A stretch of 64,000 nt of DNA from Eopsaltria australis (lineage: Eukaryota; Chordata; Aves; Passeriformes; Petroicidae): the NCBI GenBank assembly GCA_034509425.1, contig JAVTVJ010000667.1:1334819-1398818 (forward strand), read 5' to 3'. The notes under the pieces were generated by a model. The model worked only from the letters and a program-made list of their open reading frames with translations, did no database searches and was not told the DNA's origin. Position numbers and translations under genes: made by a program. This document shows, piece after piece, positions 1 through 64,000 of the stretch. The stretch's first letter is position 1. Each line of letters opens with the position of its first letter.

Positions 1-2260
1 TTCTTGAAATAGTCAGGTATAACATATTTTGAAAAAGAGGTGAGTGTGGAGGTACAATTCTCCATGTGCACTCAGCCTGATACCTTTATGTGGCAAACAT
101 GAATTCTCTACAACTTATTTTTTATGCCAAGATGTTTCACAAAGATCTTAAAAGACTTCCAGATGCTGGTTATGGGTAAGTGTTTGTTGTAAAAAAGCAT
201 TAGAATTATATATAAAAGGGAACAGCTTTAGCCACAGAAATAGATTGCAGCTTTTCATAAGACAACTCTTCCTCAGCTTCAGTATTAGAGGTTTTTTAAA
301 GGTCCTAAAGCTGATGAAAAAAAGAAAAGTCAGGTGTAAATAATGGAAAGGAGTGGTTACATTGTTCTGTCCTGAAGGAAATTAACTTACAACAAAATTA
401 CGCTCTAGGAGCTGACTCTCCATTTTAAAATGCCTTTAATTATTAATTACCTCTTTCACAAGATCTTTTCCTTCTTAGTGCACTTTTCAAGGTGGAGGAA
501 AGGTCTTCAAAGATACTCTGTGAGTGTCAATCCCTGTGTATAAAATAAATGAGTAAAATACCCATAGACATTATTTTAGAAATAAAGGAGCCTTGAACCA
601 CTATATTTTGATCCTTATTAACTTCTGATATATTAAAGATCCCAGCACCCCATTCACTTGAAGAACCCTCACATGTCCTGGTATCCCCCTGTAGCTCACT
701 CATACTGACCTGACAATTTTAGATGATCTAGAGTGGCAATTTTAGATTCAGATGATGTCCTGAGTGTCACCACTGAGAGAGAACACAAGTGTCATTAGAT
801 CCATTCTTTAAACTAGGGAAATAAAGTGAAGAAATCTTATGCGACACTCCTACAAATGCAAACTATACATTTTGTCCTGCATATAACCTCAGGTAATCAC
901 TCTGAATCACAAACTCTGGCCTGATGATTAAATAATTTTATTAGTAATAATTTTCAAGGGTATTTGATAAACATAGAAATTGTAAATCGGCATACAAAAC
1001 AAAAACGCCACCTTGTTTTCCATGTAAACAATCTTTCTCTACAAGTACCTTATAAAAATAAAAGTTTAGAGCTTTAGAAGTTTGTAAATGTGTGTAGCAG
1101 GTGCGTGTTTCCTCTCCTGACAGCAACTACAGCAGCACACTGTACTCATTACTTGCAACCATTTTACCCCAAAAAAGGCTTCAGCACTTGAGCAAAGGCT
1201 CTGTTCACGCCAAAGACTTTGCTGGTTTCTTGAAATACAGAAGCAAAGAATTAATAGGGAAAAGGGAAACGTATTAACTCATGTCACTACCCATCCATCT
1301 TTATTCCTCATTCATTTGAACATTAAGCTCTTTTTTTTTTTTTAAGGTGATCCAAAGCCAAATCTCATTTCATCCTTCAGTAGTGAATGGCTCATTTGCT
1401 TTTCCAGAGCACCACACAAAATGCTTTACCTTTAATCATTCTGACCCCATTCCTTGGGAATTAGGGCATTCCTGTCAAGAACAGGGTCAGGCTGCAGCTG
1501 CACTTTTTAAAGACAAGTTCCACAGCAAGAGATAATCTATATTGTAAAATGAGCCCACAATTTTAGTTTAATGCCACAGGTAGGGATCTCGGAAGCTGTG
1601 GCTAACATTGCAGAAGATCCCTTTGGAAGATCAGAGGATTACTGTAGCCTGCATGTAAACAACACAGCATTAAACACCCCACTGCTCCTTGGAACCAGCG
1701 TTCAGCTGTTCTGAATCTGAACACTGACAATAGATAACCTCTTACAGCTTCAGCAGCAGCAACTGGAGAGGATGGAATGGTTTTAATGCTAAATAACAGC
1801 TATTTTACAGCTGGAGCTTGACTCAGGTCTGCTGCTTCCAGCAACAAGTAAGAAACCGGGGTTTCCTTTGCCACAGACATACCTTGAGGAAGTCACTAAA
1901 ACAACTAATGGCATTAAAACCGGCTTACAAACTGAATACTGGGGATACTTTTGTTTCCCCACAAAGCATTTCAGAGTATTTTATTTCTCTCTCTCCGCAC
2001 TAACTATAGCCTGGTGACCTCAGCAGAAAAGGCCCCATCCTGCAGCTGATCCCGACAGCTGCCAGGAGCAGCTGCACGGAGAAGGGGAAGTGTCCAATAT
2101 TGGGATATTGAACATTGGAAGTGTCCAATATCCAACCACGTGCCGAGAAAATAAACCCACGGGTTATAGCAGGGTGCCAATTATTGGAAATCCGTGCCTG
2201 AGCTCCTCCTCCCAGCAGCATCTACCAAAGGGCCCTCAAAGTTTCTTCTATAATTTTAAA
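1..2260. other. Gene-free DNA, probably KIF24 intron 1
   Basis: I see no convincing coding exon, RNA gene or recognisable repeat on either strand. The base composition is ordinary to AT-rich. A minus-strand AATAAA occurs near 939-944 without an obvious gene in front of it. Because the CpG island at about 2.5-3.3 kb resembles the divergent KIF24/NUDT2 promoter, this stretch would be the first intron of KIF24 on the minus strand. That is inference from human gene order only; I could not find the KIF24 N-terminal coding exon here. Confidence 0.45.
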
Positions 2261-2267
2261 GTTTTAT

Positions 2268-2500
2268 TTCGTTTTTAAAATATAAAAACATTAAAAACAC
2301 ATTTTGTATGTATTATGTAAAATATATTAAAACCGTATTTAAAGTAGCATTTTAGTATGCTATATATTGTACATAATATAAAAAATATTTTTAAATTGCA
2401 TTTGCATATTTTACATATTACATAAATTATGTACTTTCTATAAGATATATAAAACACAGAATTGGAAAACATTTTATAATTATAAAAATGTAGCAAAGCA
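2268..2500. repeat. AT-rich low-complexity block
   Basis: The stretch is dominated by runs of A, T, TTTAAA-like and ATAT-like words, with almost no G or C. It ends abruptly at about 2500, where CpG-rich promoter sequence begins. No ordered tandem unit is visible. Confidence 0.7.
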
Positions 2501-2685
2501 AACCGCCACGCGTCCGGACTTGCACCGCGTGTCTGAAGGCGGGACATGTCTCACTCTTCCCCAAGCTGTCCCACCACGGCTTTTCCCCATCCAGACCCCG
2601 GTGGGGACGGCCAGGGCGGTGTCCCTAGAGCTCTCCCTGACCCAGCCGCCCCCGTCCCCTCAGGGCTGGGACTCCCCTCACTCAC

Positions 2686-2790
2686 CGGCCGCGGTACCGC
2701 TCGGCGGCCGCCATTAAGCCGCGTCGCCATGGCAACAACGCTTTGCCCGCTTCAAACGCCCGCGCGCACCCTCGCGCGCACAGCCAGCCA
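2686..2790 (-). other. KIF24: Putative first exon, KIF24-like gene
   Basis: On the minus strand the sequence runs through an ATGGCGGCCGCC-type start context to a strong donor (G|GTGAGTGAG) whose last exonic base is 2686. The 5' edge is only estimated from the promoter motifs. The short open frame does not match the known KIF24 N-terminus, so the exon is probably 5'UTR or an upstream ORF. The TTTGAA at 2751-2756 on this strand resembles a cell-cycle CHR element. The gene name comes from human synteny alone. Confidence 0.4.
2723..2736. promoter_or_regulatory. RFX X-box
   Basis: GTCGCCATGGCAAC fits the RFX-factor X-box consensus GTNRCC-N(0-3)-RGYAAC on both halves with a 2-bp spacer. X-boxes lie near the start sites of ciliary genes. 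KIF24 acts at centrioles and cilia, so the site fits the minus-strand gene of this divergent promoter. Binding is not demonstrated. Confidence 0.7.
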
Positions 2791-2954
2791 ATAGAGAGCG
2801 GGGAGAGGGGCGGGCGGGGCAGGTCCCGGCGGCGAGAGGCCAATCAGAGGACACCTCGGGCATGAGGGCGGGGCCTAAGTGAAACCGGGGGGGCGGGACG
2901 AGAAGGGTGTGGCTACCGCCCGCGCCGCTGCCGCTGTGATTGGGTAAGGCCGAC

Positions 2955-3001
2955 GTCATTCATGCGGTGGCTCCCGCCCACTGCCGGACCCGGAAGCAGC
3001 G
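2955..3001 (+). other. NUDT2: Putative NUDT2 non-coding exon 1
   Basis: Plus-strand GC-rich sequence just downstream of the CCAAT/CRE/ETS cluster ends in a good donor (AGCAGCG|GTGAGG, intron from 3002). The first coding exon lies 1.2 kb downstream behind a clear acceptor, so an untranslated first exon is expected. The 5' end is estimated. Confidence 0.5.
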
Positions 3002-4143
3002 GTGAGGGCGGGGGTCCATGGTGGCCGCTGCGGGGGTGACGCGGGGCGGTTCCCGGTGTCCCCATCCCTGCGCACCGGCGGGGACCCTCTGCGGGCGGGG
3101 AGGGAGCGCAGGGCAGCGGGGCCGCATGGCACCAGGCGGAGGGACCCTGCTGGATTTGTCCTTGTCCTTCCAGGCGCGCACGGGAGGTGGTGCTGGTTCC
3201 CCGGGCTGGCCGCGGGGCTGTGCGGGCCTGAGGGGGGATGTTGTCCTTGTGGCTGATCGGGAACTGATGGAGGCGGTGGAAGTGGTTGACCAACAGAGCT
3301 GAGCGCCGTCCAGGGGCGTGGTTAGTGGTGAAGGGCTCCGTGCTGTGGTTTCCCGGGGCTGGAAACGAGGTGTCACGATGCCGCTCTTGGCGCCCCAGGA
3401 ACATACAGTGTTCTGTGAAGTTATTTATTGAGGTGTGCGTCTCTGTCAAAATGCAGAGCTCTGCCCGGAACTGGGAATCACCCAGATTTGTAGCATGGAT
3501 TACTCATCTCCATTGCTTTCCCCTTTTTTCCCCTCTACAGGATTACTCTTGCTGGCTGCGTAGCTTATTGCTGACAATATTTATCACTTTAGAGGTGTGT
3601 TCCTTGTTGTTTACATCAAATCATCGCTTAACACATGTGCCAAGAAGCTTTTAGTTTTGTATGACAGCCTTATATCTAGGCGAGACAGCAGAGAGCCTGT
3701 CCTTGGTCATTCATTTTCTCAGCTTTGCCCCTGATATCCTGAGGAGTCCTGTGCTCCAGGAAATCTGTCGAGAGCAATTATTTCCGTGTGCCAGTTCCAG
3801 TAATGTTGAGGTATTACCTCTGGAGTTTTGCAGTGGAGAAGTTTCAGAGTGTTAATCCATGTCTTTCCTTCTGCTTTGTAATTTTTTTCCCCTCCCCACA
3901 ATGTGGTTTGTAATCTATCAGGAGCAAAGAAATGGCATGCAGGTCATTTTTCATGCTTCTCAATAACATGTTTTAAAAAGCTTTCATCTCGGTTCCTGTT
4001 TCTGTGTTTTAAAACGAAAGTCCTTTACAATTCAGAGGTAGCTAATAAGATACAGTTTAATTCTGTAGTAGCTTCAAAGGGGTGGGCAACTTTTTTACTG
4101 TGCTGAGATATGGTTGCTGGCTACATACAGCCGGTCTGTTTGA

Positions 4144-4527
<384 letters not shown>

Positions 4528-5423
4528 TGAGTTGGGGCAGGGGGTGTCAGCCAGCCAAGCTCCTCAGGTATCTGATGTTTCTGGCAAGATGCTGTGCACA
4601 CAACTGAAGCGAGGCAATGAGGGAATGTTTTACCTTCTTGCCTCAGGTCTGATCCTTTGCCGGGCACCACTGTTGCCAATGCAGGATAGTTTGACCCGCG
4701 TGTGATCAGAGGGGTCACAGTTTGCAGGAAGGCAAACTGAAATCTGTGGTAGTACACTTCAATTCACCTTCCTTAGGAGATGCAGGAGATCATTGATGGA
4801 GTAGAGATGAGAGGGACAGATAGGAGAATTAACCTTACCAGGCATCCTTGCTCATCAGTGAAGTCTCAGAGCAGAAGACAAGCCCTGTGTCCCAGGACAG
4901 AGCAGCACCTCCTCTGTAAAGGAACGTGGCAGAGCCAGTGTTTGGTAATGCATAGTCACAGCCCTGCTACCAGGAAAAGTGCAGCACAGAAATACTCTGG
5001 GTTCCCTGCAGATCTTCTTGCATGCTGTTTTTTAGCACCCGAGGTTTCTTCCCGATAGTTTTTACTTCTCATTTTGTAAAATGCAGTGCTTTCAAAGCGT
5101 CCTGCAGCAGTTTGTAAACAAGAATTTGCAAACTGGGGGGAAAAAGTCTTTTAACAGTGTCAGCTAGGCTCTCCTATTAAGGGAAAGAACAAAACTTTCC
5201 AAATGTCCCCCTTTGTCTACTCCACCAAAAGCCTAAGGGAGTTGAGTTTGCAGCCTAGTGGAAAGCTAAAAAACATCTGCTGGGACATGATTTATTGTTG
5301 TGAGAAGAAACCCTTGTGGAAAGGCTCCCTGGGAACACAGTAATTCTGGGCAAGTGATTTAAATTATTTCTAGGCATTTTGGTAGGGAGTTAATTGTCTC
5401 GTAAGCATACATCTCACCCACCC

Positions 5424-5965
5424 AGAACCACAGAATAGTGTAGATTGGGAGGGACTCTTACATGTGTCCCAGTGAGCAGGGACATCCTCAGCTAAAGCAG
5501 GTTGCTCGGAGTCCCATCCAATCTGAATGTTTCCAGGGATGGGGCACCCACCACCTCTCTGGGAAACTTGTGCCAGTGTTTCACCACCCTCATGGTAAAA
5601 GCAAGTTTTCCTAGTCTATAGTCTGCGTCTGCCCTAGCTGAAAAGCAGGAGCCCTTCTGTCACTCCAGGCCCTGTTCAAAAGTCTGTCTCCAACTTCCTT
5701 ATAAACCACCACCCTTTAGGCACCAGAAAGGGCTCTAAGGCCTCCCCAGAGCCTTCTCTTCTCCAGGCTGAACAACCCCAACTCTCTCGTCCTGTCTCCA
5801 AACCAGAGGTGCTCTACTCCTTGATCATATTCATGGCTTCCTCTGGACTCAGTCCAACAGGTCAATGTCCTTCCCTTGCTGAGGACTCCAGAGCTGGATG
5901 CAGCACTGCAGGTGGGGTCACACCAGGGCAGAGGGGGAGAATCATCTCCCTCAACACATTGCTTA
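5424..5965 (-). mobile_element. CR1 LINE 3' fragment in NUDT2 intron
   Basis: On the plus strand it starts with ACCACAGAAT, the reverse complement of the CR1 terminal repeat. It then follows the CR1 pattern of phrases such as CAGGGATGGGGCACCCACCACCTCTCTGGG and CTTCTCTTCTCCAGGCTGAACA-type words (given here as short landmarks). It is a 5'-truncated bird CR1 inserted in antisense to NUDT2, with many substitutions, so it is old. The left edge is clear; the right edge is approximate. Confidence 0.9.
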
Positions 5966-7617
5966 AGATTTTAGAGAACAAAAGCTACGTGCAAAAGCCA
6001 CAATCTGATGGTGGCCTGTAATAGAAGCTTAGTATTGATTTGGGGGAATGTAATGAAGAGAAGCTATTCCATTTTATAATATCTGTGATGGAAGTGGTCT
6101 TCCAAGGCAGCCCTGTGATGTGGTAACATAACTAAATGTGATGCTGAAAATAGATTCAATGTGGCAGGAACCAGAAGGAGAAGTTGTAATTGTTTCTCCA
6201 AGCACATGCAAAAGAAAGATTACAGCTACAGCTGCACCCTGTTATTTTAAAAGTTCTCTAAGCAGCTGCAACTCTTACAGGATTAAACTGGACTTGCTTG
6301 GATTCCCTCACATGAACCTCATCAGCCTTATCTCTGGCCCTAGGACTGTGACTTTGCACTAGCTGAGGCTGATGGGAACGGGGTCTAGGGTTCATTTTCC
6401 TTCTCAATCTTTTGGAAATGCACCAGTGGAAACAGGTGGGAGGATCTGAAAGCTGTGGAGTGTGAGGTGCTGCCTGCAGTTCTTCTTCTGCCTTGCATGT
6501 AGACTGTACTGCACAAACTTGGCAACTTGCTGAGCTTAGACCTGAGGTTATCAACAGGTATCAACATCAGATCTATTTTCTGCACAGCTGCTAATTAAAA
6601 GAAAAGTGTATTTTACATTTGAGGTGCTGTCATGTTCTAAGAGGTGTTTGCACTTTTGATACCCAGGCAGGGCAGTAAGTGGGACCTGTTGCAAAAGCAA
6701 AACAAACTTCCCACACACCCCAGTTGTGGTACTCAAAGAGGGCTTTGGGTACCTGGGACCTGAGGAACGAATTCATCTCTGTGATGAAATTACAGCTATT
6801 TGCAGCCAGCTACACAGAAAACAGAGTGACATCAGGGTCGAAATAGAGCTTAAGCTTTTTTTTTTCCTCCTCAAATGTCCCAGCTCCTGCTATGTTGCTT
6901 TTTTGAGGTATTGCTTGGCTTGTTCTATTTATGTTCTGGTCCGGAGCTTTCATGAGAAAACCAAATCTGACATTTCTCAACAAAAGTACAAACGGCTGGG
7001 GACGTGTTATATTTATCCGTTGTTTGTAGTGGCACCTCTCATTCTGAGCAACATAAAATAAATGATGTGTCCTAGGAGAACTGGTGAAAGGACTGGCTTT
7101 TAGGCTTGTTGCTTGTTTCAGGGGCGAGTATGGAGGAGAAGAAATCCCTAGCTGCCTAAATGAAACCCACCTTTTAAATGGTGTGTTTTGGTGCCTGGTC
7201 CTGTTGTCTCTGAACTGTTGGCACGAGAAAGAGTTTTGCAGAATTGAGCCTTAAGCTTATGTGAGAGGACATGGTTGAAAGAGGATTAAGACTCTCAGAT
7301 GACCTGTCTCTGCTCTAACTGGATAAAGGAAAAATGAGGGACTCAGTCCTCAGTATAAGCTAAGATGGAACATTATGGATGTGGAGTACTGCAGAAGTGG
7401 AGTGGAGGGAAGAAAAGATGCCTGGTGCTGATAGGACAATGGAAATTTCAGGAGGTGAGAGATAAACAATGATCCTAAAAGCCACAAGACAAAGACAAAT
7501 CAAGACGTAAGATCTGGAAAAGCAATCTCTGTTCTCCAATTTCCATTTCATCCTGTGTCAGCTACCATGTACTCTCATCTCCATCTCCCCGTGCTTCCCA
7601 ATTAAAGCAAAATGTGA

Positions 7618-7971
<354 letters not shown>

Positions 7972-10690
7972 GTGTTTTTGTGAAGTATAAGGGGATTTCT
8001 TGAGGAGACGTGGCTGCTTTTTAAACTGGGGGAAGAATTGTATGGCTGCAGAAATGTAGATTTCTTTTTTTTTTTAATCAGTAGAAATTCAGTGAGGATA
8101 CATGGAGCTTTTAAAGAGATTGTGCTTTTGTCTCCCCTAGCTAGCTCAAAAAAGTGTAGTCTGATTGAACCATAAGCCAGAGGTGTCTGCATTGAATTTT
8201 GAAGCCCAGAACTAACAAAAGACTTCCTCTGTCTCCGTCTCCTTTTCTTTTCCTTTTTTCTTCCCCTTTCTTTTTCTCCCTTGAAGTGCTGAACAACCAC
8301 AGGTCTTTTTGAAAAATCAAACACTTGATACATCTTGACTTGCTGATGTAAAGCTGGAGAGTTGAGAAAATGAGCATATGGGGATTTTTAATAATGAAAC
8401 ACTTACTGCAGAAGTCATACCTTGAATTTCAAATGAGGAAGCAGTAGTTCTATTCCCAACTCTTCCAGTGATATGCAGTGATAACTTGTCAGATCATTTC
8501 AGGTCTTTTTTGTTTGTATCATGAATTTATGTACATCCCTAATGTACTGTTGTGAGAACATTTTCCATCCAGAGAGTCTTAGTAAATGATTGAGGTATGG
8601 TATTTAAGTGGTAAATTGAAGTTCTTCTTTTGCCTCTTTCTTTTAGTTTTTTGATCTTTAACAGACACCTTAGCCATACATTTCCAGGGGATTGGTAAAG
8701 GGTACTTAGTACACTTTCTGCACAGGATATCCAAGCTTATGTGCAGTCTTCTGTTGGTTTGTGTTGGCTGCAGCCACTCATCTTTTGGGGCAGCAGACAC
8801 TGATAATGGTGGTACCAGTGTGACAGGAGTCTCTTGCTCATCACTCCATTATCTTCCAGTGGAGTGATTTATAATTGCATATATTTATATTTTCAGAAAA
8901 ACGGATGCACTGTAAGGGGGATTTTATATATAAATACGAATGTATATATGCACATAAAAAACTAAAGTGCTCCTCTACATTACAGTCAGGCCTTATTTTG
9001 ATTATGAGCACTGCTCAGAAGTGATTGATTCAGGTGGTGGCAGAGTGGAACAAATAGTGAGAGTGGGAGAGAAGAGTTAAAAGCCTGTGCAGCTTCAGTC
9101 TTAGTTTTTCATTATTGTTTGAGCTACCATTTAATCAGTGCTGTGTAAACAATGGTGTTGCTGCCTTCGTGTTAATGAGTAAGATTAGCATATTAAGCTG
9201 GAGTTAGAGAGTCATTAACAAGTCATCGGTTCTGCCCATTCAGCAGTAATGAACACAGGCACTTGGTGCTTTGGAAAGCGCAACATTAGTTCAGCTCCAA
9301 ACCAGTATTTCCCTTTTAATGGCACTGCTTCACTGCTTTGTGTGTCCCAAAGCATGTGAAGGTTCTGCAGGGTGACCAGTGCTGTGCACTGTACGGTGAT
9401 GTGCTCCTTGGACAAAATTCCAAGGGGTGGTACTGGGATAATGGGTGAGGCACTGTGTGTGCATTTTAAGTGATTTATGTACAGAATGTATTCCCACAGA
9501 TTTTGAGAGTAAAATGATGCTTGCACATTTTTTTATTATTTGGGTTTCATTTAAAGCAGAAACACTGGAAAGTCAGAATTTAACTCTGATTCTTGCTGCT
9601 TGCTGGTGAAGAGAGAGTTCTTCCTCTGCCCATGTCTAGTAGTAAAATATTTTCCCAAGGAGCATCTGGAAACCCTCCAGTAAAAAATTATGGAATAATC
9701 TGCCTGGCAAAGATATTTATTTCCAATCTCTGTGACATTTATGCCCTAAACCAATAGGGCTTGTATTTTTTTTTTAAACCAGTTAAGTGTTTGGCTTTAA
9801 TAGTATCTCATGACATTAAACTTTTTACCATTTAAATAGAAAAATTAAAAAAAAAAAACAAAACATGGAGATTTCACATTCCCTGGAGAGACCTTACTTC
9901 TGCCATAGGTTAAAAAAAACCAAACTCTAGAGAAGTCCAAGCTACACTGAAATAGCAGAACAGCTTAATTTAGGTCAAGTGAAAGGCGTTGCTCAAGTAA
10001 GATACATGAGGATATGGTTTCCCTTGCTCTACTGAACAAATACACTGACACAGCTCATACTTGTAATTTCCTGGTGTTATTGTTTCTTTCTCCACATAAT
10101 TCCTGACTTACAGCCACAATTACATCATCTCAAAATCAGAGAGAAGGAAAGCATACATTCATGAATATTAGGAAAGCACTAAGGCTTTGCAGATTTCACC
10201 GAGAAAAGATCGAGTGTGACAGTCACAGGTAATTATCCTCAAACAAGAAGTGTAAAGTCTGAAAACAATGTCTTACTCCTGTCTAAAAGAAAAACAGCTA
10301 TATTACTGCTCTGGTGGAGCAAAATGTCTATTGATTGACTATTCCATATGATTATAGGAAATCAGAGACTGAAGCTGGTATTAAGTGGCTCTATATGCAA
10401 TATCCCCAACAAGCATGACTGACTTTACTTGCCAGTCTATATAATAATAGAGGATGTGTGTTATAATAAGGTTTAGTACATCCTAAATATGGAAATGTTT
10501 TGAGAGACACATGCTCTCTCAGCAGGGCTCTTGCAGTGATGCAGAGAGGACAGTGGAGTGCTACCTTTTAAATTAGAAAAATTACTTGCTGTTATTTAAT
10601 TGGAGGATTTTATTTAATGGAGGGTGGAATTGCTGTTACTTAAGTGGGGATGAATATTTTGGCAGATATCCGAAAGAGATTTTATAGAAG
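7972..10690. other. NUDT2 3' flank and convergent intergenic DNA
   Basis: No coding exon is visible. The stretch should contain the NUDT2 3'UTR, but I could not fix its end. The first plausible plus-strand poly(A) hexamer I noticed is an ATTAAA at 9815-9820, followed by an A-rich run. AT-rich words dominate 8870-8960 and 9840-9870. Confidence 0.5.
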
Positions 10691-10696
10691 GCACTG

Positions 10697-10702
10697 TTTA
10701 TT
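10697..10702 (-). terminator. Candidate poly(A) signal of lectin-receptor gene
   Basis: AATAAA on the minus strand, about 455 nt beyond the stop codon at 11157-11159. This is a normal distance for a short 3'UTR. A second AATAAA lies near 10610. Either could serve; no cleavage-site evidence is available. Confidence 0.45.
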
Positions 10703-11156
10703 AATTACATTTTCACACTGACAAAGTAACTGATGGCCTTCTGTGTCTGTTGGCAGCTAGTTTTATCTTAAAAATAATTGAAGACTCATCAGGACTTCTG
10801 TTTTTTACCTTTCACCATGCCTTCAAAGATTCACTTTTTCATATGCTCAGTAACTCAAATTTTGGTTCAATGGGCAGTTGCAGCTGGCAAAAGTCCCAGC
10901 TTCATCTAGGTAAACCTGGGGTTTGTTAAGGGTTAAAGCAGCTCTGGAATTGCTAAGCAGCATGTGCCTGTACAAATCAAACAATCTACTCTGCTTGCTT
11001 CAACCTTGTGCTGTGCAAGGAGATTGTACTCAAGTGTTTAGAAAAAAAACCCCAAACAGTGCTTCCTGCAAGGGTAGGGAGGAGATCAGCCATGGTGGCA
11101 CTCCTCCTTGTGGGAACAGTGACACAGGGTGAAACAGCAGCTCTGTAATTTTGGAG

Positions 11157-11364
11157 CTAGTCCACTTGGTAACTGATGTTGTCAAAAAGAGGAGTGACAG
11201 TCCCATCTTTCCACTCGATGAGGATCTCTCCACGCCTCAGGGAAGGGGAGCGGGATGGTGGAAGGTACGGCTGGGGGCCTCTTCGTAATGGGGTCGGCTC
11301 CCGTAAATCAACTCTGCTGCTGTTGGCTGGAGAGCTCTTCAGAGCAGAGAGGATTTTCTTTTTC
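11157..11364 (-). CDS. Lectin-receptor gene, exon 5 (cytoplasmic tail)
   Basis: Last exon of the five-exon minus-strand gene. It follows a very pyrimidine-rich acceptor (CTTCTCTCTTCTCGTAG) in phase 2, matching the exon above, and stops at TAG 11157-11159. It encodes a basic, serine/proline-rich cytoplasmic tail: a Lys cluster straight after the membrane (KKKK), paired arginines, then GEILIEWKDGTVTPLFDNIS and a final YQVD. NISY followed by the end resembles a tyrosine-based sorting motif (NxxY), which would suit an endocytic receptor; that is inference. I do not recognise the tail. Confidence 0.8.
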
Positions 11365-11716
11365 CTACGAGAAGAGAGAAGAGAGTAACTGCACCTGTTT
11401 GTCACTTGGTTGCTTTTCCATGCCAGCAACTGCAATGCCACTTCCTTCAGCAGTGGCACAAGATGTGTAGGAGAGGAGGAGCCAACATTAGTGGCTGCAT
11501 TTGGGTGGGTCAGTGAGTGGGGTGGGTAAACTGGGTGGCAGAGAGGAGAAATCACTAAGGGTGACACATTGGTGACCAGACCCATCTGCTGAGACCCAGA
11601 GACATCAGGTGTGGAATGGGGAAGGGTGGTAAGATCAAGACTTCTGTTTTGAAATGTTGGAGTTTTTCTTTAAAATGCTGTTCGTGGCAAAACCAATGAA
11701 CCTGACTCTCACTTAC

Positions 11717-11894
11717 TTGTTGTAGTGAACATTGAGTGTCAGTATTATTAATCCCAGTATGAATGCCAAGGGGCTGAGGACCAGCATGGCTGTCTTCCAG
11801 TTCGTGCCTGAAAGGTTATCATAGAAAGCATCATGTGTTTGCTGTACATATCCCTGTCCTTGTGCAATAGCCACGAGTGCCACAAAAAAATCAC
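11717..11894 (-). CDS. Lectin-receptor gene, exon 4 (transmembrane helix)
   Basis: Encodes a short luminal stretch with an NLS sequon (FYDNLSGTNWKT), then a clear transmembrane helix (TAMLVLSPLAFILGLIILTL) and NVHYNK. The donor is ideal (CAACAA|GTAAGTGAG), ending the exon in phase 2 at 11717. Two acceptors keep the required phase 1: ATTACAG (exon from 11894) and GCACAAG (exon from 11858). The second has a better T-rich tract and would drop 12 residues, including a hydrophobic DFFVALVAIA. Total protein length is 389 or 377 aa accordingly. Confidence 0.8.
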
Positions 11895-12815
11895 CTGTAA
11901 TGTCCCTGAAGAATGCCACGTAACAGGAAAAGTGCTTTGTCTACAAGATCAACATCTTACAGCTGCTTTTATACTGCATCCTTCTATTGAAAATGGCCAC
12001 AAAAGCTTTTCTTTCTTGCTATGAAGACAATGACATCTCATGCCTCTCCACTCTGCAGCTTTCTGATACAAAAATAAGAAGGGCTGGGGGAAAGCAGTAG
12101 TGCTAGCAGGTGTCTGATTCTCCTGGAGAGCTGGGGCAAAGAATTTTCATGTTTCTACTAATTTTTTTACTGCAGGCCTGTGGAGATTTGTTTAATCCTT
12201 TAAAAAAGTCTTTCTGACAGGTAATTTTGTGCCCTCGTTCCCTATTGAGCATCCTCAGCAGTACCCCGGAGAAATGTTTCTTTGTTGTAATGGGAAGGAT
12301 AGGGGCCCTGATGAACCTTTGTCTACCTGGTCCCTTCCTCCTCTGGCTGATCCCTGGACCTACCTGCAAGCCTGGCCCCAGCGTTTTTCCCCCGATTTCC
12401 ATGCTTCTTGGAGTGGTTGTGGGATGGATCTAGTGGAAGAAGCAGAAAGACTCTGATTAGCAGCTTCCAGTTGGACCAGGGGTCCAGATTCCTCATAAGG
12501 CTGCACTGTAACCACAAATCCCTTTTGCATGAGACCCAAAAGAAGGAAACTTTACTGTCACTTGGTATTCCCTAGCCACAGATAATTTCTGCTCCTAAAA
12601 CGGTGGCTATGCCTCCAGGTTAAGCCTGTATCACTGAACTGCTTGCCAAGGGAAACTCCTCAGCATGTTGGGTGAAAGTACTCAGTGATACACCTGGAAG
12701 TTCTTCAGAAATCCTCAGTTACTTTTCCACCACTGAAAATAGCTGAGTAACCTGGAAATGCTGCCCACACTTTCCTTCCTGCTGTTCTCACTTATGCATT
12801 CAAAAAAGTGCTCAC

Positions 12816-13076
12816 CCTCATTTGCTGGGAGCTGAGCCTGTTTGGTCTTCATTGGAGACACTGTGCTGTTGAATTTGTTAGCCAGAGGTGGGTCAGTCAA
12901 GCTCACAGAAGACTCTCTGTCCACGGAATCAATCTTTGACGAATCAATGGTTTTAGCTTGGAAGGAAGTAAAGCAAAGATCTGTGTGATAATCATTTACT
13001 TTTTGTACAGGAACCTGGATACGTTCATTGCCCAGCGAGGAAAGGGAACCCAGCCCTGCTGGTTGGGTTCTCTGCC
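12816..13076 (-). CDS. Lectin-receptor gene, exon 3 (extracellular stalk)
   Basis: The exon lies between a strong acceptor (CCTGCTTGCCTTGCAG) and a good donor (GAGG|GTGAGC). It is 261 nt, phase 1 at both ends, so it fits exactly between the lectin exon and the membrane exon. It encodes about 87 hydrophilic residues rich in Ser, Thr, Gln and Asp with an NST sequon (NKFNSTVSP). It has a single cysteine (DLCFTS) and no recognisable domain, and probably forms a glycosylated stalk. Confidence 0.75.
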
Positions 13077-15499
13077 CTGCAAGGCAAGCAGGATGGGGTG
13101 CAGCAGCAATCACCTCCTCCTGTGCATCAGGGGCCTTCAGCTGTCACAGATTTTAAAGGTGAAATGAACCTCTCAACATGGAATCAACAACCAAAGCAGA
13201 GCTTGTTTTTTGGTGGTAGATGAGGTCATTGGTTTTAAAAGTATGAGTGCAACACCAGCTGTTAAGGAATGATGGATGAGGAAGAGGCAAGTGGAAGAAT
13301 GACAACACTAATTAACAACACTGCAGATATGAAAATGGGATCCAAAGGGTGGGAAGTAGTCCATACCTCTTGCATATCTCAACATCCTCCTTTGCCTTCC
13401 AGTCCTACTGCCAAGCAGGGTGTGTGGGGAAGCAACTGCTGCTAGAGGGGAGATTGTGGGGAGTTTGGTGTCAGCAATTCACCCCTCTCCTGCAATGATG
13501 CACACGCCAAGACCAAGAAAACTGTGACTTCAGGGCTCCCTGGTGCCTATCCAAACCCCATCCCATGCTGTGGCATGAGCGCCCACACCACAGCTACATG
13601 GGTGTAATTTATTAAGCAGATAACTGGCTGAAGTAGAAGTTGTCTGTTGATGAGCAGCTGGAAGAATAAGAAATACTTTAACAAACACTGGGACTTTGAT
13701 TTTGTTCCTGAGTAGTCAGAGGTTCCCTCCAGTAGACTGAACCATGGGATTGATAGGAAAATTATGAGTTTGCACGAGGCACACCAATGGCACAACCTGA
13801 TTCAGAGGCTGCTCTGTGTTTACCCTCACAGCCTTATTTGGGGATCCTGGCTCCAAGGCAGCCCTGGGCTGCCAGGAACACTGCCTTGGGGAATGAAAAT
13901 GCTCTTTTCACATGCCTTTTTCCCATATCTTAAGTGTTCCACGCATTTCCTAGCCTATATTTAACTAGCCTGTTATGGTATCTAATTTGTATGGTCCATA
14001 TTTAACGGCGTTAAACAAACACTTGTAACTACTGTGAAATTACATGTTGACCTTCTAGTTGGCTAATTAAAAACCTTGAGGGGAAAAAGGCCACCTTTTC
14101 TGCACATGACAGCCAAAGCAGCTGATGAGTCTTTTTATTTCAAATTAGATGTAGCCTCTCTGTGTCAAAAGGTTATACTTAAAATCCATCTGCTTATGCC
14201 AGCATTATATCACATTTTCTCTTTACTTATTTCTGCAGAGCTCAAAATCTCATTGGGTCCATCAGCCTTAAGGTAAGAAATAACCTCCTGTCAGGGAAAT
14301 AGTTTTCCCTGAGGAATGTTGGGGACCTCATCACATGCAGAGTGGACAAACACATAAAAGCCATTACAAACACCAGCTCTTTTTGAGTCTCTGGAGTAGA
14401 AGAAAGGAGACATTGAATGTGTTTCTCAAGTCTCAGTTCTGCACACAACTTTACAAGAACAATACTGAAAACCACCTTCCACTGCAGAAAGGACTTAATT
14501 GAAAGTGGGAAACAGACTGGACCACGAATTATCAGTGGTCAGCAGTGGGCTTCACTGGGCATGTGACAAATGATCACAGTCACATCTTGGTGCAATGACC
14601 ATACCTGCTGTCTGGAACCCTTGTGTCCAACTCCTAAAATTGTGACAAGACCAGGGTTTTTGCCCTTTCTGTGTCCAGTCTAGACAAAGGCTAGTGAACA
14701 CTCATGAAGGCAGAGTTTAGATTCTCTTCAGCAACGGCCAAGGCCATAAACTGGTAATATAAACCCAATTTTTGGTAATTTCTGATGTCATCATCTGAGA
14801 TTTCTTAATGCAAAGGGCGGGGCAACACTTAAGCTACCTCCCACTACTTGCTGTGTTCACCAGGCTCTTTATGGCTACATTGGGCACCAGGAGCAAGGTT
14901 CACTTCTGAGGAAAATGAGAACATGGAATGAAGGCTAGAACTGGGTTTCATTAGTTAAAGGATCACCATTGGGGTCTCACAGGGGAGAACTTTCGTTTCA
15001 GAAACTGTAGCAATAATTTCTGATACAGCTGGTTCTTAATAATTCATATAAGTTTAAAAGAGGTTTTCAACAACCTCCTGTTGTTGTCTTACCAAAAAAG
15101 ACATCCCAAAGTACCAAAAGCTCTTTCAAGGTGTAAAGTGCCTGACTTTGTGAGACTTCCTTGGGTGTTTTGTACTGAAGAGGCTCAAGCAATTTCCACT
15201 ATTCTTAGCTGTGGGCACCAATTCAGAAATATTTCACCAAAATATTTGCCTGTACACAGAAATGCAGCTGGGTTTTGGAGACCTGATCCTGTAAAGTGTT
15301 GCATGCTTCTGGAAAACACTGACAGCCACTACTGGAAACCAGTGGTGCCAGGTAGTGGGGCTGAGCTGGAGCCATTTGGTGTTTCTGCACATGGGGCTGA
15401 AGTGAACATGAGTTAGAATGATGGGTGCAAGCCTGGTGTTAGGTGGCTTGGATGACATGAAAGTTAGATGTTTTCCAACCTAAGTGTACCTCATCTTAC

Positions 15500-15967
15500 T
15501 TTCATAGATCCACACAGGTGTGTCTAGAGCTTGTTGCGTTGGTTTGCTGGGCCTCCAAGCCGCTGTGCGGGCAGCAGCACAGATGGTTTCATCTGCTAAC
15601 GTCTTCCACCTGCTGAACTTGTCCTTCTCCCTCGAGACAAAGACCTTGTGGCCTCCCTCCTTGGTGCCAAGGTGGAAGCCCAAGCTCTGCAGAGTCAGGT
15701 GTCCCTTCTTGCTGCAGGACCATGCCTGGCGTTCCCGGTCTCCGCAGGGCTCCAGCTTGACCAGAGTGTGCTCGCGCGTCCTGCGGGCCGACAGGCAGTG
15801 CTTGGTGTGCAGGCTGACGATGGTGCCCGTGTCGGGGTCCCAGCCCCACTGCTGCTGCCGGGAGTGCTCCTTGCAGCTGGCCAGCCCGATGCTGCTGGTC
15901 TCGTGGGAGGCACGGATGCACTTTTCCAGCCGGGTGTTCCTTATGAGGAAGCCTTGTCCCTCTGCTA
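15500..15967 (-). CDS. Lectin-receptor gene, exon 2 (ricin-type beta-trefoil lectin domain)
   Basis: The exon is 468 nt, phase 1 at both ends. The acceptor (GATTGCACCGCAG) has a textbook branch point TACTAAAC about 25 nt upstream; the donor is GAAA|GTAAGA. The 156 residues open AEGQGFLIRNTRLEKCIRA and show three QxW-like repeats (QQW, QAW, SRW) with paired cysteines, the hallmark of a ricin-B beta-trefoil. The opening phrase FLIRN..KC is close to the N-terminal cysteine-rich domain of mannose-receptor family proteins, but no fibronectin-II or C-type lectin domains follow. The predicted role is glycan binding outside the cell. Ligand and gene identity are unknown. Confidence 0.88.
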
Positions 15968-17148
15968 CTGCGGTGCAATCAGAGCATGGTTTAGTACTGT
16001 GCACGTCGGAGGCAAACACATCTTGTAACGTTTTACCCTGGGGGAGGTAAGATGTAACCCACCAGTCCTTTCTTGGATGGGCATGCCTGAATAAACAGTT
16101 CCCACAACTTCCTGATTTACTGGAATGACATTTCTTTGGAAACAAGGAGTGTGCAAATAGCCATGAGCAATGCTAGAGGAAAATAGCAGTTACGTAACTA
16201 ATGAGGAAAAACATCTTTCCAACTTGAATGATTATATCAAATATCTGCCTCTCTGTATATTTAATTCAGTTCTTCAGCTGTTTTAACCAGGTAGCCATCC
16301 TTCCCTCTTTCCATGGGTTTGAGAGATCTTTTGCCCCTCTCCAGGTCAAATCTTTCTTATAAAAGAGCAGTTAAAATCCCCATTGTGCTGTTCATCTGGG
16401 GCCAACTAGGCCACCTTGGGCTACATTTTCTATTAAGTGACTTCTGGAGATATTAAAGCAGTGCAGGGATAAAACCATATCCCACCAGAAGTGTGTAAGT
16501 ACTTAGCTGAGGCAACTCATGTATGTATTGAAATTACCTTGGATTTAGCACACCTCCCATTGGTCTGTGCACTTCTGGAACATAGGTACCACTTTTAAAA
16601 ATCCTTTTGTAAGAGAGAGACGTTGCAGCTATCCCACAACAAACACACAATTTGAAGCAATTTCTGTGATTGCTTGTTGCTTTTAAGAGCAACAGGTCTC
16701 AGATGATGTAGGATGGATATCATCATGTGAGCTGGAGAATTACCACTGTTTTCACTATAAATTAATCAGATGTGGCCTGTGAATATCCTGAGCAAAATGT
16801 TGAGTGCAAAACCATCCATCACTGTTGCAGGTGTACCTTCTGCTGTGTATTTTATGCCTAAGATAGATGGATAGAAATAGAATATCTGAACATTCTGGGA
16901 AATCTTTTAATAACAACACATGGCAACTCCCAGCTTCTGCAGTGACGTTTTTTCTCTCTTTTCCCCAGGAGACAGAGTTATAAAAGCCCCATCAGCATAT
17001 AGTACTGAGCATTAAGGGTAAGAGGACACTGAAAAGTGATGTTAGGCAAGAACACTGATTTTTATCTAAACTATTTCTGCAGAGCTTCCCCTCCCAAAGC
17101 AAAAAAAAGCCCCAAAACAATACTGAGTCACTACAAGTATTTGGCTCA

Positions 17149-17220
17149 GTACCTGAAGAGATTAGTGACAGTATAAACAGAAGCTGGTACACAATAACAA
17201 GGGTATAAACAATGGCTTAA
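17149..17220 (-). other. Weak alternative signal-exon candidate (not preferred)
   Basis: A hydrophobic frame (YQLLFILSLISS) runs into a good donor (TCTTCAG|GTACTGAG) that would also be in phase 1 with the lectin exon. There is no ATG in the open frame, so the ATG-bearing exon at 22840-22894 is preferred. Confidence 0.15.
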
Positions 17221-17956
17221 AGGAGCTCTCCTGTTTTTCGCTCAGGAAATTCTAAGGCTCTGCTAGATTAATAGTGCCTTGGGGCTGTTAAATCAGATAT
17301 AGCTCAGGGCTTTCTGCTCAGCCTAAATGCCTGAGGAGAGGAGCCAGAAACCACAGTGCTTCTGCATCAGCTCTGAGATTGTCTGATCAATGTCTCTGCA
17401 CTGCGATATTGACTTGCATGGACCTGTGATAGCCACCAATCCAGACAATTCCTGCCAAGCAAATGTGCCTAAATGGAAATTAAATTTCTGGGCTATCTGT
17501 GCACAACTTGTGAGTCCTGTTCTCTTTAACCCTTACTGAGGGCTGCATGGAGATAAGATATTTAATGCACTTTGGTCTTGAGCTTCTGCCAGCTTCCAAA
17601 GACAGGAGAAATGTCTCATATGTAATTTCCCATAAACTTTAGAAAATTGAAATGGATTAATACAATCCCCCCAGCCCCACCCCACCCTCGCCATTTTTCC
17701 CTAGGATGTGGAATTCAGGATTGTCACCTCTTTGCTTCAACTTAAATGTGAGAAACCCATTTCCAAATCAATAATTTGAGACATGCATTACAATATAATG
17801 GGAATATGACAACTGTGCTCAATCAGATAAAACATCTGCTAAGCTCAGGATCCTGTCTCCAGCACTGGGCCATTAACATTTGCTAATAGGGGAAGAGGGA
17901 AGAGGGGAAGACAAGTAAAGAGCTCACTCAAGACAACAAGATACCTCCTTCAAAAA

Positions 17957-18140
17957 AATCACAGAATCACAGATTTGTCAGGGTTGGAAGGAGACCACTG
18001 GAGATCATCCAGTCCAATCCCCCAGCCAACACAGGATCACCTGGAGCAGGTGACACAGGAGCACATCCAGGAGCAGTTTGAATGTCTCCAGAGAGGGCAA
18101 TTCTACAACCTCTCTGGGCAGCCATTCCAGTGCTTTGTAT
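17957..18140 (-). mobile_element. CR1 LINE 3' fragment
   Basis: On the plus strand it begins ATCACAGAATCACAGA, two reverse-complement copies of the CR1 terminal octamer. It continues with GGTTGGAAGGAGACC, GATCATCCAGTCCAA and CTCTGGGCAGCCATTCCAGT. It is a short, 5'-truncated CR1 on the minus strand inside intron 1 of the lectin-receptor gene. Confidence 0.92.
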
Positions 18141-18199
18141 GAACTAATTCAGAGAGTATCGCTGGGTATTTATGAGTAAAATGTTTCTTCCCACTGCAT

Positions 18200-21100
18200 T
18201 GTATTTTTCAACTCGGAAGTTGAAAGAAAAATACCATTTTGTTGCTCCACCAGCATCAGGAGCTCCTTCTGCAGCTTCACACATTCAACTTAAGTTGTTA
18301 TTATTCTTAATTACTTCGTGGCATCAGCAAGCTTAATTACTTCATTATTCACCCCTTCATATCTTTCTGAGCACCTTCTGATACTATGACTGCTGTGATC
18401 ATTGTCAACTTATTCCACCTGTTTGTTCCAGCCTGTGAGCTAGGTCCCTTCCCTACTCCATGAGAATGGAGTTTCTTAAGGGCCTTGATGGAAGATTCTT
18501 ATCAAAAGCCTTTTGCAAACACTGGCACAAGACCTTGGTCAGCTCAGAACATTTATGTTCTTACTGATACCATCATGGATGTCAGACATTCCCATTACAA
18601 AAGCTGCATTGGCTTCTCTCATGTTTATCTGTCTGTAAATACTGTTCTTTGCTTCCACTAGCTTGCCTGATGGTGAAATGGAGCCTAGGGACCTGTGTCT
18701 CCCTGGGCTGCACAAGGATCCCTCTTAACAGGCACATTATTGCTGTAATGCCGCCCTTTGTTGTTGAGGTTGCTTTAAATAAGAATTTAATACACTCCTT
18801 AGAAATCTTTAAAATGTCATCTTTAGTTTCCTGTAACTCCTGTGACTCAAATGACATTTGGGCTGGTCCTTTTCCAAAGATTATTTATCTTTTATTTTTC
18901 CCCTCCTAAAACTTCCTCTCTTGGCAATTCTATATGATAACACTCTTTAAATTGCAGAGAGTGACTGCCACTACCTCCCTGACCATGTCTGAGGTGAGCA
19001 CTAGAGTCAGTAATCCATTCTGTCTTTCTACACTGCCCTACTTTTGGTTGTCCTTCTTGCACTTGTGCCAGTTATTTATTGACCTCCTGACCCCCATCAA
19101 ATTTCTGCTTCAGATAATATTTGAAAATTTCTGCTGGCAGTTTTTGTATTCTCTCTCTAGGCTGCCCATCCAAGTCTTTTTCTCATGTTTTATTATTAAG
19201 GTTTTATTATTAAGCATGCCACAATCTTTGCTGTTTTTTTCTTTTCCTTTCTTGGCAATGACTCTCCTTTTGAAAGTTCTGGATATTTTTATTACACTTT
19301 GAAGAGTGTTGCTGTTTGACCCAGCAGGAGATATGTATTTTGCTCTCTGCAGAGTCCCTGGTGTTTTATGTTCCCCTCTAAACAATCACTGTGTTTATCA
19401 CCTGCACAGTAGCAGCAAAGATTGCAGTTACATGTGACTGGCAGCAGCCATTGCATGTGCCCCACACAGTCATAAGGGGCAGACCCACAACTAAACCTGG
19501 AGGATGTTTACTTTGAGATACACATCAGGCACCAAGAATCTTTACTCAGGAGACAAAATGACATCCTGAGTCTCACTGCCCAGTGGTCTGACAAATAAGG
19601 CCATGAGCTCTAACATTTTAGGAATGTTAACCTGGAGCAACCAGAGCATCCAGTGTACTCCCTGAGGATGAGACTCAGCGTCTCTGGAAAATGCCAGCCT
19701 TGCCCACAGAGCCCAAGTAGATGCCTGCTGTGGGCTGCTCATACTTGAACACTTTGGCCTCTTCGTATTTTTAGGAACAAAATAAACAATTTCTAGCAAG
19801 GCTCTTGTTGCCAGCTCATTTGTCCTATGATACTGACACTGTGTCTGGTTACAAGATAGAAAAGCAAGCAAATACAGGCCACGGCTTCTCTGCAGCATGG
19901 CCACCCTTGGGACATGCTGTTCCATGTAGGATTAGGGGCAAAATCCATGCAATGCTCCTAATTAAGGTAATGCCACTAAGAAAGCCTTGGTTACCAGTAA
20001 TCCCAGTGTGGCTGGGAAAGTTTCTGCTGTTTCTAAGCAGTTCCTGGGATGGCTTGATCAAAGACATTTGCAAATTGTTTGGGGTGGTTTGGCCTGTATT
20101 TTTTCCCAACCACTGCTGCTTCCTTAAGAATATCTTGCTTTTGGTTTACCAACAGGGCTTTGTATCTTTCCACATTACTGCAAGGTCCACTTTTGACCAA
20201 GTACCTCAGCAAAGGCCTCCAAGGGAGCAGAGCAGCCAAAGGAAAAGAAGGAAGGTTTTGGCATGGAAAAAAAATCTGTAAATTATGGGAAGTGGGGGAG
20301 GTTGGTGAGGTCACCACAAAGCTGATGCAAGTGGGGAAAACCAGTCCGTGGGGTGGGCATATGATGGGTGTCTACAAAATCCAGGGAGGTCTGGAAAGCA
20401 TGAAGAGGGGCTGACTGGTCAAGGACTGATCCCAGATGGGACAAGGGGTGCCAAGGGAAGGCTTGCAGTGTGCAGGAGCTGGTTCTGCACCCAGGCATTG
20501 TGTGTTGCTGCTGCCAGGGAGAGCCTGCACAAGCCAAGGGAGAAGGTCTGGTAGCTACTGAAGAGTTAAACGCATCACAGCCAGGAAATCCCCCAAGTGA
20601 AAAGTAGTTGGAGGCTGGAAAAGTAAATGGGGGAGTAGAAGTATTGTACAAGCTTGGTCTGTTTGTCTCTTCAGTGCAAAATTCTTAGGACTGCCTTTTG
20701 AGGTCAGGGTGTGAGGGGTCAGGGAGCAGCCAGCACTGCCATGGGCTTGAGGGGGAGGACAGTCGCTCCCCAGATATGGGATCAGGCCAAGGTGCCAAGC
20801 ACAGCCACCACAGCCTCACACCCAGTGCATGAGGGTCCAGAGCCAGTGTTAAATGCAGTTTTATTTCAGCAGTTTTCTTTCTGTGCATGTAGGCACAGAT
20901 CCTGCTGGTGCCTGACTTCCCACTGCCCATTGCACCTCACAGGGTCACCATTAGGTTTGGCTTTTCAAGAAAACTTTTCACCTCCCCTCTCCTTGCAGGT
21001 ACTTTACAGAGAAACATCTGTCAGAACCAGCTTAGGAAATCCCAGGATTTACAGTTTTCAACAGGAAACCGATCCCTCAGAGGTCTGTTGAGAGCAAGCA

Positions 21101-22030
21101 TCTCTGTCCTGCCAGCAGCCTTAATACTCAGCAGCCCCAGGCAGGAGGGGATGGGGAAAAAGCTGCAGCAGGGGGAGATCAGCCCCAAGCATGAACATGT
21201 TTGTGCTCTATTCTTTGAGCTTCTTTGGGTATTGCCAGGCATTGGGAAGATGAATTTCTTTCTGCAAAACTGTTGTGGTTTTATTGTATTATTACTGGTC
21301 TGGGTGAAACGCAGTGGCTGATCATATTTGCATCAAAAGTATTACACTAGAAAGGAAATGTCCTGTGATCCTCCATACTTTACTAATAAAACACAACCAC
21401 GATGATTCCGTTGCATGGCAGCAGTAAAAAACCACTTTATTCTAACACCAGACAAGATCCTACCTTAGAGGCAGAGGAAGAGCAACACCCTGAAGGCTGC
21501 TCTGCTCTCTTTGCATCCCACAACAGTGTCATCTCCAGGTCCTAACCAGATCTCCTCTAACTTTTAAAAGATGCACCTGCATCATCACCCCTTACCACTT
21601 AAGTGACATACCAAGCCTGGAGCTTTACAAAGTGAGACATTCAATTCACTTTAATTAGCAATTTTTGGTATCCAGAAAACAGCAGAAGATGGAGCAGAAG
21701 TCAAACCTGTAGGAGCACAAGCCTCTCCTTTTACCCAGCTGCAGAGAAAATTGAGGGGTAACTTCTGAAAGCATCCCAGGGAACACACACTTGTGGAGCA
21801 AGGAATGGAAAGCAGCTGGTCAGACGTGCCAGTCTGAGGTTTGTCTTTAAGGAATAAACATGCCATCTGGGCAGCCCAAATACTTGTAGTCGTCTGGTCG
21901 AGGGATTTTGAACAGCTCTGAGCATGCAACCTGTAAAACTGCAGGGCTGTTCTCCTTGCAGCTTCAGGGACTGAATGAGCTTCAGGGAGTTATTTCAATG
22001 AGTCCCTTTCAATCTGACATCTCAGTCATA
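18200..22030. other. Intron 1 of lectin-receptor gene, no further gene seen
   Basis: No coding exon, RNA gene or clear repeat stands out. A 31-codon minus-strand frame at 19675-19770 reads like protein but lacks a start and a good acceptor (see the rejected items). The whole stretch would be intronic if the signal exon at 22840-22894 is correct. Confidence 0.5.
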
Positions 22031-22104
22031 GCAGCAACATAAAAAGGCTTATTAGCTCAGGGACTTTTTCCATTTTTAAAGAAAAAGGATTCCTCCTGGT
22101 GCCC

Positions 22105-22317
22105 ATGATGGGATTGGTGAGACCGTGGGTAGCACTTCTCTGGATCTCTGGGATGATGCTCAGCAGGGCTTCTGCTTCTTGCATCTATTCGTGCATGTCA
22201 AAAACAGGGCTGCTTGGCTTCAAAATACTCCTGTGCATGGGCAGGATACAGGATTGGAGCAACCTCAGAAAGCAGCTGAATGTCACCATGAGCTGCTACC
22301 AAGTTTGCTCCATGGAG
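22105..22317 (+). CDS. Candidate first exon of a small secreted cysteine-containing protein
   Basis: An open frame from ATG 22105 (a second in-frame ATG follows directly) runs 71 codons to a strong phase-0 donor (ATGGAG|GTGAGCA). The N-terminus looks like a signal peptide: Arg/Pro start, hydrophobic VALLWISGMML core, small residues ASA before the first Cys. The rest has a CX3C pair (CIYSC), a central Cys, an NVT sequon and a closing CX3C (CYQVC), suggesting a disulphide-linked helical hairpin. A TATA-like ACATAAAAAG lies about 70 bp upstream. I do not recognise it and find no certain second exon, so it may be chance. It is antisense within intron 1 of the lectin-receptor gene. Confidence 0.35.
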
Positions 22318-22839
22318 GTGAGCAGTGCAGACTTTGCAGTTTCCCGCTCCCAGCCGACCACCATAGGAGCAGGACTAATACTTCTGCACTTCCCACTACT
22401 CTCTCCCATGCTGCTAGCATGCTCTGAGCTCACTCCCTTCTGCTGGGAAGAAGCAGCTGCGACCAGGAGGAACATTAGTGCCTAGGAGGTCACTTAGTGC
22501 CTGCCTCCCTCCTTGGGCAGGTTTATTCATCCACTACTCTTAGCGGCTTAAAAGCACTTTATAAAAGCAGCCGGCATGATGCCATGCTATCCCTGGCCCC
22601 ACAGTGTCCCTGGCCCAAACCATCCCAGCACTTTGCCAGCCTGTCCCTCACTCTTCTGTACCCCTGTGTTTAGTCCCATTTTAAATACTGTCCTGGAATG
22701 TGCCCGTCGGCACTTGTTTTGCAGCTGGTGGTTTCTGAGCTTTGCAGCCCAAGCAACACTTCAGCAGGAAAGCAGGTTAAAACCCAGGAGGCAGTTTCTC
22801 TTCCCACTTTACAGCTACCCCAAAGGAGGAGAAACTTAC

Positions 22840-22894
22840 CCTCAAGCCAAGGAAGGAGGCAAATGCAGCCCAGGCTCAGCCTGAAAAGCTCCAT
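22840..22894 (-). CDS. Lectin-receptor gene, exon 1 (signal peptide)
   Basis: The ATG at 22894-22892 is in a strong Kozak context (GACCATGG). The 18 codons encode a signal peptide (MELFRLSLGCICLLPWLE). The exon ends at a strong donor (GAGG|GTAAGTTT) in phase 1, which fits the lectin exon at 15967 and gives LE-VAEGQGFLIRN across the junction. With this exon the assembled coding sequence has no frame break: 55 + 468 + 261 + 178 (or 142) + 208 nt, a multiple of three either way. The intron to the lectin exon is 6.9 kb, so the link is well supported by phase but not proven. Confidence 0.7.
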
Positions 22895-22999
22895 GGTCTG
22901 CCAGCACAGTGGGGGAGAAGGAGACCCCAAAGCCTCTTGCTCACGAGGAGTGCCAGGCAGCTCACTTTTACCCCTTTCTCTGTCATTCACAGCAGAAAA

Positions 23000-25900
23000 A
23001 CCTGCTGGGAAGAGAAAAACTCTTTTGTCTCAGCACTGGAAGCTTGGCAGCTGGCTTATCAGCAAAGGATCAGCTTGGAGACACAGTCCAGCTCAGCAGT
23101 TGTCCCTTAGGAGAAATCATATGACGAGCCAGGATGGGGGGGGACGCTGGACCGGGATGCTCGTGGCCGCTGGGCTCGGCTCCTTAGCAGCAGTGATTGC
23201 TTCTAGCAATGACACAAGCATGCTAAGCAGGCTGGCCTGTTGCCTTTGCCAGGGCTGGGAGCAGAGGGGGATGCAGGGCTGGCCTGGCAAGGAAAAGCAA
23301 AGTTCAGCAGGAGTGCTCGGAGGGGCGTGGGATGTGTCTGCTGAAACCCTGCACTTGGCCGTGCTATCACAGGGTCGTTTTCTCTTCAAAGAGAATTATC
23401 CCCGCCAAGAGGATTTTAGGCAGTGTTATAGCTCATGACAGAGATAAAACCTCAAAACCCAGCTGTGGTTGTCTTAGAGCCGGAGAGTGATGGAAGGGAG
23501 AGTTGAGGTTCTGGATGGGCAGCAAGCTGCTGCTGTGGGTTTGCCCTGATGGTTGCCCTGAGGGCTGCTCAGGTTGAATTTGGCTTTTCATGCATCAGTC
23601 TGGGCTCTGCATGGGGAAGAAACCTCACATCCCTCCTGAAGGAAAAGTAGCAAAGGCTGACAGGTGAAACAGCAGTGGGGGAAGTGAAAGTTACAGTTTT
23701 GCTAAGCAAGATGTTCCCATTCAGCCACATCCTCTCAGCTCCTGTCTGTCCCATATGCTTGCTGAGGTAATTCTCACCTTAATAAATCATTAAGCCTCTT
23801 GCTTAAAAAAACCACTTGAAACACGGTGGCTTCACTTTCACTCTTGGGATCCAGACCTGGATGGCACCAATGTCACATCTCCCAGCTCTGTCCTTGAGAC
23901 CAGGAGTCAGCTGGAGGGCTGGGAGTTGCTCCCTTTGGTGGCCAAGCTGTCAAATAAAACAGTTCAATATTGGGATCCATGCAAGGTCATGGTCTCAGGT
24001 CAGAGCCTTGCAGTGGTGCAGCTCCCTCTTTGCCCAGCCCTGGGATGATGGCTCCCAGCTTTCCCACTGTCAGAGGGGGAATCTGGCTTTAAACCAGATG
24101 TGGATATAGCCAGGGATATTCTACAATAAAGCAAAGGGGAAGGCTGGGGTAAATTCTTGCCCTGATGAGGTTGGTCTTGCCTGACTGTAGCACTGTGCTT
24201 AAGAAAAACACCAGCTGGTTTCTTTGTGGTTACTGTGGGTTTTTTTTTCCCCATGGGAACAGGTCAAATTGTGATAAATTACAGGCATTTTTAATTTTTA
24301 AAAGTGCAGATGTTAAATTCTCCTCTACTTAACTGGGATTGAAAATGCAAACACTCTTTACTGCATCTCTGTGGCACCAGACTGGGGAGAGCCCACACCA
24401 GAAACCAATGCCATATTTAAGCCCTGGAGAAAAGTGGTCAGTCTAAAAACAACCTGTCAGCACAGACCAAAAAGAAACAGTTGAACATTAGTCACTGAGA
24501 TTTTTAGAGTTTCAGGACAACACTTTGGCATTATTTCTTATACTGCAAGAAAGTATTTGCATATAAAATTGCTCTGTAGCCTTAGAGCCCATTCTTCCCC
24601 ACTGCATTGGCTTTCTTAGGGAGGCTTTCTTCAAACCATTTTCACAGCTTTTCCTGGGGTGTCTCTAGGAAAGAGCAAACAATTTTCCAGTTGTGGCCTC
24701 TCCCATGTGGAGCAGGAGAGGTCCTGTAATTGCTGACTCTTGGTCTTGTAATTTCTATGTCAGTTAGTCCTTGCCAACCCAAGTCCCATGGAGCGGCCTT
24801 GCTTTTGTCTCCATCATCAGTTTGATGGGTGCATTGCTTTTTCTCATCATCTTGCAGCTCATGGTGAATTTAATCAGAGTGAAGTGATGATCAAGTGAAA
24901 CTTCATCTCCTGGTGGTGTTGTGGTGCTGGCCACCACACCTTCACACCCAGGGGTCACTCATCACACACCAACTGCAGCCCTGTCTGATGTGGGACAGGC
25001 ACGGCTTTCCAGCACACAACAGCTGGGAGAGCAAGTGGAGACAAATATTTCACTAGCCCATAACCTGTGGGATGCTCAGGGGCAGCACAGCCATCTGTTA
25101 CACTTTCACCTCAGCCTTGGAGCCATCACAGTGCTTTGTGACAGCGGGGACATCAGGAAGTGGCTTAAAATCTGAGCTCAATCCTTCACCCTTAGGGTTA
25201 TCCCAGAACAGAAATGGCAACATTCACACTGTGTTTGCAGGATGAGGAGGACTGGGGTTCTGGGGAGTTTGTTCAGTATTTTAAAGGTGAAATCCTCCTC
25301 TCTCCAAAGGTAACATCCATTGGGCAAGGTGGAAGTGCTCATTGGCTTTCTTTTCAGGTGTCTGGCCTTTGGCATGTTTTCTCTGCATTGGAGCCTTTGT
25401 TCACAGAGATCAAACAGCATCAGATGTTTAGGAAAATAACTACAGTAAAGATCCTGTATCTCCAAGAAGGGATGCAGAAGGAAAAAGAAAAATTTACATG
25501 CCAAAATGCTCCCATGGCTGGGAAGTGGAACTGGTCTGGGATAAAGCAACAGCTCCAGAGATGCCTGGGTTTAGATGAGTCCTTGCAGACCTGCTCCCAT
25601 GTGAGCAACAGGCTGAGACCATAGGGAGCCCAGAGCAGATGCACTCAGTCTGTCTGAGAGCCTCATCTCTCATTGTGGGTGCATAAGTGCCACAAGAAGT
25701 CCCACAGGTGCAGGCATGAGGTGTGTTGCCCAGAACCCTCACCCTCACAGGCAGCTGGCTTAACCCATGCAGAGCCTGAAGCATCCCTCAAGGAACTACC
25801 TGGTCCTGCCCTCATGGTAGGTCTCTGACTCATTGTCACAAGAAAATAGCAAGCAAGAGCAGTTCCCCTTCAAGAAACGCCTTCAAGAATTGATCCTCTT

Positions 25901-27980
25901 CATCCCTCTGCTATTGCAGGCAGCTCCCAGGAGCTTCCTCTTCAAGAGGAGCTGCCAGCTGAGCCTGGGTCTAAATGGGAGAAAGCGTAACTGAGATCCA
26001 GGTGACTTCCTGGCTTATTCATTCACCCGGCATGAGCTCACCCGACTGACTTCATTCAAAGCAGTCTGAGACGACAGCACCCTTTTTCCCCCGTTTTCCT
26101 GTATTTCCACTGTCCTCCAGCCTGCTCACATGATTGCAGCTGTGGCACACAAGGACCTTTTCTTTCCTCACCTGCACTTTGCTTATCCTTCCTTGTTTGG
26201 TTTGTTTGAGGGGAAGGCACCTCAAAACCTCCGTGAAGCTCCTCATGAGCACTGATCCTGGTAAATAGTGTCTGATGAGCTCAGTGCTACCCAGGAGATG
26301 CCTGATGATCGGTCACCCCACAGCCCTGGGACAAGTCTGGCAATGGTCCCTAGGTTTCAGCCCGGGCCACTGTCTCGGCAGATGGAGCTCCTTCCCAAGG
26401 ATATGGGCAGAGCGGCTCCCAGCGTGCAGTGGGATGCTGTGGCCACTACTGGCAGCTTGGAGCAGCGCATGGACACTGTGTGCATCTTGAGGAGTCAGGG
26501 AGAGCTCTAAAGCAGAGAAAAAGTTGATTTTGCCAGGTTTTTTTTTTGCTGGCTTTGGAGGAGGAGTTTGTTCGAACAAGAGGACAGGAGTGGATCTTCC
26601 AGTTCCCGCTCCTATAGCAATTATGAATGAAAGACCTGTGCAGTAAACTCTACCTTTTTTCCCAGTACTGAGGGACTGGAATCTTCTGAATTAGGAAAAA
26701 CCTCAGGTAATATTCCTGCTCTAGACCTGAGCTGGATCTGCAAGGCTCCAGGGGGCTTATGACACTGTCAGGCTTGTACAGGGTAATCAGCTTTGCAGCA
26801 GCACTCTGTGTAGGCAGAAACCAGAAAGCAGTGTCTGTGCAGCCACCCGAGGTGAGCTAAAATCCCTCCAGACATCAGGAGCTGAGGGGAGCGGGGCAGA
26901 GCCCCACAAATCAGGATGATTTCCAGAAATAAGCCTGTTCTGAGTTGTCTGTGAGCTGGTGAAGGTCTCTCCATGTCGCTGGTGCATCCTTGCAGGACAC
27001 AGCCACAGGCCTCCCAGCTGGTCTGACTCTGCTGCTGGTATGGTATGGGGTTAATATGAACCAAACTGCTGCTTCAACCCAAGGAGCTGTGTGAGATCCC
27101 CATGAAGCAGGGAGACCAGTCACCACCATTGCCCTCACTGGAACTATCAGGAATTTCTAAAAGCCCAGAACTGGGGTGAGGGGGTGCACTCAGCATTAAG
27201 GGCTGGTATCCTCTCTGGACACAAATGAGTGTATTTCCAGGTGGAGCAGGATCCTGTACTACTCTGAGGGATGAACTCTGACTGTGTCCTTTCTCTCCAC
27301 CTCCTCGTGCTGCTCCAGGTGTCCTGCAAGTACTACGTGCTGCTGGCAGAGACACTGGTGTCCGTACCTGCACCACATGGGCTGCAGAGCAATGTCACTT
27401 CACCCTCTGCATCCACCCCCCAGCCACTTCCACCTTGTGTTAAGCCTTGTTGGGTCTGTAGCTAATCTGTGGCAGCTCATGAGATAACCTTGGCTCTCCC
27501 TCCTTAGCTGCAGAGACAGCAGATACCTCTTTTCTCACATCATCTATATGCACAGAAAAAACAGTGAGCAAACCTGCCCCGGGTCCCCCCGTAGCAATAA
27601 ATCCCCCATACACCACCCATATTTGTCAAACTGCTGCAGAAAATGAGAGCTCATGGGAACTGCTTTCTACTTCCATGACTTTTCTGCTTAAAAGGTCCAT
27701 TTTTAAACAGTCTAAAAGGGCTTGGTAAATGATTAATCAGTTCTTGCAGCATTTGACAGGGCAGTAGTTTGTTTATGGCTTATTATGTTTACCTACCTAC
27801 GGCTCTTTCTACTAGGACATGTTGTATACTCTCTGTACAAGCACCTGATAGTGACTAAGTGTTTGATAACCTGTAATAAAAGGAACTTCAATATAGAAAA
27901 CTGTCCTTTTTAAGGGAAGAATTGTTTCCTGATGGGCCCTTTAAAGAGTGATGCTCTCCCTGAACCACCAGCAAGGTAAA
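23000..27980. other. Intergenic DNA, no gene recognised
   Basis: The long open frames here lack splice context and family resemblance. One plus-strand frame at 27271-27465 reads MNSDCVLSLHLLVLLQVSC and could be read as a signal peptide, or, after the acceptor CTGCTCCAG, as a second exon of the 22105 candidate. Neither reading is strong. Confidence 0.5.
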
Positions 27981-27987
27981 CATATGC

Positions 27988-28110
27988 AGAATCACAGAAT
28001 ATTCTGAGTTGGAGGGGACCCACAAGGATCACCCTTAAGTCCACCTCTTATGTGAATGGCCCATTCAGGGATCAAAATTATGACCTTGGTGCTGTTAGCA
28101 CCAATTGAGC
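27988..28110 (-). mobile_element. CR1 LINE 3' fragment
   Basis: On the plus strand it begins AGAATCACAGAATATTCTGAG, then GGAGGGGACCCACAAGGATCA, and later GACCTTGGTGCTGTTAGCACCA, the 3' end of a bird CR1 subfamily in reverse orientation. Both edges are approximate. Confidence 0.8.
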
Positions 28111-28119
28111 CAGCCTCAG

Positions 28120-31100
28120 AGTCTTAGAATGGTGAGAATCTGAGGATTCAGGAATCACATAGCTGGAACCTGAATGGAGGCCTACCAAACTTGTGACACA
28201 GGTGCTGAGAGACCAGGGGAGGTTCTGGGGACAAATTTGGTCTGGGAGAAGGAGATTCTGAGGGTAGGTGCACAAAGGGGTTTAGGTGTGTAGCTGCCCT
28301 TCGAGCTGACTGATAGGTGTTTCACCACTTGAAACCCTTGAAGCTCCTGTTTAGCTGTAAGAGGGTCTAAAGTCCTGGCTCATTTTCTGCTTATCACAGT
28401 ACTGGATAAGTCAATGTTTAATCTGTGCATGCTAAGTGCTGCTACGATCCTGGGGGTGAGGAATCCTGACTTCTTTCAGCCTGGGGAACAGACAGGTTGG
28501 GATCCATACCTGATTAGCACCTGATAAAGCAGGTAATGTAACACAAATGTAACACAACAGTGCCAGTATGCCTGGAACATCTGGCTTCCAGGGCACTATG
28601 GGAGAATTCAGCCCACCCTGGCTTGGGAGCACTTGCACTCTGGTTGGGTTAATAAAGCACTTGCCAGAGAAGAGAGGCTTTGCAAGGACCAGTTAAATAT
28701 TCACAGGTAAGGGGTAAGGTAAGGGGTTCCGTGATGCCATAATCCCACGGATGGAGCAAGGATAGGGCTGGATCTGGGCTCTGGGTCACCTCTGTGCACC
28801 TCTTAGCAAAAGTCCTTCTCATTGCCCCTGGGCATCACTCAGGCTGCCTGCTAGGCCAGCAGGTATTTAATGCTTTCCAGAGACATAAGTCTTAAAGGAT
28901 GGGAGTGCAGCTTCAGAAACTCTTTTACACTGGTGGAATCCATGCTAGGAATCCCAATTTCATTCTGTACCTGCTCTCCCCACTGACCACTCACATCTCA
29001 CCTCTTCTCTGAGGGGCAGGGCTGGGGTATAAATGTGGCATCCCATGGCATCATAGAATCGAGGAAAGCCCAAAAAACCCTGGAGACGGGACGGCTTGGC
29101 TCAGGAGTTCTGGCTTGCTTGTATATGATTTTTCAGTCCGTGATCTTCTGCTCCAGGGGAAATCAGGAGATTTAAAGCAACTCTTTGGGAGTGAAATCAC
29201 TGCATAGAAAGCTTGGAAACTTACCTTGCATCCTTTAATCTTGGAGAGATTTTTAAGTCATGATGTCCATGTGTTTTGGGGTTTTTAATGTGTTGCTTAA
29301 TATTACAAAAAAATAACCAACAGAAAAAAGAAGAAAAAAAAAAAGAGAAAAAATAAAATAGAAAAAAAGAAAGAAAGAAGGAAAAAGAAAGAAGGAAAAA
29401 GAAAGAAGGAAACCCTCTCTTTCCAATCCTTATTTTTTCACCATGGAAAATGGTGCAACTTGTCTTAAAGGACAGTCCTGTCTCCAGACTGGCTGGGAGG
29501 GTGAAAGGAGGAAGGAAGAAGAGGAGGAAAGCTCTGAAGCCAGCAACTGAGGACTGACATAATAACACCTTCAAAGTGAAAATGTTGTTTTGCAAAAACA
29601 CAAGGGTTTCACTGGAAACCACCCGGGCTGGAGCTGCAAAGCTGTGTCAGGAGCCAGGCCAGCACTGGGAGGCTGCCAGGTCTGAGCACTTTGGGGCTGG
29701 CAGAGTGCTCCAAGCATGTGTAATCCAGCCTGCTCCCCAAAAGCACCCCCTGTCCTGCATCACCGTCTCTTTGGGGCAGCAATAATTTTCCTTTTCTTAC
29801 CCCCCTCCCCTGGCCAGGGCTTGCCTGAGAACACTTTTATCCACTCCAGGCCTTTTTCTCAGCTAAGTCTTACACATCCCAAGAATGCACTTCAAAAACT
29901 AACCAGGCAGTTAATTTGGGTAGTTTGTCTGCTGTGATTGATCCAAAACGTGGTGACCTCTGGCATTTTTAATGGCTCCCTGGGTGGCTTATCATCTCTG
30001 TATATTTAGATACTGATGTCATGGTGACACAAGTAAATACAGCCAGCCATGTATTGCTGGGCACAGCTCAGAGGAGCAAGCTGGCTCCTTCTCCCCCTCT
30101 CCATATAGGCTGCTCCTGCAAGTTTTCACCCTGTCAGATCACACAGACCCCAGGAAGGGGCCAGGGGAGCCACAAGCCCAGTTGCACAGAGTGCATTGCC
30201 TCGAGCCACCAGCCTCAGTTTCTTCTTGCTGTGTTTTTGTTGGCAGTAGATGCTCAGCTGTGCTGCATTAGCTGGCTTGGTGATGCTTGATGCAGCTGGA
30301 ATACGTCACCTTCTGTGCATTTCTCAGCAAAACAAGGTTTTGATTTAGTCCTGGTCTTGCAACAACTTCAATTTAATACAGCTATCCTCATACTCTGTAC
30401 CAAAACACCTTCCATCCCCACTGCAGTATAGCATCTTGCCTGGCATAAGTCCAGGAGCTACAGAGTTGTAATAAATTATGAGAACAGAATGATAATAAGA
30501 AAACAGAGACAGAGATGTAGTGGAAGATTCCCTTTTTCCCCTGCCAGGGCCAGAGGGGCTTTCCTGGGGTGATGGCTTTGGAACAGGTAGTAGGGCAGGC
30601 AGGTGAAGGGAGAGATCCCCACACCCCCCACCTCCCCATGCAGTTCAGGGAAGGAGCAAAGTGCGGGGAGATAAAACACCTCTCGCCAGCTGCATCCCTG
30701 GGGCGGTGGGGGGAAGCATCAGGTGGAGGCTGGAGACTTCAGCAGAGCGTTTCTCTCTGCCTGTGTTTAATGCAGAGAGGTTGTGGGTAGGAGAGGAAAT
30801 CCAGCAGGGCTCGTAATTAATGTAAACACAAGTCAGTCTGTGCTGTCCAGCTTGTATGCTCAGGTACTAGCCCCTTCTCCTGGCCCCATTCTCCTCCAGG
30901 CTCTAGTCTGACTTTCATTCCTTCATCCTTGCTCTGTGGGACTGAGTGAGGCTGCAGCCAAGAGAGGGTCATAGGAATCCTGGCACAGACATGCTCCAAA
31001 AAAGCTCAACACAGCTGCCAGTGAGCAGGCTGCCACTGCAGAGCAAAGTGAGCCAGAGCCAGAGGGCAGAGAGGCTGGGCTGCAGAGAGACCAGAGGAGC

Positions 31101-31240
31101 TGCGGCCCTCAGCAAGATTTAATTGGGTTTTTTGGTGTTTATAACTCTCTGTTTTATAAACAACCATTGCAGGTGTGAGTGGCCAAGCTTTGGAAAGGAC
31201 ATTGTGAATAATTTAATGCAGCATCTTGGATTTTCTCTTC
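28120..31240. other. Upstream region of plus-strand MYORG copy, no gene recognised
   Basis: No coding exon is evident. The untranslated first exon and promoter of the plus-strand MYORG copy should lie here or further left. I could not identify them, and there is no CpG island comparable to those at 48.7 and 51.3 kb. A good acceptor (TTTTCTCTTCAG) ends at 31242. Confidence 0.45.
29311..29415 (+). repeat. Polypurine (GAAA/GGAAA)n tract
   Basis: About 100 bases almost free of pyrimidines, starting A-rich and becoming a degenerate GAAA, GAAGGAAAAA tandem array. It is a microsatellite-like purine/pyrimidine strand asymmetry. Confidence 0.9.
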
Positions 31241-31305
31241 AGCAGCTAGAGTAAAAGAATTCAGCAGCAAAGTTGCTAACCAGGTGTTGAGGCTGCAAAG
31301 GAACA

Positions 31306-33402
31306 ATGGACAGTCAGATTACCCACCGCTTGGGAAAACAAGGAAACGTTCCAAAGAGTGATGACAAAGAAAGGCACTTGACTCAAAATGTCACACCGGT
31401 GAAGCAGAAGCCCTCCAAGGAGCTGAGGCCCATGCTGGGCGCCATCTTGCTGGGCCTCATCCTGTTCATCGCCGCGGTGGTGGCCTGGTGCTACTACACG
31501 GTGTCCCTGCGGAAGGCGGAGCGGCTCAAGACGGAGCTGATGGACCTGCGGGCGGACGGCTTCATCATCCGCAACCAGCACGGGGAGGTGGTGTTCCGGC
31601 TGGCCTTCCGCTCGGGCAGCCTGGACCTGGAGTCATGCTCCAAGGAGGGAGAGATCCTGAGCTGCTCGCGCTCCAGCCGGGGGCCGCTCAACTTCTTCAT
31701 CCAGACGGTGAAGCCCAAGGACACGGTGATGTGCTACCGCGTGCGCTGGGAGGAGCTGGCGGCCGGCCCGGCCGTGGAGCACACCATGTTCTGGGAGGAC
31801 GCCCACTGGTACGGGGGCTCGGAGATGAGCACCCAGCACTGGCCCATCCGCCTGGCCGGCTACCAGGAGCCCGTGCCCTACGTGACCAGCGACGTCTACT
31901 CCTTCCGTGACAGCTTTGGTGGCATCCTGGAGCGCTACTGGCTCTCCTCCAAGGCGGCGGCCATCAAGATCAACGACTCCGTGCCCTTCCACCTGGGCTT
32001 CAACGCCACCGAGCGTGCCCTCTTCTTCCAGGCCCGCTACAAGGACTCGCCCTACAAGCCCCCACCGGGCCAGCAGCCCTTCCCCGAGCTCAGCTACCGC
32101 GTCTGCGTGGGCTCCGACGTCACCTCCATCCACAAGTACATGGTGCGCAGGTACTTCAACAAGCCCTCCAAGATCCCTGCTGAGAATGCCTTCCGATACC
32201 CCATATGGTCCACATGGGCCCTCTACAAAAAAGATATAAACCAGGATAAAGTTCTGAATTTTGCAAGAGACATTAAGAAGTACCATTTTAACTGCAACCA
32301 CATTGAGATTGATGACATGTACACCCAGGCCTATGGAGACTTTGACTTTGACCCTGTCAAGTTCCCCAACGTAACAGAGATGTTTGCAAAGCTGAGGGAA
32401 GATGGGTTTAAGGTCACTCTGTGGATTCATCCTTTTATACACAGAGATTCGCCCAATTTTGGTGTGGGGATTGAGCGTCAGCTGTTCATCAAGGAGCCGT
32501 CAGGGCGGCTGCCAGCCATGGTGGAGTGGTGGAACGGCATTGGAGCCATCCTGGACTTCACCAACCCAGCAGCCCGTGACTGGTTCCAGAGCCACCTGCG
32601 CCAGCTGCGGCACAAGTACGGCATCTCGTCCTTCAAATTTGACGCAGGCGAGACCAGCTACCTGCCCAAGCAGTTCAGCACCTTCCGCCCGCTGTCAGAT
32701 CCCAGCATCTGGTCCCGGCGCTACACAGAGATGGCCATTCCCTTCTACGAGCTGGCCGAGGTGCGGGTGGGCTACCAGTCACAGAACATCTCCTGCTTCT
32801 TCCGCATCATTGACCGTGACTCTGTCTGGGGCTATGAGCTCGGCCTCAAGTCCCTCATTCCCACCGTGCTCACCATCAGCATGCTGGGGTATCCCTTTGT
32901 ACTGCCAGATATGATTGGTGGAAACTTCCTCCCCAACAAGACAGAGGGGGCAGAGGAGATCCCCGACCGGGAGCTGTACGTGCGCTGGCTGGAGCTGTCG
33001 GCCTTCATGCCCTCCATGCAGTTCTCCATCCCGCCCTGGCTCTACGACAAGGAGGTGGTGGAGATTGCGCAGAAGTTCACGGAGCTCCACGAGTCCCTGG
33101 TGGCCCCGCTGCTGCTGGAGCTGGCGGGGGAGGTCACCGACACGGGCGACCCCATCATCCGTCCCATCTGGTGGATCTCGCCCCGCGACGAGGCCACGCA
33201 CCGCATCGACTCCCAGTTCCTCATCGGGGACACCCTCATGGTTGCTCCTGTGCTGGAGATGGGCAAGCAGGAGCGGGATGTCTACCTGCCAGCGGGCAAG
33301 TGGCGCAGCTACAAGGGGGAGCTGTTTGAGAAGACCCCGGTGCTGCTCACTGACTATCCTGTTGACCTGGACGAAGTTGCCTATTTCCTCTGGGTTTCCT
33401 AA
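31306..33402 (+). CDS. MYORG paralogue, GH31 glycosidase (plus-strand copy)
   Basis: A 698-aa intronless coding region. MYORG is a type II membrane alpha-galactosidase of glycoside hydrolase family 31 in the ER/secretory lumen. Visible: a cytoplasmic N-terminus of 43 residues, a transmembrane helix at about 44-64, a beta-sandwich region, then the GH31 barrel with WSTWALY (about 301-307), EIDDMY, nucleophile D446 in FKFDAGE and acid/base D503 in [11 protein letters not shown]. These match human D463 and D520, so catalysis is probably intact. Sequons include NDS, NAT, NVT, NIS and NKT. An in-frame TGA at 31288 supports the start. Residues 1-29 are unlike human MYORG, while the rest is nearly identical to the minus copy at 42195-44231. 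The active-site windows 309-331, 374-383 and 532-550 differ between copies; the second departs from human, so this is probably the derived paralogue. Confidence 0.95.
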
Positions 33403-33420
33403 CAGGCTCCTCATCAGCTG
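31391..33420 (+). repeat. Inverted repeat, left arm (MYORG duplication)
   Basis: About 2.03 kb pairs with 42176-44206 in opposite orientation (position p pairs with 75597 minus p across the coding region). The arm begins at TCACACCGGTG, the point where the two N-termini stop differing, and fades about 18 bp past the stop codon. The spacer is about 8.8 kb. Outside three short windows the arms differ by only scattered, mostly silent changes. Confidence 0.93.
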
Positions 33421-33563
33421 TGCAATGGACTCATTGATTAGTTTTCCAATGGCTTTAATGAACTGGGAATTTTAATAATTTTTGAAGTAGCAATAATTCA
33501 GAAGGAAATTTGATGGAAACAATGAAACCTCTGTTCTGTGTGGCAAGTGTTCTACAATAACTT

Positions 33564-33569
33564 ATTAAA
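33564..33569 (+). terminator. Candidate poly(A) signal of plus-strand MYORG copy
   Basis: ATTAAA about 160 nt after the stop at 33400-33402. If used, the 3'UTR is very short, unlike the likely long 3'UTR of the minus copy. No cleavage evidence is available. Confidence 0.35.
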
Positions 33570-34499
33570 ATGTATTGGATGGGTGTCTTTGTTACTGCAG
33601 TGTGACAAGTGTAATGTATAGAAACACAGTCTCTGCTCATAATCTTTTCCCACCAAGAAATGCCATACACGCTTCTTGTGTCTAAAGGCAATTACACGAG
33701 CTCCTTTGTTATCCAGCCTCATAGATGATCCCCTGGGACACTGAAAATTTCATGTGCTTAGTGAAGGAGGCAGCTGCAGCACAGTACATTTTTTTTTTTT
33801 TTACAAAAAGCAGCCTGTGGTTATCCTGAATAGGAAGGCACCCGATTTTCAGCCTGCACATCAGATGGGAGCTGATGCAGGAGTTAAGAGTTTGCATTTC
33901 CCATGGCTTGAGCTATCTGAGCAGGAAGAAAGGTACAGCAGTTGCTAGTGCTGTGGCAGCTGTTTTCCCCCTTTTATAAATTACTGAGAATCATGCCCAT
34001 GGTGTGCATTCAGGTAAGCCTTTAAAACGTGGTGAAATCTCATGGCAGTCAAGATTAAATCCTAGTACCAAGTCATGCAGGGGTTTATACTTAGTAGGAT
34101 CCATGTGTGTTTTGGGACCATGTTTAGGCCAAAGGATGCAATCTGTCAGATGCCAGGAGAGAACTTGGTCTCCTCAGAGAGTTCAGATAATTAACAAACC
34201 AGCCAGAGTGCCTGGTTGCCTCAATTTCCCCATTGAGAATGTTTTTCCATCCTGTGTTAATGGAGATCCCTGCCCATGACAGATGGATTCTTCTGTATCC
34301 TTCTGCCCATAGAGGTGACCTCTCCAGAATGAAGGTGTCTCAGCAGCTCCTGAAGGCTTGGGGTGACCAGGTGTCCTCGGTTAGTCAGGAGGGGTCAAAA
34401 TCTAGGAAATTACCTATGCTGCAGGAAGGGATATAACTTCCTTCCTGAGAGAGAGAGTCAATAACCAGGTAGTTTTAAGGATTAATATGTAGGTAAACC

Positions 34500-35960
34500 A
34501 ATTAAAAAGTTGATTATATATGAGCAGAGAACCTCTGAGCCTCTGCCTCTTTTTGCCTGCTGTTGCTCAAAGTGAAGCAGCTCCTCTGCTTCTCTGCCGG
34601 GTAAGGCTGGGCACTCTGGGCCTTCTTCTTCCCCTCCTTCCCCCAGAGGTGGGTGGGAAGGGAGGTTTATGGCAGCCGTGCCGCTGCAGCCGGGAATGGG
34701 GGAGGAACCGGCTGGAATGTTCAGCAGATCCAGCTCAGCCGCTGTGCCAGCTACACGAGACAGGGCCAGGCCCCTGCTCCGGGCCAGGCAAGGACCGGGC
34801 CGGCTCCATCCAGCTCGGGCCAGGCCCTGCCCTGTCACCCCGGGCCCAGATGGCCCCAGCAGGCCGAGCCAGCTCCGCAGAGCCGGGCACAGAGACTCTG
34901 AGAGCTTCTGGCATCCAGCTGGGACCTGTTCAAACAGCCCGGCAGGGAGCACGGGATCATCACACTGCCAGAGAGAGACAGAGATTGACTCTATCCAGGC
35001 CTGGACTAAACTCACAGACACCCATCCTTCCTTACACAGAGAGAGGAACGAGTGAGGACATCGACATAAATGCAGCATAGAGACTTTACAGTCAGTGAGG
35101 AAAGCAGAACCAATGCCTAGTGGGAGGTGCATGAGAAGTGCTTTGAGAGTGAAGCTGAAAATTCTTTTAGAGAACCATGGCTGGGGACTGAGCTAATAAA
35201 TTCCCTGTAATATATGAAGACATAGTCCAAAGGGGGGATGTGAGGTTCTAATTGCAGCCAGTGAACTGAAACACCTGGATAAGGACAAGCAAGTGTTGAA
35301 ATAAGTACAGCCTGATGAGAAACCTGAACCAAGAGAGAGGAGAGGCTGTGACCCAGAGCCCTGGTCCCCGGGCGGGGGGAAATGCCAGGGAACTTGTGTT
35401 GTCAGGAGAACAGAAGAAGGCATTTTCTTTGTTGCTGCAATTGAACTGTTCGTCCTTGAAAAGGTACCCCATAGGCTGTCATGACCCACCATAGTGACTG
35501 TGGGAAGGCTACTGGTGTGGCAGGATCCACCACGAGCCGATCTTTCCTCCCAGGTGGCTGCTGGTGGTGAGGCTGAAGACCCATAAAAAACTGTATTTTC
35601 TTACAGAGAATCCATGGTATAAGCAAAAGACACTTCTCTCCCTAAATGAGCTGAGACAAAGGCTATTTCAGAGGTAATAAACTGACTGGAGGTCGAAGTG
35701 TTGTCTTTTGTGTGTTGTCAGGGAGAAAGAAATGGAGAGGTGGGGAAGGACGGGTGGTCTGAGGAGTTTGTTCTGGTTCTTCTTGTTTTTTTCCTCTTTT
35801 CCTCTTTGTCTTAGGTATATTAATAAACTTTCTTTATACTCTATAAAGTTTGAGCCTGCTTTTCCTACTCCTAATCCTCATCTCACAGCAAACATCCGGT
35901 AAATTTTGGTAAGTGTGCTGGCATTTGGCCAGAAACTCGAATAGGCAAACTGGAAACCAC
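34500..35960 (+). mobile_element. Probable solo LTR of a songbird endogenous retrovirus
   Basis: The stretch has the look of songbird ERV LTRs: a GC-rich 5' part with Pro/Gly-like islands (34620-34880), a middle part, and an R/U5-like end with AGAGGTGGGGAAGGA, a T/C-rich run, TTAATAAACTTTC (poly(A) signal near 35820), GAGCCTGCTTT and a distal CTGGCATTTGGCCAG. I see no gag, pol or env frame on either side, so it is a solo LTR or a non-autonomous element. Both ends and any target-site duplication are undetermined. It sits in the spacer between the two MYORG arms. The family assignment comes from recalled pattern resemblance, not a search. Confidence 0.65.
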
Positions 35961-35969
35961 TATACCAGG

Positions 35970-38140
35970 CTGGCTGTGAAACACTCTCCACTCTTGGTCC
36001 AATGTTTCCTGCTGTTTTTAAGCAAAAAGAAATTTTAAGTTGACACAACTGATCAGTTTAAGAGAGTCCAGGGGTCTCTGGGCTGCAATGTGCCTTCCCA
36101 AAGTGAGAGACAGATCACTTTGCTGGCTCCAGCACACTTCCAGTGGGCACATGGGAGGTAAAGCTGTGTGGGGCCCCAGGGCAAGAGAAATCTCCTTTTT
36201 TCAGGGGTTTGCTGCTGACCTGCTCCATGCAAAAAGTAAACAAAATGAGTCTGGGGAACACTGCACTCAGTTGAGAGCTTCTTGGTGCCCAGGGGAAGCA
36301 GACCCAAACCTGTTATCTATCAGTAGGTCCATTTTGTCATGAGGACCCAGCATGGACACCACAGTAGTGCCAATGAGATGAGCCAGAACATCTTTTAGAT
36401 GCCCCTGAAAGCAGCTGGAATTGCACTAATGCTATCGCTGGTGTGGCAGTGGGGAGGGAAAACCAGCCTTCATCCAGGGATGTGAAAGGGGAAGCAATGT
36501 TCAGTCTGGCAGTTGTGCTGAGGGTTAACAGGACACCACTGAATTCTTACCATGGGCTTTCTCCCATGCCAGGATAGTAGTTTCCAACGATGCATCTCCC
36601 CCAAGGCTGAGGAAGTGTTTCTGCAGCTGCTGCTTTGAAGTCCCAGGTAATCCCTGACATCTGGTCTTAGGGGAACCAGAGGGTCCCAGGGTGGCCCAGC
36701 AAAATTCCTCTGGCTGTTGTTGCTGCACTAAAAAAAAAGATTTTCTCATGGGCAAAGCTCATGCCCACAGTGCTGAGGAGATCTGGGAAAGCCAGACTCC
36801 ATCACCCTCACACAGCACCTCTGCCCCTGTGATCAGTGTGCTCTGCATGCACTCTCAGCTCTGCCACCCACCTGCACCACAGGCTGATGGGGAAAGAGCC
36901 AGGCAACACTGAGACTTCCTGTAGACCCTGGGGATGACATGGGATGCCTGGTCCCATGGCTGTGAAAAAGTCTCCCCTATCCCATCCCTTCCCAATCTGT
37001 CCCTCAGTGCCTTTCCCTGCTGTTCAGCTGAGCCACAGGAAACTAAAGGGGACAGGTGCTGGAGGCATCCTGTGAGCAGGTGGCACCACAGTCACCTCTC
37101 CACACTGTCCTGCCACACAGGGGCTGTGTGCTGCTGGAGGGATATCTTGTTTGCCTTGCTAAGCTTCAGTCCTGGTTGCTTTTTTGCACTCCCAGTGCTG
37201 TGCACGAGCTTTTTGCTGGAGGTGCTGATGACATGAGAGTCTCACCCAGAACTGGGCTTGCCACAGGCTGCCTGTTTTTTTTAGCAGGGGGAGTTTACTG
37301 CCCTCTTTGATGATTGCTGAGCTAAAAAACACCCAGCCCTACAGGCAAAATAAAAAACCCAAACAAATAAAAATCTGTTTTTCTCTACTTGGCCTCTGGG
37401 ATTTTGTGTCAGCACAAACCATCTTTATGGCTCCCCGGCACAAGGGATCTGCAGGCTGGCAGCTCCTCCCCAGATTGAGAAGGTTGTTTTTTCCTGAGGC
37501 TTTCAGCTCGGCCATGTGCCCAAAGGAACTCTACTGCTGTCAGTTTGTCCTTTCACCACAGTTTCCCCCCCCCCACCCCGCCTTGGGCTCTGCCTGCCTG
37601 TTGGCTTTTTTCTTACTTTTAATCAAAGCTGTGATTTCAGGCAGGCATGGACACGCTCACAGCTTGGGTCTCCTGGGCCAGCAGCCACTGCTCTGCTGTC
37701 AGCCATAGGCACCTCCTTGAGATCCAGTTTGCAACAAGTTTGGCTTCTGCTGTAGCCCGTCTGGTGTTTGGATTTTACCACTAACACTCCTCCCTGTGCA
37801 ATGCACAGCTGTGGATGTGTTCTCAAGCAGTGCCATGTAGCTGGGACCCAGCACAGAGCTGACCCCACGCTCTGTCCCCATGTCCATGGTGAGCCTCAGA
37901 CACACTCTCTACACGCTGCAACTGTTTTTGGGAGGATGTAAACCAAGCTCAAATCCAAAGCACTGATTCCTAGGAGGACCTCTGCATCACTGAGGATCTC
38001 CTGCAAGGCTGTGAGTGCTCTAAGCTGCCAACCTGCCCGCAGGTCTTCAGCAGTGCCAGCTTCATCCCCCATGTGATCATCAGCCAAGTGTGGATGGCAC
38101 TCACACCCAAGGAAGAAGTCAAAGGAAAAACATTGGGAAA
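35970..38140. other. Spacer between MYORG copies, no gene recognised
   Basis: No coding exon, repeat family or CpG island is visible. A short C-run (CCCCCCCCC-type) lies near 37565. Confidence 0.5.
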
Positions 38141-38146
38141 ATGTCT

Positions 38147-38152
38147 TTTATT
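38147..38152 (-). terminator. MYORG: Candidate poly(A) signal of minus-strand MYORG
   Basis: Canonical AATAAA on the minus strand, about 4.0 kb past the stop codon. It would define a long 3'UTR; the ATTAAA near 39750 is the alternative. Confidence 0.4.
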
Positions 38153-41100
38153 GCAAAAGGAGTGAAATGAAGTCCCTCTCAACCCTCAAGCCACGCTGAA
38201 TGTGTTGGCCACTGCTAGTGATGCCCAGTGGCATAAGGCAGCTATAGTTTGTGTGGTAACAATGGAAAGGGAAGGAAAAACATTATCTGGGGCAAAGGGG
38301 GTGATGTGGAGCAAGGCAGGCTCCTAAATGAGTCTCACATACTCCTTCCTGGCACTCCCATTGCCATAAACATCTACTCCATCCAGGTCCTTGCTGTCAG
38401 TGCCATCTGCAAAGGGGCACCATGGGACAGTCAGAAGGACCTTCTGTAGTGCCCAAGGGAAGTTGAGAACGCTCCTCTTGATCATCCCCTACAAACACTC
38501 TCGAAGTGTGTGTCCTCTGAGAGCAGCATGGACTAGCAAACCCCCCATAGTCAGAGTTGATAAACCTTTTCTTGAGTTGGATGTCAGTAGAAATAGGGCC
38601 ACAATCCTAAAGGTGTGTATGGTCCCCAACCCCTGGGGGCTGACACAACACTGGGGTTCACCTGGACATGGCGTTTCCCAGGCCAGCCCTGAGGCACAGC
38701 TAGTCTCTTTGCTGTCAGGACCTAAGGGAAGATAATGCTCAATCCAGTGGGATTGTCTGCCACTACTGCAAACACAAGAGTGGGGTTAATGCCAGCTTCT
38801 CCTTTTAAAACATACATCAAAGCTGCAGGCTGCAAGCTTTAAATAAAACAACAATCTCAACCCTGATTTCAGTGAAGACTAGGGTAAGAAAAGCCCCAAA
38901 ACTCCCTGAACCACCAGCCCCACCAACTTGTTAGAGATGGACATAGTTAAACTTCTTTTTGTTTTCCAAAATTTTATCTCAATCAAGGTGATTCATGTTA
39001 CAGTTCATACCAATTAGGAATTAGAAAAGTGGTTAAAAACAGACCCACCAGCATTACAGTCTGACATAGGACAGCATGTACAAACACAAGCATCCAGAAA
39101 ACCTGATACACAACAGTGCAAGCTTCAAAATTCAATCACTTAAGCATCATGTGTGAAAAGGCTAAATCCAACTCCCAAACCTGGTTTGGGGCTTTTTCTT
39201 GGCTGAGACAAGCTAGACCCAGCTTTGGCCAGTGACCCACGGTGTAAATCACAGAAATATCTCTAGCAGCAGTTCCCAAGGTATCTGTGCAGAGCTTCTG
39301 GTCTGCAAGGTCTGAGAGATCCTCAAGTCTTGCAGTGCTACAGCATAGTGTTAGAAATAGTGATTTTGGTAAAAAGTTGGATGGAAAGGGCACCTAGAAG
39401 CCGGTGAGACAGCTTAAGGCAGCACTGCTGAGCCTATCCCCAACATCAGCTCTTAGTCTTCTCAGTAGGTTTATCTTTTTCCTTGCAGGACCACTGAACA
39501 GCCATGTTCACTTGTGCCCGTATTACAGCATTTAGAAAAATAAGGGTACTCTATAATCTTACCCATTCATTGATATAGTTAAATAAAAGCTATTTATAAC
39601 TTTGTTAATAAAATGCTTTCTTTTGAGGGGAGGGGAAAGAAGACAGTGTGTCTAATGGAGAATTTCCTCCATGACCTTCCTGACAGTGCCTGAAAGGAGA
39701 AACCACTGAAAGGAGATTGAAGGCACTCATCTGGCTGCTCCCATCATTTTAATAGTGGAAAGATAATAACAGGGATGCTGTGTTTCTCTTCACACAGCCT
39801 CATTCCTCATGAGTGATGCATATGGTGAGTGGCACAGAACCAGGCCAAGAGAAGACAATATCTCATGGTCATGCCAGGATCCTTCCCATGAAGTCCTGTG
39901 CTAAGGATCCCAATTCTGCACTGGCAGCTGAGCTGTGCAGCAACATCTCCTCCACCTAATGACTCCCAAGACAAAGGATGATAAGTATTTCATGAGCAAA
40001 GGTTGAAAGGGAAGAGCTGGAACCTGTCAAAGCATGGTCTTCATGCACTTCTGGGGCTGCAGAAGCCCCCTCCATGCCTGGCCCTTCTTGAAGGCTTTGG
40101 CCAGACTCATCTCCTCACCTTCAATGCCACCCTGCAAGCAAGGGCCAAATCCTGCCAGTGCCCTGATGAGTGACACTGAGGTTCCAGGATTAACTCCTTG
40201 CCAGAGGGTGTCTGTAACTTGTAACATAACCATTATTTGCACCAGTGGCCAGGAAGAAACTTGAGTCCTTCAGAATTAAAAGCCTGAGAAACAAACACGC
40301 TTTGGGAAACGCTTGTGCTTCAGCTGGGCAGGAACGTATAAGGCTCCCCTACATCTCATTTTGAGATGAAATTATACAGGGCAGATCCAGGTCTTAAGGG
40401 ATGACCTAAAGAGTCCATCAAACCAGACTTCCTCACTTCTGAACTACAAAAGCATTTCTGATTTTGCCCCTAACACCAAAATTTCTCCTCCTGCACCCCA
40501 TCACAAAACTCAAGCTTAGTGCATCTCTTTTCCTGCCTTCTGAAAAGCTCTGTGGTAGGAAATGGGCTTTGAGAAAGATCCTCATTGGTACCTAACCCTA
40601 CCCAAAACATGCACCATCTCCCTGGGTGGACAACTTGTGCCAGACCCACGTCCAGCCCAGACGCAATCCCAGGAGAAGCCCCATAGATGCTGAGCTGTCC
40701 TTGGCTGGCTGTAGCCTGGGCAGGGTGCCCCAACCCTTCCCAGCCATCACAGTTCAATTCTGCAAAAGCTCGTTAAAAATTCAGGGGCTGACACATGTTC
40801 CCAGCCAGGGCAGAACTGGGAATTCTTGCCTTAGGGAGGAAGGCTGCCAGACTTCAATCCTGTTTGCCCTGCCTCGGATCTCTGTAAATGCATTTTCCCG
40901 TACAAAACCAAATGGGAAATCTGCCAAAGAGGCAGCTGCTGGGGACTTGGGGGGCAGGATCACATCACCCCATGCACCCTCCAGAAGCCTCTGACAGCAA
41001 TCCCACCTCCAGCAACACCAACGCTGCCTGAGGAAGGTCCCTGGGACTCTCAAATGGAGAGAGGGGGGCTGACTCAGGAAAACCCCCAACAAAATCATCA

Positions 41101-42194
41101 TCTCTATCAGCAACCTGAGATGAGTATTAACTTAACTTGGCATTGGATGAGAACATTTCTGTGGGTGCAGTGAGAACACCCGCTGGCACAGACCCAGCAG
41201 CTCATGGAGTGGTGTTTTCCACCCACAGGGAAGCCGGCTATCGGCAAACGCCGCTGTCAATCCGCGGCACGTGCCGCTCGCGGGAACCGGCTGTTCCCGG
41301 GGAAGCACGGAGTGTCTGAGGACAGCTTTGCTCCAGGCAGCCCTTCTGCCAGCAACAAATCTCATCTGTCCTTAAAAACCAAAAAGGATGGTATCAGCAG
41401 GATAGTCATGTAACTGAGGGGGGTCATAAATGCTTAAAAAATGGTACAGGCGGTGCTGCTCTAGGAAAGGCAATGTTGATGCCCTGAGCAAAACACACAG
41501 GCAAGAGCCTTGCAGAGGGAGTCAAATGGGTGAGCAGGTGGGATGCAGCTGTCCCAGCAGAAAATAAGCAACCCATTCAGTTAAAACACATGGACATCAC
41601 TTGAGTGACCTGGCCTGCCTGGTATCCAGGAAAGCAGGAGCCTGGGGCAACTGTTAGTCCAGTGCCATGCCAGGGAAAAAGGGGAAAAAATAGGTGTGTG
41701 TATATATATTGCAACTCTATTTTGTTTTATGCTCTTAAAAATATCTGTTTGAATATATTTGCCATATTAGAAAACTCAGGGCAGGCTGTGCTGCAGCAAC
41801 CCTTCCATAGCACACACCCCCATACCCAGTGCCAGGTGCTCCCACAAGACTAGAAATGTTTCCCACTGGCACTAAGCAACTTCCAGCTCTTGAAATCCTT
41901 GAGAACTGAAAAGGTATTGGTTTTACTACATGTCTGCAGACAGACTGACAACTCCTTTCTGACCTATACAGATAAATTGCTGCCTATTGCAATCCAATCA
42001 GAGCCTACCACCAGACCCCAATTAAAAAAAAATCAAGATCAATCCCCAAATAAAAAAAAAAAATTATCCCCAAGTGAAGTCTATTTAGTTCCCTTCCTCC
42101 ACCCCAGTCTCAAATGAAATGTGCAATTAGAGTTATTATTTGTTAAAAAGTCCTAGGTAAGGCATGGTTATTCCAAAGCTGATGAAGAAGCCTG
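38147..42194 (-). other. MYORG: Likely long 3'UTR of minus-strand MYORG
   Basis: Downstream of the stop of the minus-strand copy there is no coding sequence for 4 kb. The hexamers I noticed are an ATTAAA (minus) near 39750 and a canonical AATAAA at 38147-38152 in an A/T-rich context (TGCAATAAAAGAC). Human MYORG also has a long 3'UTR. The extent is inference. Confidence 0.4.
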
Positions 42195-44206
42195 TTAGGA
42201 AACCCAGAGGAAATAGGCAACTTCGTCCAGGTCAACAGGATAGTCGGTGAGCAGCACCGGGGTCTTCTCAAACAGCTCCCCCTTGTAGCTGCGCCACTTG
42301 CCCGCTGGCAGGTAGACATCCCGCTCCTGCTTGCCCATCTCCAGCACAGGAGCAACCATGAGGGTGTCCCCGATGAGGAACTGGGAGTCGATGCGGTGCG
42401 TGGCCTCGTCGCGGGGCGAGATCCACCAGATGGGACGGATGATGGGGTCGCCCGTGTCGGTGACCTCCCCCGCCAGCTCCAGCAGCAGCGGGGCCACCAG
42501 GGACTCGTGGAGCTCCGTGAACTTCTGCGCGATCTCCACCACCTCCTTGTCATAGAGCCAGGGCGGGATGGAGAACTGCATGGAGGGCATGAAGGCCGAC
42601 AGCTCCAGCCAGCGCACGTACAGCTCCCGGTCGGGGATCTCCACTGCCCCATTGGTTTTATTGGGGAAAAAATTGCCCCCTATCATGTCAGCAGATATGA
42701 AGGGATACCCCAGCATGCTGATGGTGAGCACAGTGGGAATGAGGGACTTGAGGCCGAGTTCATAGCCCCAGACAGAGTCACGGTCAATGATGCGGAAGAA
42801 GCAGGAGATGTTCTGCGACTGGTAGCCCACCCGCACCTCGGCCAGCTCGTAGAAGGGAATGGCCATCTCCGTGTAGCGCCGGGACCAGATGCTGGGGTCT
42901 GACAGCGGGCGGAAGGTGCTGAACTGCTTGGGCAGGTAGCTGGTCTCGCCTGCGTCAAATTTGAAGGACGAGATGCCGTACTTGTGCCGCAGCTGGCGCA
43001 GGTGGCTCTGGAACCAGTCACGGGCTGCTGGGTTGGTGAAGTCCAGGATGGCTCCAATGCCGTTCCACCACTCCACCATGGCTGGCAGCCGCCCTGACGG
43101 CTCCTTGATGAACAGCTGACGCTCAATCCCCACACCAAAATTGGAGGAATTGTAGTTTACGAAAGGGTGAGTCCACAGAGTGACCTTAAACCCATCTTCC
43201 CTCAGCTTTGCAAACATCTCTGTTACGTTGGGGAACTTGACAGGGTCAAAGTCAAAGTCTCCATAGGCCTGGGTGTACATGTCATCAATCTCAATGTGGC
43301 TGCAGTTAAAATGGTACTTCTTGATCTTTTCAGCAAACCGCAAGAGTTTATCTTGGTCAATATCATTCTTGTAGAGGGCCCATGTGGACCATATGGGGTA
43401 TCGGAAGGCATTCTCAGCAGGGATCTTGGAGGGCTTGTTGAAGTACCTGCGCACCATGTACTTGTGGATGGAGGTGACGTCAGAGCCCACGCAGACGCGG
43501 TAGCTGAGCTCGGGGAAGGGCTGCTGGCCCGGCGGGGGCTTGTAGGGCGAGTCCTTGTAGCGGGCCTGGAAGAAGAGGGCACGCTCGGTGGCGTTGAAGC
43601 CCAGGTGGAAGGGCACGGAGTCGTTGATCTTGATGGCCGCCGCCTTGGAGGAGAGCCAGTAGCGCTCCAGGATGCCACCAAAGCTGTCACGGAAGGAGTA
43701 GACGTCGCTGGTCACGTAGGGCACGGGCTCCTGGTAGCCGGCCAGGCGGATGGGCCAGTGCTGGGTGCTCATCTCCGAGCCCCCGTACCAGTGGGCGTCC
43801 TCCCAGAACATGGTGTGCTCCACGGCCGGGCCGGCCGCCAGCTCCTCCCAGCGCACGCGGTAGCACATCACCGTGTCCTTGGGCTTCACCGTCTGGATGA
43901 AGAAGTTGAGCGGCCCCCGGCTGGAGCGCGAGCAGCTCAGGATCTCTCCCTCCTTGGAGCACGACTCCAGGTCCAGGCTGCCCGAGCGGAAGGCCAGCCG
44001 GAACACCACCTCCCCGTGCTGGTTGCGGATGACGAAGCCGTCCGCCCGCAGGTCCATCAGCTCCGTCTTGAGCCGCTCCGCCTTCCGCAGGGACACCGTG
44101 TAGTAGCACCAGGCCACCACCGCGGCGATGAACAGGATGAGGCCCAGCAAGATGGCGCCCAGCATGGGCCTCAGCTCCTTGGAGGGCTTCTGCTTCACCG
44201 GTGTGA
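42176..44206 (-). repeat. Inverted repeat, right arm (MYORG duplication)
   Basis: This is the partner of 31391-33420. The three divergent windows lie at 43299-43367, 43143-43172 and 42642-42698. Past the stop codon the arms diverge after one 3-bp length difference. Confidence 0.93.
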
Positions 44207-44231
44207 AGCTCTCTGGCAGGAAGGTGTACAT
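42195..44231 (-). CDS. MYORG: MYORG, GH31 alpha-galactosidase (minus-strand copy)
   Basis: A 678-aa coding region in one exon (acceptor CTCCTCTGCAG, exon from 44256). The N-terminus [19 protein letters not shown] closely follows human MYORG from its internal Met, and the loop [10 protein letters not shown] also matches human, so this copy is the better orthologue. Transmembrane helix about 24-44; nucleophile D426 (FKFDAGE), acid/base D483 ([11 protein letters not shown]). Known role: type II membrane alpha-galactosidase of the ER/secretory pathway, and loss causes brain calcification in humans. Odd point: the motif LPDM, present in human and in the plus copy, reads SADM here (residues 513-516, L and P replaced by S and A). 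A TAG lies in frame 15 nt before the ATG, which fixes the start. Confidence 0.96.
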
Positions 44232-44256
44232 GGTGCTGCGTTTTCTCTAGAGCTTT
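44232..44256 (-). promoter_or_regulatory. MYORG: MYORG 5'UTR segment with shared upstream-ORF stop
   Basis: This is the 25-nt 5'UTR part of the coding exon. It carries TAG at 44247-44249, 15 nt before the MYORG ATG. Joining it to either candidate first exon (51337 or 48696) makes a short upstream ORF that ends at this TAG. Confidence 0.5.
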
Positions 44257-44259
44257 CTG

Positions 44260-47200
44260 CAGAGGAGTGGGAAGGAAGCACGCCTGGGGTTCTCAGGAGA
44301 AGACAACGGATTGTTAGGAGAGTTCCCACCTCCACCATGTCCCAGAACACCTGTCTCTGAAAAAGGAGAGGATATAAATAGTCTGAGAGAACCTCTGAAT
44401 CAAGGGACTATGTGTCATCCATTTGCTCCCCCTGTCCCTCTCTGCCCATCTGTGACGTGCCAGGTGCCGTGTTCCAAGAACCAGACACCATCTCCAGTTA
44501 TTCCAGGCAAGACAACACATGCGGAGGACAGCCTGAGCCCTACACAGGGAACAGCCCCAGGGCAACAAGGACCAAATCACTGCCATATTTAATGCTTTTT
44601 TGTTGTTGGGAAGACTTTCAGTGAGGCAGGAGTGGAGACTGGGTGGCAGCAGAAGGAGGCTGAACAGGATCCAGATCAGCCCACTGACAGAGTCTTTAGG
44701 AGACAGGGATAACTAAGAGCTATAAAAGACATCACGCAATGAATTCCACACAGCCACTCCTAATTTTAATCATACTGCCTCCCTGGCATATTTAATTCAT
44801 CTGCAGCAATATCCCCTCTTTGTCCCAAGCATGTCCTAGCTGCTCCACTTGGATGATGCTTTGCAGTGAAGGTGGGTAAATCCCTGCTTCTCCACAGCTC
44901 ACAGAGAGCCAAATGGGGCTGGGGTACCAGTGGCTCATGTCTGGTTTTCGGGGGCATGTAGGGGGTGCAGTGAATGGCACAGGATGGCTGGCTCCTGCTG
45001 TGTGCTCAGAGCTTTACAGCAGTTCTGGGCAGAAAAGAACTTCCAGCTTTTCTGGCAGAAAAGTTAACCTTGTAGGAAGTGAGCAGTGCAGGATCTCCAA
45101 AGGGCCCTTCCTCCATCCAGCAAGGCTCCAGGCTGTGTTTCAGCTCCAGCCCACTCCCCCCTGCGTGGCCCCGGGGAAGTGGGCTGTGCCAAGAGCCTAA
45201 TGGCTTTTCCTTGGCCACGGCCTGGCTGGGCTCCGCCAAGCATAACGCCCGGGATCCAGGGGGGAAAAGTAAAGTGAGGACATGGGAGAGCAAGAAACAA
45301 ACACAGCTGCAGGAGGAGTAGGGGAGGGAGAGGAGCTGCAAAGCCGCAGACCAGCTGCCTGATGCCAGCAAACACAGCCGCCTCCTCCCCAAGCTCTGGG
45401 GCTGCAAACCTGCTGGCTGTGGGCAAACCAGAGGGAAAAAGTCCTCTTTTTGGGCACAAATGAAACCAGTTGCAGAGACTCTCTCTAAAGAGGTTGTTTT
45501 TTTTTCTTAACAAAAAGGCAAAAAAGATCCAAAATGAATTACAGAACCCTCTCCCTGCCACAGGCAGGCAATCCAGAACTTGTATTTCTCTGTGCCTCAA
45601 ACAGATCCTTCTCCCCAAGAAAGGAAAAGCAAAGCAGAAAGGGGTCCTGAACACCACCTAAACCTTGTTGCTCCACTACAGGGATAGCCATGTGAAAACC
45701 CACAGCAGCACCTGTGCACAGGCTCAACAAAACTTTCTGTGTTTATATTCACCTTGAAGCACATATAGGACAAGACCTTGCAGTTGGGGGAGCTTTTTTG
45801 TGCAGCCAGACGGGTCATTCTAACCTTCCCCTGGGAGCCAGTAACTTTCTAGACAGCCAGTTGCTTTAAATGGGATTACAGAGGCATTAGGAAGCGATTA
45901 GCCTGAACAGGCGATAGGTTTAGTTAAACGACTTGTCCCACGGCCAACTCCCACAGAGCCCTCAGTTGCCAGCAGGGAGCTCGGGCATGGGATGGGGACA
46001 GCTCCAGGCTGGACACTCCAACTGTGTCACCCAGCACCAGGTCCTGCCCCCCAGAAGGGCAACGGGGCTCTCACCCACCCAGTGTTTGTGATGCAAGGCC
46101 AGCTGAGCCCAGCCAAAATGGGGCAATAGAGACAGGGAGGTGGTGATGGGATGAGGCTGTGTTTGGGATAAAGCTTCATCCCTCTCTCAAGTCTTCCTTG
46201 GCTTTAGGGTGCACCAGAAGCAGCAAAGGGCTATCCCAGGGATGGAGGGGGAGGAAGGTTTGCAGAAGGACCTTGGCCAAAACCAGCACAGCTGAGCAGA
46301 GCTGCAAGTGGCAGGATGCTTCTGGAAATACAGACAGGTACGCTGAGCCCAAACAAGCCCTCGCCTCTCAACACTGGGAGGTTTTGGGATGCCAGAGAGA
46401 GAGGGACATGCAAATACCTGTCACTCCAGAGGCATGCCCATGTCTCACTCATGCCTTATCTGGGGACTGCAAACCTCAAGGGGGAAAAAAAATAAAAAGG
46501 AGCCCTCCACCGAGCAGGACTTTCAAATTACTTGGGAGAACAATTTTTTTGAATTTACACGTTTTCTTTACAAAAAAGAGGGGAAATTGGTGTTTTCTTT
46601 GCCAACTCTCATTCAGGGCATTAAGCCCTGAAGTATCTGATACTGCTGTTGTGGCTCCATCTAAAATTGACAGCAGCTCCCACGGCTTCAGGGAATTTCT
46701 GGATTTTTATCTCCCTTTCAGGAAGCTGGTTTATTATTTATGAACTACTTCGAAGCTATTCTATTTTTAGGCTGTTTCTTTCTTTTCCCCCCACCATGGA
46801 CTCGAGCTTATGGCACACATGAGGGAGCCATCACCACCACTGTCAGCAGAGAAATAATGTGGTTTTTAAGGAAGGTTTTGCAGCCTCTTGAGTTCCCTGG
46901 ACACTGATCTGCCTCAGAGGGATGTACAAGCTGGGTGATTGAGCTGGTGGACTTAATCCTGCTCTGACTGCTGTGGCTGGGTCAGGATCAAACCCTGTGG
47001 CTGCTGATGGACATTGCCCACTTGGACACCATTTCAACAAAGATGCTGAGAAAGGTGTTTGCAGGCATCACCCGGCACAGTGAAGGGCCAAGGAGGTCTC
47101 CAAAACCAATCCTGGTCTGTGTCCTCTATTTTTTTGCCTTGTTAACAGAATTTATGTTCTCCAGTGGGAGATTTGGCTCTGTCCCAGGTGAGAGCTAAGT

Positions 47201-48690
47201 CTCCCAGGCTCTCCAGAGATGCCTTCCACCTCTCACTCACAAGCTGCAGCCCGCAGAGTTGCCTGCTCATGCACTGCCTGTTTCAACTTTTTTTTTTTTT
47301 TGTATAATGCTAACTTGTTATTTTGCTGACATTGTGGTGACCTTTAACACCTCAAAAAAAAAAAAAAAAAGAAAGAAAACGAGAAGGGAGAGTGTCAAAG
47401 TCAAACAGCATGTTTGCAGCTTGCTGTGCCTCAGCTTCCCAGCTGACCCAAAACAAAGCTTTTTCTCTGTGTTCTGTGGAAGCAGCGAGTCGCCTTGCCT
47501 CAACTCGAGATGAAAGCAAAACATCTGAGCAGGACACACTTTATGGAGTAAAAATAAAATTCCATTTTTTGACCGCTTCTATTTTTACCAACACCACCGC
47601 TAACCACGGGCTGCGAGACCCACAGCACCACTAACCCCAGCCACTTTGCAATTAGGACATTCATTTAAAGAGGGTCAATAACATACAAATGGTCTCTATT
47701 GCCCTGGCAGGGTCAGGTCTGAACTGTGCTGGGGGCCAAGCTCCTGCTGGGGACACACGCCCATTTCCCATGCTGGGATGCCAGGAAACCCTCCCTCTTC
47801 CACTGCAAGGTGCTGCCGCCTCCTCCCCAAACATCTTGGCAAGAGTCGAGCTCAGGAAATAGTACGGAAACACTGCAGATTTTACCAGGAGGCATCTCCA
47901 ACCCCACACAACAGCAGGGAATTAGGACAGCAAGCTGAGGGACAAATTTCTTCTCTGCAAAAAAGCTGTGGGGGCAAAAGAACCTCCACATGCCCACCCT
48001 GGAATCCCCTGCAGGGAACCTGCCCTGACAAAGGGACTTTGCACACCTGAGATAGGGGACAAACAAACCCTTCCTGGGGGTTTAATTTCCCTTGGAGGGG
48101 TCTGCAGCAGAGCACCAGAGTTCTCTGGAGGGCTTTTTGGAGTCAAATAGGGTGAAATCATTGCTCCTCCCGCTTGATGCTGATGGGAGCAGGTGGGATG
48201 AGCAGGGGCACCTGGGGGTAACACCAGCACAGGGCACAGGGCTGCTCCCCACACACCCTGGTTCTACATGGATCAGAGGCACTGATTCCCCCCTAATCCT
48301 GTGGATCTCCCAAATACTAAGCTGAATCACCCTGGGGCTCTGGGTTTATCCCTGCAACGCTCAAGCCACCTCGGGGGGCATATGTGTGGCACAGACACCC
48401 AGCCCCTGAGCCAGGGCAGCAACTCTGCCTTTGCAGGGACAGCGAGGGAAGCACGGTGCCCCAGGGGACCCCCCACCTTCACCATCCTTGCTGTGGTCAG
48501 AGCAGGGATGGACACACTGCCTGGCCTGAGGGGTTCCTGGAGATGCTGAGTTGGGGGTTCTCTGCACCTCCTGCAAAGTGACAGACCCTTTTTGTCAGGG
48601 CTGCTGCAAATTCCCCACCACACCCAGCAGCTGGACACAGCCAGGCCCATGCAGGAGGCACCTCGCCCCTCCGGGCACCAAGCCCCAGTA
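44260..48690 (-). other. Likely MYORG 5' intron; no other gene seen
   Basis: No coding exon is recognised on either strand. A poly(T) run at 47289-47301 and a poly(A) run at 47355-47371 lie close together. The stretch would be an intron if either CpG-island donor splices to 44256. Confidence 0.5.
47287..47395. repeat. Poly(T) and poly(A) runs about 50 bp apart
   Basis: T13 near 47289 and A17 near 47355 could pair as a hairpin. It is simple sequence with no sign of a retrotransposed body between the runs. Confidence 0.7.
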
Positions 48691-48695
48691 CTTAC

Positions 48696-48960
48696 CTGGC
48701 CATGGCTTCCTGGGGATCCCTGCCTGCCGCCTGGCTCCACCTCTGATGTCTTTTTAAGCACATAAAAAAGGAGCACCGCTCCATCTCCACGTCCCCGACA
48801 GCTCCATCCTCTCCACCGGGGGGGGCGTTCCGGGGCTCCGAGCTGGCCGCTCCGAGAGCAGCGGGTGTCCGCGGGCAGGAGGAGGGGACCAGCACGTCAC
48901 CGCCGTGTTTTCTCAGGCACCGTGACGGATGTGTGAGCAGCCAACCCTCCGGCCGGGGTG
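48696..48960 (-). other. MYORG: Candidate MYORG first exon B in CpG island
   Basis: A CpG-rich stretch (about 48780-49080) continues on the minus strand to a near-perfect donor (GCCAG|GTAAGTACT), last exonic base 48696. Just before it lies an ATG (ATGGCCAG|). Spliced to the acceptor at 44256 this reads Met-Ala-Arg-Lys-Leu-stop, so the exon is untranslated apart from an upstream ORF. The 5' limit is estimated. The only minus-strand gene downstream that I can see is MYORG. Confidence 0.45.
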
Positions 48961-51336
48961 TGCCAAGGCGAGCGGAGCCCGGCCAGGAGGGGCGGCCGCA
49001 CACGGGCGCACGCTTCCATCAGCCTCGGCTCCCGGAGAGCCGGGCTGGCATCTCACAGCCCTGCAGGTGAGCGGGAAGGGCAGGCGAAGGCGCATCCCCT
49101 CCCTGCACTCACAGGAGCGCCAGAATCAGAAAGCAAAACGAAAAAAACAAACCCCAAATCCAATACCGGCTTTGGGGTGGTTTTCGTTTTATTTCCCAAA
49201 TCTTGTGATTTTAAGCACTCATGATCCACAAGAGTCATGAGGCTGCCTGGTGTGAAAAGGAACAAGCTGCCCCACTGCTGCTGGCTGGTTTGTAAGAAAC
49301 GATTAAACAGCACTGGGAGCTCGGAGGATAAACCCCAAACCCAAGGTGGCCACGTGAATACAGAGCTCACCTGCAAAGTGCAGACAGGCTGCCAGCACCT
49401 CGCTCTGTCTGCAAGAGGAGGCAGGAGATTTGAAGCTGTGGCATTAGCTCTGCCCAGCCCTAAACACTTCCACCTTCATTACAGGAATCGTGACTTTGCA
49501 GCCCAGTTTTGTCCTTTAAAGTTTCCACTGTCAAGTGATGCTCCAAATCCTTTTAGCCACCTCATCCAGTGTTTGACCATGAATACAAAGCAGCCACTGG
49601 GAACCAATTCTGGCAGCAGACAACTTAATATTTAACACCCCTGACAATTCCCCCTTTACAATATCATCTTTCTTTTTTCTTCACTGCGTGCTAATTACCA
49701 AAATGAAGTTGAATAAGCTGAGTTTTCACTTTAACCCTGCACACAGCTTGTAGTGCTTTCATCTCATGACTAAATCATGACCAGAGGCTTTTGCTTTTCC
49801 CTGCCTGAAGGCACATCAGGGAGCCTGAATTTATCTCAGCCACAAAGATTTGTGGAGACTTTAAAACAGAAGGAGTCCTCCTGGTCCACTTGTATCAAAG
49901 TACATCGGGCATGATACAAAGGGCTCTCCCTTTAAGGACATGTCTCTGTCCACCTTGGAGAAGTCCTACAGGCTCTGGGGGAGGTGGAGGGAGGGAGCCT
50001 GGCCCTGAAATTGTGGTCCATGGGGTAACCCTGAGCCCAGCAATCAGCTCCTGGGCACCTGCAGGGCCATCAGTTCTCATGCCCAACAGTGGCAAAAGCA
50101 GAACACCAAATACGGGTGCTATTAGCTTATTTCATTTGCCATTTTTGCCACATAAGATACACAGCCACAAAGATTTTGGTATCTTTGCCACTGTCTGTTG
50201 GCTCCCCAGCCCAGCTCCAGCTGGAACTAGATGTGTGTGGTCTACCACCCCATCACTCCACCAGGCTCTCCCCAAAGCAGGTGTCAATCTCACTTGCTGC
50301 TCATCTCTGTCCTCCAAGACAAACCACCCCAAAAGTGGGACCCAGTGCCCCGTTTTGGCCACACAGATTCCTTCTTCAAAGAGCTGACTCAGCGCTTTGG
50401 GAGCGCTCAGCATTTCGGATGCTGATGCCGCCTGAAACCTGAGCCCACCCCAACATCCAAGCACTACAACACGATATGGGGGAGAAATGGAAACCCAAGC
50501 ACGTCCCTCTGGCACAGCCCTGCCGATTTTCCAGCCACAGAGTCACCATGCAGCTCCAGGGACTGACAGCTCCAGAGAGCTGTGGATGGCTCATGATGCT
50601 GGGCTGTTGACGCAAGTCCTGGAATTCGCGTCTGTGTTCAAAAGTCAGTGAGGCTGGACAACCTTGGCCCAAACGCAGTCACCAACCCCTTTAAGTGCTC
50701 CCTTGTAGCTCCTAAATGTGCAGACCCAGCCCTGCAGACACCGGCTCAGAAACGTCATTCTCCACTGGGCTGTGGGTGCCTGCTGTGCCAGGCATTTGCC
50801 CTTTGGACATCATGAGTATCCCAAGGTGGCAAAGGGGAAAAAAGGGAGGAAGCATCTGTGCTTTCTAACACAGCTTTGGCCGAACCTTGCCATGGCCAGT
50901 GATGGCGGAGCTGTCCCAAAACCCACTCCAAACCCAACCCAGCACAGAGCACAATGAGCTGCGCATACCCATCTGCGAAGTTTTCACTACCAAGCACCTT
51001 ATCAAGCGGCAAAAGTTGAAGCTACACTTTGCAAGCCGTGCTGGGGAAGAGTCTCCCGGCTCCGTTCATCTTCTCCGGGTGGCCAGACTCCCACCCAGCA
51101 GAGAACTCGTGCGGTCCCGCACGGCGGGGTGCGGACCGCTCGCACCCCAAGGTCCGGGCAAAGCTCAGCACCTTCACCCCGCATCCCGCGGGCCCTCCCG
51201 AGCCATCCTCGATGCCGCAGCCTGGGGGCTCCGGGACAGGGACCCCCTCGCCCGCCTCCGCCCGCACCCCCCGAGCCGGGGTTGCGCCCCCCGCCCCCGC
51301 CCGGAGCGCAGCCCCGGGCGCCGCTCACTCACTCAC

Positions 51337-51475
51337 CGGCTCGGCCGGGCCATGGCCGGGTCTGCCGGGCCCGGGGGCTCCGGGCGCGGGGCTGAGCGCG
51401 GTTCCGGGGTTGGGCGCTGCCCGCCCCGCCCCGGCTCCCGCCCCGGACCGGCCCCTGGGCCGGCGCTCCCGATGG
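51337..51475 (-). other. MYORG: Candidate MYORG first exon A in CpG island
   Basis: The second CpG island (about 51030-51560) contains a minus-strand donor GAGCCG|GTGAGTGAGTGAG, last exonic base 51337, after a very GC-rich leader. An ATG at 51353 gives 17 nt before the donor. Joined to 44256 it encodes a seven-codon-scale upstream ORF (MARPSRKL) ending at the same TAG as exon B. A ZNF143/THAP11-like site lies at the expected start region. It could instead belong to an unseen short gene between 44 and 51 kb. Confidence 0.45.
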
Positions 51476-51487
51476 GAGCTGTAGTTC
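51471..51487 (-). promoter_or_regulatory. ZNF143/THAP11-type site
   Basis: The minus strand reads GAACTACAGCTCCCATC, close to the ACTACANNTCCCA core of the ZNF143/THAP11 promoter motif. It sits about 130 bp upstream of the minus-strand donor at 51337, where a start site would be expected. The 3' half of the long motif is not conserved. Confidence 0.5.
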
Positions 51488-51544
51488 GGCCCGGGGTGGG
51501 CAGCTCCGGAGGGCGCCGGGGGCTGGACCTGCTGGGGGTGTCCG

Positions 51545-51730
51545 GGGGTGCGTGGGGATGGGGGTACCCCCGGGGCTGGGAGGGTCGGGATTTGGTGCTG
51601 GCGGGGCTGTGCCGGGATGCTTTTGGGTAGGGATGGGGTTTTTATAAGATGCTTTGGGACTGGGATGGGCTTTTCATGGAATGGTTTTAGTCCGAGATGG
51701 GGTTTGATGGGGTTTTCCCTGCTCCTAGGA
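51545..51730 (+). repeat. G-rich imperfect repeat (GGGATGGGGTTTT-like)
   Basis: Degenerate copies of GATGGGGTTTT / GGGATGGGCTTTT recur at least five times, giving many G3-G4 runs on the plus strand and a potential for G-quadruplexes next to the CpG island. Confidence 0.6.
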
Positions 51731-51739
51731 GGATTGGGG

Positions 51740-54700
51740 TACTGCTTGGTGTGGCCACAGCACGGCAGGCTGCTGCCAGATGGCTCCGTGCTGGAGCATC
51801 CCCCCACTGTGAGGACCATGATGCCGTGGATTTATGATCAGCAGCACACATGGAGGGGCTCGGGTGGTGTTGCCCCGTGGCACTGTGCTCGCAGATCGCA
51901 GTCAGACAAGGGCATTTCATGCCTCCATTAATTATGTGCTGCTTTCAAAGTACCCCTCCTTATTTAGCTCGTGTCAGTGCTCAGCATCCCAGATGGATGG
52001 CAGCTCTTCCTGGACAACTTGCCAAAAGCAAGCACGTCCTCAGCAGCCCAGCATGAAGCTGACAAACACGGGTGTCAATGACTGCTTCTATTTTTGGCTG
52101 TGTTACTATGCTCCGAGAGCTTTCCCTTGCATGCTTTCTTGGTCTCCAGCTTGTTCGTGCTGGGAGGGCACCAGCCTGCAAGAGCTGTTAAAATGCCCAC
52201 CAAACCAGCAGCCGATGAAGTTACTCCCCCCTTCTCCAGGAACTTCCCCAGACTGTGGGAAAGGGTCTGAAGGGAGCAACTGCCCAAGCCAGTTTTAATG
52301 AAAGACCAGCTTTGCCACGGGGCAAAGTAAGCCTCTGAGATAAATTAATGTGCCCACACATTGCCATCTCCGTGTGCCATTTCCAGTGGGTCTCCCTGCC
52401 TGCAAACACCACTCTCTCTTGTGTGGGTATTTCCCTAAAATTCTCATTACCAGACCCATGCCGATCTAGGATAATGTTCCTGTTTCTCAGTGGAGAAGAC
52501 CTTGAGAAACTTCTGAGGCTCAGGCATAGGGACATACATGGGGAATCCAGTGCTCCCTGTTTATTCTTGTTTTCACTTGGTTTTAGTTTCTGATCTCAGG
52601 AATTTAAAGCCAGTCACATGTTTTCTGAGAAGTCTCACATCTGATTTTGGCCCACAGTGATTTGATGCAGTAGCACAATTATGACTGTGCTGGTTGAACA
52701 GCATTTTTCCTGCCCTCTGCCCAGGACTGAAAAAAGCTGCTTCAGCAAGAGGGACATCCTAAAGGTAAACATGGGGATTAAAAGATGCTGCCAGACCTGC
52801 AGTGGGTGAAGGACTGGGCTGCATAACAAGCAGTGTGGCCAGGGAACATATTCTTGGTAAGCAGAGCACACAATGACAACAGAAAACACAAGAGCAGCAA
52901 AAAAACCACTGATGTGCCCCCAAAATCCGGGAGATGCTAAGTCACATGCAGTCAGGCTCAGGGATGCCAGCAGGATTTCAGGTGTTGTACAGTCCCAGGC
53001 ACGGCTGGATGAGACCATGCATGCAAACACTTGTCCTGGGAGCGAATCTGGTTTTGTTAAGGATCTGTCATAGAGTGACAACACACATGTCCCTGCCCAT
53101 GCAGCCTTGGTCCCTGGGGGCTGTGGGGCACCAGGAGAGTATTCTCCAGGCAGCACTGACTACCAGGGGATATTTATGAGCCACTGGAAGTCAGAACCCC
53201 CAGGATGTGCAGACTTCCCTGGGACAGGGACAGTCTCAGTCCAGGCAAGGAGATGGATGGCCATGGCAAAGCCGCAAGCACATATACTCAGGGAGCATCC
53301 CTTTGGCACTGGGAGGAGGACACAACATGCAAAGAGGGGATGAACAGACAACTGCCAGCACCCTCAGCCCCCCGACCCCTTGGAGATGTGCTGGTCTGTG
53401 ACACAGAAGGACAGCTGGTACCGTGGCAGAACTTCTGGAGCTAAGGCTGATAGGCACTGGGTTGATGGTTGATGGTGTTCCTGTAGTGTTCCTGCATTGC
53501 CACATCAATCAGCTGCCTGGGCTGACCTTGGCTCCATGGATTTTGTAACTGGGATATTGTTAATCCCTACAGACAGCAGGGAGTGGGAAGAGACACCCAT
53601 GCCATGTGGCAGCATCCGCCTCCACGGCCGCTGGGACACACGGTGAAGCTGATTACTAGGCAGGATCTAATGCTGGAAATGCAGCTGGAGATCTGAGCAT
53701 CAAGCCTCCCTTGGGGGTTGTAGCAGCACTGTGATCCTGTCCCCAAGCTCCCCACTCACCCAAAACCAGGGGACAGAGGATGGCATCACTGGCTCCTCTG
53801 CCCCTGCATCCGGGATGTCCACAGACATTTGAGCACTTTGCGTAGTGGGAGATGGGCTGAGTGCACTGGGACTGCCAGGAATGGGCAAGCAGAGGTTGGG
53901 AAGGGAGTTACAGGACTGTACCAATGTCCTACAGCTGGCAAGGCCTGAGAGGGCTGGGTTTCATGGGGCACAGAGGTGCCCTGGTTGGTAGCATGCACTA
54001 TTTCTGTCCTGCAAAGTGGTGATGTCCCTTTCCATGTCCTCTGCTCGCTCCCTTATTATAATGCACTTGGTAATGAGGATGCAGGAGATGAGCTGGTTTG
54101 CAACAAGCTTTGCCTCACTGCCAGTGAGCTTCTTAGCCAGTGAGGGGAAAGCTGCGTCCCACAGACACCCTTTGAGTGGGGCCTCAGCTCAGGGATCCCT
54201 CCTCCTTGCAGGACCAGGACTGGGAAGGATTTTTCAGTGCTCAGAACTCTCCCCAGCCCTTCCCAGGGTTCCCTGGCATGGAAGACCCACCAGCTGGAGC
54301 TCATCTGAGCCTGGGGACTGTGTTGCAGCAGCTCTCAGAGCAACCCCATCATCACCATGTCACACAGCAGCCTGGCATGAGCCATGTCACAGCCTCAGTT
54401 TCCCTTCTTCAGCAGATCCTGTGCCTGGTGCACTCTGAAACCTATCCATGGACAGGGCTGACATGTGAGAGCTTCTGCTGGTGACCACCAGCTCTGAGAG
54501 CCCAAAGCCACTGCAGGATGCAGCTCCAGGGGACAAGTCAGCAAGCACATGCCATGGGGAGTAAAACACTTTCCTCATCAGGGAGCATGACTCTGCCTTA
54601 ATACAGAGATACAGTGAGGCACCCTCTGAGTCCTTGTGCCACCCTCCTGCATCTGCAAGTGGGTAGGTGTAGAACTCCCAAATTTCCTCTTCCTGCAGCA

Positions 54701-56480
54701 TTTACCTGTGTTACAAACTTGTTCTCTTTTCAGAGCTGCTGTGGACCCCACTCGTGTGTGGTTTATCTGACAGAGCACAGTGAGCAGCAGGAGTTAGTGC
54801 AAGTGCTGCTGAGGGTCCTGTGTTTTTTAGAGAAGAGGAACATTCACCCTGCTGGGGTGGGCGTGGGTTGGCACTTGCAGCCCAAGGTGATGCTTCTGTG
54901 ATCAGTGATGCCATAGAATGGGAGCAATGGGATTTGGTGGCTTTCTGTCAGTCCCATAGCCATGCTCCCTGTCTGCAATTCCTGCCTACATCCCTCTTGG
55001 GCTGTACCCTCCTGGTTTTGTCTTGGCTCCCAGTTCCCTCTCCTGCTAGCAGCTACCTTAACAATGGTAGGAAATTGTTCCAGCTGGTCCTAGTGAAGAT
55101 AACTTTATTTTGGGAGGTGCAGGAGCAGTGATTGTGGCTTTTCCCACCCCTTTCTCTAGTATTTCCTTGGAAATCCTACAGCAATCCAGCTGCAGAGACC
55201 CCCCACACCAGTGCAGCCAATGCCTGTGGCACAGCACCAGCACAGCTACCCCAGCCTGATAAGATAGCCGGGGAAATTATTGCCTGCTCTCTCTCCTGTT
55301 ATTAATTAAAAGCTGGATTTGGGTGATCCTGTGTGCCTTGTTTGCTATTCCATCCCAAGTAATGGGCTCTGCAATCAGAGTCAGCAATCCTCATCCATCC
55401 CAGTGCAGGTGCAGCTGGGTCATGCCGGAGTGTTGAGTGGCATGAACTGGGTTTGCTTTTTTCAGAGCTGGGGAGCTGAGCAGAGATGCCCCCACAAGGA
55501 AGGGGACAAGCCAAGCCCTGCTCTGGTGTGGCCAGAAACACAGTGCCAACCCAGAGCCCTGCTGTGCTCCTGGTTCCAGCCCCTCTGCTGCTTCATTTTG
55601 GCTGATCTGTGGGTGCAGACCTACACCCATCTTGGCAGGGGGTATGCCACCCTGTGCCCCTGAAGGGCTGCAGAGCCCTTCAGGGTTTGCTGCTGGACAA
55701 CCTGGGTGGCTCTCAGCAAAAGTGAATTATGTGCCCTTAGAGAAGAAAACAAACTGCCCTTGATCTTCACACCCCACTGGTCTCTGTTGAGGTTTAGGCT
55801 CTCCATCAGGCCCATCCCCTCCAGGGAGTCAGTGGGAGGCTGGGAGGGGAAGGTGGACACTGCAGTGCCTACCCCTGCCCAAGCTCCCTGGCCTTGGAGC
55901 ACCCCAGGGCACAGGTCTGGGGAGCACCACTCTGCAGAGGTGGAATCCAAGCCTCTCCGTTGTGGGGGTACTAATCCTGCACCAGATTTATGTAACCAGC
56001 ATGACACACTGGCCTCCACGGCTGTCCTCTATCCCTGGTGGTCCACAGGTTTTCCAGCTGCTGGTACTGGGCGTTAAAATCAGGGCTTGGTTCCCGTGCC
56101 AACAGCTTTGAGGGGCAGAACAGTTGCAAGGCTGGAGAAAAGGTTATTTCACCCAACGGTGTTGTACAGATGTAGCAATGCTTTCTGCTTCTTGCAGACC
56201 AGATGCAGGGGCTGGGTCCAGCCTTGTGTGTGTGCCTTTCTGCTGCCTTGGGTACTCATGTTCCCCAAATGTTGGCAGCCAGTCCTGGAATGTTTACCTC
56301 TGCCATTCACACAGGACACAGCAGCCACTGTTTCTGGGACCAAGCAGGCCATGGTGTGAAGGCTGCACCCCTGGTTTCAGTACCTGTGACTGCTGGGGGC
56401 TCAGAGGAGCTGGTGCAGTCCACACCTCCTCATCCTGGTTTGCTCCAGTGAAAAAAAAGGCTGCCAGGCTGGTTTTCATA
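51740..56480. other. No gene recognised
   Basis: No supported exon. The open frames have no conserved-looking composition with matching splice sites. Human gene order would place SPMIP6 and FAM219A next, but I found neither protein's known sequence. Confidence 0.5.
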
Positions 56481-56489
56481 TGTATGCTT

Positions 56490-57080
56490 TTTAATATCAT
56501 TAATTCCGTTACACTACACACAACCAGTAACAATGATAAATACTGCAATGGAAATGTTAAAAAAAAATATTATACATGTTTTTCATGTTTTTGAAAAAAA
56601 CCCCCACATTTTAAAATAAATTAATGCATAAAACTGATGGTAGAAAAGAGAAAACCCAAAACAAACCATAACATAACTGATCTGTTTAAGGCAATACTCT
56701 ACACAGACGGGAACAAAAGTACAACAGTGTGCTACATGATCTGAATGGGAAAAAAGAAACAAAAGAAAACCCATACAAGATGCAGATTGATGCTTTGGGA
56801 GTGAAAAAACTCCCAAAACCAGATAAAAAAAACAATGGCCAAGTTAAGTGCAGCATTAATACACTCTGCATGTCAAATGATTAGCAGGTTCCTAACAAGG
56901 ACTAAGGTCAAGCTACAACAAATTTATCTTCCTAATAAAAAGGTTATTCAGGTCAAACCCTACATTTAACTCTATTTGCGTTTGGCTGTTTCAGCTATAT
57001 TTCACTATATGCAAGGACAGCCAGAAATTCGTCTCCTGCTCTTGAGATTAACGCAAAGGTCGGGAGGTCTCCCGTCCTGA
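56490..57080 (-). other. 3'UTR-like AT-rich block ending in a poly(A) signal
   Basis: On the minus strand the block is T-rich with long open runs and ends at ATTAAA (56490-56495) followed by AAGCATACATATG. Its composition is sharply different from its GC-richer neighbours and looks like a conserved terminal 3'UTR. The coding exon it would belong to is not visible. By synteny FAM219A is a candidate, but this is unproven. Confidence 0.3.
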
Positions 57081-57089
57081 AATGTATTT

Positions 57090-60000
57090 CAATTAACTAA
57101 ATCCAAAAAGGATCTTGCTTTTGGTGACCCTGAAATGCCTCCCACCACCCCTTCCCCTGGGGCACCAGGCACCACATGGGGAACGGAGATCTGGAAGGCA
57201 TTTGCTTAGGTTGATTTTTTTCCATGCTGAGGACACAAAATGGAAGTGCAGATTTGATCTGGACTTGGAGGAGTGCTGTTTCTCTGTCTGCCAGAAGTGT
57301 CCATCTGGAGCCTGATGAAAGTACTTTGCCAGCATGGAAGAAACCCATCCTGTACGCAGGCTCTGGATACAGCCATGACATTTGCTATTAAGGTTGGTGC
57401 AAAGCTCCACACCTGCCTGGACAGCCAATGAACCCCAATTATTAATGCAGCCCAGAACTTGGCCACTGGAAGATGGACAATAATTGTAATGCCAAAAAAT
57501 CCCCCTCTCCCTCCAAAAAGAAAAGAAAAGGGACAGTAGCCACTTTCTGCCAACTTCCTTGGGTGGATCCCCATCAGCTGCCACCCATTCAAGATCGGCA
57601 GTGCCAGATCTCACCAGCATCGACCCAGTACATTCCCAGTAAGGTGCATGTCTGCAAGGTGCTGCTGGGGGCAAAGAAACTTCTAGGGACATGGTCAGAG
57701 CCTCCTGTACTGCCCTGCTAGAGTGCATGGGAAGGAAGCCATGAAACACAAGGAAAGAAACCCAATAGGAATTACTAGACTTGTGAAGGCCAACAGCTGT
57801 CCAGGTTGGAAAGGGAGATGCAGAACTGGGCTGAGAATCACTTTGGTGCAACTGCCTCTGATGCTCATCACTGGTGCATGGGGCAGGGGGAAGAAAGGCG
57901 ACGGCTGCTTTGACACAAGGGGAGTGGAAGGAGGACGTGTGTGCAATATAACAAGGCTTGCAATTCTAGGACTAACCACTGGACACGGATACCGAAGATT
58001 ACCTGTGACAACTAGCTATCCTACTGCTGCTGCTCCTTCCCCCACTTCCTGGTCTGACTCTTCTTCAGTTTGGGAAGCCATGGCTATTTGGCATGATGGC
58101 CAGCACCAACCCTCCCACCCCAGTCCTCGCCCAGCTCATGGGGTGACTCTGCTACAGATTGGACAATGAGGTCTGGAAATCACGCCAGGCACAGACCGGC
58201 TCTGCATGCCAGCCAGCACCTGCTTTCAGACCCTTCACAAACCTATTTAATGGCAGCTCATCTCCCTTATTAAACTGAAGGTTCAATAACCTCTGTGGAA
58301 GGAGTACAAAGGGTTTAAAAAGTGCAAAAAGGGGAGGGGAAAACCCCAACTTTCTAAACTGTCTCCCCTGCAAAGACTTCATCCTCCACCAGAGTCTTTC
58401 TCCTGGCAGAACTACAGCCCTACCAGTGTCTCACAGCACCCTGCCCCAGTGCAGCACGAGCAGAGCCAACAGGCTCCCCACCAGGGTCTCTGCTGCAGGA
58501 CTCCAGCCCGCACCAGGAGCATGTGGGCTGGCAGGTCTGGGACCTGGTCTGCAGACCTGGACCCACAGCACTGAGGCCAAGAGGGTGAAGGCATCCGGCT
58601 TGGGCTGAATCTCATCAGGTTTTGCATGGACCTGGTGAATCCTCAGCCACACAGCCTTCATGTGGGTGAAGAGAAATCCCAGCCTCCTGTCTGATTCTCA
58701 CCCCCTCACGTTCACTGACCTACAGCTGGCCTGACTTTTGCTTGGGGTTTGTCTTAGGACAGAGGCAGCCACAAGTTGAATACAGCTGCTACCGCAGCTT
58801 CTCCATGCAAAGAAACTGAACAAACAAATCTGTGAACTGGGGATGGATATGAAAGTCTGTCATGAAGAGTGCTTGCCCAAGTTTTTCAGCTCTTTCTATG
58901 TGTTTGTATTACATCTCTCAACAAACTGTCTCCCAAATCATGGAGGCTTGAGGAAGGTGGGTACCAAATGCAGTTTGGTTATTTAGGTTGCAAAAGCAAA
59001 AAGGCAGCCTGGGTGAAGAGCAGTGCTTCCCAGAGAGCTCACCTGGGACAGCTGCATGGGCAGCTATGGGAGAAATGCTGCTCTGGGAGGGTAAATATCT
59101 CAGCAGCTATGGGACTTTGCATGGCCTTCCAGTGGCCTTTTCTTTTTCTGCTGCCTACTGCACTGCTTTCCAGTGACAGTCTGAGATAGTCACATTTTAA
59201 TGAGGTTGAATTTGTACCTTCCACTCGCTGATCCAATCCCACCACCTGTATCACCATTTGTTATTATGGAAATGCCTCCACAGGCCAAGCACCATCAGTG
59301 AGGTGGGCACCCTCCAGGAGCAAATCCATCTTTTGCTGGAGCAGCTTTTTAGAGAAAGTAAAAGGCTCAAAGTCACCACCAGTGGCAAATGGGTCTTTAA
59401 AGCAATGGGAAAAGCTGCTCTCCACAGGCACCAGGGAAAGCTGCAGTGTGTCCTGCCATTGTCTGTGCTGCTCTGAGACACAGTTTGCTGCAAGCTTGCG
59501 TGGGCCATGGGGCTGAGCTCCGTGTGATCTCAGTCAGTCCCAGCCTTTGCCTCCCCAGCAAGCTGTCAAACCAGGGCTCAGCCAGGCAGCATTCAGCTGC
59601 TGTCATCCTGGGACTGCCAGCAATGTCAAGTGGGGCAAAGGAAGGGATGTAGCTGTAATTTTCGGGAAGCAATGCAGCATAATAGCCCAGCTGTATAATA
59701 CAGGAAGTTAAAATATGGACCACAACCCCTGTAAGAAACCTCCATTGACCTCCTGTAGATAATCCCAGGTCACAAAATCTCCCTTTATGCTAAATTCCTG
59801 ACCCTTCTGCTTCAGGTCTTGTGTGGTTCTGTAACGAAAGTGGGTTTGTCTGATGACATGTGGTTTGGAGCAATCCCTCTCACAGCTAAGTCTTGAAAGG
59901 AAGTGACAAGTATGCCTAGAGGTGAAAAGCAGCTTAAAATAAAGACCTTTCCATGCCTTCCCAGCTAGCCCTGTGGCACTGCTCCTCTATGCAGATGTTG

Positions 60001-62160
60001 CTTTTGCACATGCAGCCCAAGCTTGCTGAGCCAAGCAGCGGCCAGATGCCAAAGCCTACAGCATTCTAGGTAAGAGTGGCAACACCCCAGGTGGGTTTGA
60101 AGTGAGAATGGAAAAGGAAAGGAGGAGCCCAGGCAGAACCACCAGTTTAAAAGCTAAGATGATCATATGGTTGCTAAAAGCAAGAGCATGAAACTGCCAT
60201 GGAAATATCCCAAAAATGAGTCTTTCAATCCTCTGTTCCCCCTCATGACTACTCGCCATCCCAAGCTGCACTCCTAAATTCCTTAATTCTGCTATCAGTG
60301 GATGGTGCTGTTGGGCCACCAAATCTTTGTACACGTTCCCTCTGGGAGCAGATAAGCTCAGAAGCCAGTTGTGCAAGAAGCCAGCTGCCAAGTAACTGGA
60401 TAACATATCCTTGACAAACATCTTTCCCCAAAGATGTTTAACCTCTGTACTAACCTCCACCCCACTGCATTCCAGCATGTGCGAGCAACATCAAAAGATG
60501 ATAAACAGAGGGAAATCATAGTACTTTGAAAATAGAAATTAAATTTCTATAGCATGGTATTTACATCCTGTTTGCAGTGCTGTCCTATCAATGGTGCCTC
60601 TCACACTTGGCAATATCCATGCAGGATGGTGGTAGCATTTTGGGAAGGCAGATTTCTCCCATGTGCTGCAGAAGGGAGTGGACATCAAGAAGGGATGTGA
60701 CTTGCCTGAGGTTTGAACAAATACCAACAGCAGCAAGGAACCCAGATCTCATTTCTGTCCTCTAACAGTCCAGCAGACCCACCAGGGCTGTATTTGGCTG
60801 CAGTGTCAGCTCAGGGACAGGGTGTTTCTGGTGTGTACATCTGAAAGCAAGCTTTGCTCCCTGCTGGCATCAGCACTGCATTAAGACAGATCAACTCCGA
60901 CAACTGGGATCTGCCCTAGGCCAAGACAGCACTTGGCAATCTTTCTACTTCTTGCTTGTTTTCCTTTTCCTGTTTTCCATCTGTTGCCCAGCTGGGTCCT
61001 TCCTTCCTTCAAAAGCATCTCCATGTTTCTGTGGAGTCACACACAGGGCACTGCATTTTTCAAACCTCCTGCATTCTCCTGCACAGCCTGCAGGCCAGCC
61101 CAGGATCAGACTGTGCATGAAAAGGAAAGGATTCTGCTCAGGATTGCAGATCTGTGTGCCAGTCAGTGATATGCTGAACACAGTGGGTGCCTCCTTTTGG
61201 GAGCTGGTGAAACAAACCAGAAGGAGCTGAGTCTGTCCTGTCTGTGGGGGAACTGTCCTGAAAGTCCATGCAGCAGGAATGGTCACCTGCTTTTGCAGTT
61301 GCAAGGCATCTGCAGGCAGGACAGCCAGAAGAGCACAGCAGATCCAATGGCCAAGCACATATGTTAGGGACAGACAGGCAGCAATGTCAGATATCACCCA
61401 GTGGCTCTTCCAAGGGTTGACTTCAAGATGTGTCTGGTAATATGTCAAATGAGCCTTCAGGATGGGCATCAGCCTCCTTTCAGATGGAATTTATTTAAAA
61501 AGACCAGAAAAGCAGACACGACCACCCTATCTATAGACCTTCCTCAAGACTAGGAGGATGTTCCTCCTCCCAAAGACATCTGGAAATGAGGAGTTTGCAG
61601 ATAAGAGAGATGGAACAGAATGCTGAGACCCTGGAGTCCAGATCCAGCTCACATTAAAGGATACTACCTGATACTTTATCAGATTAACATCTGATAAAAG
61701 AAAAGGATTTGCTGAAACTCAGATAATTTGGTGACTGATATTACATAAAATCCTAACAAAAAACCCAGTCTGGCTTTAGGAGGTATCAAATGCAAATTCC
61801 TTTGCAGAGGCATCCTTTTTTGCATGGTAATTTAGATAGACAGCAAGGTAGCATTTCATACTCCATGGTGTTCCTCCCCTTGATTTTCTGTACAACTTTG
61901 GATTGAAGATGTGGCCTGAGAGGGCCATCCTGTTTGGTGCAAAGATTGGAGGAAGGAACAATTTTCTTTCTCGCATGCCATCTGCATTTAGGAGAGCACC
62001 AGCAGCTCTGTAGATTGTGCAGAAATTCTACGACAGAGTCAGAATCTGTGCTCTTGCCTTCTGCCTTCTCCTGGCCATGGTGGCAGAGACTGGTCTAAAG
62101 AGAGCAGTACCAGGATAGCCATCTATCTCCACACCTTCCCAGGAAATCACCACAGCATAT
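57090..62160. other. No gene recognised
   Basis: No supported coding exon or RNA gene. If the block at 56490 is a 3'UTR end, part of this stretch (to about 58.4 kb) may be the same 3'UTR. Confidence 0.45.
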
Positions 62161-62167
62161 CCTCCAG

Positions 62168-62250
62168 CAAGGGTTGCTTGAGCAGAGAGGCTGGATCAGA
62201 TGATCCCACTATGACCCCTTCCAGCCTTACCCATTCTGTGACTCCATGAC
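62168..62250 (+). mobile_element. CR1 LINE 3' end
   Basis: GGCTGGATCAGATGATC, CCTTCCAGCCT and CCATTCTGTGACTCCATGACTC follow the plus-orientation CR1 3' end, including the terminal octamer-like repeat. It is a short, diverged fragment. Confidence 0.8.
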
Positions 62251-62893
62251 TCAGGGCATAGGGAAAACTTGCTGGCTTAAGCAAAGGTCTGAATGTGAGA
62301 CCAGACAGGGGGAAGCAGCCTCATCTGTGGTTGATACATACCAATGGGCAGTCCTCAATAGTCCATAATGAGCCAACAAACATGCTGCATGGTCATAATC
62401 TGCTGAAGGGGCTGCAGTTCAGAAGGGTTAGTGTTCAGTTTTCTATGACAGCCACATGTGCATTGCCTTAAGCCACTCAGCCTTTCTGATAACGATCCTA
62501 CACAGGTAACTACTTTTCCCCACCCTTTCTACATTATTCCCCTAATAAAATATATGAACACAAAGCATAGAGAGGAGAAGCCAAAAAATTGCCATTTTAT
62601 GGTCCTGTACTGTCATGTCAAACCACCTATTTGTGCAACCAACTCCTGTGCACAGGACAAAACGCTTGGGTTGTGCTTCGGTTTGTATTTGGAGGAAGCA
62701 CCGGGTGGAACATCTGAATCCAACTCCCTCCCTCCCTCCCTAAAGGGCTGTGCTAGAAGCAGATGCACATCACAAAATGCAAAAGGCTGAAGGCAGTTGC
62801 AGGGCTGGGGAATGTCTCAGGGCACATGGCAGGCAAAAACCAGCAACATGGGCAGAAAAAGGACTTGGTCATGGTGCCATGGGACAGTGGGTG

Positions 62894-62990
62894 TCATAGA
62901 ATCACTCAGATTGGAAAAGACCTTTAAGATCATAGAATCCAACTGTTAATCCAGCACTGCTAAGTCTGCTAAGTGGAAGTCTAGCCCTCA
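62894..62990 (-). mobile_element. CR1 LINE 3' end (minus)
   Basis: The plus strand starts GTCATAGAATCACTCAGATTGG and continues AAAGACCTTTAAGATCATAGAATCCAAC, the reverse complement of a CR1 3' end. The body fades within 100 bp. Confidence 0.8.
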
Positions 62991-63059
62991 GAGAGAGGTG
63001 TTAACCCTGGGAGATAACAGTGCCAGCAAGCCTCTTTCTATCCTAGACTGAACAGGACA

Positions 63060-63131
63060 GTGCTTGTCTATGTCTGGATTCAGTGATCTTAAGGGTGTTT
63101 TCCAACTTGGATGATGGCATAATTCTGTGAT
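63060..63131 (+). mobile_element. CR1 LINE 3' end (plus)
   Basis: GGATTCAGTGATCTTAAGG, TTTTCCAACTTGGATGA and a terminal AATTCTGTGAT match a plus-oriented CR1 3' end. It lies 70 bp from the minus-oriented fragment at 62894. Confidence 0.7.
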
Positions 63132-63139
63132 GGCAGCAT

Positions 63140-64000
63140 GGTGGAGACCTGTGGGATGTGCAGTCCTCAGTGGCTGGCCCAGGTGAAGAGATGGCTTGTT
63201 GCTCTAGCAGGCACTCCAAAATGCTCTGAGCTCCTGAGCAAGGGCTGTGGGAAAGGCTGAGTGTGTGCAGCCCGGCTGGAAGGCACAGAGACTGACCCAG
63301 GAGGATAAATGTGATGAAGACATTCCATGGTACCAGTGCCGAACTGCAAAGTCCCTCTCCAGAAGAGTGAAGATTTAAAGAACCTTGGTCGTGTCCTATA
63401 GGATTTGGTTTGACCATGGTATTTCTATTAGGTTTTGACTACATTCCCCATTAAAAAATACTCCTTAAGGAATGTTTTTTCCCTTTTATCTTTCTCTCTG
63501 CTTTCTACTTTCCCCCTCTCCAAACAACTTGATAACCTCAACCTGAGTTGTATTTTGGAAATATTCCCCATCAGCACTACCAGGAGGTGAGAAAAGGAGA
63601 AGAACTCACTTGAGGAATACTATCCCTACAGGAGTGGGCAAGTTAACCATCACTTCTGCATGAAGAGGCAGGGATGCTTAGGAAACAGCACCATTCAAGT
63701 CCTCTTTCTATGGCCTGGAACCAGGGTGGCAGCATGTTGTTTTAGGCAGAGGGGACAAGCACAGCTTTAAAAGTTGTCTATCCCATCCAGTGAATAGTAA
63801 AGTCCAGGAACCTTGTGTGCCTGCTCTTTCACTCACACTGTGGCTGGTAGCCAGCTTTGCACTGCACAGAGTGAATCCCCAGGATGTTAAATAAATCTCA
63901 TGCTAATTATGAATAGGACTTCTTAAAGACTCAGCTCACTTCATGTAGATTTCAGATGGAGGATCTGTCTGTTGTGGTGCAGCTCAGACTCTGCTTTGTG
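63140..64000. other. No gene recognised
   Basis: No coding exon, RNA gene or repeat family that I can support. Confidence 0.5.

Follow-up and report, generated by a model that had tools for sequence, protein, structure and literature searches.

Three windows spared from homogenisation in an inverted MYORG gene pair of Eopsaltria australis suggest different roles for two GH31 enzymes

Introduction

The window analysed here, a 64,000-nucleotide stretch of the Eopsaltria australis genome, carries two inverted GH31 genes whose proteins are almost the same outside three short segments, which raises the question of why these segments alone differ. Our results suggest that they stay different because the two enzymes do different jobs. 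Human MYORG is a GH31 alpha-galactosidase (PDB 7qqf, 7qqg and 7qqh; PMC9491548), and the same source notes that no glycan with Gal-a1,4-Glc is so far known in humans. MYORG is a brain-calcification gene lacking an identified natural substrate and partner, and a sister enzyme kept distinct at few sites flags residues that matter outside the catalytic centre. If the account given below is true, sauropsids carry a second MYORG enzyme.

Results

An inverted pair of MYORG and MYORG-like genes

Both open reading frames are intact. The plus-strand gene (31306 to 33402) encodes 698 amino acids and the minus-strand gene (44231 to 42195) encodes 678; the GH31 barrel and C-terminal domains (PF01055 and PF21365) are present. 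An earlier note on this DNA had described an inverted MYORG pair, a description that fits the minus copy, which is MYORG itself (paralogue M) and whose protein starts with MYTFLPE, as in snake and several amphibian records. The plus copy is instead a second sauropsid paralogue (paralogue L), diverged forms of which occur in lizards, snakes and tuatara; among the matches listed from the clustered protein collection, none is named as a turtle or crocodile sequence. The plus protein matches 'myogenesis-regulating glycosidase-like' of Catharus ustulatus at 97%. We call the gene MYORG-like because its product lacks Tyr397 and the Asn398 glycan site (human numbering); its domains, catalytic residues and named pocket residues are those of a MYORG-type GH31 alpha-galactosidase.

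The inverted arms, 31391 to 33411 on the plus strand and 42186 to 44206 on the minus strand, are 2021 nt each, share 97% identity and consist of coding sequence plus 9 bases. When about 5 kb on each side was compared, homology between the loci did not reach beyond the coding sequence except for a few bases past the stop codon (31391–33426 versus 44206–42170 by blastn, which thus extends arm 1 to 33426 and arm 2 to 42170). Outside the homogenised arms lies an N-terminal tail private to the plus copy (31306 to 31390, plus strand), which may be cytosolic by analogy with human MYORG. The spacer between the convergent genes (33412 to 42185) shows no clear protein gene in its list of open reading frames, judged by eye, and the single frame scanned with Pfam gave no match; a gene inside the spacer was dropped for want of a clear candidate frame. 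Rfam returned 0 matches.

Divergence is concentrated in three windows

Realignment reproduced the earlier count exactly: over 669 aligned codons the copies differ at 20 amino acids, of which one is I/V at residue 87 and the other 19 fall at residues 309–331, 374–383 and 532–550 (plus numbering). The note had also proposed following synonymous and nonsynonymous divergence along the arms, and the silent changes turn out to cluster in the same windows. These hold 19 of the 30 silently differing codons in 54 of the 669 codons (hypergeometric P = 1.8e-15), and dS is 2.82 in the 54 window codons versus 0.026 in the 615 flank codons. Nucleotide differences number 62, with 13 outside the windows, one of those beyond the stop codon. 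Window dN/dS is about 0.08 (0.233/2.82). The contrast in dS indicates that the windows are old and that the remainder has recently been overwritten.

Window 1 (codons 308–331, human 325–348; dS 1.74) occupies 32227 to 32298 on the plus strand and, by position pairing of the arms, 43299 to 43370 on the minus strand, and comprises the loop after strand 1 and helix alpha1. Window 2 (codons 374–383, human 391–400; dS 0.72), at 32425 to 32454 on the plus strand and 43143 to 43172 on the minus strand, covers the end of a barrel strand and the start of the dimer insert. The 42 codons between these two windows (32299 to 32424, plus strand) show zero differences between the copies. Window 3 (codons 531–550, human 548–566), at 32896 to 32955 on the plus strand and 42642 to 42701 on the minus strand, spans a predicted strand (beta7 by our own count) and the next loop; its silent sites are saturated, and its minus copy contains an 11-residue stretch common to snake MYORG.

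In simulations of uniform neutral conversion (200 runs for each of four tract lengths), the oldest 30-bp block reached at most 10.1 times the mean age, whereas the observed island age is at least 38 times the mean with window dS conservatively set to 1. Uniform neutral conversion does not give the observed islands.

Flanks and windows record different histories

Trees were compared for the two parts of the coding sequence, with membership of the L and M groups partly assigned after the window states were known. In the tree built from 585 flank columns, the birds (9 L and 3 M rows, 12 in all) formed one clade (99/96), and forcing all L sequences together cost 80.5 lnL (AU p = 0.0001). In the pooled-window tree (54 columns, non-mosaic rows), 9 bird L and 12 squamate or tuatara L sequences grouped instead (100/99), and forcing the birds together was rejected (AU p = 0.036). 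With five mosaic rows added, the flank bird clade was recovered (100/97), a window bird clade was again rejected (p = 0.026) and the non-mosaic L sequences grouped (94/97); the mosaics fail to join them, and all L sequences, mosaics included, do not form one window clade (p = 0.16 against it). Single-window trees, made for windows 1 and 3, appear to carry a weaker signal than the pooled one. For window 1, a bird clade was not rejected (p = 0.44), and bird L and bird M are about equally close to squamate L (0.534 and 0.533); for window 3, a bird clade was rejected (p = 0.018), yet all L sequences were not grouped.

Site comparisons point the same way as the pooled trees. The squamate L consensus (≥60%) is unlike bird M at 54 flank sites, and bird L has the bird M residue at 52 of them, versus 5 of 14 such sites in the windows; 0 of 300 random flank block sets show so small a gap between bird L–bird M and bird L–squamate L identity. 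Flank identity is 0.998 between the plus and minus copies, compared with 0.986 for plus–Catharus, 0.974 for plus–Numenius, 0.995 for minus–Anas and 0.980 for minus–Vidua. Outside the islands, in the one species represented by both copies, paralogues within the species are thus closer than orthologues between species. The expectation that flanks group by species is borne out within this species and at the level of birds; the companion expectation, that windows group by paralogue across species, holds for pooled windows and non-mosaic rows and does not extend to the mosaics.

Base composition follows the windows

GC3 is 0.88 in the flanks and drops in the windows to 0.44 (plus) and 0.54 (minus), where the encoded amino acids would lead one to expect 0.87; comparison of flank with window gives Fisher p = 1e-12 and 3e-9. 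With rising distance from a window, GC3 of the plus copy runs 0.43, 0.73, 0.72, 0.87, 0.92 and 0.92; from codon 200 on, the trend is weak in the plus copy (p = 0.06) and modest in the minus copy (p = 0.009). The contrast is probably a footprint of GC-biased conversion. Together, the silent divergence, the opposed flank and pooled-window trees and the GC3 pattern give good support to the proposal that gene conversion has homogenised the arms except in the three windows.

G+C is also lower in the windows at the first two codon positions (0.36/0.33 versus 0.49). This drop and the weakness of the distance trend count against the conversion reading of the base composition.

Pocket, dimer insert and glycan sites

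Alignment to human MYORG confirmed that both catalytic aspartates are conserved in each copy: the nucleophile Asp446 (human Asp463; 32641 to 32643, plus strand) and the acid/base Asp503 (human Asp520; 32812 to 32814, plus strand) are identical in the two. The named pocket residues D213, W321, D353, D354, W426, K461, R504 and R517 are all kept, D213 corresponding by the +17 offset to Asp196, an Asp in both copies and an invariant column across 57 rows. The plus copy shares its fold family, its two catalytic aspartates and the named pocket residues with human MYORG, and differs from it in its N-terminal tail and in lacking Tyr397 and the Asn398 and Asn346 glycan sites. Secondary structure was taken from a second structure model (mean pLDDT 88.5), the first having pLDDT below 50 across window 3; strand numbers other than beta1 are our own count.

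These data bear on the earlier proposal that the windows line the sugar pocket and that selection guards them as tuners of two substrate specificities. The windows do start close to the C-terminal ends of barrel strands 1, 3 and 7 (by our count), the first change in window 1 lies five residues after the galactose-selecting Trp321, and the first three changes in window 3 make up a predicted three-residue strand that immediately precedes the conserved DMIGGN Asp. However, none of the 20 differences falls on a pocket residue named in the accessible text of PMC9491548, of the seven changes in window 1, five are on helix alpha1 or immediately ahead of it in the predicted secondary structure, and window 2 opens the dimer-forming insert, the source of the whole dimer interface. 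The proposal is unsupported as it was put, and we regard it as doubtful. Window 3 is plausibly the only window next to the pocket, and the changes in window 1 are mostly on, or just before, what is predicted to be an outer helix.

In window 2 the minus copy retains Asn396, Tyr397 and the Asn398 sequon, whereas the plus copy has Arg in place of the dimer contact Tyr397 and Asp in place of the glycan-bearing Asn398. Among the chosen rows, all 22 M sequences have N at human site 396 and all 29 L sequences have H, the single fixed difference between the paralogues by which the bird copies can still be told apart. Tyr at site 397 is present in all 22 M rows and in none of the 29 L rows, and the Asn398 sequon is present in 19 of the 22 M rows and again in no L row. 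Two of the 29 L rows (tuatara and Lerista) have a different sequon nearby. Asn396-Tyr397-Asn398 at the dimer insert is an immediately testable site.

Discussion

A proposed history of the pair

We propose that an old sauropsid duplication gave rise to MYORG (minus) and MYORG-like (plus), which here stand tail to tail and inverted. In birds, GC-biased conversion between the coding sequences would repeatedly have overwritten one copy from the other, mainly in the direction from MYORG to MYORG-like, and would have erased nearly all of the residues that MYORG-like had of its own. Conversions carrying over the three windows would, in most cases, have been removed by selection, the likely cause of their exemption, so that the windows retain the old amino-acid and silent differences and the old base composition. 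The protected differences would most likely serve, first, paralogue-specific assembly and glycosylation through window 2 (Tyr397 and Asn398 lost, Asn396 to His) and, second, fine substrate fit through window 3 beside the pocket; window 1 would lie mostly on the outer surface. Taken as a whole, from old duplication to paralogue-specific function, we consider this account probable. More tentatively, the separate identity of MYORG-like might rest on its private tail and the three islands. Foremost among these would be a changed dimer interface that lacks the Asn398 glycan, which might stop cross-pairing of the two enzymes or set different partners while the rest is rebuilt by conversion; in that case the GC3 dips would record selection-protected sites.

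Mosaic records and other explanations

Eleven of 32 bird rows are mosaic, mixing L and M states. Among the 11 rows with an L-type tail, seven have all three L windows (window 1 in 10, window 2 in 9 and window 3 in 8); of the eight with an M-type tail, one has an L-like window 2 and one a mostly L-like window 3; and five of the 13 with an unknown tail are mixed. Single windows appear overwritten in Turdus and Cyanoderma (window 3) and in Columba (window 2). The mosaics could reflect either relaxed selection in those birds or assembly chimeras, and they count against our main explanation.

Selection need not be invoked if divergence was highest in the windows from the start and mismatch there blocked conversion, a process that requires local identity; the windows are indeed the blocks that differ most. 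Yet the islands measure only about 27–69 bp in a 2-kb stretch that is otherwise almost identical, not one of the 42 codons separating windows 1 and 2 differs, and the overwritten single windows, if those records are sound, argue against an absolute barrier; we think this unlikely. An assembly artefact, with one arm chimeric or the flanks made alike by polishing, is conceivable in view of the mosaic records in other birds and of how error-prone near-identical inverted arms are, but both N-terminal types and the window states recur in independent bird records and bird-like flanks are seen in MYORG-like in nine bird rows, which makes it highly improbable; nothing beyond the precise flank value of dS, 0.026, would be at stake. 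A young duplication with rapid positive selection on three loops, despite the gathering of the protein differences in three short stretches, is ruled out by the silent saturation of the windows, as is plain purifying selection without conversion, and sits badly with the low dN/dS and with a paralogue already present in squamates and tuatara.

Comparison with other converted gene pairs

Among the titles listed in a search of open-access journal papers, there was no report of this MYORG/MYORG-like pair. Two pigeon Gb3/CD77 synthase paralogues offer another bird pair in alpha-galactoside metabolism with differing substrates (PMC8466213), although they are glycosyltransferases without a demonstrated link to MYORG.

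The divergence peak in opsin exon 5 was reportedly the subject of work by Teshima and Innan in 2008. The primate long- and middle-wave opsins are neighbouring duplicates, dated to about 30–40 million years ago, that have been homogenised except for one described peak, in exon 5, around function-setting residues (PMC3924837). The MYORG pair is likewise homogenised by conversion outside narrow divergence peaks that include silent sites, with raised GC3 in the converted parts. It differs in a duplication older than the bird–squamate split, in having three peaks with saturated silent sites in one unbroken coding sequence, in the GC3 dip that accompanies them and in the inversion of the copies. The pair is unusually clear-cut, since within one coding sequence the protein differences, the silent changes and the base composition all mark where conversion is allowed and where it is barred; if the account is true, GC3 dips could be used to locate hidden functional sites in other converted gene pairs.

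Long concerted evolution of part of a gene pair has been described for BMP8A/B, DDX19A/B and TUBG1/2 (PMC2720389). BMP8A/B is inverted, and converted parts have higher GC3, not significantly so for BMP8A/B. In these pairs conversion affects particular segments, for which that source describes no clear link with functional domains, whereas in the MYORG pair it has reached nearly the whole coding sequence and left out only short islands.

Two MYORG genes that differ mainly in three short windows

The window carries two intact GH31 genes, MYORG-like (L; 31306–33402, plus strand, 698 aa) and MYORG (M; 44231–42195, minus strand, 678 aa), which are convergent (tail to tail) and separated by 8.8 kb. 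In blastn of the two loci, homology covered the coding sequence and ran a few bases beyond the stop codon, and none further was found in about 5 kb on each side of both. As the earlier note had counted, the 669 shared codons contain 20 amino-acid differences, 19 of them inside three windows: W1, W2 and W3 (plus codons 308–331, 374–383 and 531–550). Silent differences follow the same pattern, with 19 of 30 silently differing codons falling within the 54 window codons, and dS is 2.82 for the pooled windows versus 0.026 for the 615 remaining (flank) codons. Between W1 and W2 lie 42 codons with zero differences. In a simple simulation of uniform conversion (four tract lengths, 200 runs per length), the oldest 30-bp block never exceeded 10.1 times the mean age, whereas the data require at least 38 times.

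With MYTFLPE at its N-terminus, the minus protein matches MYORG from birds, from a snake (86%), and from amphibians and lungfish. The plus protein has a different tail (MDSQITHR...), of a type common to 'MYORG-like' records of other birds. MYORG-like proteins of lizards, snakes and tuatara have 70–80% identity to the minus protein among the matches listed; PF[IV]H occurs at 376–379 in 20/20 of these rows and LPDMIGGNF at 533–541 in 18/20. In the flank columns, twelve squamate/tuatara L rows, from tuatara and 11 lizards and from no snake, cluster together (support 94/94), so the second gene is defined independently of the windows. In an alignment of 148 sequences, which joins 146 retrieved records to the two proteins studied here, 40 have His at residue 379, 103 have Asn-Tyr at 379–380 and five have another residue or a gap; the named sequences with His are sauropsid throughout.

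Elsewhere in the window, a NUDIX-domain exon (7618–7968, plus strand, E = 6e-15) is probably NUDT2, the neighbour of MYORG in human. A ricin-type lectin domain ORF (15483–16172, minus strand, E = 2e-15) may be the final exon of a GalNAc-transferase gene.

Flanks and windows give conflicting trees

The main trees contained 38 rows: 9 bird L, 3 bird M, 12 squamate/tuatara L and 14 other M. The bird rows were picked from 32, omitting partial sequences and mosaics (proteins mixing L and M states) and retaining Anas as M. In the flank tree (585 columns), both kinds of bird sequence formed a single clade (99/96), and grouping of all L was rejected (lnL difference 80.5, AU p = 0.0001). In the pooled window tree (54 columns), by contrast, L rows were united (100/99) and an all-bird grouping was rejected (p = 0.036). 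Restoring five mosaics (P0003, P0006, P0007, P0009 and P0014) left the 17 birds as a single flank clade (100/97) and the all-bird window grouping rejected (p = 0.026). Non-mosaic L then lay on one side of a window-tree branch (94/97), and a clade of L plus mosaic L was not recovered (p = 0.16 against). Single windows gave less signal than the pool: W1 supported an L group at 83 and was compatible with the bird clade (p = 0.44), W3 rejected the bird clade (p = 0.018) without grouping all L rows, and W2 has too few columns for a separate tree. In W1, bird L is no closer to squamate L than bird M is (identity 0.534 versus 0.533).

In the flanks, the squamate L consensus and bird M disagree at 54 sites, and at 52 of them bird L carries the bird M residue. 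Plus–minus flank identity within Eopsaltria australis is 0.998, higher than that of the plus copy to Catharus (0.986) or Numenius (0.974), or of the minus copy to Anas (0.995) or Vidua (0.980). The expectation that windows group by paralogue thus held for pooled windows and non-mosaic L, with mosaics falling outside and single windows weaker; grouping of flanks by species was seen in the one two-copy species covered and in the single bird clade.

Gene conversion with spared islands, as proposed earlier, is strongly supported by the dS contrast and the pooled tree conflict, and selection is the likely cause of the sparing. Mosaics, 11 of the 32 bird rows, count against strict sparing. Among L-tail rows, 7 of 11 retain all three L windows (W1 in 10, W2 in 9, W3 in 8); the exceptions are Turdus and Cyanoderma (W3 M-like), Columba (W2 M-like) and Aptenodytes (all M-like). 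Two of the eight M-tail rows carry L features: W2 is L-like in Struthio and W3 mostly so in Anas. Thirteen rows are of unknown tail, and five of them show mixed states (Heliornis, Glareola, Vireo, Nothoprocta and Tyto). Mosaics may be real conversions or chimeras of short-read assemblies; if real, they would argue against any physical block to conversion at the windows, and also against absolute selection.

Base composition of the windows

Flank GC3 is 0.88 in each copy. Window GC3 is 0.44 in the plus and 0.54 in the minus copy, versus 0.87 expected for the same amino acids with flank codon usage. By distance from a window, plus-copy GC3 is 0.43 inside, 0.73 at 1–10 codons, then 0.72, 0.87 and 0.92; within the flanks alone, from codon 200, the trend is weak in the plus copy (p = 0.06) and modest in the minus copy (p = 0.009). 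The spacer and both 5-kb gene flanks have a GC of 0.48–0.53. Raised GC3 in converted segments is a recognized sign of biased conversion (PMC2720389, PMC1274310). We read the dips as segments long exempt from conversion, with the caution that windows are G+C-poorer at codon positions 1 and 2 too (0.36 and 0.33 versus 0.49). Long ORFs antisense to both genes (31633–32442, minus strand, 269 aa; 43167–44360, plus strand, 397 aa) are most likely a side effect of the genes' very high GC3.

Windows, dimer insert and glycans

The earlier note had the windows lining the sugar pocket, a placement that the published contacts do not favour. PMC9491548 names D213, W321, D353, D354, W426, K461, R504 and R517 as sugar contacts of human MYORG and D463 and D520 as catalytic; none is among the 20 differences, nor is R507 as printed there (D213 and R507 were located by the +17 offset from plus to human numbering). 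A structure model of the minus copy (mean pLDDT 88.5) predicts that five of seven W1 changes lie on, or immediately before, helix alpha1. It has W2 reaching from a strand end to the dimer insert, and a three-residue strand made up of the first three W3 changes.

The same paper places the human dimer interface wholly within insert 393–436, with a Tyr397–Glu407 hydrogen bond and an adjoining Asn398 glycan; the plus residues at 397 and 398 are Arg and Asp. Among chosen, named, non-mosaic rows (22 M, 29 L), site 396 is Asn in 22/22 M and His in 29/29 L, Tyr397 occurs in 22/22 and 0/29, and the 398 sequon in 19/22 and 0/29, counts that are descriptive and not a test because the groups were named partly after window inspection. 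Two L rows (tuatara and Lerista) have a different sequon a few residues from 398. Six sites show fixed differences between squamate L and other M (85% rule); among them, site 396 alone continues to distinguish the two copies in birds. The Asn346 sequon is lost from the plus copy and from 22/29 L rows. The minus copy keeps the older state in W2; in W3 the plus copy keeps the older LP and the minus copy carries a derived SA. Pocket specificity is possible but less favoured than a changed dimer contact and glycosylation. Glycan sites 372 and 511 (human numbering) are often absent from MYORG-like (present in 9/29 and 11/29, versus 21/22 and 22/22 in MYORG); the plus copy has both, as if restored by conversion.

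Homogenized pairs with differing parts have precedents in opsins, BMP8A/B and others. The MYORG pair is unusual in having three islands in a single coding sequence, a duplication predating the bird–squamate split and a base-composition record.

The MYORG start codon

The minus start codon (44231–44229) aligns with human MYORG Met35, whose brain-calcification mutations M35V and M35K are termed unexplained in PMC9491548. Snake, amphibian and lungfish records, like the minus gene, start at the matching Met (MYTF/MYSF), which is residue 35 in a gibbon protein and 25–34 in other mammals; coelacanth and shark records have additional residues N-terminal to it. From this comparison, Met35 may be the true start codon, in which case M35V and M35K would simply abolish translation. 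Predicted deer/cattle proteins (P0042–P0046 and P0066) fuse MYORG to a PF15181 domain, presumably that of a neighbouring gene, and we regard them as read-through or annotation error.
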